A stretch of 55,227 bases of DNA from Rhodanobacteraceae bacterium (GTDB lineage: Bacteria > Acidobacteriota > Terriglobia > Terriglobales > Acidobacteriaceae): NCBI GenBank assembly GCA_903970285.1, contig CAJCHN010000108.1:1-55227 (forward strand). The letters are read 5' to 3'. Both the position numbers and the translations under genes were made by a program. The notes beneath the pieces were generated by a model. That model did no database searches, was not told the DNA's origin, and saw nothing but the letters and a program-made list of their open reading frames with translations. Of this stretch, positions 1 to 55,227 are shown piece after piece (the first letter of the stretch is position 1; the number at the start of each line of letters is the position of its first letter).

Positions 1-523
1 GGCCCCAGCGCGGGTCGCGGAAGATGTTGATGTTCGGCGACCAGATGGTCAGGCCATAGTAGATATCGAAGTTGCCATGACGCACCGCTTCACTGTGCTT
101 GGCGCGTGCCTCCACCGAGATGGTCTCGGCCACCTGGTGCAGCAGCGGCGTATCCCACGTCGCGGCCAGCCCGATCGCCTGCGGGAACATGGTCGAGTAG
201 CCCGACCGCGCACTGCCGTGCAGACCCTCGTTCCAGTAGTCGTACGCCGGAATCCCCAGCCGCGGAATTGCCGCAGCGTGATTCTGCATCTGCGAGACCT
301 TCTCCTCCAGCGTCATCTGCGCGACCAGCTTCGCCACCCGCGCCGCGCGTTCCTCATCCGGATCGAGCTGCACCGGCTTTGGATAACCGCCGGCACCGGC
401 ACCCGACGTTTGCGCCACGCCGCGTCCCGGCGCAGCCGCCAGCGGCAGCAGCATCGTCCAGCAGATCGTCTTCAGGCAGAGTTGCGAGTCAGCAACCCGA
501 AAGGAACGGAGAAATCGCTTCAT
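1..523 (-). CDS. Glycoside hydrolase family 3 (beta-glucosidase/beta-xylosidase type), N-terminal part
   Basis: Read on the minus strand from the ATG at 523, the frame stays open to the window edge (174 residues seen, C-terminus outside). Residues 1 to about 38 look like a signal peptide ending near GVAQ. A GH3 N-terminal domain follows, with MTLEEKVSQM, the substrate-loop motif YWNEGLHG and the strongly conserved WSPNINIFRDPRWG. These are hallmarks of the exported GH3 branch containing bacterial and plant beta-xylosidases/arabinosidases and beta-glucosidases, which release terminal sugars from oligosaccharides. The nucleophile Asp would lie beyond the edge, so substrate cannot be narrowed. 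It is divergent from the GH95 gene, with 173 bp between the starts, suggesting shared control of a glycan-use locus. Confidence 0.9.
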   Translation of the reverse strand, partial: MKRFLRSFRVADSQLCLKTICWTMLLPLAAAPGRGVAQTSGAGAGGYPKPVQLDPDEERAARVAKLVAQMTLEEKVSQMQNHAAAIPRLGIPAYDYWNEGLHGSARSGYSTMFPQAIGLAATWDTPLLHQVAETISVEARAKHSEAVRHGNFDIYYGLTIWSPNINIFRDPRWG

Positions 524-656
524 AAAGGGGGTACCAGGCAGCCATTGCATGCAATTCTCAAACCGCGCAGAGCCCGGTACTGAGTCCCCAACACTGTAGG
601 TGCTGGGACCCTCAATGGGCAAGCCCAAAATCGCCAAACCCGTTGATTAAAGCGAA

Positions 657-686
657 TTAACTCTACATGCTTTCATGGTGTATAAC
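657..686 (+). promoter_or_regulatory. Probable promoter of the GH95 gene, nearly leaderless
   Basis: TTAACT (657-662) and TATAAC (681-686) are separated by 18 bp. The chosen ATG at 697 starts 10 nt after the -10 box, so the transcript would have only a few untranslated bases. The rest of 524-656 is spacer shared with the divergent GH3 gene, and I see no clear operator in it. Confidence 0.4.
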
Positions 687-696
687 TTCGGGAACG

Positions 697-3177
697 ATGA
701 AGCCCTCCGCGCTTGCGCTCACCTTGCTGCTCGCTGCGCCAGCCTCGCCCCAGCAGGCGCTCGATGCCCGGCAGCCATCCTCGCTTCTCCTCTGGTACCA
801 GAGGCCCGCCGCGCAGTGGCACGAAGCCCTGCCAATCGGCAATGGACGGCTCGGCGCCATGGTCTTCGGCGGAGCCAACTCAACCGCCAACAATGGCGAT
901 TCGCAAACCGAATCCGACAATGCCGCCATTGCCGACGGCTCGCACACTCGCCCGCAGGACGAACACCTGCAGTTGAACGAGGACACCGTATGGCAGGGCG
1001 ACCGTGCCAATCGCCTCAACCCCGAAGCCGGCCAGGCTGTTCCCGAAATCCGCCGGCTGCTCTTGGCGGGCGATGACGCCAGCATCACCCAGGCCGAAAA
1101 GCTCGCCGAAGACGATCTCATCGACATCCCCAAACAGCTGCCCAGCTACTCCACCCTCGGGGACCTCTATCTCCGCTCCACCGGCCAGTCCACTGCCACC
1201 GGCTACCGCCGCCAGCTCGATCTCGCCACCGGCGTCGTCCGTGTCACCTACACCAGCAACGGCGTGCATTACACCCGCGAGATCTTCGCCTCGACCGTCG
1301 ACCACGTGCTCGTCGTCCACCTCAGCGCAGACCATCCGCGCAGCATCGGCTTCACCGCGGCCATGGATCGGCCGTCCGACTTCGTGGCCGGCTCGCACGG
1401 CAATCGTCTCACCCTCGATCCCGGCTTCGGCCACAAGGGCGCCATCCACTTCCACGCCGAGGTCGAAGTCCTTCCTTCCGGCGGCGCGCTCAGCAGCGAT
1501 GGCAAGACCCTCACCGTCGCCAACGCCGACTCCGTCACCTTGCTCATCGCCGCCGCCACCGACTTCAAAGGTGGCCCTTTTACGGGTAGCGACCCCACCG
1601 CCGCCACCGCGGCCACGCTCGCCGCAGCCGCGCCCCAGAGCTTTGCCACGCTGAAGCGCTCCGCCATCGACGATCATGCCCGCTTCTTCAATCGCGTCCA
1701 GCTTCACCTCGGCGACGGTCCCGATCCACGCGCCTCCATTCCCACCGACGAACGCCTGCGCCAGGCCTCTGCCGGCGCCGGCGATCCCGGCCTTGCCGCG
1801 CTCTACTTCCAGTACGGCCGCTACCTGCTGATCGCCAGCAGTCGTCCTGGAGGCCTCCCCGCCAATCTTCAGGGACTGTGGGCCTCCGGCGTCGAAAACC
1901 AGTGGGGCTCCAAATACACCATCAACATCAACCTGGAGATGAACTACTGGCTGGCCGAGGTCGGCAACCTCTCCGAACTCCACCAGCCCCTGTTCGACCT
2001 GATCGATATGCTGCGCACCCCCGGAAGCGGCACCGGCCAGGCGGTCGCGCAGCTGTACTATCACTCCGCCGGCTTCATGGCCCACCACAATACCGACATC
2101 TGGGGCGACGCCGTCCCCATCGACGGCTACCGCTGGGGCATCTGGCCGATGGGTGCTGCCTGGCTCACCCTCCACGCCTGGGACCACTACGACTACACCG
2201 GCGACCGCGCCTTCCTGGCCGCACGCGCCTACCCGCTGCTCAAGGCCAACGTTGAGTTCTTCCTCGACTACCTCACCCCGGACGGCCACGGCCACCTCGT
2301 AACCGGCCCCTCGCTCTCACCTGAAAACAGCTACAAACTTCCCGATGGCTCCGAACACTCGCTGGTCATGGGCCCCACCATGGACATCGAGATTCTGCGC
2401 GCGCTCTTCGATCGCTTCACCCGCGCCGCCACCATCCTCAACCAGGATTTCGCTCTGCGCAATCGCGTTCAGTCCGCCATCGCCAGGCTTCCGCCCTTTC
2501 AGATCGGCCGCTTCGGCCAGTTGCAGGAGTGGCCGCAGGACTACACCGAAGCCGAGCCCGGCCACCGCCATATCTCGCACATCTGGGCGCTCTTCCCGGA
2601 TGACCAGATCTCCGTCGCCCATACCCCCGCGCTGGCGCAGGCCCTGCGCGTCACCCTCGAGCGCCGCCTCGCCGCCGGGGGCGGCCAGACCGGCTGGTCG
2701 CGCGCCTGGGTCATCAACGACTGGACCCGCTTCCACGAAGGCGACAAAGCCTACGACAGCCTGCAGGTCCTGCTGCGCCAGTCCACCTACCCTAACCTGC
2801 TCGACGACTGCCCGCCCGGCCCGGTCTTCCAGATCGACGGAAACCTCGGCGGAGCCACCGGCATCGCCAACATGCTCGTCCACTCCACCGATCTCGCAGG
2901 CACACCCGAAATCGAGTTCCTGCCCGCGCTTCCCTCCGCCTGGCCGGATGGCGACTTCTCCGGCCTGCGCACCCGCGGCGGCGGCACTCTCAGCCTGCGC
3001 TGGACCAACGGAAAAGCTGTCTCCGCCACGCTGCAGACCAGCTTCGCCAACACGCTCACCCTCATCCCCCCGCCCCACCAGCAGATCGCCGCCATCCTCG
3101 ACGGCACCCGCAAACTGCCGTCAACCATCAGCCTTAGCGCGCTCCCGAACAGGACCTACACCGTTCTTTTTGAGTAG
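697..3177 (+). CDS. Glycoside hydrolase family 95, exported alpha-L-fucosidase-type enzyme
   Basis: 826 residues from the ATG at 697. An in-frame ATG at 667 exists, but starting at 697 gives a clean signal peptide (MKPSALALTLLLAAPASPQQ). Family marks: the N-terminal beta-domain motif ALPIGNGRLGAMVFGG, LQLNEDTVWQG, the catalytic-barrel Asn motif NINLEMNYW, SLSPENSY (contains the likely general-acid Glu), and QIDGNLGG (contains the Asp that works with Asn on the water). GH95 enzymes are inverting fucosidases/galactosidases that cut terminal alpha-1,2-fucose or alpha-L-galactose from plant xyloglucan, mucin-like or microbial glycans. Length is normal for the family. The product should act in the periplasm or outside the cell together with the GH3 enzyme. 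Exact substrate is not readable. Confidence 0.93.
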   Translation: MKPSALALTLLLAAPASPQQALDARQPSSLLLWYQRPAAQWHEALPIGNGRLGAMVFGGANSTANNGDSQTESDNAAIADGSHTRPQDEHLQLNEDTVWQGDRANRLNPEAGQAVPEIRRLLLAGDDASITQAEKLAEDDLIDIPKQLPSYSTLGDLYLRSTGQSTATGYRRQLDLATGVVRVTYTSNGVHYTREIFASTVDHVLVVHLSADHPRSIGFTAAMDRPSDFVAGSHGNRLTLDPGFGHKGAIHFHAEVEVLPSGGALSSDGKTLTVANADSVTLLIAAATDFKGGPFTGSDPTAATAATLAAAAPQSFATLKRSAIDDHARFFNRVQLHLGDGPDPRASIPTDERLRQASAGAGDPGLAALYFQYGRYLLIASSRPGGLPANLQGLWASGVENQWGSKYTININLEMNYWLAEVGNLSELHQPLFDLIDMLRTPGSGTGQAVAQLYYHSAGFMAHHNTDIWGDAVPIDGYRWGIWPMGAAWLTLHAWDHYDYTGDRAFLAARAYPLLKANVEFFLDYLTPDGHGHLVTGPSLSPENSYKLPDGSEHSLVMGPTMDIEILRALFDRFTRAATILNQDFALRNRVQSAIARLPPFQIGRFGQLQEWPQDYTEAEPGHRHISHIWALFPDDQISVAHTPALAQALRVTLERRLAAGGGQTGWSRAWVINDWTRFHEGDKAYDSLQVLLRQSTYPNLLDDCPPGPVFQIDGNLGGATGIANMLVHSTDLAGTPEIEFLPALPSAWPDGDFSGLRTRGGGTLSLRWTNGKAVSATLQTSFANTLTLIPPPHQQIAAILDGTRKLPSTISLSALPNRTYTVLFE

Positions 3178-3249
3178 CCACGAATCGGCCTCAGGCGTGG
3201 CGTGCGACATTCCGAACAGGCACGTCCGGCCTCCGTGTTAGATTTCCTC

Positions 3250-3759
3250 ATGGGTCCCCAGAAAACAGCCGACGAGCTGCTGATGGCGGACATCATCCGC
3301 TACACCGCTCGCACCCTCGACACCGCAACCCCGGTGCCGTTCGGCGCACTCATCGCCGAAACCGCCTCCGGCAAGCCATTTCTGCGCGCCATCAACGCCG
3401 TCCGCCAGGAGAACGACCCCAGCTCTCACGCCGAGCTGCGCGCCGTGCGCAAGGCCACCCGCAAGCTGCGGCGAACCAGCCTCAAGGGCTACACCCTCTA
3501 CACCACCTGCGAACCCTGTCCCATGTGCATGGCCAACGCGCTCTGGGCCGGGCTCGACCGTCTGGTCTTCGCCGCCACCATCGCCGACGCCACCCGCCAC
3601 TGCAGGCAGATCCACGTTCCCGCCGAAGAGATCAACCGCCGCAGCGACATGCCGCTCCAACTCGCGGGACCCATCCTGCGCGACCAGGCATACCAACTCT
3701 TTACCCATCCCAACATGCTCGCAGTCTTCGCCACCTGGAACCCCAAACCCCCGGGCTGA
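3250..3759 (+). CDS. Zinc-dependent nucleoside/guanine-type deaminase
   Basis: 169 residues from ATG 3250; an upstream in-frame start at 3202 has no supporting signal. The cytidine-deaminase fold is clear: SSHAELRA supplies the zinc His and proton-shuttling Glu, and TCEPCPMCMANALWAG supplies the PCxxC zinc cysteines. This subgroup includes guanine deaminases (GuaD type), tRNA adenosine deaminases and riboflavin-type deaminases. The length, about 10 residues longer than TadA, and the neighbouring amidohydrolases favour a catabolic base or nucleoside deaminase over tRNA editing, but that is inference. It is the first gene of the rightward catabolic run, 73 bp upstream of the FAD oxidoreductase gene. 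Confidence 0.82.
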   Translation: MGPQKTADELLMADIIRYTARTLDTATPVPFGALIAETASGKPFLRAINAVRQENDPSSHAELRAVRKATRKLRRTSLKGYTLYTTCEPCPMCMANALWAGLDRLVFAATIADATRHCRQIHVPAEEINRRSDMPLQLAGPILRDQAYQLFTHPNMLAVFATWNPKPPG

Positions 3760-3771
3760 TGCCTCAACTCG

Positions 3772-3815
3772 CGTCCCTTCGCGGCCGTTCCTTTGCGTCC
3801 TTAGCGTTCGTCTTG
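3772..3815. repeat. Degenerate GCGTCC-type interspersed repeat relic
   Basis: The short gap before the FAD oxidoreductase gene contains loosely repeated 6-12 bp words (GCGTCCCTTCGCGG, CCTTTGCGTCCTTAGCG). On the other strand they read as CGCAAAGG/CGCTAAGG words. Such low-copy word arrays occur between genes in many bacterial genomes. I see only about three imperfect copies here. Confidence 0.35.
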
Positions 3816-3832
3816 CCTTTGCTGGAGCCCCC

Positions 3833-5200
3833 ATGACCCCAGACGACCTCGAAGCCCTCACCCTCTGCATCGCCAGCCCCACTCGCCTCATCACCCAGCC
3901 GCAGACCGTTCAGCGCCTCTCGCGCGACTTCTATTGGTACTCCCCGGTCCTCAAGAAGCTGCTCGACGACAAGCTGGCCGAGGCCGTTGTTCAGCCCATC
4001 TCCACCGGCGAAGTTGTCGCGGTTCTGCGCACCTGCTACCGGCGCCGCATCCCGGTCACCGCACGCGGCGCCGGCACCGGCAACTACGGCCAGGCGATTC
4101 CGCTCGAAGGCGGCATCGTCCTCGATCTTGCCGCGATGGACACCATCCACGAGATCACCCCCGATGGCATTGCCATCGCAGGTCCCGGCGTCCGCCTCGG
4201 CGTGCTCGAAACCACTGCGCGCGAAGCAGGCTGGGAGCTCCGCTGCTATCCCAGCACCATCGCCAAGGCCAGTCTTGGCGGTTTCCTGGGTGGAGGCTCG
4301 GGTGGCATCGGCTCCGTCGCCCATGGCGGCCTGCGCGACTTCCAGACCGTTCGCGCGATTGAAGTCGTCACCATGGAGGCCGAGCCCCGCATCGTCCTGC
4401 ACGAAGGCGAAGCCGTCCACGACGTTCTTCACGCATGGGGAACCAACGGCATCATGACAAAAATCTGGCTCGCGCTCGTGCCCGCGGAGGCTTGGGCGCA
4501 GTGCGTCGTCGCCTTTGACACCTTCGACCAGGCTTTCCACTTCAGCGAGAAGATCGCCACCGGCGATGACTGGACCAAGCGCCTGGTCACCGCATTCGAG
4601 TGGCCCATCCCCGCCGCCTTCACGCCCATCGCTGCATGCATGCGCGAGGGCAAAGCCGTGGTCTTCTTCATGATCGCCTCGGCACAGCTCGACATCCTCA
4701 CCGCCGCGGCGCTCGACGCAGGAGGCGAGGTCACCCTGGCCGCCCCCTACACCGGCATCAGGACCCAGCCGCTGCTCTCCGATTACACCTGGAATCACAC
4801 CACCCTCTGGTTCATGAAGTACGATCCGGCCTTCACCTACCTCCAGTGCGGCTTCTCGCCCGGCGAAGCCCGCTCGCAGTTCGCCCGGTTGAAAGCCCGC
4901 TTCGCCGGCGACTTCCTGCTTCACCTCGAATTCATGAAGAACGGCGCGGGGATCGTCATCCCCGGCTCGATTCCGGTGGTGCGCTTCACCACCGAAGAAC
5001 GCCTGAACGAGATGATCGATTTCTGCCGCAGCATCGGCGTCTCCGTCGCCAACCCGCACTCCAACAACGTCGAAGGCGGAGGCCGCTACCGCGAGGACAA
5101 CGTACAGCTCCTGACCAAGTACAGGTACGACCCGCTCGGCCTGCTCAACCCCGGCAAAATGGCAACCTTCAACCCCGCCGAAGTCCCATCCTCTACCTGA
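3833..5200 (+). CDS. FAD-binding oxidoreductase (GlcD/PCMH type)
   Basis: 455 residues from ATG 3833. An FAD-binding PCMH domain covers about residues 40-230. It has the pyrophosphate-contacting stretch VTARGAGTGNYGQ, the G-rich loop GGFLGGGSGGIGS, and GLRDFQTVRAIEVVT. The C-terminal half resembles the cap domain of D-lactate/glycolate-type oxidases and ends in the typical LLNPGKM. The family oxidises hydroxy acids, alcohols or cyclic ureides with FAD. Electrons could go to oxygen, a quinone or a cytochrome. There is no signal peptide, so it is cytoplasmic. It lies between the deaminase and creatininase genes, with 71 bp to the next start. In this company it may oxidise a ring or hydroxy-acid intermediate; substrate unknown. 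Confidence 0.85.
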   Translation: MTPDDLEALTLCIASPTRLITQPQTVQRLSRDFYWYSPVLKKLLDDKLAEAVVQPISTGEVVAVLRTCYRRRIPVTARGAGTGNYGQAIPLEGGIVLDLAAMDTIHEITPDGIAIAGPGVRLGVLETTAREAGWELRCYPSTIAKASLGGFLGGGSGGIGSVAHGGLRDFQTVRAIEVVTMEAEPRIVLHEGEAVHDVLHAWGTNGIMTKIWLALVPAEAWAQCVVAFDTFDQAFHFSEKIATGDDWTKRLVTAFEWPIPAAFTPIAACMREGKAVVFFMIASAQLDILTAAALDAGGEVTLAAPYTGIRTQPLLSDYTWNHTTLWFMKYDPAFTYLQCGFSPGEARSQFARLKARFAGDFLLHLEFMKNGAGIVIPGSIPVVRFTTEERLNEMIDFCRSIGVSVANPHSNNVEGGGRYREDNVQLLTKYRYDPLGLLNPGKMATFNPAEVPSST

Positions 5201-5271
5201 ACCTCTTCTTCTCCATTCCGCAGCGGAGCGGAGGAGACTGACTGCTCTCGGCCCCAAGCTCAAGGAGCTCG

Positions 5272-6066
5272 ATGCAAACCTGGATCCCGCCCGAACGCCA
5301 GCTCGCCAACCTCACCTGGAAGCAGGTCGACGCGCTCGACAAGCAGAAGACGCTGCTCATCCTGCCGACCGCCGCCATCGAGCAGCATGGCCATCACCTG
5401 CCCATCGCCACCGACACCCTCATCAACAACCTGCTGCTCGGCCACGCCTTCCGGCATATCCCCGCCGCCGCGCCCATCTATGCGATGCCTGCGGTCTGCT
5501 ACGGTAAGTCCAACGAACACATCGGCTTCGCGGGCACGATGTCCGTCTCCGCCGCCACCTTCATGGCGGTCCTCCGCGATCTCGGCGCCAGCGTCCACGC
5601 CTCCGGCTTCCACAAGCTCGTGCTCTATAACACCCACGGCGGCAACACCGCGCTCGACGACGTCATGGCCCGCGACCTCCGCGCCGAGTTCGGCCTGCGC
5701 ACCTTCTATCTCTCGGGCGGCGCCGGGGCCGAGTACCCGGGGCTCTCCGCGCAGGAACGCGCCTTCGGCTTCCACGCCAACGAGTGGGAGACCGCCGTCC
5801 TGCTCGCCGCTACGCCTGAACTCGTCCACCCCGACGAGTACACCGTCAACTACATCGCAGACATCCGCCAGCCCAGCCTCCTCAAGCCAGAATTCGCTCC
5901 CGCCACCTTCGCCTGGCTTACCCGCGACATCGCACCTTCCGGCGTCATGGGCGACCCACGCCCGGCCACCGCCGAAAACGGCCGCCTGTGGATCCAGGCC
6001 GCCGCCCTCAAGGTCGCCGAAGCCCTGCTCGCCATGCTCGAATTCGAGGAGTTCGGAAAGCCTTGA
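5272..6066 (+). CDS. Creatininase-family metal-dependent amidohydrolase
   Basis: 264 residues, the usual family length. Signature residues are visible: PTAAIEQHGHHLPIATD carries metal-binding Glu, His and Asp; VLYNTHGGN carries a second His; and GFHANEWETA carries the last Glu. Members hydrolyse creatinine, cyclic amides or formamides (for example the FAPy deformylase ArfB and MftE-type peptidases) using two divalent metals. The stop codon overlaps the TTG start of the next gene (TTGA), indicating translational coupling. Its place beside a deaminase, amidase, formamidase and CocE-type hydrolase supports a ring-opening or deamidation step in a nitrogen-compound pathway. Confidence 0.88.
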   Translation: MQTWIPPERQLANLTWKQVDALDKQKTLLILPTAAIEQHGHHLPIATDTLINNLLLGHAFRHIPAAAPIYAMPAVCYGKSNEHIGFAGTMSVSAATFMAVLRDLGASVHASGFHKLVLYNTHGGNTALDDVMARDLRAEFGLRTFYLSGGAGAEYPGLSAQERAFGFHANEWETAVLLAATPELVHPDEYTVNYIADIRQPSLLKPEFAPATFAWLTRDIAPSGVMGDPRPATAENGRLWIQAAALKVAEALLAMLEFEEFGKP

Positions 6067-7814
6067 TCGACCCCGCTCTCGTCGACTGCGGCAACGGCGT
6101 CACCCTCGAGCGCGGCGTCCGCCTTCGCATGTCCGACGGCGTCACCCTCGTCTCGGACCACTACTACCCGCCCGGCGGCGGCCTCCAGCCCACCCTGCTG
6201 ATGCGCCAGCCCTACGGCCGCGACATCGCCTCCACCGTCGTCTACGCCCATCCCAGCTTCTTCGCCGCCCAGGGCTACAACGTCGTCATCCAGGATGTCC
6301 GCGGCCGCGGCGACTCCGAAGGCGAGTTCTACCCCTTCCGCCACGAAGCCCGCGACGGCTTCGAGACCATCCACCTGCTCCGCCAGCGGCCGGAGTGCAA
6401 CGGCAGACTCGGTATGTACGGCTTCTCCTACCAGGGCACCACCCAGTGGCTGGCCGCCGCCGAACAGCCTGAAGGCCTCCTGTGCATCGCCCCCGCTCAA
6501 ACCGCTCATGACCTGTATAACGGCTGGTTCTACTCCGGAGGCGCGTTGCGACTCGCCTCAACCCTCGGCTGGGGTCTGCAGATGCTCAAGGAAGACGCCC
6601 GCCGCCTGCAGCTCCACGAGGCCAGCGCCCGCCTCGAACGAGCCTGGCAGAACCTGCCTGCGCAATTCCTCGAAACTCCGTACGACCGGCACCCCGCCAT
6701 CCGCTGCGAAGGCCTCCCCACGTACGTCGCCGATTGGTTCGAGCACGACACCCAATCCAGCTACTGGTTCGACCTCGACATCAGCCGCAAGATGCCGCAG
6801 ATCAAGATTCCCGCGCTCCATCTCTCCGGCTGGTACGACACCTATCTCGCCGGCTCCATCGCTGGCTTCCTCGCCGCCTGCACCCACGCCCACCCCGACG
6901 CCCGCGCTCACCAGTATCTGGTAGCCGGCCCGTGGCAGCACATCCCCTGGGGTCAGCGCATCGGTGCCCACGACTTCGGTCCCGCCGTCCACCTCGACAC
7001 CGACGCCCTCCACGTCAGGTTCTTCAACCATTACCTGAAGGATTCCAGCGATTTTATTGACCAGCCCCGCATTCGGCACTTCGCCCTGAACGAAAATCAA
7101 TGGCACACAGCCATGCATTGGCCTCCGAACTCTGAACTTAAAAACTCTGAACTGCTCCCTCTTGAATCCAGCCGTCCGCCCGAACCCGCCCAAAGCCTCA
7201 CCCTCCACCTTCACTCCCGTCGCCGCGCCAACTCCAGCCGCGGCGACGGAACCCTGTCGCCCGAAGCCCCCACCGCCACAGAACCCTCCGACCTCTTCGT
7301 CTTCGATCCCGAAGTCCCGGTCCCCGCACCGGGCGGCCTCGCCAACACTCCCGGCCCCGTCAACCAGGCGCTGCTGGAGCAGGGCAACAACCTGCTCGTC
7401 TACACCTCCGCGCCGCTCGAAACCCGTCTGCACATCTTCGGCCATCCCATCCTCGAACTCCACGCCAGCACCTCCGCCGCACACGCCGACTTCATCGCCA
7501 AGCTCGTCCTCCTCAAGCCGGGCGGCGAAGCCCTCTTCCTCGTCCTCGGCGTCATCCGCAGCAGCCACCGCCCCGACGTTCCCACGCTCCACACCATCCA
7601 GCTCGACCCCACCTCCTGCGTCTTCTTTCCCGGCGACCGCATCCGCCTCGAAATCGCCAGTTCCGCCTATCCGCTCTTCGATCGCAACCCTTCCACCGCC
7701 GTCCCTCCACGGCTCGCATCCCCCTGGAACTGGCGCCGCAGCACCCAGTCCATCCATCACACCCACACCCACCCTTCCAGACTGCATCTTCCCCTCGCAC
7801 AGGAGGCACGATGA
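6063..7814 (+). CDS. CocE/NonD family hydrolase (S15-type alpha/beta hydrolase)
   Basis: 583 residues from TTG 6063. This start is chosen because GAGGAG lies just upstream (about 6048) and the codon overlaps the creatininase stop. The nucleophile motif GMYGFSYQG (Ser near residue 120), the acid region LSGWYDTYLAGS and the His motif VAGPWQH form the catalytic triad of the X-Pro dipeptidyl-peptidase/cocaine-esterase clan. A C-terminal jelly-roll domain (PEPX_C) follows. Family enzymes hydrolyse esters, amides or N-acyl bonds. Around residues 355-370 the product carries the odd stretch NSELKNSELLPLES, encoded by a repeat-like segment (7124-7163) and probably a surface insertion before the C-terminal domain. 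The stop overlaps the ABC ATPase start (ATGA). Confidence 0.88.
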   Translation: MIDPALVDCGNGVTLERGVRLRMSDGVTLVSDHYYPPGGGLQPTLLMRQPYGRDIASTVVYAHPSFFAAQGYNVVIQDVRGRGDSEGEFYPFRHEARDGFETIHLLRQRPECNGRLGMYGFSYQGTTQWLAAAEQPEGLLCIAPAQTAHDLYNGWFYSGGALRLASTLGWGLQMLKEDARRLQLHEASARLERAWQNLPAQFLETPYDRHPAIRCEGLPTYVADWFEHDTQSSYWFDLDISRKMPQIKIPALHLSGWYDTYLAGSIAGFLAACTHAHPDARAHQYLVAGPWQHIPWGQRIGAHDFGPAVHLDTDALHVRFFNHYLKDSSDFIDQPRIRHFALNENQWHTAMHWPPNSELKNSELLPLESSRPPEPAQSLTLHLHSRRRANSSRGDGTLSPEAPTATEPSDLFVFDPEVPVPAPGGLANTPGPVNQALLEQGNNLLVYTSAPLETRLHIFGHPILELHASTSAAHADFIAKLVLLKPGGEALFLVLGVIRSSHRPDVPTLHTIQLDPTSCVFFPGDRIRLEIASSAYPLFDRNPSTAVPPRLASPWNWRRSTQSIHHTHTHPSRLHLPLAQEAR

Positions 7815-8659
7815 GCGACCTGACCCAACCCCTCACCTGCGCTCCCCCCGCATCGCCGCAGACCACGTGCGCAGTCCGCTTCACCCACATCTCCAAACGC
7901 TTTGCCTCCGGTCCGCCCATCCTGCAGAGTCTCTCCGCTGACATTCCAGCCGGCCAGTTCGTCTCCATCATCGGACCGTCCGGCTGCGGCAAATCCACCC
8001 TGCTCAAGCTCGCCGCCGGCCTCACCGCTCCCACCGCCGGCACCGTCGAGATCGACGGCCAGTCCCCCGCCGCCGCCCGCAAATCCATCTCCTTCATCTT
8101 TCAGGATCCCACCCTGCTTCCCTGGCGCACGGTCCGCGAAAACATCGCCCTCGGCCTGGAACTCGCTCATGTCCCCCGCTCCGAGCGCACCCAGATCGCC
8201 AACCAGCAGATCAACCTCGTCAATCTGCAGCACGTCGCCAATCACTACCCGCGTCAGCTCTCCGGCGGCATGAAAATGCGCGTCTCCATCGCCCGCGCGC
8301 TCGCTTCCAGCCCGCGCCTCCTGCTGCTCGACGAGCCCTTCGCCGCACTCGACGAGATCTCCCGCGACCGCCTCAACGAAGAACTCCTTCGCCTGCGCCA
8401 GCAGCAGAGCTGGACTGTCCTCTTCGTCACCCACTCCATCGCCGAAGCCGTCTTTCTCTCCGACCGCATCCTCGTCCTCGCCGCTCATCCCGGACGCCTG
8501 GTGCACGACGTCCCCATCACCCTCCCGCAGCCCCGCACCACCGCGACCCGCGCCTCCGCCGCGTTCGACCGGACCATCGCCGAAGTCTCCCGCACCCTGC
8601 GCCACGTCGAAACCGGCCAGCACGACGCACCCGGCTTACCCCGCGAGGTTCCCCAATGA
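7811..8659 (+). CDS. ABC transporter ATP-binding protein, nitrate/sulfonate/NMT1 class
   Basis: 282 residues with Walker A GPSGCGKSTLL, Q-loop FQDPTLLPWR, signature LSGGMKMRVSIARA and Walker B LLLLDEPFAALDE followed by the switch His (VTHS). The TLLPWRTVREN context is typical of TauB/SsuB/ThiZ-like ATPases that energise import of small nitrogen or sulfur compounds. The gene overlaps both the upstream hydrolase gene and the downstream permease gene by ATGA junctions. The matching binding protein is not next to it but about 6.7 kb downstream at 15311. Confidence 0.93.
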   Translation: MSDLTQPLTCAPPASPQTTCAVRFTHISKRFASGPPILQSLSADIPAGQFVSIIGPSGCGKSTLLKLAAGLTAPTAGTVEIDGQSPAAARKSISFIFQDPTLLPWRTVRENIALGLELAHVPRSERTQIANQQINLVNLQHVANHYPRQLSGGMKMRVSIARALASSPRLLLLDEPFAALDEISRDRLNEELLRLRQQQSWTVLFVTHSIAEAVFLSDRILVLAAHPGRLVHDVPITLPQPRTTATRASAAFDRTIAEVSRTLRHVETGQHDAPGLPREVPQ

Positions 8660-9447
8660 AGAAGCACGTCGCCACCTTCTTCTCCGCCGCGGCCATCTTC
8701 GCCACGCTCCTGCTGGTCTGGGTCGCCGTCATCAATACGCTCAAGCTGCAGCCCTTCATGCTGCCGACCCCGCTGGCCGTCTACCAGGCGGCCATCAGCC
8801 GCTTCCCCAGCCTGCTCACCTCGCTCGCCATCACCGCCGCCGCGGCCGCCGGCGGGCTGATCGCCGCCATCACCATCGGCGTGCTCGCCGCCATCCTCTT
8901 CGCGCAATCCCGCTGGCTGCGCCGCATGTTCTACCCCTACACCATCCTGCTTCAGACCGTTCCCATCGTCGCCGTCGCACCGCTCATCCTCATGTGGATC
9001 GGCCCCGGCATCTTCTCGGTCGCGCTCATCGCCTTCATCATCTGCCTCTCGCCCATCATCGCCAACACCACCCAGGGATTGATCTCCGTCGAACGCAACC
9101 TGATCGACCTCTTCGTCATGAACGGCGCCTCCCGCGCCCAGGTCATGTTGCACCTGCGCCTGCCCCACGCGCTGCCGTCGCTCTTCACCGGCATCCGCAT
9201 CTCCTCCGGCATCGCCGTCATCGGAGCCATCACCGGCGAACTCTTCGCCGGCTCCGCCCGGGTCGGCGTCGGCGGCATCGGCTACGCCATCCAGTACGCC
9301 AGCTCGCAGCTCGAAACCGACTACCTCTTCGCCCTGGTCGCCGCCGCCACCGTCCTCGGCTTCACTTTCTTCTTCTCCGTCACTTTCGTCGAATGGCTCT
9401 TCCTGCACACCTGGCACGAGTCGGCCCGCACCCCCGACGAGGACTGA
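8656..9447 (+). CDS. ABC transporter permease, TauC/SsuC/ThiX-like
   Basis: 263 residues with about six membrane helices. The EAA-type loop is visible (MNGASRAQVMLHLRLPHALPSLFTG), and this is where the ATPase docks. It belongs to the binding-protein-dependent inner-membrane permease family used for taurine, nitrate, pyrimidine and thiamine-precursor import. The start overlaps the ATPase stop by 4 nt. With the ATPase (7811) and the lipoprotein receptor (15311) it completes one importer. Confidence 0.93.
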   Translation: MKKHVATFFSAAAIFATLLLVWVAVINTLKLQPFMLPTPLAVYQAAISRFPSLLTSLAITAAAAAGGLIAAITIGVLAAILFAQSRWLRRMFYPYTILLQTVPIVAVAPLILMWIGPGIFSVALIAFIICLSPIIANTTQGLISVERNLIDLFVMNGASRAQVMLHLRLPHALPSLFTGIRISSGIAVIGAITGELFAGSARVGVGGIGYAIQYASSQLETDYLFALVAAATVLGFTFFFSVTFVEWLFLHTWHESARTPDED

Positions 9448-9497
9448 CTTCCGCCGCATCCCACTCGCCCGGCCTTTGCTCTATAAATGGAGGGGAC

Positions 9498-10316
9498 ATG
9501 CTCCGCCTCCAGACCCCCACCGGCTACTTCCTCATCACCCATCCCGATCACGCACATCTCGCCGGCCGCTTCGCCGAGCACTGGGGCAACGATCTCTTTC
9601 TTCCCCCCACCCCCCGAGAAAACGTCCTCCACGGCATCCACGTGCACGACGACGGCTGGCTCGCCCGCGACGCGGAGCCCGCCGTCACCCGCGCCGGCCG
9701 GCCCTCCGCCTTCTCCTCCGAACTCGTCGGCCGCTACTCCGCCTTCGAGGAAATCGTCTTGGCCGACTACCTTGCCGTCCGCGAGTCCGCCGTCCAGCAG
9801 GTCGAGCAGACCGACGCCTACGCCGCCTTGCTCGTCTCCATGCACACCTACAACCTGCTCACCGAGCACGCCGACCGCACCTCCATCCAGCCGGCCGATC
9901 TGCCCCTGCTCGATGCCTTCCTCGACCGTCAGCGTCAGCGCCAGCTCGCCCTGCACAAGGCCATCCGCAACGATCTAGGCTTCCGCCCCGAACAGGTCAC
10001 CACCGAAGCCGTCTTCAACAACTTCCGCCTGCTGCAGGCCTGCGACAACCTTTCGCTGCTCAGCTGTGTCGCCTATGCCCAGCCCGCCACCCTGCTGCAC
10101 CCGCTGCCCACAGTCCACGGCCCGGTGCCCGTCGCCGTCGAACCGAAGGCGGCCCGCCACTTTCGACTCACGCCATACCCCTTCAACCAGCCGGTCCTGC
10201 ACTTCGAAATTCCCGCCCGTCACGTCGTAGGCCACACCTTCGCATCCAGCGCGGATCTCGCCCACAGATACCACGCCGCATCTCCCGAATCCCTGGCCGT
10301 TACCGTCACCGCCTGA
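9498..10316 (+). CDS. DUF3891 family protein, function unknown
   Basis: 272 residues from ATG 9498, preceded by GGAGGGG with good spacing. Conserved-looking parts: an N-terminal LITHPDHAHLAGRFAEHWG, then HVHDDGW, and later HTYNLLTEH and NNFRLLQACDNLSLL. The clustered His/Asp pairs suggest a metal-binding all-helical fold reminiscent of HD-type hydrolases, but that is only an impression. It has no signal peptide or membrane segment. It follows the ABC permease gene by 50 bp and is probably cotranscribed with it, so it may process the imported compound. I recognise the family as DUF3891; no activity is known to me. Confidence 0.75.
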   Translation: MLRLQTPTGYFLITHPDHAHLAGRFAEHWGNDLFLPPTPRENVLHGIHVHDDGWLARDAEPAVTRAGRPSAFSSELVGRYSAFEEIVLADYLAVRESAVQQVEQTDAYAALLVSMHTYNLLTEHADRTSIQPADLPLLDAFLDRQRQRQLALHKAIRNDLGFRPEQVTTEAVFNNFRLLQACDNLSLLSCVAYAQPATLLHPLPTVHGPVPVAVEPKAARHFRLTPYPFNQPVLHFEIPARHVVGHTFASSADLAHRYHAASPESLAVTVTA

Positions 10317-10391
10317 ACCCTCGTCCCGCTCGACCCGCCGGGCGCGCCGGGTACCCCATCTCTCGGCTCTGACGTCCGATCCCGCAAATGA

Positions 10392-10772
10392 TCACCCCAG
10401 CAGCGAAACATGCGCCGCCACAATCCTCCAACCGTCTTCGAACCGCACCCATACCTGGCTCTGCCGTCCCCTTACCCTGGCGCCGCCGGTCTCCCGCTCA
10501 AACTCCAGCGTCACGCTTCCGTGATCCTTGCCGAACGTGACCACGTCCAGCCGCGTCACCTTCCGCTCCAGCCCCGCACTCGGCCGCGCCAGCCGGAACG
10601 CCTCAATCTCTTCCATGCCGTAGAGGTTTTCCCCCACGCCAAACCGCATCGCATGCGCGGACGACCAGAACAAGCGCGTCAGGGTAGCGACGTCGTTCTC
10701 CATCAGCGCACGCTCGTAAGCCGGATAAAGCTCCTGCAACTCCCGCACCGTCGCCGGATCGTTCACCACCAA
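10392..10772 (-). CDS. DUF3225 / AtzH-like (HpxZ-like) small NTF2-fold protein
   Basis: 126 residues. TTG 10772 or GTG 10769 is the likely start, because GGAGGTGA lies 6-9 nt upstream. The sequence (YPAYERALMENDVATLTRLFW, GVGENLYGMEEIEAFR, DGWRIVAAHVS) has the SnoaL/NTF2-like helix-sheet pattern. It matches the family that includes AtzH, known as a 1-carboxybiuret decarboxylase, and HpxZ of purine/oxalurate catabolism gene sets. Those relatives are usually encoded with an AtzE-like amidase. Here the amidase (13971) sits in a separate operon 3.2 kb away. It is last in the leftward RidA-formamidase-DUF3225 operon. The role as a decarboxylase or amidase partner is inference. Confidence 0.75.
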   Translation of the reverse strand: MVVNDPATVRELQELYPAYERALMENDVATLTRLFWSSAHAMRFGVGENLYGMEEIEAFRLARPSAGLERKVTRLDVVTFGKDHGSVTLEFERETGGARVRGRQSQVWVRFEDGWRIVAAHVSLLG

Positions 10773-10849
10773 ACCGTCACCTCCACCAAGCTCTCAATGT
10801 TCAACTCTGAGTTCTGAAGCTCCTATGCTGAACTTCCAGTTCATCACCT

Positions 10850-11782
10850 CTAGAACAATCGCCTCGCCGGCAGAATCTTCTTCAGAATAGCTGCGCTGAC
10901 CGTCGTCATCGGACGATTCACCACCTGGCTGAACCGCAGCTTCATCGCCACGCTGCACAGCACGTACGCCTCGATGGCCGTGAATCCCCACCGCGACACC
11001 AGCAGATCGATCATTCGCGAGGTCGCCGCCTGCGCCGTCCGGATTGCATCCTCGCCGGATTCCACCACAATCCACTCCGGCCCGCCCTCATCCGGATATC
11101 CGGCCGATTCCAGCATCGGCCCGGCGAGCGTCTGCCCCTTGTGAAGCTGGAACTGCAGCGTCACCTCGGCCGGCATCTCCATCCCGTTCACGCAGACCTC
11201 GCCATCTCCCTGCGCGGCATGGGCGTCGCCCGCGGAGAACAGCGCACCCGCATGCAGCACCGGCAGATACAACGTCGCCCCCGCGCTCAGTTCGCGAACG
11301 TCCAGGTTGCCGCCGAACACCCCCGGCGGGCGCGTGCGAAACTCTCCTGCTACCCCCGGCGCAACCCCCATCACGCCGCAGAACGGACGCAGCGGCACCA
11401 CCGCCGGCGCCAGCGAACGGCTTTGATACCCCTCCAGCTTCCATTGGAACAGGTACGCCCCGGAGAATCGTTCTTCCAGAAAACCCAATCCGGGAATCAC
11501 ACTCGTCCACGCCCAGCCGCGGTGCGCCACCTCCAGCACCTTCACCGCCAGCACGTCTCCCACCTCGGCGCCTGCCACCTCGATCGGCCCGGTCAGCGCA
11601 TGAATCCGCGCGCGATCGATCGCGAGAAAATCCTCTACCGTCGAATCCGGCCGCACCTGCCCGCCGCTCGCGTCCAGACACTCCAGAGTGACGATCGCGC
11701 CCGGCGCGATGGTCAGCCGCGGCGCCAGCTCCCGGTTCCAGACTGAATGCGTCGGCTCGGCACTGAGCGAATGCTCCTTCAT
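10850..11782 (-). CDS. Acetamidase/formamidase family protein
   Basis: 310 residues from ATG 11782; upstream in-frame codons lack family sequence. Family motifs are clear: the N-terminal THSVWNRELAP, PIEVAGAEVGDVLAVKVLEV, GVMGVAP, GGNLDVRELSAGATLYLPV, the metal/substrate loop AGALFSAGDAHAAQGDGEVC, and the C-terminal AYVLCSVAMKLRFSQVV. Such enzymes release ammonia and an acid from short amides and depend on a divalent metal. No signal peptide is evident. It is the middle gene of a leftward operon, 61 bp from RidA and 77 bp from DUF3225. It fits a late step in which formamide or a related small amide is cleaved. Confidence 0.9.
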   Translation of the reverse strand: MKEHSLSAEPTHSVWNRELAPRLTIAPGAIVTLECLDASGGQVRPDSTVEDFLAIDRARIHALTGPIEVAGAEVGDVLAVKVLEVAHRGWAWTSVIPGLGFLEERFSGAYLFQWKLEGYQSRSLAPAVVPLRPFCGVMGVAPGVAGEFRTRPPGVFGGNLDVRELSAGATLYLPVLHAGALFSAGDAHAAQGDGEVCVNGMEMPAEVTLQFQLHKGQTLAGPMLESAGYPDEGGPEWIVVESGEDAIRTAQAATSRMIDLLVSRWGFTAIEAYVLCSVAMKLRFSQVVNRPMTTVSAAILKKILPARRLF

Positions 11783-11843
11783 CGTCCCCCGTCGCCGCTC
11801 GTCCTGCCGGAAAGCCTCGTCATGAGGAAGTTCTACTCCTTCT

Positions 11844-12305
11844 TCACCCGATCCGCACCACCATCTGCACCTCCACCAGCGCATTCCGCGGCAAAGCACT
11901 CACCCCCACCGCCGCCCGTACATGCCGTCCCGTCTCGCCAAATACCTCGATCAGCAAATCCGAAGCCCCGTTGATCACCTTCGGCGAATCCCCAAACCCG
12001 GCCACGGCATTCACATACCCGTTCAGGCTCACCACCTCGGCAATCTCATCCAGACCCGCCGCTCCCACGTGACGCCGGATCGCCGCCAGCTGTGCCAGCC
12101 CGCACAGCCGCGCCGCGGCATACCCTTCCTCGAGCGTCCGATCCAACCCTACGGTCCCGGTCACTACCCCCAACGGACCGATCGAGATCACCCCGGACAG
12201 ATACACCAGCTCCCCCACAGTCTTCGCCGGAACATAGTTTCCGCCCGCCGCCGGACCCTCCGGCAGGACAATCCCCAGCTCCCGCAACCGCGTCTCCGCT
12301 CCCAT
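11844..12305 (-). CDS. RidA/YjgF/UK114 family protein
   Basis: 153 residues from ATG 12305. The long-form RidA pattern is seen: RLRELGIVLPEGPAAGGNYVP, VYLSGVISI, GLDRTLEEGYAAARLCGLAQLAAI, FGDSPKVINGASDLLIEVFGE and RAAVGVSALPRNALVEVQMV (contains the conserved Arg). Canonical RidA hydrolyses reactive enamine/imine intermediates. Relatives within pyrimidine and ureide pathways (RutC/RutD-like) hydrolyse aminoacrylate-type products. First gene of the leftward operon, divergent from the cytochrome-fusion gene across 211 bp that includes a GTGCATGCAC palindrome (12378-12387). Confidence 0.9.
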   Translation of the reverse strand: MGAETRLRELGIVLPEGPAAGGNYVPAKTVGELVYLSGVISIGPLGVVTGTVGLDRTLEEGYAAARLCGLAQLAAIRRHVGAAGLDEIAEVVSLNGYVNAVAGFGDSPKVINGASDLLIEVFGETGRHVRAAVGVSALPRNALVEVQMVVRIG

Positions 12306-12516
12306 AGCCCCACACTCTACCATGCCGGGCCACACCTCGACCGCATCCGGTCCTCCTTCACCTTTGCACCACTCTCGGTGCATGCACGTAGTCTGTACCA
12401 CCCTTAAGCCGATTGGTTTGAAGAATATAAGCAACAATGAGGGGGGCTGGTGGTCGAGCCTCGTCTGCCGGTCAGATTTCACTAGGCGAAGCCCACGTTT
12501 CCGCTCACAATAGCTC

Positions 12517-13479
12517 ATGCCTCGACCTCCGGCCAGGAAGCTCCCGCTCCTGAGACCCGCCTCGCTCCGGAACCTGCTCGTCTCCCTGCTCGCAATCGCG
12601 TTCCCAGGCATGCTGGCCGGCACATCCGCCTTCGCCCTGCCTCCCGCCGCGAAACACCTCCTCCATCTGCGCCGCCAATCCGATTCCGACCTCGAGATCA
12701 CCGGCCTCATCCGGAACCTGCAGCCCGGCGAATCCAGCTTCGTCCGCTACGCCGATCTCCTCGCCCTGCCCCAGACCCGCGCCCTCGTCACCGACCATCC
12801 CGGCTACCCCGGACCGCCGCTGCACATCTCCGGCATCTCCTTCGAAACGCTCTCCGCCGCGCTTGGCGCGCTCCCGCAATCCGACCTGATCGACGCCCTC
12901 TGCACCGACCGCTACCGGGCCCACTTCCCCGCCCCCTATATCGCCCAGCACCACCCCATCCTGGTGCTCACCGTCGACGGCCAAACCCTGGCCGCCTGGG
13001 CACGCCAGGCGCACCAGCTCGACCCCGGCCCCTACGTCGTCATGTACGCCCGCTTCGTTCCCAGTTTCAAGCTGCTCGCGCACGTCGATCGGCCCCAGCT
13101 TCCGGACAATGTTGTGCGCCTCAACTTCTCCACTCAGGCAGCGACCTTCGGCGCGATCGCCCCGCGCGGCAGCTTTCCGCCCGGGTCGCCCGAGCAGATC
13201 GGCTTCGCCATCGCGAAGCAGAACTGCCTCCGCTGCCACTTCCAGGGTCCGTTCGGCGGCACCAAGTCGGGCCAAAGCTGGCAATCGCTCAGCCTCTGGG
13301 CACGCGAGCAGCCGGCATACTTCCAGGCCTACGTCAGCAATCCGCAAAAGATCGATCCCCATGCGCACATGGAGCCAAATCCGGAATACGATAACGCCAC
13401 CCTCCGTGCGTTGACCGCCTACTTCCGCACCTTCACGCCGTCTGTCACGCCACCTGCCCGCGAGGCCCACTCCCGATGA
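12517..13479 (+). CDS. Exported cytochrome c fused to a molybdopterin-oxidoreductase-like domain
   Basis: 320 residues. Signal/anchor segment at about 18-42, ending near SAFA. Residues 55-215 resemble the sulfite-oxidase-type molybdopterin-binding fold (DLEITGLIRNL, SFVRYADLLALP, CTDRYRAHFP, YVVMYARF). The single Cys in CTDRYR could match the molybdenum-ligand position, but the rest is too divergent to claim a bound cofactor. A C-terminal c-type domain carries one haem site (CLRCH, about residue 239) and a later Met (HMEP). The stop overlaps the DUF2165 start. It is placed ahead of an amidase gene and a binding-protein gene, so it may be a periplasmic redox step of the same pathway. Confidence 0.72.
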   Translation: MPRPPARKLPLLRPASLRNLLVSLLAIAFPGMLAGTSAFALPPAAKHLLHLRRQSDSDLEITGLIRNLQPGESSFVRYADLLALPQTRALVTDHPGYPGPPLHISGISFETLSAALGALPQSDLIDALCTDRYRAHFPAPYIAQHHPILVLTVDGQTLAAWARQAHQLDPGPYVVMYARFVPSFKLLAHVDRPQLPDNVVRLNFSTQAATFGAIAPRGSFPPGSPEQIGFAIAKQNCLRCHFQGPFGGTKSGQSWQSLSLWAREQPAYFQAYVSNPQKIDPHAHMEPNPEYDNATLRALTAYFRTFTPSVTPPAREAHSR

Positions 13480-13967
13480 TCCTGCGCACTTCCAAGATCG
13501 CATTGCTGGCAGCCGTGGCATTGTTCTTCACCCTCGTCGTCTTCAATAACACGACGGACTACAACTCCAACTACCAGTTTGTCCGGCACGTGCTGATGAT
13601 GGATTCGACGTTTCCCGGCAATCGCGGCATGTGGCGGGCGCTGAATCCAGCCTGGATCCACACCGTCTTCTACTGGTCCATCATCGCCACCGAGGCCGCG
13701 ATCACGATCCTGAGCTGGTGGGGTGTGCTGACGCTCGTGCGGGCTCTCCGCGCGCCGCAACCGGAATTCCAGCACGCGAAGATCACCGGGATTGCCGCCC
13801 TGACGCTTGGCTGCCTCTTGTGGTCTGTCGCCTTCCTCTCCATCGGCGGCGAGTGGTTCCTGATGTGGCAGTCAAAGACCTGGAACGGGCAGGATGCCGC
13901 GTTTCGCATGTTCACCGTCCTGGGCATCACGCTGATCTACCTCGCAGCCGCGGAGCCGGAGGTTTAG
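13476..13967 (+). CDS. DUF2165 family integral membrane protein
   Basis: 163 residues with four hydrophobic segments (about 8-24, 62-84, 100-120, 140-158). The loop between the first two carries NNTTDYNSNYQFVRHVL and the following part NPAWIHTVFYWSIIATEA, which I associate with DUF2165. Family members lie in the inner membrane and have no established function. ATGA overlap with the cytochrome gene and 3 bp to the amidase gene put it firmly in the operon. It may anchor the cytochrome or act as a small membrane subunit of a dehydrogenase. Confidence 0.8.
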   Translation: MILRTSKIALLAAVALFFTLVVFNNTTDYNSNYQFVRHVLMMDSTFPGNRGMWRALNPAWIHTVFYWSIIATEAAITILSWWGVLTLVRALRAPQPEFQHAKITGIAALTLGCLLWSVAFLSIGGEWFLMWQSKTWNGQDAAFRMFTVLGITLIYLAAAEPEV

Positions 13968-13970
13968 CAC

Positions 13971-15314
13971 GTGCTGGAGCGCATTTCACCCTTGACCGCG
14001 CTGCGCCGCGCCCTGGCGGAGGGCACCACCTCGCCGCGCACCATCGCCTCAGCCTGCGCGGCCCGCGCCAACTCGAGCGCCTCGCACAATACATACCTGC
14101 ACTTCGGCCGCGAGCGTCTGCTGCAGGACGCCGCGATGCTCGAGAACGCCGGATCGCCGTCTGCTCCGCTCTTCGGAGTACCTGTCTCGCTGAAGGACAG
14201 CTTCGACCTCGCCGGAACCGTCACCACCTGCGGCTCGCGCTTCTACGCCGAACACAATCAGCCTGCGGCCAGCGACTCCGCCATGGTCCAGGTGCTGCGG
14301 GCCAGCGGCGCGCTCATCACAGGCAAGACCCATCTGCAGCAGCTCGCCTACGGCATCACCGGCCAGAATCCGGACTTTGGCGACTGCCTCCAGCCCCGCG
14401 ACGCCATGCTGCTTACCGGAGGATCGTCCGCCGGCGCAGCCGCCAGTGTGCAGGAGGGCTCCGCGCTGGTGGCCATCGGCACCGATACAGGTGGCTCCAT
14501 CCGGGTGCCGGCCGCCCTTTGCGGCTTGACCGGCTACCGCGCGTCGCACGGGCTTGCGTACGGAGACGGCCCCTGGCCTGCAGCCCCGGAAGGTCTCTGG
14601 CAGGGGAGCGTGCATCTGGCGGAAACGTTCGATACCCCGGGTTTTCTCCTGCGGGATCCCCGCGATGCCGCTCCGGTCGCCGGCGCGCTCTTCGGTGTGG
14701 CGCCGCCTGGATTCAGCCGCCAGCTTCGCATCGGCTTCGTCGAGGAGAGCTGGCTCCCGGACGCACGCCCCGAGGTCATTGACGCGTATCGAAGCTGGCG
14801 GCGGCAGTTGACTTCGTTCCACGGAGCACCAGGAGCCTTCGACCCGGACTTCTGGTCCGATGCGCGCGAGATCTTTGCCGCTATCCAGGCTGCTGAGGCG
14901 TTTCGCATTCATGGCGCGCACCTCGACCAGTTTGAGCCGGCGATCGCGCAGCGGCTTCACGCCGGTTCTGCGTTGTCCGCCGCATCTGTGGCCGAATTCC
15001 GCGCCAGACTCACGGTCTTTCGCTCCGGCATGCAGGAGCTTTTCGCCCGGTTCGACATCCTCATGCTGCCCTGCGCGCCGGCCAGCCGGCTGGAGGCGGC
15101 GGCTGATCAGAGTCATACCCGCGCCGCCATCCTGCGCTACACCACGCCGTTCTCGCTGGCCGGCTGCCCGGTCGTCTCGCTGCCCGGCGAGATCATCGGC
15201 GCGCCGTTCGGCACCGGCGTGCAGCTGGCAGCAGCACCCGGCGAGGACGCCTTGCTGCTCGCCTTCGCGGGAGATCTTGCCCAATGGTTGATCGATCAGG
15301 AAGGATTGCGATGA
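13971..15314 (+). CDS. Amidase-signature family hydrolase (AtzE/AtzF/GatA-like)
   Basis: 447 residues from GTG 13971, with GGAGG 8 nt upstream. The Ser-cisSer-Lys machinery is visible: VSLKDSFDLAG (Lys), GGSSAGAAASV (cis-Ser) and GTDTGGSIRVPAALCGL (nucleophile Ser). Amidase-signature enzymes hydrolyse C-N bonds of amides, ureas and carboxylated biurets. The size and absence of a GatB partner argue against tRNA amidotransferase. The presence of a DUF3225 gene nearby favours an AtzE/HpxY-like ureide amidohydrolase. The small AtzG-type subunit that usually accompanies AtzE is not seen. The stop overlaps the start of the binding-protein gene (ATGA). Confidence 0.88.
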   Translation: MLERISPLTALRRALAEGTTSPRTIASACAARANSSASHNTYLHFGRERLLQDAAMLENAGSPSAPLFGVPVSLKDSFDLAGTVTTCGSRFYAEHNQPAASDSAMVQVLRASGALITGKTHLQQLAYGITGQNPDFGDCLQPRDAMLLTGGSSAGAAASVQEGSALVAIGTDTGGSIRVPAALCGLTGYRASHGLAYGDGPWPAAPEGLWQGSVHLAETFDTPGFLLRDPRDAAPVAGALFGVAPPGFSRQLRIGFVEESWLPDARPEVIDAYRSWRRQLTSFHGAPGAFDPDFWSDAREIFAAIQAAEAFRIHGAHLDQFEPAIAQRLHAGSALSAASVAEFRARLTVFRSGMQELFARFDILMLPCAPASRLEAAADQSHTRAAILRYTTPFSLAGCPVVSLPGEIIGAPFGTGVQLAAAPGEDALLLAFAGDLAQWLIDQEGLR

Positions 15315-16273
15315 AGCTACGCCGATGGACCGCTTTGTCTATGCTGATGCTTGCCGGTTGTCATTCGTCGCCGAAGCGTGATGACGGCCTCTTCCACATC
15401 GTCTTTCAGGCCGACTGGTATCCGCAGCCGGAGATCGGCGGCTTCTACCAGGCGCAGCTCCAGGGGCTCTACAAGGCCCAGGGACTCGACGTGGAAATCG
15501 TTCCCGGCGGCCCCAACGTGATCGGCGGTCAGCAGGTGGCCACGGGCGCGGCACAGTTCGCCATGAGCAGTTCAGACGCGGTACTGGTCGACAACGCGCG
15601 CGGAGTACCGGAGGTGGCGGTGGCCGCGACCATGCAGCAGGACCCTCAGGCCATCATGGTGCACGAGAACTCGCCGGTGCACAGCTTCGCCGACCTGGAT
15701 GGACATTCCGTTGCGGTCAAACCTGGCGCCATCTACTTCCAGTATCTCGTCAAGCGGTTCAATCTGAGGAATGTTCGTGAGACGCCTGCGACCTACAGCG
15801 TGGCCAACTTCGTGCGCGATCCGGACTACATTCAGCAGGCCTTCGTAACCTCCGAGCCATACTTTGCGCGGCGGGCCGGCTCGCCCGTACGCACCCTGCT
15901 GATCAGTTCAACGGAGTTTCAGCCGTATCGCGTTTTCTTTACCTCGCGTCAGTTCCTGAGCGCACATCCCGACATCGTGCAGAAGTTCGTGACTGCTTCC
16001 ATCCAGGGCTGGAAGAACTATCTGGCTGATCCCACGATGGTCGACGCGGAGATTGCCAAGCTGAATCCGGCCATGAGTCCGGAGCAGATGAAGTTCTCGA
16101 TCGAGACATTGAAGTCGGGACACTTCATCGAGGGCGATGGCACACCCGACTCGCACCTGGGGCACTTTTTGGTAGACCGCTGGAACCGGACCTACCAGCA
16201 ATTGCTCGATCTGGGCGTCATTCCACACCCGCTGGATCCGTCGTCGGCCTACACCACGCGCTTTGCTCCTTAG
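15311..16273 (+). CDS. ABC substrate-binding lipoprotein, NMT1/THI5-like
   Basis: 320 residues from ATG 15311, overlapping the amidase stop. It has a lipoprotein signal with lipobox LAGC near residues 14-17. The mature part follows the NMT1/THI5/SsuA pattern: FQADWYPQPEIGGFYQAQLQ, YKAQGLDVEIVPGG, GAAQFAMSSSDAVL, FADLDGHSVAVKPG, FVTSEPYFARR and FVTASIQGWKNYL. Relatives bind thiamine-precursor pyrimidines, riboflavin, pyrimidines, nitrate or sulfonates. It should deliver its ligand to the permease/ATPase at 7811-9447. The N-terminal FQADWYPQPE resembles the pyrimidine-precursor branch more than taurine receptors, but ligand identity stays open. Confidence 0.9.
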   Translation: MKLRRWTALSMLMLAGCHSSPKRDDGLFHIVFQADWYPQPEIGGFYQAQLQGLYKAQGLDVEIVPGGPNVIGGQQVATGAAQFAMSSSDAVLVDNARGVPEVAVAATMQQDPQAIMVHENSPVHSFADLDGHSVAVKPGAIYFQYLVKRFNLRNVRETPATYSVANFVRDPDYIQQAFVTSEPYFARRAGSPVRTLLISSTEFQPYRVFFTSRQFLSAHPDIVQKFVTASIQGWKNYLADPTMVDAEIAKLNPAMSPEQMKFSIETLKSGHFIEGDGTPDSHLGHFLVDRWNRTYQQLLDLGVIPHPLDPSSAYTTRFAP

Positions 16274-16279
16274 TCAGCT

Positions 16280-16663
16280 TCAGACCCAGTACGAGATGGT
16301 TCGCCCGGAAGTCGCAGAGCTGGCGGCGCTCAGTCCATCCGCCACCCACGTTCTCTTGCCACTGTATGCGGTGGGCTGCTCGCCCTGCGGGGTCGCTTGC
16401 TGTTGCGGCAATGGTGGTTCCGCACCAGCCGCAGCCGCTTGCTGCTGCGGCAACTGCGGCTCCGCGCCAGCTGTCGCATCACCTTTCCATTGGCCCACCA
16501 TCTCCTGCGTCTCAGGATCGGCTTTGGCGGACATCTCCTGCGCGGCCTGCAGAAGGCTCCGCCGGGCTGCCGCCGCACGCTGCAGAGTCGCAGCTTTCTC
16601 GAGCGCCACCTGCGAATACGGGTTAAAGGGCTGCGACGCAACACCCTGGATGTGTCCGTGCAT
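16280..16663 (-). CDS. Small Ala/Gln-rich hypothetical protein
   Basis: 127 residues from ATG 16663, with GAGAGG about 5 nt upstream. No family recognised. Residues 1-60 look helical and charged (NPYSQVALEKAATLQRAAAARRSLLQAAQEM). Residues 70-95 contain two near-identical copies of AGAEPxLPQQQA. There is no signal peptide or membrane helix. It is convergent with the binding-lipoprotein gene (6 bp between stops) and follows the FHA-phosphatase gene on the same strand, 80 bp downstream of it, so it could be cotranscribed with that gene. Confidence 0.6.
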   Translation of the reverse strand: MHGHIQGVASQPFNPYSQVALEKAATLQRAAAARRSLLQAAQEMSAKADPETQEMVGQWKGDATAGAEPQLPQQQAAAAGAEPPLPQQQATPQGEQPTAYSGKRTWVADGLSAASSATSGRTISYWV

Positions 16664-16743
16664 ACGCACCTCTCACCCTGCCTGAAGCAATCGGCGCACC
16701 ATTCCAGTCAGAGCATGCATTGGCGAACACTCAGAAAAGGTGA

Positions 16744-18357
16744 TCAGACCAGGACTTCAAGCGTAAGGACTGTCTGATCGTCCTGCGGCGGAACCCCGGC
16801 GCAAAAGCTGGAGAGCGCAGCGAAAAGGTTCGGAACCGTATCTGACTGGGTGAAGGCTGCCTGCATCTGGTGGTCGCCAAACTGTTCTCCGGCAGCGTTT
16901 TGCGCCTCGGTAACACCATCGCTGAGCAGGACGATCCGGTCTCCCGGATGCAGCCGCAGAGCCAGGGAGTGGAAGGTAGCGAAGTCGAACATGCCAACCG
17001 GCATATCGCCGTCCGGAAGCTCTTCCACGGCTCCATCGTGGCGCACAATCACCGGCAGCACATGGCCCGCGTTCACGACCTCCACCTGAGCTGAGCCGTC
17101 CGGCGCCGGAGCGTAGCGGAGGACGGCCAGGGTGAGATACTTCTCGATCGGCGTGCGGGAGCAGAGAAAGCGGCTCACCTGCGTGATCGCATCCACCAGC
17201 GTGGCGCCGCCGGTGATCAGCGCGTGCAGCATTCCCTGCACCATGGCTGCCAGCAGAGCCGCTGGAACACCCTTCCCGCTGACATCGGCGACCACGGCGA
17301 CGAAGCCCTCCGGCACCGGAATCACATCGTAGAAGTCTCCCCCCACACCGGTGCAGGGCACGGTTTGTGCCGCCAGGCGGACTCCAGGAAATACGGGCAG
17401 ATCCTGCGGAATGATCTGGCGCTGGATGGAGGCCGCAATCTCCAGCTCCTTGCGCAGCAGGGCGGCTTCACGCTCCGCCTCCAGCATGGTCAGGTTCTCG
17501 AGCAGCGTCGCGGCCTGCCGCGCAATGACGTGAAGAATCTCCTTGCCCATCTTGCTGAAGTCATGGCCGGCTCGACGGCTATCGAGGTAAAGCACGCCCA
17601 GCAGGCGTTCGGAACTGGGGCCTCGCAGGGGAATGGCTGCCACGCTGCGGATGTCATGCAGCAGCAGGCTCTTGCGGGCGGCGAGTTCTGCCTCCTGAAA
17701 CGCGTCGGCCAGCACGAAGTCGTGCTCAGATTCGGCCGCATGCTGCACCAGCGATCGCGAGATGCCCATCTCCTCCGTGAGCAGGTGCCCCTGTTCGTCG
17801 CTGGCGTAGGCAAGCTTGAAATCCTCGGCATCGGCGCCTAAAAAGACGAAGCCGCGCTCGGCCTGGGTGAGGCGAATGGTGTAATCCACCATCGTCTGCA
17901 GCACGTCGTTCAGCGCACCGTGACTGTTGAGGCTTTGTGCCGCCTTCAGGAACAGCGAGAGCGTCTCCAGATCGTTGTTGGCGGAGCCCGCCTGTGAGAT
18001 CTGGGTGAGCAGCGAGCGCGTGGTGCTCTGGTCCTCCATCTCCTCAAAAATGATGCTTTCGCTGCAGGTGCCGAGGACGATGCTGTCCTGATTGCGCAGC
18101 CGGCTCTGGTTGCCGGCGATGGGGATGCCATTGACATAGGTGCCGTGGCGGCTGCCCAGATCGCGGATGAAGAAACCGTCGGCGTCGCGGTCGATCAGCG
18201 CATGTTCGCGCGAGACCCGGGGATCGGGTACGCACAGATGACGCTCCACGCTGCGCCCAAGCGTGAACGGAAGCGGACTGAGAGCCAGGACGCGGCCCTC
18301 TGTCGCGGGGCCGACGATCAAGCGAGCGGTCGAACCAGACCTTGAAACCTGCTTCAT
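16744..18357 (-). CDS. FHA-GAF-SpoIIE-type PP2C phosphatase
   Basis: 537 residues from ATG 18357. Domain order: FHA at about 10-105 (FTLGRSVERHLCV, VSREHALI, SRHGTYVNG), which binds phosphothreonine; GAF at about 150-290 (sensor; SVAAIPL, LGVLYLDS); a short coiled linker (LEAEREAALLRKELEIAASIQRQ); and a SpoIIE/RsbU-type PPM phosphatase to the end (VGGDFYDV, VADVSGKGVPAALLA, LLSDGVTEA, DDQTVL). The metal-binding Asp residues are present. Such proteins dephosphorylate anti-sigma-antagonist (STAS) proteins in partner-switching circuits, and FHA lets them dock on a Ser/Thr kinase. It is divergent from the TPR kinase gene, which is a natural partner. A STAS protein lies 16 kb away at 34315. Confidence 0.93.
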   Translation of the reverse strand: MKQVSRSGSTARLIVGPATEGRVLALSPLPFTLGRSVERHLCVPDPRVSREHALIDRDADGFFIRDLGSRHGTYVNGIPIAGNQSRLRNQDSIVLGTCSESIIFEEMEDQSTTRSLLTQISQAGSANNDLETLSLFLKAAQSLNSHGALNDVLQTMVDYTIRLTQAERGFVFLGADAEDFKLAYASDEQGHLLTEEMGISRSLVQHAAESEHDFVLADAFQEAELAARKSLLLHDIRSVAAIPLRGPSSERLLGVLYLDSRRAGHDFSKMGKEILHVIARQAATLLENLTMLEAEREAALLRKELEIAASIQRQIIPQDLPVFPGVRLAAQTVPCTGVGGDFYDVIPVPEGFVAVVADVSGKGVPAALLAAMVQGMLHALITGGATLVDAITQVSRFLCSRTPIEKYLTLAVLRYAPAPDGSAQVEVVNAGHVLPVIVRHDGAVEELPDGDMPVGMFDFATFHSLALRLHPGDRIVLLSDGVTEAQNAAGEQFGDHQMQAAFTQSDTVPNLFAALSSFCAGVPPQDDQTVLTLEVLV

Positions 18358-18424
18358 GAATGGATGACCCTGGTCATGCCCGGATGGTATCACCGGGACT
18401 TCTACAGTTTGCGGCGGATGCGCC

Positions 18425-18449
18425 GCGCTCCAGCCCTATACTGGAGCGC
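18425..18449. promoter_or_regulatory. Perfect 9-bp inverted repeat in the kinase/phosphatase divergent region
   Basis: GCGCTCCAG (18425-18433) and CTGGAGCGC (18441-18449) are exact reverse complements around a 7-bp centre. TATACT (18437-18442) overlaps the centre and right arm and could be the -10 box of the kinase gene. The geometry suits an operator for a dimeric repressor controlling one or both divergent genes. It lacks a T-tract on either side, so it is unlikely to be a terminator. Confidence 0.5.
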
Positions 18450-18491
18450 ATACACGACCCGGGCCTGTGACGTGTGTTCCAGTCAGCCACC

Positions 18492-20723
18492 ATGTCGATT
18501 CAAGAGGACCCTACACTCCCGCTCGGTGAAGAGCAGATGCAGATCCTGCAGCAGGCGCCCGCGCGCGCCGGCTGGGGCGGATTCAACCTGCTGGCGCGGG
18601 TCGGCTCGGGCGGCTTCGGCGAAGTGTACCGGGCGTGGGATCCGAGCCTGCAGCGCGAGGTGGCGCTGAAGCTGCTGCTTCCAGGAGCGGCCGACTCGGA
18701 GGCGGAGTATGGGACGATTCTGCGCGAGGCGCGCGCCCTGGCATCTGTCCGCCACACCAACATCGTCTCCATCTACGGCATCGACCGGCACGATGGCCGG
18801 GTCGGTTTCTGGACCGACTTTGTACGGGGCAAGACGCTTTCGGCGCTGCTCGGCGAGCAGGGGCCGTTCGGCTACCGCGAGGCGTCGCTGATCGGGATCG
18901 ACGTCACCCGCGCGCTTTCGGCCGTTCACCGCGCCGGTCTGCTGCACCGCGATATCAAGCCGGAGAACGTGATGCGCGAAGAGGGTGGCCGCATCCTGCT
19001 CATGGACTTCGGCCTCAGCAGCCTGCCGCACCACACCAGCCGCATGGCCGGGACGCCCAATTACATGGCGCCGGAGCTGTTTCGCGGCGAGCCAGCCTCG
19101 GTCGCCAGTGACATCTACGCCGTGGGCGTGCTGCTCTACTTCCTGGTAACCGGAACCCAGCCGGCGAAGCTGAGCGGGCTTACCCGGCTGGAGGCGGTCG
19201 AGGCGTGCACCCGGCGACGCGCACTCACCGACCTCCGCCCGGACCTACCCGAGTCCTTCGTGCGGGTGGTGAATCGAGCGATCGACCTCGACCCTGCCAA
19301 GCGCTTTGGAAGTGCAGGCGAGATGGCCGAAGCGCTGGTGGAAGGACTGGGCGGCGCAGCGCTTGATGCGTCGCCTCCCCGGGTGAAAGGACGCGCGCAG
19401 CTTGCTGCCGGGATTGCAATCGCCGTAGTCGTCGTAGCCGCCGTGATTGCGATCGCAACGCGTGCTCGCCAGGCGCGAGCGGTTCATCCTGCCACGACAA
19501 GCAAGGTTGCCACCGGCGCACCGGCCGCACCCACCGACTACGAGAGCTATAGTCAGGCGCAGGCGCTGCTCCTGAAGTCGTACAAGGAAGCCAACGTGGT
19601 TGCGGCCGCGAACCAGTTTCAGCAGATCCTGAATCGGAATCCGACGTTCGCCCTGGCGGCGGCGGGGCTCGGGACCGCTCACCTCATCCTCTACTTCTTT
19701 CGCCAGGATCCAAAGCTGCTGGACGCTGCGACCGCGGATGTCAACCGCGCACTTTCGCTGGACCCGGACTGCGTGCCCGCCGATGTCACCCTGGCGCGCA
19801 TTGCGGCCATCCAGGGTCATACGGAGCTGGCGCGCGACCTGGCGCAGAAGGCCCTCACCCTCGATCCCACCAGCGCGGACGCGCACCGCGCGATGGCGGA
19901 TGTCTACAAGGCCAAGGGGCTGAGCGCCGACGCGATCGGCGAGATGAAGCGGGCGATCGACCTCGCACCGGATGACTGGCGCTTTCCTATGACGCTGGGT
20001 TCCTACTATGCGTCGACCGGGCGCCTGCAGGACGCGGCCGAACAATACAAACACTCCGCCGCACTGGCCGAGGACAACAAATCCGCTTACTACAATCTGG
20101 GTTTGGTGGATATGCGGATGAATCGCCTGGAGGATGCACGCATCAACATCACCCGCGCATTGCAGATCGAGCCGGATGCAGACGCCTACCAGGAACTCGC
20201 ATGGCTCCTGATCGCTGAAGGCAAGGACGCCGACGCGGTGGCGGCAGACCGGCATGCGATTGAACTGGCCCCGGGCAGTTACAGCGTCTGGGCCAACCTT
20301 GGTGCAGCACTGAGCCAAACCGCTTCAGGAGACGCGGAAGCTTTGTCTGCATATCGCAAGGCACTTGCGCTGGCTGAACCCGAACGGCAGAAACAGCCCA
20401 GAAACGCGGAACTCGTGGCGTCGCTTGCGTACTACTACGCCCGCGTCCACGACGTCGATCGAAGCCAGACATTATTGCGACAGGCTCTGGCACTGGCGCC
20501 TGAGAACCCAAAGGTGAACTACTTTGCCGGAGAGACGTACGAGATCCTTGGAGATCGGGCACAAGCCATCGATTTCATCGCCAGGAGTGTCGGGCCGGGC
20601 TACTCGATGGAAGAGATCAATCGTGATCCGGACCTGAGAGGCCTGCGCGCTGACCCCGCATTTCAGGCGCGGATGCGGGCCGCTCAAATTGCTGCGAAGA
20701 ACGCCGGTTCGGCGGCCAGGTGA
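18492..20723 (+). CDS. Membrane Ser/Thr protein kinase with C-terminal TPR domain
   Basis: 743 residues from ATG 18492. The kinase domain covers about 30-285, with all core motifs: VGSGGFGEVY, VALK, LLHRDIKPENV, MDFGLSS, GTPNYMAPE and SDIYAVGVLLY. A single membrane helix follows at about 303-325 (GIAIAVVVVAAVIAIA). The rest is a long TPR array (about 350-735) on the far side of the membrane, suited to sensing or binding an exported partner. This PknB-like layout, with an outer TPR region in place of PASTA repeats, is frequent in acidobacteria. It is divergent from the FHA phosphatase gene and is probably antagonistic to or docked by it. Confidence 0.95.
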   Translation: MSIQEDPTLPLGEEQMQILQQAPARAGWGGFNLLARVGSGGFGEVYRAWDPSLQREVALKLLLPGAADSEAEYGTILREARALASVRHTNIVSIYGIDRHDGRVGFWTDFVRGKTLSALLGEQGPFGYREASLIGIDVTRALSAVHRAGLLHRDIKPENVMREEGGRILLMDFGLSSLPHHTSRMAGTPNYMAPELFRGEPASVASDIYAVGVLLYFLVTGTQPAKLSGLTRLEAVEACTRRRALTDLRPDLPESFVRVVNRAIDLDPAKRFGSAGEMAEALVEGLGGAALDASPPRVKGRAQLAAGIAIAVVVVAAVIAIATRARQARAVHPATTSKVATGAPAAPTDYESYSQAQALLLKSYKEANVVAAANQFQQILNRNPTFALAAAGLGTAHLILYFFRQDPKLLDAATADVNRALSLDPDCVPADVTLARIAAIQGHTELARDLAQKALTLDPTSADAHRAMADVYKAKGLSADAIGEMKRAIDLAPDDWRFPMTLGSYYASTGRLQDAAEQYKHSAALAEDNKSAYYNLGLVDMRMNRLEDARINITRALQIEPDADAYQELAWLLIAEGKDADAVAADRHAIELAPGSYSVWANLGAALSQTASGDAEALSAYRKALALAEPERQKQPRNAELVASLAYYYARVHDVDRSQTLLRQALALAPENPKVNYFAGETYEILGDRAQAIDFIARSVGPGYSMEEINRDPDLRGLRADPAFQARMRAAQIAAKNAGSAAR

Positions 20724-20774
20724 TTGGACAGTGCATCGCGAATGAAGTAACTTGATTCGCAGAGGGAAACTACA

Positions 20775-20933
20775 ATGAGCACCGAATTCACCCGAGATCA
20801 TGCATTTCCTCACGGAGCGGGCTTCGAAGCAGAGGCGGTTCCCGATCCTCCCAGCCATCCGGACAGCTTCGAAGGCGATGCAGACGAGCTGGACATGGCG
20901 GTTCCCGACCCCCCGGTACGGCCGGGCGGCTAG
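20775..20933 (+). CDS. Short acidic Pro-rich ORF (52 aa), unknown
   Basis: ATG 20775 to TAG 20933, with GAGGG about 8 nt before the start. The product is acidic (many Asp/Glu) and carries AVPDPP twice (near residues 21 and 42). There is no hydrophobic segment. It lies 51 bp after the kinase gene on the same strand, and its stop overlaps the stop of the convergent ctaG-like gene by 4 bp. It may be a genuine small protein cotranscribed with the kinase gene, or a chance ORF in GC-rich DNA. The ribosome-binding site and repeated motif tip it slightly towards real. Confidence 0.4.
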   Translation: MSTEFTRDHAFPHGAGFEAEAVPDPPSHPDSFEGDADELDMAVPDPPVRPGG

Positions 20934-21784
20934 AGGCTCCGGCCCGACTGAGTTCCGCCCGTCTGGTTCGAGTGCGGACCACTCAGAAGCCGGCCCGCCA
21001 GAATCAGTGCCGGCACCAGGAACGCGATCGAGCCGAAGACCCACATAATGGCAGCTCCGGTCTGCTGATCGGTCAGCGAATCCAGCCCGAGCGCGTTCTT
21101 CTGCGTCAGATAGTAGCCGTACACGGGATGCCCTACGAAAGCGAGCGTCGCCGATAAGGCGGTGTTGATCACGTCGGCAGCCACAAGATAGAAGATCGGC
21201 ATCCAGCCTGAGTCTCCCCGGCCTGCTGCGGGCCACGGCCGCAGCAGAACCCACCAGAACAGCAAGGACGTGAGCAGGAAGCAGGCGTGCTCAAACTCAT
21301 GCCAATGCTCGTTTTGCAGCGCAAAGTCGTACGCTGCGGGAACATGCCACGCCAGCAGGGACAGGTTCATCAGCGCCCAGGCCAGGATCATGGAATCCAG
21401 CCGGTGGATTGCCGCTCGCACGCTGGTTGAACGTAAGAGCGGATGCAGCAGTGGCCGTCGCAGCCACAAGGGCGTGCCCCGTAGAAGCGGCACCACCGGC
21501 CAGCCTGCGAGCAGAAGCGGAGGCACTGCGGACATCAGCAACAGATGCTCGATCATATGGGCGGTCAGGCTGGTGTCGGCCAGCTCCTCGAGCGGCGAAG
21601 CAAGCGCAAGCCAAAGCACAACAATCCCCGCGCAGAACGAGAGCGCGCGCATGGCAGAAAGCGCCGGCCGGGTCCGGCGCAGCGGGAGATAGCCTCGCAG
21701 ATAAATTGCGATGGAAAGCGTACAGGCGGCGGTAAAGAGCATCGGCGGCCGCCACAGGCGTACGGCGCTCGCAAGGTCATCCAA
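20930..21784 (-). CDS. ctaG: CtaG-type cytochrome c oxidase assembly membrane protein
   Basis: 284 residues. TTG 21784 is chosen because TGAGGA lies upstream at suitable spacing; ATG 21742 is an alternative. About seven membrane helices are predicted by eye. Family marks are LASPLEELADTSLTAHMIEHLLLM and the His-rich NEHWHEFEHACFLLTSLLFWW of the caa3-type CtaG family (distinct from the copper chaperone Cox11). It helps mature the copper centres of haem-copper oxidases. Last gene of the leftward respiratory operon, 12 bp after the cytochrome b gene. Confidence 0.88.
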   Translation of the reverse strand: MDDLASAVRLWRPPMLFTAACTLSIAIYLRGYLPLRRTRPALSAMRALSFCAGIVVLWLALASPLEELADTSLTAHMIEHLLLMSAVPPLLLAGWPVVPLLRGTPLWLRRPLLHPLLRSTSVRAAIHRLDSMILAWALMNLSLLAWHVPAAYDFALQNEHWHEFEHACFLLTSLLFWWVLLRPWPAAGRGDSGWMPIFYLVAADVINTALSATLAFVGHPVYGYYLTQKNALGLDSLTDQQTGAAIMWVFGSIAFLVPALILAGRLLSGPHSNQTGGTQSGRSL

Positions 21785-21796
21785 GCGCTATGTTCC

Positions 21797-23359
21797 TCAG
21801 GGTGTCCGGTGCAGGTCGGCGGAAGGGTCGCCGTGATGGCTCTCCGGCAGCGCTTGACCATCCTGCCCCAGTTGCATCGCCGGAACCTCCGCTGGTGGAA
21901 GTTCATGGGGGCCGCGCAGCGTGCGCAGAAAGCTGGTAAGCGCCGTTGTCTCCGCGGGAGACAGCGACTTGCCGAACGCGGGCATGTTGCCACCGCCCTG
22001 CAGCACCTGGCGAATCAATTGATCTTCGCTCATGCGGGTAGCGATGGTGTCGAGTGCCGGTCCACGCTGGCCGCCCACGCCGCCCAGCGCATGGCAGTTG
22101 CGGCACTGCTTGTTCTGGAAGACCAGCGCGCCCTGGTGCTCGAGCGGCGAACGATGTACCAGGTCCGCCGTGGGCACCGGGTCGCTCGTCCACGCATCCA
22201 TGACCGGACTCCACGGCGTGTAAGTACCCAGCCGGGTAAAGATACCCAGCGACAGCGCAATCACGACCAGCATCAGCACCGCCACCGGGCGCCGCGACCA
22301 ATGCTTCTCGCCCTCCCCGGCGAAGAGCGGAAGCAGGAGCATGCCGAGGATGGCCAGCGGCGGAACGATCAACATGACCGGCGTTTCGATCGAAGGGGGG
22401 AGGAACGCCAGCACCGCATAGATCCACAGAAACGCGAAGTCGGGCTTCGGCGCTGTCTGGATGATGGTCGGATCGGGCATGCCGTTCGGTCCGATCGGAC
22501 CGAAGAGGATGGCCACGGTGATCACGCACAGCAGAATGACCGCGGCGAACACCGCATCCTTCCAAGCCGCGTCCGGAACGAAGGCGATGCCGGTGCGTTC
22601 GGTCAGGTCGTGATACTGGCGCTCGTAGGTCGACTTGCGAACCAGCCGGCCCGGCATCGGCCAGTCGTTGATGCCGAGCTTGAGCACCATCCAGACGTGC
22701 AGGCCCACCAGGCCGAGCAGGATGCCCGGAATGACAAAGACATGGAGCGCAAAGAAGCGGGTCAGCGTGGATCCGCCGATGATCGGACCGCCAAGGATCA
22801 GGTGGACCAGCGGTCCGCCGATCAGCGGCACGCGACTGGCGATCGAAGCGCCGATTCCAAGCCCCCAATAAGCATCCTGGTCAAAGCGCAGGACCTGTCC
22901 GGTAAACGCCATGCCCAGCGTCAGCAGCAGCAGAAACACGCCGACGATCCAGGTCAGTTCGCGCGGAAATTTGTATGCGCCAAAGAGAAACACCTGCATC
23001 ATGTGGATCAGCACGATGGCGATCATGAAGTTCGATCCCCAGCCATGGATCGCACGCAGGAGCCAGCCCAGAGCCACCTGGTGGTTCAACAATTCGAGTG
23101 TGGTCCACGCATTGCTTGCCGAAGGTGCATACACCAGCGCCAGCAGGATGCCCGTCACTACCTGCAGGATCAGCAGGACGGTTGCGGCGCTGCCGAAGAC
23201 ATACCACCAGCTCGATGTGTTCTCCGGAACCGGGTGCTCGGCCGCCTCCACGGCCGGGCCGATCAGGCCGGTGCGCTGCTCAAACCAGCGATAGAGCGTC
23301 CAGCCCCCGCGTGCGACCTTCTTCTCGACCTCCTTCTCCGTCTCCGCCAGCTTGCTCAT
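21797..23359 (-). CDS. Cytochrome b (bc complex) fused to a C-terminal cytochrome c domain
   Basis: 520 residues. The N-terminal half is the four-helix haem-b core: His pairs in LLRAIHGWGSNF/IHMMQVF and in FFALHVFVIPG/LGLHVWM-type helices. Residues 270-400 give the subunit-IV-like helices. The quinol-site position reads KPDFAFLW (about 22410-22450) instead of PEWY. The C-terminal 120 residues form a class I cytochrome c (CRNCH, later Met in NMPAFGKSLS). The fusion supplies a tethered electron carrier from the Rieske/b complex to the oxidase. The start overlaps the Rieske stop by 4 nt. The organism probably uses menaquinone, in line with the altered motif, but this is inference. Confidence 0.92.
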   Translation of the reverse strand: MSKLAETEKEVEKKVARGGWTLYRWFEQRTGLIGPAVEAAEHPVPENTSSWWYVFGSAATVLLILQVVTGILLALVYAPSASNAWTTLELLNHQVALGWLLRAIHGWGSNFMIAIVLIHMMQVFLFGAYKFPRELTWIVGVFLLLLTLGMAFTGQVLRFDQDAYWGLGIGASIASRVPLIGGPLVHLILGGPIIGGSTLTRFFALHVFVIPGILLGLVGLHVWMVLKLGINDWPMPGRLVRKSTYERQYHDLTERTGIAFVPDAAWKDAVFAAVILLCVITVAILFGPIGPNGMPDPTIIQTAPKPDFAFLWIYAVLAFLPPSIETPVMLIVPPLAILGMLLLPLFAGEGEKHWSRRPVAVLMLVVIALSLGIFTRLGTYTPWSPVMDAWTSDPVPTADLVHRSPLEHQGALVFQNKQCRNCHALGGVGGQRGPALDTIATRMSEDQLIRQVLQGGGNMPAFGKSLSPAETTALTSFLRTLRGPHELPPAEVPAMQLGQDGQALPESHHGDPSADLHRTP

Positions 23360-24072
23360 GCTTCCCTTCCTTTTCGATCTGCGACAGATCCCGGCATCCG
23401 GTTGTAGGAAGCGTTCGAGGTCGTATCCGTCTGGATCGTGACCAGCGGTTCTCGTCCGCGCTCAAGACAGGCCTGCGTCGCCAGCGTCGGCATCTCGCCC
23501 GCATGGATGTAGACCTTGCCCGCCGCGATGCGAACCTGGTACTTGAAGAGTCCGCGCTCCGGTGGTCCGGAGGCTCGTTCGCCGGTGGAGTAGTAGGCGC
23601 CCCCATGGCAAGGACAAAGAAAAAGCTGCGACTGCTCAAACCAGCGAACCGGACACCCAAGATGGGCACAATTGATGGCGAAGACCTCGTAGGTGTCCGC
23701 CGACGTCCGGCGAGCCCAGCACGCGACCTTGGCGGTCTCGCCATCCGTCGGAGTGCGGACAGGATTTATGTACTCCACCAGCCGCGTGGCTCCGATCGGC
23801 ATGGCATTGACGTCGGTCAAGGGAACCCAGGAGTTGTAACTCTCGTCCCGCTTGAACATGGGGCCCAGCACGTAGCCCAGCACAGGCACAGCCAGCACCG
23901 CACCCACAGCGGCATTCAGGCCGAGCGAAAGCTTGAAGAGAAAGACACGCCGCGAATGCTTCGCGCTCTTCTCCGCGGATGCGGGATGCGGCGCGTCCAT
24001 CGCCGGGGGAGTTGACTCCCCGTGAGTGTTCGCGTGCTTCCGCGGTGGGGCGAGTTCGTCGAATTCATTCAT
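23356..24072 (-). CDS. Rieske iron-sulfur protein of the bc complex (QcrA-like)
   Basis: 238 residues from ATG 24072, which overlaps the upstream cytochrome c stop. The cytoplasmic N-terminus is followed by a twin-Arg-like SRRVFLFKLSLG and an anchor helix (about 42-66). The [2Fe-2S] ligands are in CAHLGC and CPCHGG, with the trailing SGPP loop. It shuttles electrons from quinol at the b subunit to the c-type domain. Order and overlaps with the cytochrome b and diheme genes indicate one complex. Confidence 0.95.
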   Translation of the reverse strand: MNEFDELAPPRKHANTHGESTPPAMDAPHPASAEKSAKHSRRVFLFKLSLGLNAAVGAVLAVPVLGYVLGPMFKRDESYNSWVPLTDVNAMPIGATRLVEYINPVRTPTDGETAKVACWARRTSADTYEVFAINCAHLGCPVRWFEQSQLFLCPCHGGAYYSTGERASGPPERGLFKYQVRIAAGKVYIHAGEMPTLATQACLERGREPLVTIQTDTTSNASYNRMPGSVADRKGREA

Positions 24073-24824
24073 CGGCTCGTATCCTTTGGGCCAGTCGCCG
24101 GCTCGGCTGTCTGGCTGGCGGCAGAGTCTGGCTTGTACTGAGTGGTCTGCGCCGCACCCGGGGTGCGATGGGAGGCGATAAAAGCCACAAGATCGGCGAT
24201 CTCCCCATCCTCTATCGGGGGCCCCCCGTAGCCCGTCCAGTTCGGCATCCCCTCCTCTGGCTTCCCGGCGACGATGATGGTCCGCAGTCCGCCGTCCGTG
24301 ATCAGATCCAGATAGCTGGGGTCCAGCAGCGAGCCGGCACCGCCAGCATGACAGCGCAGACAAGCCTTGGCGTAAGCCTGCTCGCCACGCTGCGCATCCC
24401 CCTCAGACTGGCTCTGGTATGGAGGCACGCCGGACGATGCCATCTGCGCATTGCCCCACTGCGTCACCATGCCGCGCGCCAGGATCTGCACCTGCGCGGC
24501 GGTCAGCAAGCCGCCGGAGCTCTGCGCGAAGGCCGGCATCAGCGATCCCGGTATTCCGGCCGCTGTCACCTTCGCAATGTTGTCGATCCCGGCATACGCC
24601 AGATACGCCGGGTTACCGAGTGAAACAGCGGTGCCATGCTGCCCGTTGATTCCATGGCAGGCAGCGCAGTTTCCGTTGTAGAGCGTCAGGAAGTCTGAGA
24701 CTTGGTCCGGCCGCTGCGGCGTGTCACCCGCCGCGGGCCGCCCAGGAAGGCGGCAGCCCAGCACGCCCGCGCTCATTGCCAGCCCGGCCAAAAACCAGAG
24801 CACCGTGATTTGGCCTCGGCTCAC
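24069..24824 (-). CDS. Two-haem cytochrome c lipoprotein
   Basis: 251 residues from GTG 24824, overlapping the upstream stop (GTGA). Lipoprotein signal SRGQITVLWFLAGLAMSAGVLGC with lipobox GVLGC. Two class I c domains follow, with haem sites CAACH and CLRCH and Met-containing loops (SLMPAFAQ, GMPNW). It is likely an additional membrane-attached electron carrier between the bc part and the caa3 oxidase. It keeps the tight ATGA-type junctions of this operon on both sides. Confidence 0.9.
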   Translation of the reverse strand: MSRGQITVLWFLAGLAMSAGVLGCRLPGRPAAGDTPQRPDQVSDFLTLYNGNCAACHGINGQHGTAVSLGNPAYLAYAGIDNIAKVTAAGIPGSLMPAFAQSSGGLLTAAQVQILARGMVTQWGNAQMASSGVPPYQSQSEGDAQRGEQAYAKACLRCHAGGAGSLLDPSYLDLITDGGLRTIIVAGKPEEGMPNWTGYGGPPIEDGEIADLVAFIASHRTPGAAQTTQYKPDSAASQTAEPATGPKDTSR

Positions 24825-25693
24825 GATGCTCCACCCCCTTTCTCTTCTTCGTCTTCTCGGGTGCGCAAATCGCTGTGCAGGCCAGCCCGCACCGCCAGCG
24901 GAAGCTGACGAAATCCCGAGTCGCGTACATGAATGTGGCGATTGACCACATACCCGGTGACCAGCCCGAAAGCCAGCTGCGACGGCAGGAACCAGGCCCA
25001 GTCGATCCGCTGGTTGAGGATCGGGCTGATCAGTCCGAGGAAGCCGTAGAGCAAGCTCGTCCAGAACAGCGGAACCACAAAACCCGCGGTAAGGATGGGC
25101 TTTCGCGGGAAGATCGGCAGCAGCGCAGCATACAGCAATCCGACCAGGGGACAGGTAACCCCATGGATGATCGAGGCCGCGATCAATCCGCGCCAATGGA
25201 ATTGGTCGAAGAAGGCGTCGCTCTGGTTCGCCCAGGACGGGAACCCTCCCGCCGCGAGAATGTTGACCGCATACCAAGGGCTATGGTGCTTCAGCAGACC
25301 GAAGAGCAGGGCCGGCACCAACATGGCGACACCGCCAGCCACGCCGCCTTCCAGTCCCGCCACCAGACTGAACGTCTCCACCGTCTGCACCTGGTGGTGC
25401 GCCGAAGAGACGCCTAAACGCGCCACTTCACGCCTGGATCGCGTGATCTCCACTCGCTCATCCGAAATCGGCACAAGCTCATGCCTCTCATGAGGCAGCA
25501 CCTCGCGGAACCAGCCGATGGCTGCGTACACTGCCATCGCAGCGCCCACCAGCGTGACCCACGGCGAAGTCACCAGGCCGGCGATGGAGAGGGCGATGCC
25601 GAGCGCGAGAACCACCGGCCAAGCTGTCGGCGCCGGCATTTCGATGGTCTCGGATGCGGTTGCGGACCGGCGAATTTTTACCTCTACGGACAT
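24821..25693 (-). CDS. Multi-pass membrane protein of the respiratory operon, N-terminus cox subunit IV-like
   Basis: 290 residues from ATG 25693. The first 75 residues (two helices; GIALSIAGLVTSPWVTLVGA, then GWFREVLPHE) resemble small subunit IV proteins of bacterial caa3 oxidases. The remainder is a separate membrane block: a Gly/Ala-rich helix (GLEGGVAGGVAMLVPALLFG), about four further helices with HGVTCPLVGLLYAALLPIF, and a charged cytoplasmic tail. I do not recognise the second part. The location between coxC and the two-haem cytochrome gene suggests an accessory oxidase or supercomplex subunit. Confidence 0.7.
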   Translation of the reverse strand: MSVEVKIRRSATASETIEMPAPTAWPVVLALGIALSIAGLVTSPWVTLVGAAMAVYAAIGWFREVLPHERHELVPISDERVEITRSRREVARLGVSSAHHQVQTVETFSLVAGLEGGVAGGVAMLVPALLFGLLKHHSPWYAVNILAAGGFPSWANQSDAFFDQFHWRGLIAASIIHGVTCPLVGLLYAALLPIFPRKPILTAGFVVPLFWTSLLYGFLGLISPILNQRIDWAWFLPSQLAFGLVTGYVVNRHIHVRDSGFRQLPLAVRAGLHSDLRTREDEEEKGGGAS

Positions 25694-25713
25694 GCGCTTC
25701 GTCTCCTGGTCAG

Positions 25714-26316
25714 CTACCGCCCCACCACGTACACAACCGTAAACACCACCACCCATACTGCATCCACGAAATGCCAGTACAGCGACAGGATCTCCAGACG
25801 TTCGGCATGATGATGTTCCAGCCGTCTGGTCAGGCCGAAGATGGTGACCAGACCCAGCATCAACAGTCCCACCACCACGTGAGTCGCGTGCAGGCCGACG
25901 AGTGAATAGAAAGTCGTTCCAAAGAGATTCGTGCGAATTGTCAATCCTCGATGCACGATCAGGTCAAACCACTCATACGCCGTGAATACAAGGAAGATCG
26001 TTCCCAGCAAGACCGTCAGGCCGACCCAGAACGTCGCCGCGGACGCTTTACCCTTGCGCAGCTCCGCCACTCCCTGGTGCACTGTGAAACTGCTCGAGAG
26101 CAGGCAGATGGTTGCGACGATCGGCAGGTCGAGCACCTCGCGCGGGGTCGGACCGCTCAGGCTCTTGCCCAGGTAGAAGATGTAGGCGACCACGAAGATA
26201 ACGAAGATCGCACTCTCCGCGACAATCAGGCAGCACATGCCCACCAGGCCGCGCGAGGGATGGTTCGCGTACGTCTGCCGGTAAGAAACGGATCCTGTCG
26301 TCGGCATGGTGCTCAT
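25714..26316 (-). CDS. ctaE: Cytochrome c oxidase subunit III
   Basis: 200 residues with five membrane helices, typical of the short subunit III of caa3 oxidases. Marks: GMCCLIVAESAIFVIFVVAY, FTAYEWFDLI, FYSLVGLHATHVVVGL and SLYWHFVDAVWVVVFTVVYV. It stabilises the oxidase and its proton uptake path. The start lies 9 bp after the subunit I stop. Confidence 0.93.
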   Translation of the reverse strand: MSTMPTTGSVSYRQTYANHPSRGLVGMCCLIVAESAIFVIFVVAYIFYLGKSLSGPTPREVLDLPIVATICLLSSSFTVHQGVAELRKGKASAATFWVGLTVLLGTIFLVFTAYEWFDLIVHRGLTIRTNLFGTTFYSLVGLHATHVVVGLLMLGLVTIFGLTRRLEHHHAERLEILSLYWHFVDAVWVVVFTVVYVVGR

Positions 26317-26325
26317 GCGCTGGCC

Positions 26326-28020
26326 TCACATCTCATAGTCGGTGTCCGGGTCGTCTGGATGCTTGATATCCCATAGCGGGCGGCGGCTATGCACCACCGG
26401 TTCTTCGGCGAAGTTGTAGGAAGGCGGCGGCGAGGCAGTCGACCATTCCAGCGTCCAGCTGTCCCATGGATCGGGACCGGCGCGCTCACCGTAACGAAGT
26501 GACGCGATCAGATTCCACACGAAGATCGCAACGGCGATCATCTGAAATACCGTGCCGATCGAAACCAGCATGTTCCAACCGCCCCATCCGCGGTCCGCCT
26601 CGTAGGTGTAGATGCGCCGCGGCATCCCCAGCACGCCGGGGATATGCATCAGGTCGAAGGTCATGTGGAAGCCGAACAGGAAGAGCCAGAACTGCCACTT
26701 CCCCAGCCGTTCGCTCAACAGCCGCCCGCTCATCTTCGGGTACCAGTAGAAGAAGGCGGCGAAGATCATGAATAAGATGGAGCCGACCAGCACAAAATGG
26801 AAGTGGGCCACGACGAAGTACGAGTTGCCAAGTTGCCAGTCGAACGGCGAAACGGAGAGCACGATTCCCGTAAGGCCGGCAATCAGGAAATTGAACAGAA
26901 AGCCTACCGAGAACATCATGGCAACGGTGTAGCGGACCCGGCCGCCCCAGATGGTTGCGAGCCAGTTGAAGATCTTGATGCCGGTCGGCACCGCGATGAC
27001 CATCGTGGCCAGCGTGAAAAAGCTATTTGGCCCGGGCCCCAGCCCTACCGTAAACATGTGATGAGCCCACACGCTGAGGCTGATGAATCCGATGGCGATG
27101 GTCGCAAGCACCATCGCCGGATAGCCGAAGATCACCTTGCGCGAAAAGACCGGGATGATCTCGTTGGCAAACGCGAAGGCCGGAAGCACCAGGATGTATA
27201 CCTCCGGATGGCCGAAGATCCAGAAGAAGTGCATCCACATCACGGCCGAGCCACCCGCCTGCGTATCGAAGAAATGCGCGCCCAGATAGCGATCGAGGCA
27301 AAGCATGATCTGCGCCGCAGTCAATGGGCTGACGGCTACGAGCACCAGAAAGCAGGTGATCAGGTAAAGCCAGACCAGCAGCGGCATGCGCATCAGCTTC
27401 ATGCCGCGGCAGCGCATGCACAGGGTGGTGCAAATGATGTTCAGCGCGGTGCCCACCGAGCCGATGCCGCTCAGCAGCACGCCAAGGGTCCAATAGTCGG
27501 TGCTATGCCCCGGCGAAAACAGCCTGGAGGTCAGCGGCGCATAGGCAAACCAGCCCACGTCGGGGGCCGACCCCGCTCCATACAATCCATCGCCACCCAC
27601 CACACTGAAGTAAAGCAGCAGCCCGCCAAAGAATGAGATCCAGAACGAAAACGCGTTCAGCCGCGGGAAAGCCATATCCCGGGCACCGATCATCAGCGGG
27701 ATCAGGTAGTTGCCGAAGCCGAAAAGGATCGGCATGCCGACGAAAAACACCATCGTCGTCCCATGCATGGTGAACAGGCGGTTGAACGTGGAAGGGCTCA
27801 CCAGGTTGTTGTTCGGCACCGCAAGCTGCCAGCGCATGACCGCCGCCTCCAGCCCGGCGACCACCAGGAACAGCAATGCGGAGAGGATGTAGAGAATGCC
27901 AATCCGCTTGTGATCGACCGTCATAATCCAGCCATGGAGGTACTCCACCATGAGCTGTCTATGGCCGGCAGGGGACGATGTTGTCTCGTCGATCGATGAA
28001 ACGCTCGTTACGGAAGCCAT
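26326..28020 (-). CDS. ctaD: Cytochrome c oxidase subunit I
   Basis: 564 residues from ATG 28020, with AGGAG 6 nt upstream; in-frame sequence further upstream belongs to shadow translation. Twelve-helix haem-copper core: HGTTMVFF (low-spin haem His), GHPEVYILVLPAF (CuB His, Tyr and the Glu of A1-type oxidases), SVWAHHMF (CuB His pair) and HFHFVLVGS (haem ligands). D-channel Asn/Asp residues appear in NYLIPLMIGARDMAFPRLNA. It reduces oxygen to water and pumps protons. Confidence 0.97.
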   Translation of the reverse strand: MASVTSVSSIDETTSSPAGHRQLMVEYLHGWIMTVDHKRIGILYILSALLFLVVAGLEAAVMRWQLAVPNNNLVSPSTFNRLFTMHGTTMVFFVGMPILFGFGNYLIPLMIGARDMAFPRLNAFSFWISFFGGLLLYFSVVGGDGLYGAGSAPDVGWFAYAPLTSRLFSPGHSTDYWTLGVLLSGIGSVGTALNIICTTLCMRCRGMKLMRMPLLVWLYLITCFLVLVAVSPLTAAQIMLCLDRYLGAHFFDTQAGGSAVMWMHFFWIFGHPEVYILVLPAFAFANEIIPVFSRKVIFGYPAMVLATIAIGFISLSVWAHHMFTVGLGPGPNSFFTLATMVIAVPTGIKIFNWLATIWGGRVRYTVAMMFSVGFLFNFLIAGLTGIVLSVSPFDWQLGNSYFVVAHFHFVLVGSILFMIFAAFFYWYPKMSGRLLSERLGKWQFWLFLFGFHMTFDLMHIPGVLGMPRRIYTYEADRGWGGWNMLVSIGTVFQMIAVAIFVWNLIASLRYGERAGPDPWDSWTLEWSTASPPPSYNFAEEPVVHSRRPLWDIKHPDDPDTDYEM

Positions 28021-28061
28021 GAATCGCTCCTGCCTGGTGAGGGCGTGACGCGCGTACGGGT

Positions 28062-29045
28062 TTAGTGTAACGACTCCAGGTACTCGGAAACGAGGTCGAT
28101 GTCGCTGTCCGTCAAATGCATCGCCGGCATCAAGGCGCCCTCTTTGTAGTGGTCGGGATCCTTGATCCACTCCCGCAGATGCTCCGGCGTGTTGGTCACG
28201 GCGCCCGAGGCAAGCGTATCCCGGCTGGCAAAATGCGTGAGGTCCGGACCGAAGCGGCCGTCCGCGACGGTCCCGCGAATGCGATGACAATTCATGCAGG
28301 CGTTGCCCTCGAAGACGGCGCGTCCCGCCGCTACCGCCGCGGATGGAGCTGCCGGCCGCTCCTGCCCCGCCAGCCAGGCAGCGAAGTCCTGCTGCGTCTG
28401 GGCATACACGCGGATCAGCATCTTGGCATGCTGGGTGCCGCAGTACTGGGCACACTGGCCCAGATACAGACCAGGATCCTTCGGATCGAACCACATCACG
28501 TTGATCTTGTTCGGGATGACGTCCAGCTTGCCCGCCAGCCTGGGCACCCAGAAGCTGTGGTCCGTGTCGGCTGAAATCATGGTCAGGAACGTCGGCCTGG
28601 GATGGGTCTCCTCGCTGACCGGGATGTGCAGTTCGTTCGCGGTAACGACATCGGTTCCCGGGTAGCGGAACTCCCACCAGAACTGGTGGCCGACCACCGT
28701 CACGTTCAGCGTTCCGGGGGGCGCGCTCTGCCGCTCGGTGGCAATGATCACCCGTGCCGTGGCCAGAAACAGCACCACCACGATCAGGATGGGAATCACC
28801 GTCCACGAGAGCTCAATCTGGTTGCTCCCGTACAACTGCACCGGCTCACGGTCATCCTGCTCAGGCCGCTCGCGATAGGCAATGAGCGCATACAACAGCA
28901 ACCCGCCCACCACCAGGAAGATTGCCCCAACGATACTCAGGGTCAGCAGAGAAAGACCGAAGATGGCGCGTGCGGGAGAGGCGGCCGGCGAGAAGATCGA
29001 CGTCGGAACGGATCCGTGAAGCAGCACCATAGAGGTCAACTCCAT
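28062..29045 (-). CDS. ctaC: Cytochrome c oxidase subunit II with fused cytochrome c (caa3 type)
   Basis: 327 residues from ATG 29045; an in-frame GTG at 29078 is an alternative and neither has a strong ribosome site. Two N-terminal helices; the CuA domain has GHQFWWEFRYP and the ligand cluster CAQYCGTQHAKM; and a C-terminal cytochrome c has CMNCH and a distal Met (ALMPAMHL). It takes electrons from the tethered c domains and passes them to subunit I. First of the cox genes. The 221-bp gap to the EF-G gene should hold the operon promoter, though I could not pick one. Confidence 0.95.
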   Translation of the reverse strand: MELTSMVLLHGSVPTSIFSPAASPARAIFGLSLLTLSIVGAIFLVVGGLLLYALIAYRERPEQDDREPVQLYGSNQIELSWTVIPILIVVVLFLATARVIIATERQSAPPGTLNVTVVGHQFWWEFRYPGTDVVTANELHIPVSEETHPRPTFLTMISADTDHSFWVPRLAGKLDVIPNKINVMWFDPKDPGLYLGQCAQYCGTQHAKMLIRVYAQTQQDFAAWLAGQERPAAPSAAVAAGRAVFEGNACMNCHRIRGTVADGRFGPDLTHFASRDTLASGAVTNTPEHLREWIKDPDHYKEGALMPAMHLTDSDIDLVSEYLESLH

Positions 29046-29266
29046 CCACACAGGGGCCCGTTCTTTCGATTGTCGCACCGATTCAAATTTCAGGGACTGA
29101 GCTCAGCCCATGAAGACGCAGCCAACTTGAGCCCGGAGAGCCTCCGGCACCGATTGCTTCAAGAGATGCAAACGAATCGTCAAAAGGAGGTATCGAGCCT
29201 CGTACCAGATGGAGGCAGACCTGACGCCGCCGCTTCCTCCGCGTGTTTCGTGCACACCGCTCCAGC

Positions 29267-31402
29267 TCAATCCTCCGGTTCGGAGGCTGCCATCCGCGTT
29301 GCGCCGGAGGCGATCTTCTCGGAGATGGCCGCCGGCACGAAGTCGTAGTGATCCATCTCCATGCGGAAACATCCCCGCCCCTGAGTCAGGGACGTCAGAG
29401 CGGTTCCATAGCTGAGCATCTCCGCCAGCGGCACCTGGGCATGGATCAGGGTTCCCGAAACGGTACTTCCCATCCCCTGAATCCGGCCCCTGCGGCCGTT
29501 CAGATCGCCGATCACCGCGCCCGCACACTCCTCCGGAACCTCGATCTCGGTCCGCATCACAGGTTCGAGCAGCGCGGGCTTGGCATGTTCCATGCAGGCA
29601 CGGAACGCCGCGCGACCGGCCATCTTGAAAGCAATTTCGCTCGAGTCCACCTCGTGATAACTGCCGTCGAAGACGACTGCGCGAAAATCCACCATCGGAT
29701 ATCCGGCCAGGTGACCGCGCGCAGCGGACTCCTGAATCCCCTTCTCCACCGCTGGAACGAAGTGGCGCGGGATTGAACCGCCGAAGATGTCGTTCACGAA
29801 TTCGAAACCGCTTCCCCGTGCGAGCGGCTCGACCCGTATCCTGCAGTCGGCAAATTGCCCGTGTCCGCCGCTTTGCTTCTTGTGCCTCCCGTGCCCCACG
29901 GAACTCGCTCTGATCGTCTCGCGGTATGGAACCTTCGGGGCTTTCAAGGCCACCTCAACATGGAAACGCCGCCGCAGCCTGGCTACCACCGCTTCGATGT
30001 GCAGTTGTCCCGTCCCGGCGAGCAGAAATTCGTTCGTCTGGGGATCGCGAAAGAACCGCAGCAGCAGATCCTCCTCCATCAGCTTGTGCAGCGCCGGGGA
30101 CAGCTTGTCCTCGTCGGCGCGCGACCTCGGTTCGATGGCATAGGTCATCACCGGCTCCGGCACCGGTACCGGCTCCATCAGGACCTCCTGCCCCTTCACC
30201 CCGAGGGTATCTCCCGTCTGGGTCACACGCAGCTTCGCCACCGCGCCCAGATCGCCCGCGTGCAGCTCCGCCACCTCCAGCAGGCGCCGGCCCTGCATCA
30301 CTCCAGGATGAACCAGCCGCTCGCTCTCCCCGCGTGCATAATTCTCGAGCGTGATCTCGGACCGGATGCATCCGCTGATCACCTTGAAGTAGGAAAGCCG
30401 TCCCGCAAACGGATCGACCAGCGTCTTGTACACGTAGATCGTGGCCGGCTCGCGGTCGTCCACATTCCGCATCACCGTCTCCACGGAATCCGTCACCGCC
30501 GCTGTCCCGTTGCCGCCGTGGCGAACCTGCCTTCTGGTGGCAAACGGCGCTCGTTCCTTCGGCGATGGAGCATACACCTTCAGAAAATCCAGCAGGTGAT
30601 CGGTGCCCACATTGCGCAGCGCGCTTACATAAAGCACAGGAAAGATCCTGTCCTCGCGGATCGCTTCATGTAGTGCCTCGACCAGGTGATCCTGTGGAAT
30701 CGTACCCAGCGCGAAGAACTCGTCCATCAGCTCATCCTTGCCTTCGGCCACCAGTTCTACAAGCGCTTCATGAGCAATCCTCGCATCCTCCGCAAACGCG
30801 TTCGGAAGCTCGCCCACACTGCCGCGCCCGTCGCCATCCAGACGGTAAAACAAGGCCTCCATGCTCACCAGGTCGATCACTCCATGAAATCCACTCTCAT
30901 CGACGATCGGAAGTTGAACCGGTACCACCTGTCTTCCCCATCGGGCGCGTAACCGCTCCAGCATCTCTTCGCGGGCTGCAGACTTGGCATGGTCCACCTG
31001 GTTGATCACGATGATCCGGGGGCTGCTGACCTCGTCGGCAAAGCTCCAGGTGGTTTCGGTCACAGGCTCGATGCCAGTCTGCGCGTTCAGCACCACCAGC
31101 GCATTTTCCACCGGCAACATGGCGGCCCGCGCTTCATGCACGAACATATGGAATCCGGGGGTATCAATCAGGTTTAACTTGACGCCATCCCACTCCGCCA
31201 TTGCGACGGCGTTCGCCATGGTCATGCCGCGCGCCACCTCCTCTTCGTCGTAGAAGGTGGCGCCGCCGCCCGAGTCGGAGCGGCCGTTGGCTACCGCACC
31301 TCCCGCCGTCCTGAGGATTGCCGACATCAAGCAGGTCTTGCCGCTGTGCGCGTGCCCCAGGATGGCAACGTTCCGGATATCCGCGCTCGAGTAGCATCGC
31401 AT
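29267..31402 (-). CDS. Elongation factor G paralogue (EF-G2-like GTPase)
   Basis: 711 residues from ATG 31402, with GAGGAG 6 nt upstream. Five EF-G domains are traceable: G domain with P-loop GHAHSGKT, G3 DTPGF and G4 NQVD (canonical EF-G has NKxD); domain II; domain III; domain IV (KKQSGGHGQFADC); and domain V (EIEVPEECAGAVIGDLNGRRGRIQGM). It looks like one of the secondary EF-G types rather than the housekeeping fusA, because there is no rpsL-rpsG-tuf context and the P-loop and G4 differ. The function of these paralogues ranges from unknown to translation under stress. It stands directly upstream of the cox genes on the same strand. Confidence 0.88.
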   Translation of the reverse strand: MRCYSSADIRNVAILGHAHSGKTCLMSAILRTAGGAVANGRSDSGGGATFYDEEEVARGMTMANAVAMAEWDGVKLNLIDTPGFHMFVHEARAAMLPVENALVVLNAQTGIEPVTETTWSFADEVSSPRIIVINQVDHAKSAAREEMLERLRARWGRQVVPVQLPIVDESGFHGVIDLVSMEALFYRLDGDGRGSVGELPNAFAEDARIAHEALVELVAEGKDELMDEFFALGTIPQDHLVEALHEAIREDRIFPVLYVSALRNVGTDHLLDFLKVYAPSPKERAPFATRRQVRHGGNGTAAVTDSVETVMRNVDDREPATIYVYKTLVDPFAGRLSYFKVISGCIRSEITLENYARGESERLVHPGVMQGRRLLEVAELHAGDLGAVAKLRVTQTGDTLGVKGQEVLMEPVPVPEPVMTYAIEPRSRADEDKLSPALHKLMEEDLLLRFFRDPQTNEFLLAGTGQLHIEAVVARLRRRFHVEVALKAPKVPYRETIRASSVGHGRHKKQSGGHGQFADCRIRVEPLARGSGFEFVNDIFGGSIPRHFVPAVEKGIQESAARGHLAGYPMVDFRAVVFDGSYHEVDSSEIAFKMAGRAAFRACMEHAKPALLEPVMRTEIEVPEECAGAVIGDLNGRRGRIQGMGSTVSGTLIHAQVPLAEMLSYGTALTSLTQGRGCFRMEMDHYDFVPAAISEKIASGATRMAASEPED

Positions 31403-31614
31403 AGGGTTCTCCTCTGATCGGGTCCTTCACCAGCCTTCTTCCCGATCTCGCCACCACGGGCGTGGAGCTGCTCCCGCCGCAGGCAATGGACAACTTCATG
31501 AAGCCGCCATTCTAGACCGCAAATCCCGAAAGCGGGGAGTGTCAAAGCACCATTTTTCACCGGCACCGGATGGTGTGCGCGGGAGCCTTCCCGGATCGGT
31601 TTTTGGCGATGCAG

Positions 31615-34173
31615 CTACAAAGGGCTTCCCACAACCTTGATCTCGGCAAGGCGGACAGGCGCATTCACCGGATTCGGCGTGACCACCAGTCGCAGAAATC
31701 GGCCTGTGCTTCCCTTCGGCAGAGCCTCGGCAAGCTCCCCGGCAGAAGCTTCAGGCTTGCTTCCATTGACGGCCATCCTCCAGGTCACGCCATCATCGGA
31801 GGTTTGAATGGCGTAGCCGACGCCCCCCGCTCCTGCAAACAGCAGGCTCACGCTCTTCAGCCGGCATCGCCCTTCGAGATCCACCTGCCAGAATGCCTTG
31901 CCATCTGCCGCTGGTTGCCAGAAGGTTGCCGCATCTCCATCGTTCGCCAGGCGGCTGCTGTGGCCGGGTGCACTCGAACTCGCGTCCGTCGGTCGATTCA
32001 ACGAGAGATCCACCTCCACGCTCGGCGCCGGGTTCGCCACCTCAAGCCTTCCGTATGGCCGCGCCGCCACCAGCGGGGTCACCCCGGGCACGAAGCGTGG
32101 ACCTCCGGCCGCGGCGATCATCAGCTCAGCCGATGCCAGCCCCGGCGAACTCGCCCTCACCACGATCGCGCCACTCTGGTACGACCGCATCTCGATCGCC
32201 GCCGCACCGTCGCGAATCGCGATGTCGGAGTCGGCCGCGAACTCGATCGAACGTCCGGTCGGAAACTCGCCCGGCCCCGACACAATCTCGAGCTTCACCG
32301 GCGGAGCCTCCGCCACCTGCCGTCCATCCGCGCCGCGCACCCTGACGATCAGTTGCACATCGTCCGTTCCATCTGCCCGCATCGCGCCGGCCTTATCCGC
32401 TTCCAGCGTCAAACCAGCCGCCTGGCCCGCTTGCGGCCAGGCCGGCGGCGCAATCTTCAGGTATTCATTCCGGTACCAGAACCACATCCGCTTCGGCAGA
32501 CGGAAGTAGTCGATCATTCCAGTTCGGCCGAGATTCGCAAAGATGCTGCCGTGGTCGAAGGCGCACCATAGCGCCTGCCCGCTGCGCCACGAGAACTCCG
32601 GCTGCCCGGCCAGGTCGCCCCAGCCCGGCGTGTACTCACCCGGCCGGTCCGACTCGGTCGAGCCATATTCGGTCACCGCGTTGGGTACGCCGGGGTCGAT
32701 AAACAGCTTGGCGCCGTCGCCGTTATAGCCGGCTACATCGCCGATCTTGTCCAGATCTCCGCGCTGCACGCCTCCAATCGCCGCCGGACGCGTGGGATCG
32801 AGCTGGTGCGTCTCCTCCACCAGCTTCTTGAGGAAGATCCTGATCTTCGGCAGCAGGTCGGAATCCGAAAAGAACACCTCGTTGCCCATGCTCCAAGCAA
32901 TGATCGAGGGATGATTGCGATTGATGCGGATCATCTCCGCCAGACTGCGCTCGACGCTCTCTTCAAATGGAGCCTGATCCTGCACGTTGGGCGGATACGC
33001 GCTCGCCGTCCACGATCCTTCCACCTTCGCGCCACCCGTGCCCCAGAACGAGTTCTCCGACCACAACAGCACGCCCTGCCGGTCGCACTCATCGGCAAAC
33101 ACCGGCGAGTGCGGGTAGTGCGATCCACGGATGAAGTCCATGCCGGCCTCTTTCACCAGGCGAACATCCCGCGCGATTCCCGCGTTGGTCACACCATCGC
33201 CCCAACCCGCATGATCCTGGTGCACATCGGCCCCGTGGAAGTAATAATGCTCTCCGTTCAGAAAGAGTCCCTGCTCCGCAGTCCAGCGAATCCAACGGAA
33301 TCCAAACCGGGTCGTGTACCGGTCCACTTCTCGCCCATCCTCCACAACCTGGCTCACGGCGGTGTACATGTTCGGGTGCGACGGACTCCACAACGCCGGA
33401 CTCGCCACAAACGGCGTCGTCTGCTCGACGGTCAGCTTCGCCCGCGGCCCCAGCTTCTGCTCGGAAGCGACCGTCGCCACCTTGCGTCCGCCTTCATCCA
33501 GAATGTCAGTTCGAAGCCGGAAAATCCGCGGACGATCACTCTCGTTCACCAGGTCGGTTGCGACGTGGACCGGACCTCCCTTGGCACTCAGTCCGGGTGT
33601 CGTCACGCAGGTTCCATACCAGTCCACGTGCAGGTCCGGCGTGGCCACCACGTACACGTTGCGATAGATGCCGCCATTGAAGTTGTGCTCTCCTCCGCGC
33701 GGGTTCAGCCGGGCATTCCACAGGTTGTTCAAGCGCACCGCGAGCACGTTGTCTCCCCGCACCAGTGCATCCGTCACGTCGATCGAAAAGCCGGTATAGC
33801 CGCCCAGGTGACCGCCCACCCGTTTGCCATTGACATATACCTCAGCGTCCTGGAACGCGGCCTCGAACTCGATCGAGGTTCGTTCGCGCGAGCCAACGCG
33901 ATCCATGGTGAAGTGCTTGCGGTACCAGCCATAGCCGACATAAAACTTCGAAGCGCCAAAGTAAGGCAGGCCGAACGAGTGAGGCAGCCCGATCCTCTGC
34001 CAATCGCTGTCGTCGAAGCCAGTCGCTTGCGCGCCCGGATGGTCGCCGATCAGAAAACGCCAGTCGCTGTCGATCAGTTTGACCTGCCGCGCCGGACCCG
34101 CCGCACGCAGCGGCAACCCCAACACAAGCAAACTTGCGAGCACCAGCAACCTGCGGACCCAACTACCTGCCAT
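31615..34173 (-). CDS. Exported glycoside hydrolase family 2 with C-terminal F5/8 type C (discoidin) domain
   Basis: 852 residues from ATG 34173 (AAGGTGAC upstream). Signal peptide about 1-27 (LLVLASLLVLGLPLRAAG). Sugar-binding jelly-roll domain (FEAAFQDAEVYVNGKRVGGHLGGYTGF), immunoglobulin-like domain, then the TIM barrel: YFHGADVHQDHAGWG, GSHYPHSP, acid/base Glu in WSMGNE and nucleophile Glu in VTEYGS. An extra Ig-like (DUF4982-type) part and a discoidin domain (about 715-850; DGDAATFWQ, FWQVDL) follow. GH2 enzymes of this build are beta-galactosidases/glucuronidases/mannosidases acting on polymers; the discoidin part likely binds glycans. Confidence 0.92.
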   Translation of the reverse strand: MAGSWVRRLLVLASLLVLGLPLRAAGPARQVKLIDSDWRFLIGDHPGAQATGFDDSDWQRIGLPHSFGLPYFGASKFYVGYGWYRKHFTMDRVGSRERTSIEFEAAFQDAEVYVNGKRVGGHLGGYTGFSIDVTDALVRGDNVLAVRLNNLWNARLNPRGGEHNFNGGIYRNVYVVATPDLHVDWYGTCVTTPGLSAKGGPVHVATDLVNESDRPRIFRLRTDILDEGGRKVATVASEQKLGPRAKLTVEQTTPFVASPALWSPSHPNMYTAVSQVVEDGREVDRYTTRFGFRWIRWTAEQGLFLNGEHYYFHGADVHQDHAGWGDGVTNAGIARDVRLVKEAGMDFIRGSHYPHSPVFADECDRQGVLLWSENSFWGTGGAKVEGSWTASAYPPNVQDQAPFEESVERSLAEMIRINRNHPSIIAWSMGNEVFFSDSDLLPKIRIFLKKLVEETHQLDPTRPAAIGGVQRGDLDKIGDVAGYNGDGAKLFIDPGVPNAVTEYGSTESDRPGEYTPGWGDLAGQPEFSWRSGQALWCAFDHGSIFANLGRTGMIDYFRLPKRMWFWYRNEYLKIAPPAWPQAGQAAGLTLEADKAGAMRADGTDDVQLIVRVRGADGRQVAEAPPVKLEIVSGPGEFPTGRSIEFAADSDIAIRDGAAAIEMRSYQSGAIVVRASSPGLASAELMIAAAGGPRFVPGVTPLVAARPYGRLEVANPAPSVEVDLSLNRPTDASSSAPGHSSRLANDGDAATFWQPAADGKAFWQVDLEGRCRLKSVSLLFAGAGGVGYAIQTSDDGVTWRMAVNGSKPEASAGELAEALPKGSTGRFLRLVVTPNPVNAPVRLAEIKVVGSPL

Positions 34174-34314
34174 GTCACCTTCCGGCCATCGTGAATGCAC
34201 GCGGAAGGTGCCCCTTGCTGGAAACGCCGCTTGGAGAAATGCCCGCCACGCACCGCGCACTTCGATCATGACATAGCCGGCCAGGGCGCCTCACCCGCAA
34301 CGCTACCGGGCCAG

Positions 34315-34665
34315 TCACCCCATCTTGATGCCGTGCTCCCCCACCATCGTGAAGACATCCAGCAGGTTCGTCATGCCCAGCAGGTGCCGCACCTGCTGGC
34401 CCAGGTTGATCAACTCCAACTGGCAATGGGACGTCTTCGCCGAGACGTAAAGGCGCACCAGTACACCCAGGCCGAGGCTGTCCATGTGCTTCAGGTCCGT
34501 CAGGTCGAGAATGATCCGGCGACTGTGCGGAATCAGCCGGCTCACCTGCTCGTACAGCACATCCGTCACTCCGGAGACCAGCCTGCCATGGCAGCGCACC
34601 ACCGCGATGTCGCCTTTCTGCTCCACCTCAAGTGTCAGGACCGTTGCGGATGCTTGGTCGGGCAT
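34315..34665 (-). CDS. STAS-domain anti-anti-sigma factor-type protein
   Basis: 116 residues from ATG 34665, with GGAG 6 nt upstream. Single STAS domain: VVRCHGRLVSG, RIILDLTDLKHMDSLGLGVLVRLY (contains the Ser that such proteins carry for phosphorylation), LINLGQQVRHLLGMTNL. It should be switched by a kinase/phosphatase pair. The SpoIIE-type phosphatase at 16744 belongs to the right class, though proximity is poor. It precedes the GH2 gene on the same strand with a 141-bp gap; a functional link between the two is not evident. Confidence 0.88.
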   Translation of the reverse strand: MPDQASATVLTLEVEQKGDIAVVRCHGRLVSGVTDVLYEQVSRLIPHSRRIILDLTDLKHMDSLGLGVLVRLYVSAKTSHCQLELINLGQQVRHLLGMTNLLDVFTMVGEHGIKMG

Positions 34666-34780
34666 GCCTGCTCCAGGGGTCACAAATCCCTCACAGGTCC
34701 GGAGGGAAGCCTTGCGTGGCTGAGATTCTCGCACGAACGGACCGCACCATGCGAATTGCGGCGAATGCCTTCAGCCAGAA

Positions 34781-34828
34781 ATGCAGAAAAGCCGGCCGGA
34801 AGCGCGAACCACACGCCCCGGCCGGCTT
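34781..34828 (-). terminator. Rho-independent terminator after the TonB receptor gene
   Basis: AAGCCGGCCG (34789-34798) pairs with CGGCCGGCTT (34819-34828). Read on the minus strand the stem is followed by TTTTCTGCAT. It begins 16 bp after the receptor stop codon and separates it from the STAS gene. Confidence 0.75.
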
Positions 34829-34843
34829 ACTGGATGATGCAGG

Positions 34844-37615
34844 TTAGCGCTTCATCGAGGTGCCGAACGTGACCGTCAGCATGATGCTGCGGCCGGAGTT
34901 GACCGCCACGTTATCGCCACCCGCGATCTGCGTCTGCGACGTCGCCAGGAACGGATTTCCGAAGAGCGAGCCCGGCGCCACCGGGACCGGAGTCGAATTG
35001 TTCGCCAGCGTAATGCCGTTGATGCTGTTGTCGTTGAAGAGGTTGGTGAAGTCGAGGCGGAACTTGGTATTGTTGAACCGGCCGCCGCTGTGAATCGTGT
35101 AGTTCACATACATGTCCGACAGGCTGAACGGATGGATCGTGTAGGCGTCGTGATAGCCGTTCGGGCTGTCGATGTAGTAGGTGCCGATGCGCTTGTTGAA
35201 GAACGCCGCGTCCCAGCTTCCTTTCTGGTACAGAAGCGCCATCGTCTCGATATCGGAGGGCGTCTGCTGTACATCCAGCCCGCTCGGCGTGTTGACGACG
35301 GGCGCCGTCTGGGCGGCGCACGCGGCCAGCGCCGCGGTCGTCGTGCCCAGGCAGGTGGAGGTCAGGCTGCCGCCAGTGTAGACGGCCCGATCGTAGCTGG
35401 CGTTCAGATAAAGGCTCAGGCCGCGCGTCATGTAGACGTTCGCCTCACCTTCGACTCCCTGCGTCACCGATGGCGGTGTCGCGAAGAAGACAGGCTCGCC
35501 GCCGTCCCCTTGCGGCGTTACGGACGAGTAACCGTTGTCGAAGTGAATGTGGTAGTAGTCCGCATCGAAGGTCACATTCTTCAGCTTCAGCACTGTACCC
35601 GTCTGGTACGTGGTGTTCTTCTGCTGGTTGGGCAGGGTCTTGACCGGGGTCGCGCTCCCCGTGGTTCCCTGGTTGAAGTCAAAGACGCTGGAGGGCGGAA
35701 CGATGCTGCCCTCCGCGAACTGTCCATAGACCGACCAGTTATTCTGGAGGCGGTAGTTTGCCGTGACGGAAGGCAGCGTGGCGAAGTAGCTTCCGCCGTT
35801 CGAGATGAAGCTGGCGGGGTTGCCGGATGCCAGCGGTCCGATGGTCTTGCCGTCGTCCGCAAACTGCTGCGTCCCGACCGTGTAGTAGGAGAACTTGACG
35901 CCCGGCGTGATGCTGAGCTTCTTGGTGGCGTGGAACTCGTACTCAGCGAATGGCTGGTAAGAATCGGTCACAAACTTCTCGGCGAAGTTAGGAAGAGCCT
36001 GATCCTTGTAGCCGTTCAATGGGTCGGTCGGATACTGGTGCCGGTTGGTCTTCGCCCACTCGTACCACATGCCCGCGCGCAGAATGCCGAACTTCGACAC
36101 CTGGCTTAGAACGCTGGTTTCGCCGTACTTGCGATAGCTGTTGTACTTATCCACTGCGCACGGCAATTTGCCCTTCACCTGAACGTCGCAAGGCTCGATG
36201 GGAAGTCCGAGGTAGGTGTTCGATCCGTTGATCGTCGTCGCCTCGGTGATCGTTACGGCGTTCGAATACTTCTCTGAGTTATCGTAGTTGTAGGTGTACG
36301 GCTTGATATCCAGCACGAAGTTGTGCCCGAACTCCTTATGCACGCCGACATACTCGAAGTCCGTCGGGACATGGTAGAAGTTGTACTTCGTATCCAGGTA
36401 GAGCAGCGGGTCGGAGCTGTTGGTCAGCAGGAAATTGATGCCCGCGCCGGTGTAGGGCAGGAGCGCCGCGCTGGTCTTGGAGACCGTGCAGCTATACGCG
36501 TTCGTCGCTGAGACACCGTACATCTGGCAGCGCGTCGCCGAGAAGTTCGGCGTATTCGCATCCACCCAGATCACCGCCGAGTACCCGGTCAGCACCGTCT
36601 TCGGATTGATCCTGTATTCGAACTTGAGATCGCCGCCGTTCTGGTTCTGATTGTTCAGCGTCTGCCAGCCATGCGACTGCATATGGTGGATGTCGATGGT
36701 GGTGTTGAACTTCTTGCCGGGACCGAAGCTGCCCGAGTCGTACTGTGCGTCGTACAGGTACGTGTTAAAGGATCCGCCGGAGAAGGTGGCGCGAACGTTC
36801 TGCAGCGGAGACAGATCCTTCGAGAGCAGGTGAATCGATCCGCCGAATGGCGCCGGTCCAATGGTGGAAGCAGTGCCGGGGCTGCGGTCGAAGTCGATGC
36901 CGCCAAGGAACATCGATGGGAAGAACGCCCACGAGTGATGGGTGGGAGTGTTGGTGTCGTAGAACGGGATGCCGTCGAAGTCGATGTCGTAATCGCCATC
37001 GGGAAAGCCGCGGAAGTACGTCTTGCTCTGGCCGAGCCCGATGCCGTCGCTGCTCAGGGTGAACGTGGACGGCGCCATCTGCACCGCTTCGCCGTAGTCC
37101 GCGATCGGCGAAGTGAAGTTGTTGATGAAGGCCTGCGTGATCTCGGTGCGCGCGGAGGTCTCGCCCAGCAGTGCATCCATCGGGGCGAGCGCGGCCGCGA
37201 CCGACCCGGTCGAGTTGGCGTCCACTTCAATGGTGTCGGAGGCGCCGCTGACCGCCAGCGTCAACGCGAGCGGAGCCGCTCCGTCTGCCGCGACCATCAC
37301 CTTCTGCGAGACGGCGGAAAAGCCGGGCGCCACAGCCTGCACCGTGTAGCTTCCGGCAGGAAGACCGGCAAGCGAGAAGCGCCCGGCAGCATCGGAGGTT
37401 GCCGACATGGTCTGACCGGTGGCGTCGTTGTGTACCGTCACGGAGGCGCGTGCGATCATCCCGCCCTTGGCGTCGGCGACCGTGCCGCTGAGCCCCGGAG
37501 CCGCAGTCTGGGCGAAGATCATGGTGGCAGAAAGAGCAAGCGAGCCGGCAGCGGCGACCCGGGCCGCGCGACTCAAGGCCGTCCGGTTGGTAAACGCTGG
37601 TTCAAGAAACTTCAT
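34844..37615 (-). CDS. TonB-dependent outer-membrane receptor with N-terminal CarboxypepD_reg-like domain
   Basis: 923 residues. Signal peptide about 1-36 (ending SATMIFAQ). A beta-sandwich regulatory-like domain (about 42-125; GLSGTVADAKGGMIARASVTV, AGRFSLAGLPAGSYTV) precedes a plug (about 140-290; FGGSIHLLSKDL) and a 22-strand barrel ending in aromatic/basic TFGTSMKR. It imports siderophores, oligosaccharides or similar ligands with TonB energy. The QSKTYFRGFPDGDYDIDFDGIPFYDTN stretch in the plug is typical of TonB receptors. Monocistronic: terminator downstream, long leader region upstream. The neighbouring GH2 gene hints at a glycan, but nothing in the sequence fixes the ligand. Confidence 0.93.
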   Translation of the reverse strand: MKFLEPAFTNRTALSRAARVAAAGSLALSATMIFAQTAAPGLSGTVADAKGGMIARASVTVHNDATGQTMSATSDAAGRFSLAGLPAGSYTVQAVAPGFSAVSQKVMVAADGAAPLALTLAVSGASDTIEVDANSTGSVAAALAPMDALLGETSARTEITQAFINNFTSPIADYGEAVQMAPSTFTLSSDGIGLGQSKTYFRGFPDGDYDIDFDGIPFYDTNTPTHHSWAFFPSMFLGGIDFDRSPGTASTIGPAPFGGSIHLLSKDLSPLQNVRATFSGGSFNTYLYDAQYDSGSFGPGKKFNTTIDIHHMQSHGWQTLNNQNQNGGDLKFEYRINPKTVLTGYSAVIWVDANTPNFSATRCQMYGVSATNAYSCTVSKTSAALLPYTGAGINFLLTNSSDPLLYLDTKYNFYHVPTDFEYVGVHKEFGHNFVLDIKPYTYNYDNSEKYSNAVTITEATTINGSNTYLGLPIEPCDVQVKGKLPCAVDKYNSYRKYGETSVLSQVSKFGILRAGMWYEWAKTNRHQYPTDPLNGYKDQALPNFAEKFVTDSYQPFAEYEFHATKKLSITPGVKFSYYTVGTQQFADDGKTIGPLASGNPASFISNGGSYFATLPSVTANYRLQNNWSVYGQFAEGSIVPPSSVFDFNQGTTGSATPVKTLPNQQKNTTYQTGTVLKLKNVTFDADYYHIHFDNGYSSVTPQGDGGEPVFFATPPSVTQGVEGEANVYMTRGLSLYLNASYDRAVYTGGSLTSTCLGTTTAALAACAAQTAPVVNTPSGLDVQQTPSDIETMALLYQKGSWDAAFFNKRIGTYYIDSPNGYHDAYTIHPFSLSDMYVNYTIHSGGRFNNTKFRLDFTNLFNDNSINGITLANNSTPVPVAPGSLFGNPFLATSQTQIAGGDNVAVNSGRSIMLTVTFGTSMKR

Positions 37616-37959
37616 GATGCGTCCTCTGCTCTGTCATCGAGCGCGTGGTGATGTGCATCCGCGGCAAAGCCGCGCACGGGGTTGTAGCCGCTGGAGCGAA
37701 AGGCTCATGGCGGCGGCGGGTGTAGCAACTCCATTCAGACTCGGAGGGCCGGGGAGGTCGTCGACACGTCGCTGTACTGGCATTGCAAGCTGTAGAGCCA
37801 GCCTGTTTGGGCGTGGGCTCGTACGTCAATGCGGTTTACAGCAAGAACCAGAACTCGTTCGTTCGTCTGCTCGTGCGATACCTAAAGTATGGCGAAGAGG
37901 GACGCGCGGACGAATGAACGAGCCGTGAAAAAACTGTTACAGCACGATGTAAGGCAAGG
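37616..37959. other. Intergenic region upstream of the TonB receptor, no gene
   Basis: 344 bp with no credible coding frame. It should hold the receptor promoter and a long leader, but I cannot identify convincing -35/-10 boxes. The only clear structure is the 14-bp inverted repeat listed separately. Confidence 0.6.
37854..37922. repeat. 14-bp inverted repeat with 41-bp spacer
   Basis: CTCGTTCGTTCGTC (37854-37867) and GACGAATGAACGAG (37909-37922) are reverse complements with one mismatch. The spacer contains the smaller inverted pair ATAC/GTAT around CTAAA. It could be a pair of operator half-sites for looping, or a large RNA hairpin. Confidence 0.5.
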
Positions 37960-37984
37960 AAAAGCCGGGCCTTATGGGCCCGGC
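37960..37984 (-). terminator. Rho-independent terminator of the RND efflux operon
   Basis: GCCGGGCC (37964-37971) and GGCCCGGC (37977-37984) form an 8-bp perfect stem with a 5-nt loop. On the minus strand it is followed by TTTTCC. It lies 26 bp after the efflux pump stop codon. Confidence 0.85.
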
Positions 37985-38009
37985 CGATGCGAACTCCAGG
38001 CAAGCTGAG

Positions 38010-41000
38010 TTAGACAGTCTCCGCCGAGCGCGCGTGAGTCGCCTCACGTTGAGCCGCGGGGGTCTGGCGCTTGAAGCTTTCGAGGAACGACTTGAGCAGC
38101 ACGTACAGCACCGGAATGAAGGCCAGGTTGAGGACCGTGGACAGCAGCATCCCGCCGACCACGGCCGTGCCCACCGAGTGGCGTCCGTTGGCGCCGGCAC
38201 CCGTCGCAAAGTACAGCGGAAGCACCCCCAGGATGAAGGCGAAGGAGGTCATCAGGATCGGCCGCAGGCGAAGTTCAGCCGCCTCGATCGCAGCATCCAT
38301 GATGGTGCGCCCCTGCTCTCGCAACTGCTCCGCAAACTCGACGATCAGGATCGAGTTCTTCGCCGACAGGCCGATCAGCATCACCAGTCCAATCTGCACA
38401 TAGACGTCGTCCACCAGCCCACGTGCTGCCACGAGCCCCAGCGCGCCCAGGATCGCCATCGGGACGGCGAGCAGGATGATGAACGGCAGCGCAAACGATT
38501 CGTACTGGGCGGAGAGCGTGAGATAGACCACAAGCAGGCCCAGTCCGAAGATGATGATCGCCTTGCCGGCAGATTCAACCTCTTCAAGCGCCAGACCGGT
38601 CCAGGAGAAAGTCATCCCCTGCAGCTTGTTCTTCTCGAACAGCTTCTGCATGGCGTCGAGCGCTTGGCCCGACGAGAGTCCCGGGGCCCCGGAACCGTCA
38701 ATCTCTGCCGAACGGAAAAGATCGTAGTGGTAGATCACCTGGGGTCCGCTGGTTGTTGTCAGTGCGACCAGGTTGTCCAGCGGCACCATGGAACCCGAGT
38801 TGGATCGCACGTAAAACTGACGCAGATCCTCGCCATTCCGCCGGTACTGCGAATCCGCCTGGACGTACACGCGGTACGAGCGGTTGTTGAAGTCGAAGTC
38901 GTTCACGTAGGTAGACCCCATGAAGGTCTGGAGCGCGGCGGAGATCTGCGTGAGCGGAACTCCGATGGCTTCCGCTTTTTCGCGATCGATCGAGACCGCC
39001 AGTTGGGGATCGTTCGAGGTGAAAGGCGAGTAGAGTCCGATCACCGGCGATCCGGGTGCCCGGGACGAGGCGACCATCTGCTTCACCACGCGATCGATGT
39101 CGGCGAAGGTGTTGCGGCCGTTATCCTGCACTTCAAACTGGAAGCCGCCCACCGACCCGATGCCCTGGATAGCCGGCGGCTCGAAGGCCGCCACAATGCC
39201 ACCGGGAACAGCGAAGAGCTTGGGCGCGACCCGGCGCACGATCTCGGCCTGGGTGTGCCCTTTGCCCTGCTTGGTCCGATCGTCCACGGGCTTCAGCGGA
39301 GCGAAGATGAGACCGGCATTCGGCGTCGATCCCCCCGAGAGCGAGAAACCCATGACGGAGAACGTGCCATAAACGTCAGGCTCCTGCAGGATGATCTTGG
39401 ACGCCTTGTCGGCGACATCCGTGGTGTAGGCCAGAGAAGCACCCGGCGGAGTCTGCACGATGCACAGGAAGTAGCCCTGGTCTTCGCTGGGGACGAACGC
39501 GGTCGGGACATGCTGGTACATGTAGACGGTGGCGGCGAGGCCGGCGATAAAGAGCAGGACCATGACTGTCTTCAACCGCATGACCAGCAGCGTGACCGTC
39601 TTCGCATACCAGCGGCCGAGCGCCTTGATTCCCTCGTCGATCCACTTCAGCAGACCGCCATGGTGCTGCTCTTCGCGCAGCAGGATCGCCGCCAGCGCGG
39701 GCGAAAGCGTCAGCGCATTGAACGCAGAGATGGCAATCGCAAAGGCGATCGTCAGTGAAAACTGCTTGTACAGAATGCCGGTCGTGCCGGGGAAGAAGCT
39801 GACCGGCACGAACACCGAGATCAGCACGAGCGAGGTAGCGATGACAGCGCTGGTCACCTCGCCCATGGCCACGCTGGTGGCGTGGTGCGGGTCACGATCG
39901 CCTTCACCGATGTGGCGCTGCACGTTTTCAATCACGACGATGGCGTCGTCCACCACCAGGCCGGTCGCCAGCGTAATGCCGAAGAGCGTCAGCGAGTTGA
40001 TGGAGAAGCCAAAAATCTTGACGAACAGGAAGGTGCCGATGAGCGAGACCGGGATCGTTACCGCCGGGATGATGGTCGCGCGCCAGTCCTGCAGGAAGAG
40101 GAAGATGACGATGATGACGATCACGATCGCCTCGATCAGCGTCACCAGAACCTCGTGAATCGAGTCAGAAACGGACTGGGTGGTGTCCACGGCGATGGCA
40201 TAGGCCAGACCCGGGGGGAAGTTCTTCTTCAGCTCCAGCAGCACGGCGCGGCAGCGCTTGGCCACGTCGAGCGCATTGGCATTGGCAAGCTGCTGGATAC
40301 CGATTCCGACCGCATCGCCGCCGGAGAACTTGAGCGACGTCGCGTAGCTTTCGGCGCCCACCTCCGCGCGGCCCACGTCTTTCAACTGGACCAGCCCCGC
40401 GCCCGCGGTGGTCGATCCGGGCTGGTTCTTCAGGATGATGTTCTCGAACTGCCGCGGATCGGAAAGACGTCCAACCACGCGCACAGCCATCTGGTAGTTC
40501 TGCCTGCCATTGTTGGGCGGCGAGCCAAGCTGCCCAGCCGGAATCTCAACGTTCTGCTCCTGCAGGGCGTTGGTCACATCGAGCGCGGTCAGCCCGCGCG
40601 CCGCCAGCTTCGCCGGATCGAGCCACACCCGCATGGCGTACTTGCGCTCGCCGAAGACCTGCACATCGCCCACGCCCGGCACGCGCTTCAACGCATCCTT
40701 GATGTAGACGTCGATGTAGTTCGAGACAAACTCATCGGAGAGCGTGTGATCGGGCGAGGTGAAGCCGCCGACCAGGACGAAGTTCGAGTTGGCCTTGGTA
40801 ATCGTGATGCCGGTATTGTTGACCGCCGCCGGCAGTCGTCCGGAGGCCGACGAGACGCGGTTTTGCACGTCCACCGCGGCGATGTTGAGGTCGTAGCCGG
40901 TGTTGAAGGTCACCGTGATCGCCGAGGTTCCGTCGTTCGCGGACACCGATGAGATGTAGCGCATGCCTTCGACGCCGTTGATCGACTGCTCCAGCGGAAT

Positions 41001-41186
41001 GGTGACCGCCGACTCGACGATGGCGGCGTTCGCGCCTACATAGTTCGAGGTAACCACGACCTGCGGCGGCGCAAGTTGCGGATACTGCGCGATCGGCAGG
41101 CTGGGAATCGACACCGCGCCAGCCAGAATGATCAGAAGCGCGCTGACGGTCGCGAATACCGGACGGCGGATGAAGAAGTCAACCAA
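38010..41186 (-). CDS. RND multidrug efflux transporter (AcrB/MexB, HAE1 family)
   Basis: 1058 residues, the full AcrB size. N-terminus MVDFFIRRPVFATVSALLI and PLAQYP-like PIAQYPQLAPP are diagnostic. The proton-relay Asp pair is in GLVVDDAIVVIENV and the Lys in GLSAKNSILIVEFAEQL. Twelve helices and two large periplasmic loops are apparent. It pumps hydrophobic drugs, dyes or solvents from the periplasm/inner membrane using the proton gradient, with the adaptor encoded just upstream (64 bp) and an outer-membrane TolC-type channel that is not encoded in this window. Confidence 0.97.
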   Translation of the reverse strand: MVDFFIRRPVFATVSALLIILAGAVSIPSLPIAQYPQLAPPQVVVTSNYVGANAAIVESAVTIPLEQSINGVEGMRYISSVSANDGTSAITVTFNTGYDLNIAAVDVQNRVSSASGRLPAAVNNTGITITKANSNFVLVGGFTSPDHTLSDEFVSNYIDVYIKDALKRVPGVGDVQVFGERKYAMRVWLDPAKLAARGLTALDVTNALQEQNVEIPAGQLGSPPNNGRQNYQMAVRVVGRLSDPRQFENIILKNQPGSTTAGAGLVQLKDVGRAEVGAESYATSLKFSGGDAVGIGIQQLANANALDVAKRCRAVLLELKKNFPPGLAYAIAVDTTQSVSDSIHEVLVTLIEAIVIVIIVIFLFLQDWRATIIPAVTIPVSLIGTFLFVKIFGFSINSLTLFGITLATGLVVDDAIVVIENVQRHIGEGDRDPHHATSVAMGEVTSAVIATSLVLISVFVPVSFFPGTTGILYKQFSLTIAFAIAISAFNALTLSPALAAILLREEQHHGGLLKWIDEGIKALGRWYAKTVTLLVMRLKTVMVLLFIAGLAATVYMYQHVPTAFVPSEDQGYFLCIVQTPPGASLAYTTDVADKASKIILQEPDVYGTFSVMGFSLSGGSTPNAGLIFAPLKPVDDRTKQGKGHTQAEIVRRVAPKLFAVPGGIVAAFEPPAIQGIGSVGGFQFEVQDNGRNTFADIDRVVKQMVASSRAPGSPVIGLYSPFTSNDPQLAVSIDREKAEAIGVPLTQISAALQTFMGSTYVNDFDFNNRSYRVYVQADSQYRRNGEDLRQFYVRSNSGSMVPLDNLVALTTTSGPQVIYHYDLFRSAEIDGSGAPGLSSGQALDAMQKLFEKNKLQGMTFSWTGLALEEVESAGKAIIIFGLGLLVVYLTLSAQYESFALPFIILLAVPMAILGALGLVAARGLVDDVYVQIGLVMLIGLSAKNSILIVEFAEQLREQGRTIMDAAIEAAELRLRPILMTSFAFILGVLPLYFATGAGANGRHSVGTAVVGGMLLSTVLNLAFIPVLYVLLKSFLESFKRQTPAAQREATHARSAETV

Positions 41187-41250
41187 GCTGAAACCCTCGT
41201 TCCCTAATCGTGCAACGGTCCGCCGTCGGGCGAACTGGTGCCGTTTGCTT

Positions 41251-42369
41251 CTAGCTCTTGCCCGCGGCCGGCGGCGGACCCGCCAGCGGCATCACCGGCG
41301 CGCCTTCGCCAATCATCTGCAGACCGGACTCGATCACCCGGTCCCCGGGGTTCAATCCTGCCAGAACCGGGTAGCTGTTGCCATCCACATCGCCGAGTTT
41401 CACCGGTACCTGGTGGGCCACAAATCCATTCGCGAACGGCCCGGAGCCCTTCACCGCGACAAAAACGAACGGCTGTCCACCCACCATGGAGACGGCCAGC
41501 ACCGGCACCGTCGGACGCGGAGTCGAACTCCAGGTGACCCGGGCGTTGACCACCTGCTCGTTCCGCACCGAGCCCGGAGGAATCTCCGCCTTGGCCAGGA
41601 TCCCTTGAATGCCGTTATCCACCTGCGGCGACAGAAACGAGATCGAGGTGTGCGCCAGCACGTCGCCCGCGGTGTCGAGTATGTCCACCGGCAGCCCAAT
41701 CCGAACCGACGCGGAACGCTCGGTCGGAATATAGATATACGCTTCCAGCCCGGAGTTCTCGTCGAGCGTGGTCAGGATCGTCGACGGCGTAACATAGTCA
41801 CCCTGGTGCACCGGGATGTCTCCCACGATTCCGGAGAACGGCGCGCGAATCTGGTAGTAGGCGAGCTGCTGCTTCTGCGTGGTGGTCCCGGCCTGGCTCG
41901 CCAGATAAGCACCTTTCGCCGCTTCGAAGTTGCCGACCGCGGTATCGTAGGCCTGCTTGGAAGTGATGCCCGCCTCGAACAGCTTCTTCTGCCGTTCGAC
42001 TTCACCCTTGTTGAATTCGTAGGTGGCCTGGGCCTGTGCCTGCGAGCCCGCCTGCTGCTCGACGGTGGCTACCTGCTTCAGCGGATCGATCTGCATCAGC
42101 AACTCACCCTGCTTGACCATCTGCCCGCTGGTAACGAAAATCCTGGTCAGGTTGCCATCCACCTGCGGCTGCATGGTGGCGGAGCGGCGGCTCTTCACGG
42201 TTGCAACATAGGTATCGCTGGTCGGCACCGGGGAGAGGGAAACCGGCGCGACCATCACCGGAAGCGCCTGCGGCGCGGCTGCCGGCGGAGCCGCGTGGTG
42301 GCAGCCGGACAGCACAAAAACCACTGCCAGCCCGGAGGTCAGCGCTCCGGCCCTCCAACGTTTTGCCAA
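41251..42369 (-). CDS. RND efflux periplasmic adaptor lipoprotein (AcrA/MexA type)
   Basis: 372 residues if started at TTG 42369, preferred because GAGG lies about 8 nt upstream and it gives a compact lipoprotein signal (AKRWRAGALTSGLAVVFVLSGC). ATG 42411 would add 14 acidic residues ahead of the signal. Lipoyl-type half motifs (QPQVDGNLTRIFVTSGQMVKQG and IRAPFSGIVGDIPVHQGDYV) flank an alpha-hairpin (EQQAGSQAQAQATYEFNKG). A beta-barrel and a membrane-proximal domain follow. It bridges the AcrB-like pump to an outer-membrane channel. Confidence 0.93.
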   Translation of the reverse strand: MAKRWRAGALTSGLAVVFVLSGCHHAAPPAAAPQALPVMVAPVSLSPVPTSDTYVATVKSRRSATMQPQVDGNLTRIFVTSGQMVKQGELLMQIDPLKQVATVEQQAGSQAQAQATYEFNKGEVERQKKLFEAGITSKQAYDTAVGNFEAAKGAYLASQAGTTTQKQQLAYYQIRAPFSGIVGDIPVHQGDYVTPSTILTTLDENSGLEAYIYIPTERSASVRIGLPVDILDTAGDVLAHTSISFLSPQVDNGIQGILAKAEIPPGSVRNEQVVNARVTWSSTPRPTVPVLAVSMVGGQPFVFVAVKGSGPFANGFVAHQVPVKLGDVDGNSYPVLAGLNPGDRVIESGLQMIGEGAPVMPLAGPPPAAGKS

Positions 42370-42459
42370 GATGTTGTCCTCGCTCGCCAGTCCTGTCATT
42401 TCTTCGGTCATTGCGTCACTTTCGCCCGCGCAGTCCTCGCAGGGTCTTCCCTTTGCTGT

Positions 42460-42473
42460 GAATGAATTCATTC
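42460..42473. promoter_or_regulatory. 14-bp perfect palindrome upstream of the efflux operon
   Basis: GAATGAATTCATTC is a perfect palindrome located 91 bp before the preferred adaptor start. Its ATGAAT-type half sites resemble operators of TetR/AcrR repressors that control RND pumps. No tetR-like gene is adjacent, so the regulator would act in trans. Confidence 0.5.
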
Positions 42474-42570
42474 CCTTAGATGAGCATGACGGAGAGAGGA
42501 TGCGAAAGAAGGATTTTTCGGGCGCCGGGTCGCGCAACACCCCCGCCTTTGGCGTCCCTCGGCCGTCCCT

Positions 42571-42599
42571 TTGACAGCCCCGGACAACTTCAGTAGCCT
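42571..42599 (+). promoter_or_regulatory. Promoter of tRNA-Glu
   Basis: TTGACA (42571-42576) and TAGCCT (42594-42599) are separated by exactly 17 bp. The -10 box ends 53 bp before the mature tRNA 5' end, leaving a short 5' leader for processing by RNase P. Confidence 0.65.
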
Positions 42600-42652
42600 C
42601 AGAAAGGCGGCATCTCGCAGCGTGGGGCTGCCATGTTCTGATCCGCCATCGC

Positions 42653-42728
42653 GTCCCCGTCGTCCAGAGGCCTAGGACACCGCCCTTTCACGGCGATGAC
42701 ACGGGTTCGAATCCCGTCGGGGACGCCA
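42653..42728 (+). tRNA. tRNA-Glu (anticodon TTC)
   Basis: 76 nt including an encoded CCA. Acceptor stem GTCCCCG/CGGGGAC, D-arm with CCTAGG, anticodon loop CTTTCAC giving TTC, and T-arm with GGGTTCGAATCCC. The 3' end serves as an integration site: its last 16 bases plus one are repeated at 43820. Confidence 0.97.
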
Positions 42729-42729
42729 A
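42713..42729. repeat. attL-like 17-bp direct repeat in the tRNA-Glu 3' end
   Basis: CCCGTCGGGGACGCCAA is identical to 43820-43836. It covers the T-arm 3' strand, acceptor stem and CCA, a standard crossover segment for tRNA-targeting tyrosine recombinases. Just inside the element, GGTGACTC occurs twice (42776-42783, 42787-42794) with an 11-bp period, which may be integrase arm-type sites. Confidence 0.75.
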
Positions 42730-42850
42730 TATTTTCAGCAACTTAGAGAACTCCCTCACTACATAATTGAATTCCGGTGACTCTGTGGTGACTCATGAAC
42801 CGCGTCCGCGGCGGTACGAGACCCCCGTCTAGTGGTCAGTTTGAATGTGG

Positions 42851-42856
42851 TATGCT
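42851..42856 (+). promoter_or_regulatory. Possible -10 box for the two-gene cassette
   Basis: TATGCT ends 9 nt before the ATG at 42866, so the message would be nearly leaderless. No convincing -35 is visible. Confidence 0.3.
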
Positions 42857-42865
42857 TTTTCGCGT

Positions 42866-43114
42866 ATGGCTCTTGATACCGAACTCGCAACGTTCGCAAA
42901 GATGAGGGATGAACTCGTCGCATCCCACAAGGGCAAATTTGCACTCATTCATCGCGAGGATTTTCTCGGATCGTTCGATAACGCCGAGAATGCATATAGG
43001 GATGGCTTGGCAAGGTTTGGACGAGATCCGTTTCTCGTAAAGTTGATAGGGGAACAAGAGGAGACTTACCAAAATTTTGCTCTCTCGTCTGGGCTTATGC
43101 ATGCCCGTATTTGA
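42866..43114 (+). CDS. Small hypothetical protein (82 aa), DUF5678-like, partner of the retropepsin-like gene
   Basis: 82 residues from ATG 42866; ATG 42845 would add seven residues but overlaps the likely -10 box. The pattern ELVASHKGKFALIHREDFLGSFDNAENAYRDGLARFGRDPFLVKLI resembles short DUF5678-like proteins (Lys-Gly-Lys-phe, then FDNAENAY). No membrane segment. The stop lies inside the next gene (14-nt overlap), so translation is coupled. Base composition is visibly more AT-rich than neighbours, which fits acquired DNA between the att-like repeats. Function unknown. Confidence 0.65.
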   Translation: MALDTELATFAKMRDELVASHKGKFALIHREDFLGSFDNAENAYRDGLARFGRDPFLVKLIGEQEETYQNFALSSGLMHARI

Positions 43115-43574
43115 GTTTATCTTCTTGACCCCAGCACCTGATTTTGCCGGAACCCTCATGGGGGATGGACCATTGATCCCTGTCGAGGTAAGCATGCCTA
43201 CTGCTTTACAGGAGTGGTGCGCTAAAAACTCTGTTCCCATCCCGGCTCCAGTGTCTGGCTATGCAATGGTCGACACCGGGGCTTCGATTTCTGGGATACA
43301 TGAAGACATTTTGACCAGCCTAAGTATCGTTCCGCTGGATTCGATTCCGCTCTCCACTCCAAGTGGTTCATCGAGAACGTTCATCTACCCCACTCAAGTA
43401 TCGTTTCCTGCGCTCCAGGTCCAGGGGTACTCGATGAGTCGTGTTGCTGGGTTTCAACTCGACTGGACGACAAACGATGGCAAGAGGGTCATTATGCTTC
43501 TAGGGCGTGACCTTCTGTCCCAATTCTTGCTTGTGTATAACGGCAAAACCAACACTGTAACGCTAGCCTATTAG
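43101..43574 (+). CDS. Retropepsin-like aspartic protease domain protein
   Basis: 157 residues from ATG 43101. One aspartyl-protease lobe is recognisable: AMVDTGASISGI supplies the D-T-G catalytic motif near residue 57, followed by TPSGSSRTFIYPTQVSFPALQ and the closing MLLGRDLLSQFLLVYNG, the ILGRD-type motif of retropepsins. A single lobe would need to dimerise. No signal peptide is seen, so it may be cytoplasmic. It overlaps the preceding small gene by 14 nt. This pair looks like the cargo of the tRNA-Glu element. Its natural substrate is unknown; the small partner protein is one candidate. Confidence 0.72.
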   Translation: MPVFEFIFLTPAPDFAGTLMGDGPLIPVEVSMPTALQEWCAKNSVPIPAPVSGYAMVDTGASISGIHEDILTSLSIVPLDSIPLSTPSGSSRTFIYPTQVSFPALQVQGYSMSRVAGFQLDWTTNDGKRVIMLLGRDLLSQFLLVYNGKTNTVTLAY

Positions 43575-43600
43575 TGGGTCTTTCCGGGCTGCCGCGCAAA

Positions 43601-43819
43601 TTATGAAGCCGCTGGGAGCATCGCGCCCATGATTCCGTCTAGCTTGCCCACGGCGCTTGCCACGTAGTCCCGGGACAGGTGGGCATAACGTTGGGTCATG
43701 CGGGGCATCTTGTGTCCGAGGATTTGTCCCACCCCGTAGAGGTCTACCCCTTGCTGCACCATCCACGACGCGGCGGTATGTCGCAACGTGTGGAAGCTGG
43801 CGTCGGGGTTGCCGAGACG
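43601..43819 (-). pseudogene. Tyrosine recombinase (integrase), C-terminal remnant
   Basis: About 70 codons on the minus strand ending at TAA 43601. They encode the HxxR box (FHTLRHTAASWM), the second His (GVGQILGHKM) and the nucleophile region (MTQRYAHLS) of phage-type integrases. The N-terminal and first catalytic Arg regions are absent. The recognisable homology stops at the 17-bp att-like repeat (43820-43836). The frame stays open beyond it but reads as unrelated sequence. The element is therefore unlikely to be self-mobile. Confidence 0.8.
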
Positions 43820-43836
43820 CCCGTCGGGGACGCCAA
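43820..43836. repeat. attR-like 17-bp direct repeat
   Basis: Exact copy of the tRNA-Glu 3' terminal sequence at 42713-42729. The two copies enclose 1.09 kb with the small protein gene, the retropepsin-like gene and the integrase remnant. Confidence 0.75.
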
Positions 43837-44009
43837 CATTCTTCCCTATTGAGATCCCGGCAACAGTCTTCCGAATGCCTCTGGTGCCCCCTTACCGGTG
43901 CACCCATGGCTCTAAGGTCGCAGGACCAGGTGTCCAACGAACCAGCCGGATGGTCGGAAACTCGCGCCGCGCGGCCAACCGTCGCTCAAGCGCAGCCATC
44001 TTTCTATTC

Positions 44010-44201
44010 ATGGACATCCTTGAGCCGTTCTCCCCATGCGAGTCCAGTGCCGGCTGGCTGGAGCTCGCGATCGAGTCTTTGCGGCAGCAGGGCCATACGG
44101 TTGCGGGGTGGGCGATCCGGGGAAGCCAGCCCGTATTCAGCGTCGACGGCCGCTATATCGACTCGGCGGACGTCTTCAGACTCGCCGGCCTGCAGATTTG
44201 A
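44010..44201 (+). CDS. Short ORF (63 aa), doubtful
   Basis: ATG 44010 to TGA 44201; the frame is open further upstream. The product (LELAIESLRQQGHTVAGWAIRG, FSVDGRYIDSADVFRLAGL) has a plausible helix-strand character and GC-rich codon use like genes nearby. No ribosome-binding site is visible and I recognise no family. It could be the tail of a decayed gene at the element border. Confidence 0.3.
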   Translation: MDILEPFSPCESSAGWLELAIESLRQQGHTVAGWAIRGSQPVFSVDGRYIDSADVFRLAGLQI

Positions 44202-44530
44202 GGTGTTGCCGGGTTCGCAGGCGCTGCCCCCGGTCTGGCGGATCATCCGGCACGGAGAGGTAAGTCCGGCGGAGCCCGAAGCAAGATCGTGCGCTCCCGT
44301 AAGTGGCATCTGTTCCGTTTTGGGGCGCTACTCCAGAAATCCCGCCGCGGGTAGCTCGATCCACCAGTCTCCGGCTGGATGCGGCACCTATGATCAACGT
44401 GGTAGCACCATCGGAATCCCTGACCAGGGCTGTCCGGTCCCGTCTTCGCCTCCTCCACTAGCGATCCAGCGTCTTAAAGCAAACCAGAGTCTTCCGTAAT
44501 CCGTTGTTTCGTTTTCCGAAATCGAGCACC
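44202..44530. other. Gap without a recognisable gene
   Basis: 329 bp with only short frames on both strands. I looked for a cobalamin-type riboswitch or other structured leader ahead of the TonB receptor and saw none. Confidence 0.5.
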
Positions 44531-44683
44531 ATGACGTCGCTATTCCTGTTTTTCGCCATCTTCGGGGCCGGTCTGGTAGCGATCGTCTCCGGCGCTTTCA
44601 TCGCGGTCGCGGTCGACTACTTTCGCGCAGGCGGACGGAGTGGAACGACGGCGGAAGATGCTTCGAGAAAACGTACCGGCTGA
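44531..44683 (+). CDS. Short single-helix membrane protein (50 aa), unknown
   Basis: ATG 44531 to TGA 44683. Residues 2-27 form one long hydrophobic helix (LFLFFAIFGAGLVAIVSGAF), followed by a basic/polar tail ending RKRTG. This build is common for genuine small membrane proteins. It has only a weak GAG before the start and no recognised family. It lies 186 bp upstream of the TonB receptor gene on the same strand. Confidence 0.45.
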   Translation: MTSLFLFFAIFGAGLVAIVSGAFIAVAVDYFRAGGRSGTTAEDASRKRTG

Positions 44684-44869
44684 CCCGAGAGCAGCGGCAC
44701 CCGGAGTTCCCCTCCAACACGCAATTCCATGCTTCCACTGGAGCCGCCAGGCTCCCGCCAAATCCATGGCGTTACCGCCCGTCGTGACGCCGGCCCGCGT
44801 ACCCGCTCGCCTTGTCGCTCCGGAGGCGAGGAGAACTTCGCTTACGATGCGGTACGCTCGTCAGCAACC

Positions 44870-47122
44870 ATGTTTGGTCACCTGCACCGGGTCGCTCTTT
44901 CGCTGATCGCTTGCGCCGCCTCGGTGCCTGCGCAAAACCCTGCACCGCCGGCCGCCCAACTTGCCGGACGTGTGGTCGACGCGCATGGGCTGCCCATCGC
45001 GGGAGCGGCTCTCGCGCCAGACCACCTGCCGGCCGTAAGGACGGATGGCCTCGGGCGCTTCTCTCTGCCCATGCAGGCGGCCGGGTCAGCCATTCTGGTC
45101 TCGGCTCCGGGCATGCAGTCGCGTACCGTCAGCCTGCTCGCGGGCGAAGCCATCGAGGTCAGGCTGGAACCGGCCGGCGTGGAGCAGACGGCCACCGTCA
45201 CGACCACGCGGTCGGCGGTCGAGGTGGGCGCGTCGGCCAACACGGTTGCGACGCTGAGCGCCGCTGACCTGACCCGCTACCCGGCCTTGACGCTGGACGA
45301 ACGGCTGCGTCAGCATGCCGGGTTTGAACTCTTCCGGCGTTCGAGCTTCTGGGTCGCAAATCCGACAAGTGAAGGGATTTCGTTACGTGGGCTGGGTTCG
45401 ACCGCGGCCAGCCGAACCCTGGTCCTGGCGTCGGGCGTGCCGCTGAACGACGCGTTCGGCGGCTGGATCCACTGGGATGAGTTCGCGCCGCAGACGATCG
45501 AGGCCGTCACCATCGCGAGCGGCGGCGGCTCGGACCTGTATGGATCGAGCGCGCTCGGCGGGGTCATCGACATCATCCCGGCGGAGCCAGGACCAAGCCA
45601 GATCGAAGCCGATCTCGCCGGCGCCTCCGAAGATACGAGCAACCTGAGTGGCCGCGCCGACGCCCGGCAGTCTGGCTGGGGCGAGCTGCTGGCTGCGCAA
45701 AGCTTTACGACCGGCGGATACACGACCACGGCGCCGGCGGTGCGCGGGTCGGTCGATATCCCGTCGAACGTTCACTTTGAGACAGGCCGGACCGAGATCG
45801 ACCGGGTGCTGCCCGGCTCGGATCGTGCCTTCCTGACCGGCAGTGTGCTGAACGAGGCGCGCAGTAACGGAACTCCACTTCAGACCAACGGCACCCGCCT
45901 GTGGCGCTACGTGCTGGGTGACGACTTCACGGCGGGCGATCGCATCAGCGGGCGCGTGCGGGGCTTCGGCAGCGACGAAGCCTATCGCCAAAGCTTTTCG
46001 GCAATCAACGCGACCCGGTCGGCCGAGACGCTCACGCGTCTGCAGCATGTGCGCACGCAGGAGTTCGGCGCTTCGGCCGATGCCTCCTACCACCGGCCGC
46101 GGGTCGCGTTGATTGCCGGGGGCGATCTTCGCGATATCCGGGCTACCGACAATGAGACGCCTTATGCTGCCGGCAGGCCCTCCGGGCTCGACGACACGTC
46201 GGCGCGGCAGCGGTTCTTCGGCGGTTTCGGAGAGCTGCTGGCCGAGCATGGTGCATGGTCGGGGGCAGCGTCCATCCGGCTCGACTCGGCGTCGAATCTA
46301 TCCACCCGTACCCTGACCCAGTCCGGGACAACGCCAGTCGCAGACCGTCACGAGGTGATTCCCAGCCCGCGCGTGGGTCTGGTGCGCCAACTGCCGTGGA
46401 ACCTCAGCCTGCATGCCTCGGGCTTCCGGGCGTTCCGGACGCCTACGATGAATGAACTCTATCGAACCGGGCAGGTGGGGCAGCAGGCGACCCTGGCGAA
46501 CTCCTCGCTGGTGTCGGAACGCGCGACCGGGGCCGAGGGCGGTGCGGCCTGGACGTCCCCGGCACATGCGGTCTCTGCGCAGGCTGCTTACTTCTTCACC
46601 GGGATCAACCGGCCGGTCTCCGCGGTGCTGATCGCGAGCACCGCCACCACGCTCACCAATCTGCGCGAGAATCTGGGGCAGATTCAGTCGCAGGGGGTGG
46701 AGCTGACCGGCCAGCTTCAGCCTGCGCGAACCGTGTCCGTGGATTTCGGCTACCAGTATGCGCACGCAACCGTAACCCGGTTTTCCGCACAGCCGGCGCT
46801 GGTCGGGTTGTGGATTCCCGAGGTGCCGCGGCACACGGCGACGGCGCAGGTCCGCCTGAACCCGGCGCCGGCATTCCACTTCGCGGTCTCCGCCCGCGAG
46901 AGCGGCCACGCCTTCGACGACAGCTCGAACGTCTATCGGCTGCATGGCTTCTTCGTGCTCGACGCGTACGCGGAAGGCCGGATCGACTCCCATGTGAGCG
47001 CCTACGTCTCGTTTCAGAACCTGCTCGACCGGGCGATCGAGACCGCACGCACCCCGTACCTGACGTTGGGCACGCCGTTTACCGCGCAGGGCGGAATACG
47101 CGTCCAATGGAAAGCCCGGTAA
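44870..47122 (+). CDS. TonB-dependent receptor (BtuB/FepA-like) with N-terminal regulatory-like domain
   Basis: 750 residues from ATG 44870; the frame is open upstream, but this start gives a signal peptide (HRVALSLIACAASVPAQ). A CarboxypepD_reg-like domain (about 27-105; LAGRVVDAHGLPIAGAAL) precedes the plug (about 110-240; TLDERLRQHAGFELFRRSS, SEGISLRGLG, GWIHWDEFAP, SSALGGVIDI) and a barrel. The plug motifs are closer to vitamin/siderophore receptors than the 34844 receptor. The last strand ends in KAR, not the usual aromatic residue. No metal- or B12-responsive leader was seen. TACGAT (about 44844) may be a -10 box. Confidence 0.92.
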   Translation: MFGHLHRVALSLIACAASVPAQNPAPPAAQLAGRVVDAHGLPIAGAALAPDHLPAVRTDGLGRFSLPMQAAGSAILVSAPGMQSRTVSLLAGEAIEVRLEPAGVEQTATVTTTRSAVEVGASANTVATLSAADLTRYPALTLDERLRQHAGFELFRRSSFWVANPTSEGISLRGLGSTAASRTLVLASGVPLNDAFGGWIHWDEFAPQTIEAVTIASGGGSDLYGSSALGGVIDIIPAEPGPSQIEADLAGASEDTSNLSGRADARQSGWGELLAAQSFTTGGYTTTAPAVRGSVDIPSNVHFETGRTEIDRVLPGSDRAFLTGSVLNEARSNGTPLQTNGTRLWRYVLGDDFTAGDRISGRVRGFGSDEAYRQSFSAINATRSAETLTRLQHVRTQEFGASADASYHRPRVALIAGGDLRDIRATDNETPYAAGRPSGLDDTSARQRFFGGFGELLAEHGAWSGAASIRLDSASNLSTRTLTQSGTTPVADRHEVIPSPRVGLVRQLPWNLSLHASGFRAFRTPTMNELYRTGQVGQQATLANSSLVSERATGAEGGAAWTSPAHAVSAQAAYFFTGINRPVSAVLIASTATTLTNLRENLGQIQSQGVELTGQLQPARTVSVDFGYQYAHATVTRFSAQPALVGLWIPEVPRHTATAQVRLNPAPAFHFAVSARESGHAFDDSSNVYRLHGFFVLDAYAEGRIDSHVSAYVSFQNLLDRAIETARTPYLTLGTPFTAQGGIRVQWKAR

Positions 47123-47216
47123 ACTGACTCAGCCGACCCTGGCTCCTGCCCGGCTCCATCTCGGCACCCGCTCAGGACCCGGCGGGCATACCTTCCGCAC
47201 GAAAGCGCCGATACTG

Positions 47217-48626
47217 TTGAACTTCGTCCCTGAACCAGGCCTGGAAAAAACCTTCCGCGATCCTGCCGGCAGCGTGGCGATCAGCCGCAGCGGTGTGCTG
47301 CGCAGCGTGATCCACGACCACGCCGCAGAGACGCTCGACTTCCTGGCCACGCCGCTCGCCGCCCGGCTTACGGCACAGGGACACCTCATCGCAAGCGAGG
47401 TGCTTCGCAGTGACGAAGACGGGCTGTTGCTATCGCATCCGCGCATTCCGTTCATCTCGTACCCCTCGGAGTGGCCGCCGGCGCTGTGGGGCGCGGCCGC
47501 CGAACTGACCCTCAACCTCTGCACAGAACTGGTTGAGCAAGGTTGGATTCTGAAGGATGCCACCCCGCTGAACGTCCTCTTCACCGGCACCCGCCCGATC
47601 TTTGTCGACCTGCTCTCCATCCGCCGCATCGAGCCCGCCCACCCCATCTGGTTCGCGTACGGGCAGTTCGTGCGGACATTCCTACTGCCGCTGCTGGCCC
47701 ATACCCAGCTGGGCTGGCGGCTGCAGACGGCGCAGACCTGGCGCGATGGCATCGAGCCGGAGGAGCTCTACGCGGCGCTCTCGTGGTCGCACCGTCTGCG
47801 CTTCCCTGCCCGCACGTTCATCACCTTGCCCACGCTGCTCGGCAGGATGATGAAGTCGATGCCGGGCAGCATCAAGCCGCGAACTTCGGCGGATGCCGAG
47901 ATGACCCGCGGCGTGTTGCTGAAGACGCTCTCGAGCCTGCGATCGGCCATCGAACGCACGGCCCCCGCTCCGCGTTCGTCCAACTGGTCGGCTTACGCGG
48001 AGTCCGCAACCCACTACTCGGCGGAGGCGCATGCCGAGAAGCGCCAGTTCGTCGCCGACGCGCTTGCCCGCTGCGCGCCGCGGCACGTGCTGGATGTGGG
48101 TTCGAATACCGGGAACTACGCGCGGCTGGCGGCCGCCGCCGGGGCGAACGTGGTGGCGATCGATCAGGACACGCGCGCACTGGAGTTGCTCTACGCGCAA
48201 TCGCGCCAGGCCGGCCACAACATCCTGCCGCTGTGCGTCGATCTAGCCTTTCCCACCCCGGCCACCGGATGGCAGAACCGCGAGTCCTCCTCGTTTCTGG
48301 CCCGCTGCGAAGACCACTTCGACACCGTACTGATGCTGGCGGTCCTTCATCACCTGCTGCTGAGCAGCCAGATTCCGCTGGGGCCGATCGCAGAGCTTTG
48401 CGTCCGCATCACCTCCTGCAACCTCATCCTGGAGTGGGTTCCGCCCAGCGATCCCAAGTTCATCGAGGTGCTGCGCGGACGCGAGGCCATCTACGGCCAC
48501 ATCACCGAAGCGGCATTCCGCCAGGCGTTTGCACCGCACTTTCAAATTCTTCGCGAAAGCACCTTGTCCAACGGCCGCATCCTCTTTCACATGCAAAAGC
48601 GTCCCGCAAACGGCATCAACGGATGA
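47217..48626 (+). CDS. Class I SAM-dependent methyltransferase with kinase-like N-terminal region
   Basis: 469 residues from TTG 47217; no clear ribosome site, so the start is uncertain. The C-terminal part (about 255-465) is a Rossmann methyltransferase: HVLDVGSNTGNYARLAAAAGANVVAIDQD is the SAM-binding motif I/II region, and MLAVLHHLL is motif IV-like. The N-terminal 240 residues include WILKDATPLNVLFTGTRPIFVDLLSI, which resembles the catalytic loop and metal-binding segment of aminoglycoside-phosphotransferase-like kinases. The layout recalls NoeA-like nodulation-protein methyltransferases. Substrate unknown. It sits between the TonB receptor gene (94 bp) and purH (76 bp). Confidence 0.82.
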   Translation: MNFVPEPGLEKTFRDPAGSVAISRSGVLRSVIHDHAAETLDFLATPLAARLTAQGHLIASEVLRSDEDGLLLSHPRIPFISYPSEWPPALWGAAAELTLNLCTELVEQGWILKDATPLNVLFTGTRPIFVDLLSIRRIEPAHPIWFAYGQFVRTFLLPLLAHTQLGWRLQTAQTWRDGIEPEELYAALSWSHRLRFPARTFITLPTLLGRMMKSMPGSIKPRTSADAEMTRGVLLKTLSSLRSAIERTAPAPRSSNWSAYAESATHYSAEAHAEKRQFVADALARCAPRHVLDVGSNTGNYARLAAAAGANVVAIDQDTRALELLYAQSRQAGHNILPLCVDLAFPTPATGWQNRESSSFLARCEDHFDTVLMLAVLHHLLLSSQIPLGPIAELCVRITSCNLILEWVPPSDPKFIEVLRGREAIYGHITEAAFRQAFAPHFQILRESTLSNGRILFHMQKRPANGING

Positions 48627-48690
48627 ACTGCCGGTCGGCGAGTTTGCGGCGGCCTCAGACCACCGGAGCGCTTCGAAACGCGAAAGCGGA

Positions 48691-48696
48691 TAAAAT
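48691..48696 (+). promoter_or_regulatory. -10 box suggesting a leaderless purH transcript
   Basis: TAAAAT ends 6 nt before the GTG start of purH, so transcription should begin at or next to the start codon. No consensus -35 is found at 16-18 bp. Confidence 0.4.
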
Positions 48697-48702
48697 CTCA
48701 CC

Positions 48703-50331
48703 GTGAATATCGAGTGCGTTACCGACACCCGGCAGGACGTTCCTTCCGGCTTCAAATCCATCCGCAGAGCCTTGCTTTCGGTGACCGACAAGTCCGGCCT
48801 GGTGGAGTTCGCCTCCGCCCTGGCCGGCCACGGCGTCGAACTGGTCTCAACCGGGGGAACGGCCAGGGCCCTGCGCGATGCCGGGCTGACCGTGCGCGAC
48901 ATCTCCGATCTCACCGGATTTCCGGAGATGCTGGACGGCCGGGTCAAGACCCTGCACCCCAAGGTGCATGGAGGTCTGCTCCACATCCGCAGCAATCCGG
49001 AGCATGTCGCGGCGGTCCAGGAGCATGCCATTGCACCCATCGACATGGTCGTCGTCAACCTGTACGCCTTCGAGAAAACCGCGAAGAAGCCCGGCGTTGC
49101 GCCGGCTGAGATCATCGAAAACATCGACATCGGCGGCCCGTCCATGCTGCGCTCAGCCGCCAAGAACTTCGAAGATGTAGCCGTCGTCACGTCGGTCGCG
49201 GACTACGCCAGACTGATCGAGGAACTGGATGCGAACGCGGGCGCGCTCTCCCGCGTCACGCGCTGGCAGCTCGCGAAGCAGGCATTTTCGGTCACCGCGG
49301 CCTACGACGCAGCCATCGCATCGACGCTGGAATCGCTGGTTGCGACGGAGAATCCGCATCTTCCAGCGGCGTTTGACGAAGCCACGCTGCCGGAGACCCT
49401 TCGCATCGTGCAGCCGCGCACCGCCATCCTGCGGTACGGAGAGAATCCGCACCAGCAGGCTGCGTTGTATGCGGACGGCTCCGCAACCGGAGTCGCCGGA
49501 GCCCGGCAGTTGCAGGGCAAGGAGCTCTCCTACAACAACCTGGTCGATCTCGACGCCTGCTGGGAGCTGGTATCTGAATTCACCGAGCCTGCCGTCGTCA
49601 TCATCAAGCACACCAATCCCTGCGGCGCGTCGACCGGCGCGTCGGTGCTGGACGCGTACGTTCGCGCGCTCGCCGCCGATCCGGTCTCCGCCTTCGGCGG
49701 TGTGATCGGCATCAACCGCGAGGTGGACGGAGCCGCGGCCGGCGAGATCGCCAGGCTGTTTGTCGAAGCGATCGTCGCACCTTCTTTCACGCCCGAGGCT
49801 CTGGAACGCTTCGCCGCCAAAAAGAATCTGCGCCTCATCCAGATCAAGCCGGCCCACACGCCGCGCATCCTCAAGCAGATCTCCGGCGGGCTCCTGGTGC
49901 AGACCGCCGACCTGCGGCGCCTCGACGAGGCGGACCTTACCGTCGCAACCACGCGCAAACCGTCGTCGGAGGAGCTGCGCGCCCTGCTCTTTGCCTGGAC
50001 CATCTGCAAGCACGTCAAGTCCAACGCCATCGTCTACGCTCGCTTCTTCGAGGGCCACGGACAGACGGTCGGCATCGGCGCCGGCCAGATGTCGCGGGTG
50101 GATTCAGCCCGCTTCGGCGCCATGAAGGCGGTGCTGCCGCTGGCGGGCTCGGTCGCCGCTTCGGATGCGTTCTTTCCCTTCCCGGACGGCCTCGAAGTTG
50201 TCGCGAACGCCGGCGCAACCGCCATCATCCAGCCCGGGGGCTCGGTGCGCGATGCCGAAGTGATCGAGGCGGCGAACCGGCTGAACCTGGCCATGCTGTT
50301 TACCGGGGTGCGTCACTTCCGCCACGGATAG
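48703..50331 (+). CDS. purH: Bifunctional AICAR transformylase / IMP cyclohydrolase
   Basis: 542 residues from GTG 48703. The N-terminal IMP cyclohydrolase/MGS-like domain has RALLSVTDKSGLVEFA, ELVSTGGTARAL, GFPEMLDGRVKTLHPKVHGG and IDIGGPSMLRSAAKN. The C-terminal AICAR transformylase has LRYGENPHQQAA, GKELSYNNLVDLDACWEL, IIKHTNPCG and VGIGAGQMSRVDS, and ends with FTGVRHFRHG. It catalyses the last two steps of purine synthesis. Standard length. It is the clearest housekeeping gene in the window. Confidence 0.98.
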   Translation: MNIECVTDTRQDVPSGFKSIRRALLSVTDKSGLVEFASALAGHGVELVSTGGTARALRDAGLTVRDISDLTGFPEMLDGRVKTLHPKVHGGLLHIRSNPEHVAAVQEHAIAPIDMVVVNLYAFEKTAKKPGVAPAEIIENIDIGGPSMLRSAAKNFEDVAVVTSVADYARLIEELDANAGALSRVTRWQLAKQAFSVTAAYDAAIASTLESLVATENPHLPAAFDEATLPETLRIVQPRTAILRYGENPHQQAALYADGSATGVAGARQLQGKELSYNNLVDLDACWELVSEFTEPAVVIIKHTNPCGASTGASVLDAYVRALAADPVSAFGGVIGINREVDGAAAGEIARLFVEAIVAPSFTPEALERFAAKKNLRLIQIKPAHTPRILKQISGGLLVQTADLRRLDEADLTVATTRKPSSEELRALLFAWTICKHVKSNAIVYARFFEGHGQTVGIGAGQMSRVDSARFGAMKAVLPLAGSVAASDAFFPFPDGLEVVANAGATAIIQPGGSVRDAEVIEAANRLNLAMLFTGVRHFRHG

Positions 50332-50591
50332 GATTGCTGCGCGCCCATCTCCCGGAACGGGTTACGTTGCCGGCCATGAGTTCCCGGCGGTGTTTGTTGA
50401 TATGGCCGCCTTCATTCCGGCAAAATCGGGCCGCATCTCCGCCTTCGCGTTATACACTTCCGTCCAGGCCCGCGTCCGGGCTGGGCGCCCGAAACAGCAT
50501 CCAAACCCTTCTCCCAGCCGTCTAAAAGGACAGTCTCATCGCGTTTTTCCAAGCAGCTGAGCGAATGCACCGCCACAGGAAGACTCCAACT

Positions 50592-52670
50592 ATGACTCTG
50601 CGCCACTCGGCCACCACGCGAAATCTCCTTGCGACCGCCGCACTCCTCCTCGCAACCCATGCGGTCATGGCGCAGGTCGATACCAAGTCTGCTCCGCCTC
50701 CGCCGGCTCCCGATCGCGCCGGAGCCTACTATCACGATGGCCTGGCGCACCTCTACGAGGAGCTTGCCGTCAACAACGGACGTCCCGACTACGCTGCGCA
50801 GGCGGTCGAAGAGTACAAGCTGGCGCTGAACGCAGATCCCACGTCCAAGTACCTGCAGGACGGGTTGGCGGACCTTTATTTCAAGATCGGGCGCATCCGC
50901 GAAGCCGTGACGGCCGCCCAGGACCAGGTCAAGAAAGATCCGAATGACGTCGCGGCGCACACCCTGCTGGGCAAAGTTTACCTGCGCTCCTTGAACGATA
51001 TGCAGGGTCCACAGGCGAACGACATGCTGCAGCTCGCCATCGGCGAGTATGAAACTCTCGCTCGCCTGAAGCCGAAGGATGTGGAGACCCACCTGTTGCT
51101 CGGGCAGCTTTACGGCCTGAACCACGACACCGCCAAGGCCGAAGCGCAGTTCAAGCTCGCGCAGAGCCTGGACACCGACTCTGAGGAGGCGGTGCTGAAC
51201 ATGGCTCGCCTTTACAGCGAGCAGGGCGAGCCGCAGCAGGCGGTCGATGCGCTCTCCTCGGTGCCGGCGGGCGACCGGTCTTCGCGCATCGATTTCGCGC
51301 TCGGCGCCGCCTATGACCAGTTGAAGAAGTACAAACAGGCTGCCGAGGCCTACCAGGCCGCGCTCGAAGACGAGCCCGACAATGCGGACACCCAGCGCGC
51401 CCTGGCCAGCGCCCTGCTGAACGATAGCCAGTACGATGCCGCGCTGGCCGTCTACCAGGATCTCGCCAAGGCCGACCCGAACGACTCCCAGGCGCTCTTG
51501 AAGATCGCGCAGATCCTGCACCGCCAGGGCAAGTTCCAGGATGCCCTGGCGATGGTGACGAAGGCCAAGGGTGTCGCGGGAAACTCCGACAACCTGGATC
51601 TCGCCTTTGAAGAAGCGACGCTTGAAGACGCGCTCGGCCGGTATGACGACGCGGTCACCACGCTGCAGACCATCCTGTCGCAGACCGCTCATCTCGATCA
51701 CAAGTACAGCGACCCGGAGAAGAACAACCGGGCGATCTTCCTGGACCGCCTCGGCATCATATACGGCGAGCAGAACAAGACGGCGGATGCCATCGCTGCC
51801 TACAAGCGGATCATCGACCTGGGTCCCGATTACGTCATTCGCGGCTCCCAGGGCGAGATCAACACCTATTTCGCGGCTCACCAGTGGAAGGAAGCTCTGG
51901 CGGTGGCCGGCGATCTCGCCAGGCAGTTCCCCAATGATCCCAGGGTCCAGCTTGCCTACGCGCAGCAGCTCGCGGACGCCGGCCAGGCCGATCAGAGCCT
52001 CGCTATCGCAAGGAGCCAACTGAAGGGCAACGCCGACGATCGCGAAGCGCTGTATGACATCGCGGTCATCGATTTCCACCTGCGCCGCTCTCAGGATGCG
52101 CTTGCCAGCCTGGACAAGGCGGATGCCCTCGCGACCACGCCCGACGAGCACTTCAGCATCGATCTGCTGCGCGCCACGGTGCTCGATCACGACAAGCAGT
52201 ACGACGCAGCCGAAGTTCAGTACAAGAAAGCGCTGGCCATCGATCCCAATAACGCCACCATCCTGAACGACTACGGCTACATGCTGGCAGATCATGGCGT
52301 CCGCCTGCCCGAGGCGCTGGCCATGATCAAGAAGGCCGTCGAGTTCGAGCCGCAGAACGGCGCGTTTCTCGACTCGCTGGGCTGGGTTTACTTCAAGCTC
52401 GGGCAATACGGTCCAGCGGAGGAAAATCTTCACCAGGCCATCGACCGGACGCCCACCGACGCCAGCATTCACGATCACCTGGGACAGGTCTATGAGAAGA
52501 CTGGCCGCCTGCAGCTCGCGGTCACCCAGTGGGAGCGCTCGATGTCCGAATACGCCCACTCCCTGCCCGCGGACGCGGACCCCGCCGATGTCGCCAAGGT
52601 GAAGCACGAGCTGGACGAGGCGCGCGTCAAGCTGGCACGTATATCGCCGGTCCCGAATAAGAAGTCCTAG
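50592..52670 (+). CDS. Exported TPR repeat protein
   Basis: 692 residues from ATG 50592 (AGGAAG about 10 nt upstream). Signal peptide about 1-28 (LLATAALLLATHAVMAQ). The remainder is almost entirely TPR-type helical pairs of 34 residues (for example AYQAALEDEPDNADTQRALASALLNDSQYDAALAVY), with at least twelve repeats. No enzyme domain. It should act in the periplasm as a protein-binding scaffold. 260 bp separate it from purH; TTATAC near 50455 may be a -10 box. The terminator follows directly. Confidence 0.9.
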   Translation: MTLRHSATTRNLLATAALLLATHAVMAQVDTKSAPPPPAPDRAGAYYHDGLAHLYEELAVNNGRPDYAAQAVEEYKLALNADPTSKYLQDGLADLYFKIGRIREAVTAAQDQVKKDPNDVAAHTLLGKVYLRSLNDMQGPQANDMLQLAIGEYETLARLKPKDVETHLLLGQLYGLNHDTAKAEAQFKLAQSLDTDSEEAVLNMARLYSEQGEPQQAVDALSSVPAGDRSSRIDFALGAAYDQLKKYKQAAEAYQAALEDEPDNADTQRALASALLNDSQYDAALAVYQDLAKADPNDSQALLKIAQILHRQGKFQDALAMVTKAKGVAGNSDNLDLAFEEATLEDALGRYDDAVTTLQTILSQTAHLDHKYSDPEKNNRAIFLDRLGIIYGEQNKTADAIAAYKRIIDLGPDYVIRGSQGEINTYFAAHQWKEALAVAGDLARQFPNDPRVQLAYAQQLADAGQADQSLAIARSQLKGNADDREALYDIAVIDFHLRRSQDALASLDKADALATTPDEHFSIDLLRATVLDHDKQYDAAEVQYKKALAIDPNNATILNDYGYMLADHGVRLPEALAMIKKAVEFEPQNGAFLDSLGWVYFKLGQYGPAEENLHQAIDRTPTDASIHDHLGQVYEKTGRLQLAVTQWERSMSEYAHSLPADADPADVAKVKHELDEARVKLARISPVPNKKS

Positions 52671-52694
52671 AGCAATCACCTGTGCTGCCGGCAT

Positions 52695-52731
52695 GCCCCA
52701 CGCCTCGCTCTCCGCGGCGTGGGGCTTCTCG
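52695..52731 (+). terminator. Rho-independent terminator after the TPR gene
   Basis: GCCCCACGCC (52695-52704) and GGCGTGGGGC (52716-52725) make a perfect 10-bp stem with an 11-nt loop, followed by TTCTCGTCTC, a weak T-tract. Confidence 0.75.
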
Positions 52732-52781
52732 TCTCAAGCCCTCCATGTTCCTCTAAACTCATTCCAGCACTCAACCAAGCC

Positions 52782-53945
52782 ATGTCCCACGTAACCAACC
52801 CGCTCGCGGTTCCCGACGCGTCCCTGGCCGACGCGCTGCACACCCGCGACTATCCTGCTCCTCCACACCCGCATCGCACGCCGTTTCAGCGCGATCGTGA
52901 ACGGATCGTTCAGGCTCGGGCGTTTCGCCGTCTGGCCGGCAAGACGCAGGTCTTTACCTCGCGTGCCTCGGACCACTTTCGCTCGCGCCTGACGCATACC
53001 ATGGAAGTCGCCCAGATCGCGCGCGAGGTCGCGGAGGCGCTTGAACTGAACGAGGACCTGGCCGAAGCGCTGGCGCTGGTCCACGATATCGGTCACCCGC
53101 CTTTCGGCCACGCCGGCGAGCGTGCGCTCGACCGTTGTCTGCAGGCGCATGGTCTGCGCTTCGATCACAATCTGCACGCGCTCCGCATCGTCGAGCACTT
53201 CGAACAGCGCTATGCCGCGCACCGCGGTCTGAACCTCACCCTGGCCGTGCGCGAAGGCATCGTGAAGCATTCGCGCGACTACACGCTCGCGACGCATCCG
53301 GAGCTCGAACCCTACTTTCTCCCGCTCTTCCCGCCGCTCGAGGCACAGATCATCGACCTCGCCGACGAGATCGCCTATCTGACCGCCGACCTGGACGATG
53401 GCGTCGAATCGGGGCTGCTCGAGATTTCGCACATCATCGAGAACGTTCGCATCCTCAAACGCTGTTACACCCGCGTCGCCAGCCTGCATCCGGGCATCGA
53501 GCAGAAGTATCTTTTCCATGAAGCGTTGCAGTTGATGCAGAACACGCTCACCGCCGACCTGATCGCGAATACCTGCGCGAACCTCCTCGCAGCCGGCGTC
53601 TCCTCGCTTGCGGAGCTGCGCTCGCACGATGCCCGTGTCGCCACCTTCTCGCCCGATGTCGAGGCCGAACGCCAGCAGGAAAAGCGGTATCTGTACAGCA
53701 CGCTCTATACCTGTCCGGAGCTCGAACGCGAACACGACAAGGCCGAGGAGGTCGTCACCGAACTGTTCACTTTCTGGGCCGAAAACCCGTCTGAACTACC
53801 CGACGGGTACCTCGAAGAGATCGAGATGGACGGCATTCCGCGCGTGGTCGCCGACTACATCGCCGGCATGACAGACGCCTACATCCTGCAGCACTACGCC
53901 GCGGTCAAACGCGTGCCACGGCTGAAGGCCGTCGCGCGTTCCTAG
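52782..53945 (+). CDS. dgt: Deoxyguanosinetriphosphate triphosphohydrolase-like dNTPase
   Basis: 387 residues from ATG 52782; TAAACT (52754-52759) may be its -10 box. HD-domain metal site: RLTHTMEVAQIAREVAEAL, then LVHDIGHPPFGHAGE, and a later DLADEIAYLTADLDDG. QARAFRRLAGKTQVF near the N-terminus is the usual dGTPase-type start. It removes triphosphate from dNTPs and so shapes nucleotide pools, and in some bacteria it affects phage defence. The length suits the short subfamily. It is followed by the nested repeat region. Confidence 0.93.
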   Translation: MSHVTNPLAVPDASLADALHTRDYPAPPHPHRTPFQRDRERIVQARAFRRLAGKTQVFTSRASDHFRSRLTHTMEVAQIAREVAEALELNEDLAEALALVHDIGHPPFGHAGERALDRCLQAHGLRFDHNLHALRIVEHFEQRYAAHRGLNLTLAVREGIVKHSRDYTLATHPELEPYFLPLFPPLEAQIIDLADEIAYLTADLDDGVESGLLEISHIIENVRILKRCYTRVASLHPGIEQKYLFHEALQLMQNTLTADLIANTCANLLAAGVSSLAELRSHDARVATFSPDVEAERQQEKRYLYSTLYTCPELEREHDKAEEVVTELFTFWAENPSELPDGYLEEIEMDGIPRVVADYIAGMTDAYILQHYAAVKRVPRLKAVARS

Positions 53946-54750
53946 AGCAAACTCTCAACTGCAAACTCTCGTTTCCTCTTAACTCCAAACTGTCTTATCC
54001 TCTCAACTCCCAGAATCAAGCTCTCAGCCAAACAGCCCCAAACTCTCAGCCTCAAGCTCCCAGCTCCCAGCTCCCAGCGTCTTCGCTGTCAGCTCTCAAA
54101 ATCGCTCTTCACCGCGATCGCTCCCGGCTGCAAGCCCCAAAGCCTCAACTCCAAACTGCCTTTTCCTCTCAACTCTCAGCCTCAAGCTCTCAGTCACACA
54201 GCCCCAAGCTCTCAGCCACCCAGCCCCAAGCTCCCAGCCTCAAGCTCCCAGCTCTCAGCGTCTTCGCTGTCAGCTCTCGAAATCGCTCTGGGCCACGATC
54301 GCCGCCGGCTGCAAGCCCCAAACTCTCAACTCCAAACTGTCGTTTCCTCTCAACTCTCAGCCCCAAGCTCTCAGCCACCCAGCCCCAAGCTCTCAGCCTC
54401 AAGCTCCCAGCTCCCAGCGTCTTAGCTGTCAGCTCTCAAAATCGCTCTTCGCCGCTATCGCTCCCGACTGCAAGCCCCAAACTCTCAACTCCAAACTGCC
54501 TTTTCCTCTCAACTCCCAGAATCAAGCTCTCAGTCACACCGCCCCAGCTCTCAGCGTCTTCGCTGTCAGCTCTCAAAATCGCTCTTCGCCGCGATCGCTC
54601 CCGGCTGCAAGCCCCAAACTCTTAACTCCAAACTGTCTTTTCCTCTCAACTCCCAGGATCAAGCTCTCAGCCACCCAGCCCCAAGCTCTCAGCCTCAAGC
54701 TCCAAGCTCCCAGTGTCTTCGCTGTCAGCTCCCAGAATCGCTCTTCGCCG
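53946..54750. repeat. Nested tandem repeat (VNTR), five anchored units
   Basis: A CT-rich non-coding array. The anchor CGTCTTCGCTGTCAG begins at 54078, 54259, 54418 (CGTCTTAGC variant), 54555 and 54714 (TGTCTTCGC variant). The distances are 181, 159, 137 and 159 bp, so units differ by exactly 22 bp steps. That is the length of an inner sub-repeat built from AGCTCTCAG followed by a CAGCCCCA-type tail (for example within 54195-54240). Each unit also holds AATCGCTCTTC, GCTGCAAGCCCCAAACTC and CTTTTCCTCTCAACTC. Frames across it are low-complexity and not convincing proteins. Confidence 0.9.
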
Positions 54751-54875
54751 CCATCCAGGCGCCTCCTGTGCAAAACCTGTCAAGCCCCCCAGCTCTTTTG
54801 ATTCGCCGCAACCTCAACATTCCTCAGCCACTTACGCCCCGAAGATATTTGGCGTACATACCCTGCCCCATGCGG

Positions 54876-54934
54876 TAGAATGGAGACAGTAAGAAAATTC
54901 CCGTGCCTGGCCATTCGGCCGGGCTTTTCTGTTT
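54876..54934 (+). ncRNA. Candidate short terminated leader RNA
   Basis: TAGAAT (54876-54881) is a good -10 box. About 20 nt later a stem GCCTGGCC (54905-54912) / GGCCGGGC (54917-54924), with one wobble pair, is followed by TTTTCTGTTT. Initiation near 54888 would give a 45-50 nt RNA ending in a terminator, 120 nt before the next start codon. It could be a small RNA or an attenuator for the downstream gene. No clear -35 at ideal spacing. Confidence 0.45.
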
Positions 54935-55055
54935 AACCTCGAATTCACTCTCGTCCTTCCGTCCAGCGGCCCGGACGAACGTACCTTGTTCCACCCCGAT
55001 CTCCTTTGCTTTGAAGAACCTGGACAACAATCCACCCCCGGGAGGGGTGACCCCC

Positions 55056-55227
55056 ATGCACGCCCACCATCCCGCAGCGCACCTCACGCCCGAACCCGCC
55101 CCCGAAGCCCAGCCCATCCGCTTCCAGTGCCGGCACATCCTGCCCGCCGGCCGCCGCTGCCAGGCCCCCTGCCTCCGCGGCGAGCAGCTCTGCTACCACC
55201 ACCACACCACCCGCCGCCCCATCCCCC
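55056..55227 (+). CDS. Cys/His-motif hypothetical protein, N-terminal part
   Basis: 57 complete codons from ATG 55056 to the window edge, with GGAGGGG about 12 nt upstream. After a His/Pro-rich start the product shows FQCRHILPAGRRCQAPCLRGEQLCYHHHTTRRP, a compact CxH...C...C...CxxHH arrangement that would suit a single zinc site. I associate this pattern with a multi-copy acidobacterial protein family of unknown function. The C-terminus is outside the window. Confidence 0.75.
   Translation, partial: MHAHHPAAHLTPEPAPEAQPIRFQCRHILPAGRRCQAPCLRGEQLCYHHHTTRRPIP

Follow-up and report, generated by a model that had tools for sequence, protein, structure and literature searches.

Synthesis of pterins and folates is nearly universal among cells, yet we found little on bacterial genes for breaking the pterin ring, and no paper on a cluster that opens the pterin, pteridine or folate ring among the titles listed in our searches. 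The folic acid degradation described for Variovorax sp. F1 employs carboxypeptidase G and a pterin deaminase; in that report, pterin deaminase genes predicted in V. paradoxus were used to clone the enzyme active in strain F1, a conserved 'endoribonuclease' gene lies downstream of the predicted genes, and the work ends at deaminated pteroate (PMC9513972). Another point of reference is the flavoenzyme of PDB entries 6V42/6V43, with 6V42 entitled 'Crystal structure of the flavin oxygenase with cofactor bound involved in folate catabolism'; a full-text literature search with both codes returned no paper, none of the titles listed by further searches concerned that structure, and the function of 6V42 is taken from this title. 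A logic like that proposed below is found in the Rut pathway (RutA-G), where flavin-dependent oxygenation of a heterocycle is followed by an amidohydrolase, an alpha/beta hydrolase and a Rid-family protein, with a dedicated importer (PMC7662398).

Here we describe an island of 14 genes at 3283-16273 of the window (the whole stretch of 55,227 nucleotides that was analyzed), through which pteridines (pterins), compounds with the ring found in folate and biopterin, are probably taken up and degraded. Gene families were assigned from Pfam and NCBIfam profile matches (Table 1), confirming that the gene island is real: all families named in a first-pass annotation were recovered, roughly where they had been placed, including its DUF3225 gene, which is the AtzH/HpxZ one. 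DUF3891, the c-type cytochrome and DUF2165 had however been overlooked. The proposed three-operon layout is borne out by the gene spacing, with seven genes on the plus strand, three on the minus strand and four on the plus strand, and 193 bp between the divergent second and third units. Likewise congruent with that annotation, no regulator-type family was detected among the island genes using Pfam and NCBIfam.

Table 1. Genes of the island, with positions in the window and the basis of each assignment.
Gene	Family	Position	Strand	Basis
DEAM	cytidine-deaminase (CDA)-fold deaminase	3283..3759	+	PF00383, 66 bits
FADox	FAD-dependent oxygenase of 6V42 type, FAD_binding_4	3833..5200	+	profile vs 6v42, Foldseek
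CREAT	creatininase-family amidohydrolase	5272..6066	+	PF02633, 221 bits
COCE	CocE/NonD alpha/beta hydrolase (S15)	6063..7814 (start uncertain between 5988 and 6063)	+	TIGR00976, 370 bits
ATPase	ABC importer ATPase, nitrate/taurine/sulfonate type	7811..8659	+	PF00005; ntrCD 213 bits, below cut-off 292
Permease	ABC importer permease	8656..9447	+	PF00528; SaoP/TauC/SsuC-like, below cut-offs
DUF3891	DUF3891 protein	9498..10316	+	PF13030, 148 bits
HPXZ	AtzH/HpxZ-type NTF2-fold protein	10392..10772	-	HpxZ NF033625, 152.5 bits, above cut-off 135
FMDA	acetamidase/formamidase family amidase	10850..11782	-	PF03069, 189 bits; below FmdA equivalog cut-off
RIDA	Rid-family protein, PF14588 type	11844..12323	-	PF14588, 78 bits
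CYTC	single-haem c-type cytochrome	12517..13479	+	CxRCH motif; no Pfam match at E<=0.001
DUF2165	small membrane protein	13476..13967	+	PF09933, 202 bits
AMID	amidase-signature enzyme, AtzE/biuret-hydrolase-like	13971..15314	+	PF01425, 199 bits
SBP	NMT1/ThiY-like importer receptor	15284..16273	+	PF09084, 111 bits

The flavoenzyme provides the clue to the substrate. A FADox profile matched 6v42/6v43 at E 1.1e-133 across profile positions 15-447 of 454, with the next family at 7.6e-23, and Foldseek placed 6V42 at rank 1 (TM 0.87, 43% identity), followed by a structure of 19% identity. FADox is full-length homologous to 6V42 and nearer to it than to other FAD_binding_4 enzymes of known structure, which, with moderate confidence, narrows the 'unidentified compound' of the first-pass annotation to a pteridine. 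DEAM, with HAE and PCxxC motifs that are invariant in a 20-row alignment, is proposed as a candidate pterin (2-amino) deaminase. Its best PDB profile matches, at E ~1e-23, are 5jfy (deoxycytidine deaminase), 7dqn/7dbf (guanosine deaminase) and 1tiy/1wkq (guanine deaminase), and since guanine and guanosine deaminases are its nearest relatives, equally close to it, a purine substrate is also possible. In the main rival to the pterin reading, guanine or 8-oxoguanine would be imported, deaminated by DEAM and broken down by an unusual flavin oxygenase rather than via the urate/allantoin route.

Related clusters in Verrucomicrobiota bear on both the pterin reading and this purine route. In a set of the best 80 of 222 relatives, verrucomicrobial clusters contain an added amidohydrolase in 11 loci and a reductase-type gene in eight, while an XDH-type Fe-S subunit, of which one member was checked, is present in seven. 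A separate gene tally over these loci took hits with E<=1e-8 at any position in the locus and is affected by contig ends and the 10-kb flanks. For the one amidohydrolase member examined, the nearest PDB entries are 3hpa, 7ww2, which is named 8-oxoguanine deaminase, and 2paj, an isoxanthopterin deaminase. XDH subunits also adjoin one of seven proteobacterial clusters, and a standalone FMDA-AMID locus (L130) includes a DEAM homologue (36%) as well as ORFs that, by ORF reading alone, resemble XDH subunits and XdhC. On the other hand, the FADox homologue is titled folate-catabolic, no urate-oxidizing enzyme is named among the 54 PDB matches of FADox, and the uricase, HIU hydrolase and allantoinase families were not found among the island genes. 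Weighing both, we regard the purine route as unlikely.

A shorter related core is found on proteobacterial plasmid records, with related sets in Rhizobium. All seven rhizobial/roseobacter neighborhoods of the 6V42/6V43 type have the homologous flavoenzyme, the creatininase and the ATPase, permease and receptor of the NMT1-type ABC importer, and as CREAT and SBP are 28-39% identical to those of the island, the exact substrate may differ in Proteobacteria. In contrast, the acidobacterial island possesses a CDA-fold deaminase, what is probably another Rid subgroup and no adjacent flavin reductase (FMN_red was not detected among its genes by Pfam, while a flavin-reductase-type gene is annotated in 6/7 proteobacterial loci), and it adds CocE, DUF3891, FmdA, the AtzH-type protein, the amidase, cytochrome c and DUF2165. 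Congruently, DEAM, COCE, DUF3891, FMDA, HPXZ, AMID, CYTC and DUF2165 lack matches in the seven loci at E<=1e-3. So does RIDA, despite an annotated Rid protein in each of them, and the proteobacterial Rid protein thus probably represents another subgroup, leaving just the core in common. Immediately upstream of FADox, six of the seven loci instead encode an amidohydrolase ('cytosine deaminase'), as would be expected if the deaminase step is required and the enzyme type exchangeable. The one examined (L123) showed no link to a demonstrated pterin deaminase, its best PDB match being cytosine deaminase 1r9z (E 1e-33).

The Variovorax F1 system shares pterin-ring deamination with the proposed route, and the 'endoribonuclease' gene beside the predicted V. 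paradoxus deaminase genes may encode a Rid protein. The F1 deaminase, however, is of a different type: it has 399 residues and is placed with the hydrolases that act on cyclic amidines (PMC9513972), whereas DEAM has 158 residues and the CDA fold. No folate-cleaving peptidase family was found among the island genes with Pfam and NCBIfam. The first-pass annotation had also called for comparison with rut, hpx, atz and creatinine clusters, none of which proved a full match, given cut-offs and missing partners. The Rut reading was set aside: RutA belongs to a different, luciferase-type family of FMN enzymes, RutG is a permease as opposed to the ABC importer of the island, and RutA-, RutB- or RutF-type families are missing among the island genes in Pfam. 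The AtzE-AtzG-AtzH/Hpx module is similar in that HPXZ exceeds the HpxZ cut-off with an AtzH pocket and that AMID is AtzE-like; the AtzG/HpxX family was however not found among the island genes. The Atz cyanuric acid operon was rejected, with no AtzD/cyanuric acid hydrolase family in the island and AMID at 186 against the AtzE cut-off of 426. Creatinine utilization shares the creatininase family and motifs, but was also discarded: CREAT falls below the creatininase and MftE cut-offs (TIGR04448, 83.8 vs 235), and no creatinase family is present in the island.

We then turn to conservation across the order. The 22 of 150 genomes that carry CREAT are also the ones with FADox and SBP; as these three genes are co-present and co-absent without exception, the importer belongs with the enzymes, in agreement with the earlier notion of a split importer as part of the same system. 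From the 21 relatives with CREAT, 20 loci of 20 kb each were taken, some of which are cut at the ends. FADox, CREAT, DEAM, SBP and DUF3891 were recovered in all 20, COCE and both ABC parts in 19, FMDA and RIDA in 17, AMID in 16 (being absent near the core in four), HPXZ in 15, and CYTC and DUF2165 in 12. The order of the gene blocks is shuffled and some are inverted, yet they mostly stay together, while the flanking genes of the window (GH95, a 129-aa ORF, SpoIIE/FHA, kinase/TPR) appear in none of the 20 loci, which extend a few kb past the islands. Thus, the island behaves as one evolutionary unit. Judging by their identical lengths, several contigs are common to the 80-locus and 150-genome sets, which are therefore not independent.

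The claim of a single import-and-breakdown system consequently holds for the core, which is neither scattered nor independently lost among the 150 genomes, with the qualification that the RIDA-FMDA-HPXZ/CYTC-DUF2165 block is separable. FMDA is present in 27 genomes, the 22 with the core and five others; at the core-less loci RIDA adjoins FMDA in three, among them L131 and L132, while FMDA is accompanied by AMID in L130 and L134, and by most of the block in L133, where the HPXZ match consists of two short pieces. Furthermore, FMDA is located on another contig or more than 100 kb from the core in G031, G034, G115 and G131, and the genome of the window has the entire block once more at a separate place (G000:C113, L135), where a permease-like ORF and one for a TonB receptor accompany it (mechanical ORFs, without annotation). 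These data would suit two neighboring systems, a pterin core (the first and third blocks) and an independent ureide/amide block, brought together by chance. However, FMDA is found in 22/22 core genomes, and in half of 20 verrucomicrobial genomes (10) less than 50 bp separates it from DUF3891. FMDA, RIDA, CYTC and DUF2165 are tied to core-type genes also in Verrucomicrobia, in other combinations than in the island, and the strings SBP-DUF2165-RIDA-FMDA-CYTC and FMDA-DUF3891-AMID (mechanical ORFs) link all three blocks, making chance proximity improbable in our view. With HPXZ in 1/20 verrucomicrobial genomes, AMID absent from 4/20 loci and FMDA core-less in 5/27 genomes, the tail may be optional or serve other ureides. 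A second FADox copy in the genome of L081 (L073) has no cluster within the stretch examined.

The receptor raises a further alternative. SBP, with an N-terminal LAGC indicative of a lipoprotein, matches PDB 4nmy, ThiY 3ix1 and THI5 in profile searches. ThiY, its look-alike, is a receptor for an aminopyrimidine, a resemblance that speaks for the pterin reading as well. Were SBP a ThiY, the island could salvage or degrade a thiamin-type aminopyrimidine, with the amidases stripping formyl or aminomethyl groups. Yet TenA, ThiD and ThiE families were not found among the island genes, and an Rfam scan of window positions 1-20000, up to E 1, gave no match, and hence no TPP riboswitch there; to our knowledge, moreover, a flavin oxygenase of this kind has no part in thiamin-pyrimidine salvage. 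ThiXYZ-type salvage was accordingly rejected despite the receptor, and the thiamin alternative as a whole appears very unlikely. Rfam applied to six related loci returned six tRNA matches and nothing else.

Returning to the pterin ring, the analysis establishes the gene content, its conservation and joint inheritance, the catalytic residues and the FADox homology, and from these we infer a substrate, an order of steps with a Rut-like logic, and products as follows. A free or side-chain-bearing pterin would be taken up by the NMT1-type ABC importer, in relatives together with a TonB receptor. DEAM would take off the 2-amino group to yield a lumazine, the 6V42-type flavin oxygenase would oxygenate the ring, and the opening of cyclic amide or acyl bonds would fall to the creatininase- and CocE-type hydrolases. 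Imine or enamine intermediates would be cleared by the Rid protein, and the amide and ureide pieces that result would be taken down to ammonia, CO2 and small acids by FmdA together with the amidase and the AtzH-type protein. TonB receptors are encoded in many relatives' clusters, not in the island of the window. More tentatively, and with somewhat more doubt than belief on our side, the island may represent an entire pathway, not described before, by which soil Acidobacteriota and Verrucomicrobiota open and mineralize the pteridine ring. In it, a CDA-fold pterin deaminase would stand in for the known amidohydrolase type, the ring oxygenase would be the 6V42-type enzyme, and DUF3891, whose fold is unmatched in the PDB and whose invariant His/Asp residues form an HD-like set, would be a new enzyme family. 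If the pterin reading is right, the island would offer a testable gene set for ring breakdown in these two soil phyla. It would also suggest a candidate role for DUF3891 and possible ones for DUF2165 and the AtzH-type protein, and give a case of one pathway step being served by unrelated deaminases in different phyla.

Conserved residues and nearest structures were also compared for the individual proteins. In CREAT, E37-Q-H-G, H42, P44, T47-D48, H122-G-G-N125, E171 and E173 are invariant in 21 rows, and we propose it as a ring-opening enzyme, while S127/D264/H298 of COCE (numbering of window:6048-7811) are invariant in 19 rows. DUF3891 maintains H15, H18, H50-D51, H116 and D183-N184 throughout a 24-row alignment; its AF2 model (pLDDT 93.5) found no match at E<=0.001 in a fold search against the PDB, and it may be either an enzyme or an accessory protein. 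HPXZ matches AtzH 6bjt at E 1.2e-30, and all nine AtzH pocket residues, including Tyr22 and Arg46, are invariant in 16 rows, assuming a constant 22-residue PDB-chain offset; we propose it as a decarboxylating ureide hydrolase. The best PDB match of FMDA is 2ii1, and that of RIDA, a putative imine/enamine hydrolase, is the uncharacterized 3d01, with the Rid proteins PA0814 and ACIAD3089 among the next matches. The CxRCH motif of CYTC, which is probably exported and possibly acts as electron acceptor, is invariant in 11 rows. Finally, K75, S152 and S176 of AMID are invariant in 17 rows, and its PDB matches include 2dc0 and biuret hydrolase 6c62.

The island recognized in the first-pass annotation was confirmed as fourteen genes in three transcription units, and the gene families named there are all present, although DUF3891, a c-type cytochrome and DUF2165 had been overlooked. 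The window is one entire contig (G000:C108, 55,227 bp) of a 4.13 Mb genome in 151 contigs, with Granulicella and other Acidobacteriaceae as named close relatives. Overlaps of 4 bases link COCE to the ATPase, the ATPase to the permease, CYTC to DUF2165 and, if COCE starts at 6063, CREAT to COCE; AMID and SBP overlap by 31 bases, and 193 bp separates the divergent units two and three. A sigma-54 response regulator (322-1788 in L102, 857-2290 in L109) accompanies two verrucomicrobial clusters, while no regulator is present in the window island.

Layout of the island and its borders (DEAM, CDA-fold deaminase; FADox, flavoenzyme; CREAT, creatininase family; COCE, CocE/NonD hydrolase; HPXZ, AtzH/HpxZ-type; FMDA, formamidase family; RIDA, Rid family; CYTC, c-type cytochrome; AMID, amidase-signature; SBP, NMT1-type receptor)
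Feature	Position	Strand	Content or role
GH95 glycosidase	667-3177		borders island on one side
Unit one		+	DEAM-FADox-CREAT-COCE-ATPase-permease-DUF3891
Unit two		-	HPXZ-FMDA-RIDA
Unit three		+	CYTC-DUF2165-AMID-SBP
129-aa ORF and SpoIIE/FHA gene	from 16744		border island on other side

Among 150 genomes of the order, CREAT (E<=1e-30) was found in 22, the window genome included, all of one family and five genera. FADox (E<=1e-60) and SBP (E<=1e-40) occupy exactly the same 22 genomes, supporting the earlier proposal of one import-and-breakdown system. In the 20 kb around the creatininase, fetched for 20 of the 21 relatives, DEAM, FADox, CREAT, SBP and DUF3891 were present in 20/20 loci and COCE and both ABC parts in 19, followed by FMDA and RIDA (17), AMID (16), HPXZ (15) and CYTC and DUF2165 (12 each), with some loci cut by their ends. 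Four window genes from outside the island, used as queries in the same run, matched in 0/20 loci. Block order and orientation are shuffled and inverted between genomes, and locus L042 is devoid of COCE, the ABC parts and unit two, the latter residing elsewhere in that genome (L136). In L032 and L037 a 160-aa gene is inserted between HPXZ and FMDA, DUF1348/SnoaL-like in the former and matched by length only in the latter.

Several observations count against reading the island as one pteridine-degrading system. FMDA (E<=1e-40) occurs in 27 genomes, the 22 with CREAT and five more without the core of CREAT-, FADox- and SBP-type genes. The surroundings of the core in L025, L033, L035 and L041 yielded no AMID match, and the window genome holds a second RIDA-FMDA-HPXZ / CYTC-DUF2165 block (L135, G000:C113:1-18000). 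Next to this block stands a permease-like ORF, together with an Oar-like TonB receptor that shares 43% identity over 836 residues with that of cluster L028.

When named species genomes were scanned with the flavoenzyme alignment, 222 relatives emerged; the analysis used the best 80, several of whose genomes also belong to the first set. Cultured carriers in that scan include Granulicella aggregans M8UP14, Terracidiphilus gabretensis S55 and Silvibacterium bohemicum S15. Counted at E<=1e-8, as lower bounds owing to contig ends and flank length, at least 79 of these best 80 of 222 loci hold CREAT, 78 DEAM, 76 COCE, 72 SBP, 71 ATPase, 70 permease, 54 DUF3891, 48 AMID, 33 HPXZ, 33 FMDA, 23 DUF2165, 21 RIDA and 9 CYTC. 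Verrucomicrobial records make up 21 of the 80 (L100-L117, L120-L122). Among 20 genomes out of these 21, FMDA was detected in 18 and DUF3891 in the identical 18; in ten the two lie less than 50 bp apart, with DUF3891 away from the core locus. HPXZ is nearly absent (1/20), which again counts against the reading. Further strings are SBP-deaminase-SBP-DUF2165-RIDA-FMDA-CYTC in L151 and L152, FMDA-DUF3891 with AMID about 1 kb further on in L142 and L148, and SBP-RIDA-FMDA with a TonB-receptor-like ORF in L153. On the basis of such verrucomicrobial cross-links, we argue that units one, two and three serve one process. Verrucomicrobial clusters also add an amidohydrolase (11 loci), the tested member of which matches 3hpa, the 8-oxoguanine deaminase 7ww2 and 2paj, and a reductase-type gene (8 loci), one member of which is barely above the FMN_red cut-off. 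Two TonB-dependent receptor kinds recur in the best 80 of 222 loci, Oar-like (about 1300 aa, 19/80) and Plug-type (about 810 aa, 13/80), with one of each Pfam-checked and both absent from the window island; their recurrence suggests that the outer-membrane substrate of these clusters is scarce or large.

Regarding the substrate, the FADox profile matches 6v42 across positions 15-447 of 454 (E 1.1e-133; next family 7.6e-23), and the AlphaFold model (pLDDT 80.6) recovers 6v42 at Foldseek rank 1 (E 1.8e-40, TM 0.87, 43% identity). This entry is titled 'Crystal structure of the flavin oxygenase with cofactor bound involved in folate catabolism'. No paper turned up when full texts were searched for the entry code, and its function thus rests on the title. 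The structures nearest to DEAM are guanine, guanosine and one deoxycytidine deaminase, and pterin has the same 2-amino-4-oxo edge as guanine, while SBP is closest to 4nmy, then ThiY and THI5. In V. paradoxus, a passage of PMC9513972 describes a conserved 'endoribonuclease' gene following predicted pterin deaminase genes, the enzyme later being shown active in strain F1; we read this 'endoribonuclease' as a Rid protein. Jointly with the added verrucomicrobial amidohydrolase and reductase-type genes, these affinities favor, with moderate confidence, a pteridine as the substrate. The main rival is a purine instead, and two xanthine-dehydrogenase-family loci elsewhere in the window genome are listed against the pteridine.

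For a pteridine, the route would start with import and deamination to a lumazine, followed by flavin-dependent oxygenation; the creatininase-type enzyme would then open a cyclic amide, and the ureide and amide fragments would be broken down. The proposal is modeled on the Rut pathway, where, as a passage of PMC7662398 has it, a flavin oxygenase cleaves uracil and further operon enzymes then act. Catalytic residues are intact wherever checked, with the creatininase motif residues kept in 21 CREAT rows, HAE and PCxxC in 20 DEAM rows, K75/S152/S176 in 17 AMID rows and S127/D264/H298 in 19 COCE rows. HPXZ retains the AtzH pocket Tyr and Arg plus seven more residues in 16/16 rows, according to a residue list in PMC6219798, where AtzH is proposed as a decarboxylating 1,3-dicarboxyurea amidohydrolase; late in the route, a ureide carboxylate could thus plausibly arise as an intermediate.

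DUF3891, conserved at 54-69% identity to the window protein across 23 rows, has a confident predicted structure (pLDDT 93.5) that matched no solved structure at E<=0.001. Its invariant residues, H15, H18, H50-D51, H116 and D183-N184, suggest a candidate metal site.

The flavoenzyme is encoded at below 60% identity by 141 of 72,556 plasmid-collection records, 109 of them from Rhizobium. Across seven proteobacterial neighborhoods (tblastn with the island proteins, E<=1e-3), CREAT (32-39% identity), SBP (28-33%), ATPase (41-50%), permease (31-38%) and FADox (37-44%) were each found in 7/7, and the other nine proteins, RIDA and DEAM included, in 0/7. Thus, these 6V42-type clusters have the core alone in common with the island, which counts against the reading. 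An annotated Rid protein is present in 7/7, and therefore probably belongs to another subgroup. An amidohydrolase lies immediately upstream of the flavoenzyme in 6/7, where DEAM is lacking, so a deaminase step seems to be kept with the enzyme type exchanged. An NAD(P)H oxidoreductase is nearby in 6/7 and xanthine dehydrogenase subunits in 1/7. The 6V42-type cluster has a reductase, whereas the island has none, and we regard the island as a variant of that cluster without it. Assignments to the Rut, Atz, creatinine and thiamin systems were rejected, as the island failed a tested feature of each. Locus L126, a Klebsiella pneumoniae record (CP125156.1) with the creatininase match split in two pieces, is labeled a plasmid and, at 5.37 Mb, is probably a mislabeled chromosome.

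A strand-fixed GC-skew patch covers window positions 1-13500, fading out at 13476-14000, in which the + strand is C-rich irrespective of the coding strand. Third-position skew is -0.39 to -0.58 for the + genes from GH95 through CYTC, +0.41 to +0.62 for the three - genes, and -0.06, -0.18 and +0.01 for DUF2165, AMID and SBP, respectively. Islands of many relatives sit in similar patches of either sign, and in L033 (genome G071, about 6100-19900) the strand-fixed skew flips sign within the island, with third-position values moving from -0.30 in DEAM to +0.67 in DUF3891, both on the + strand.
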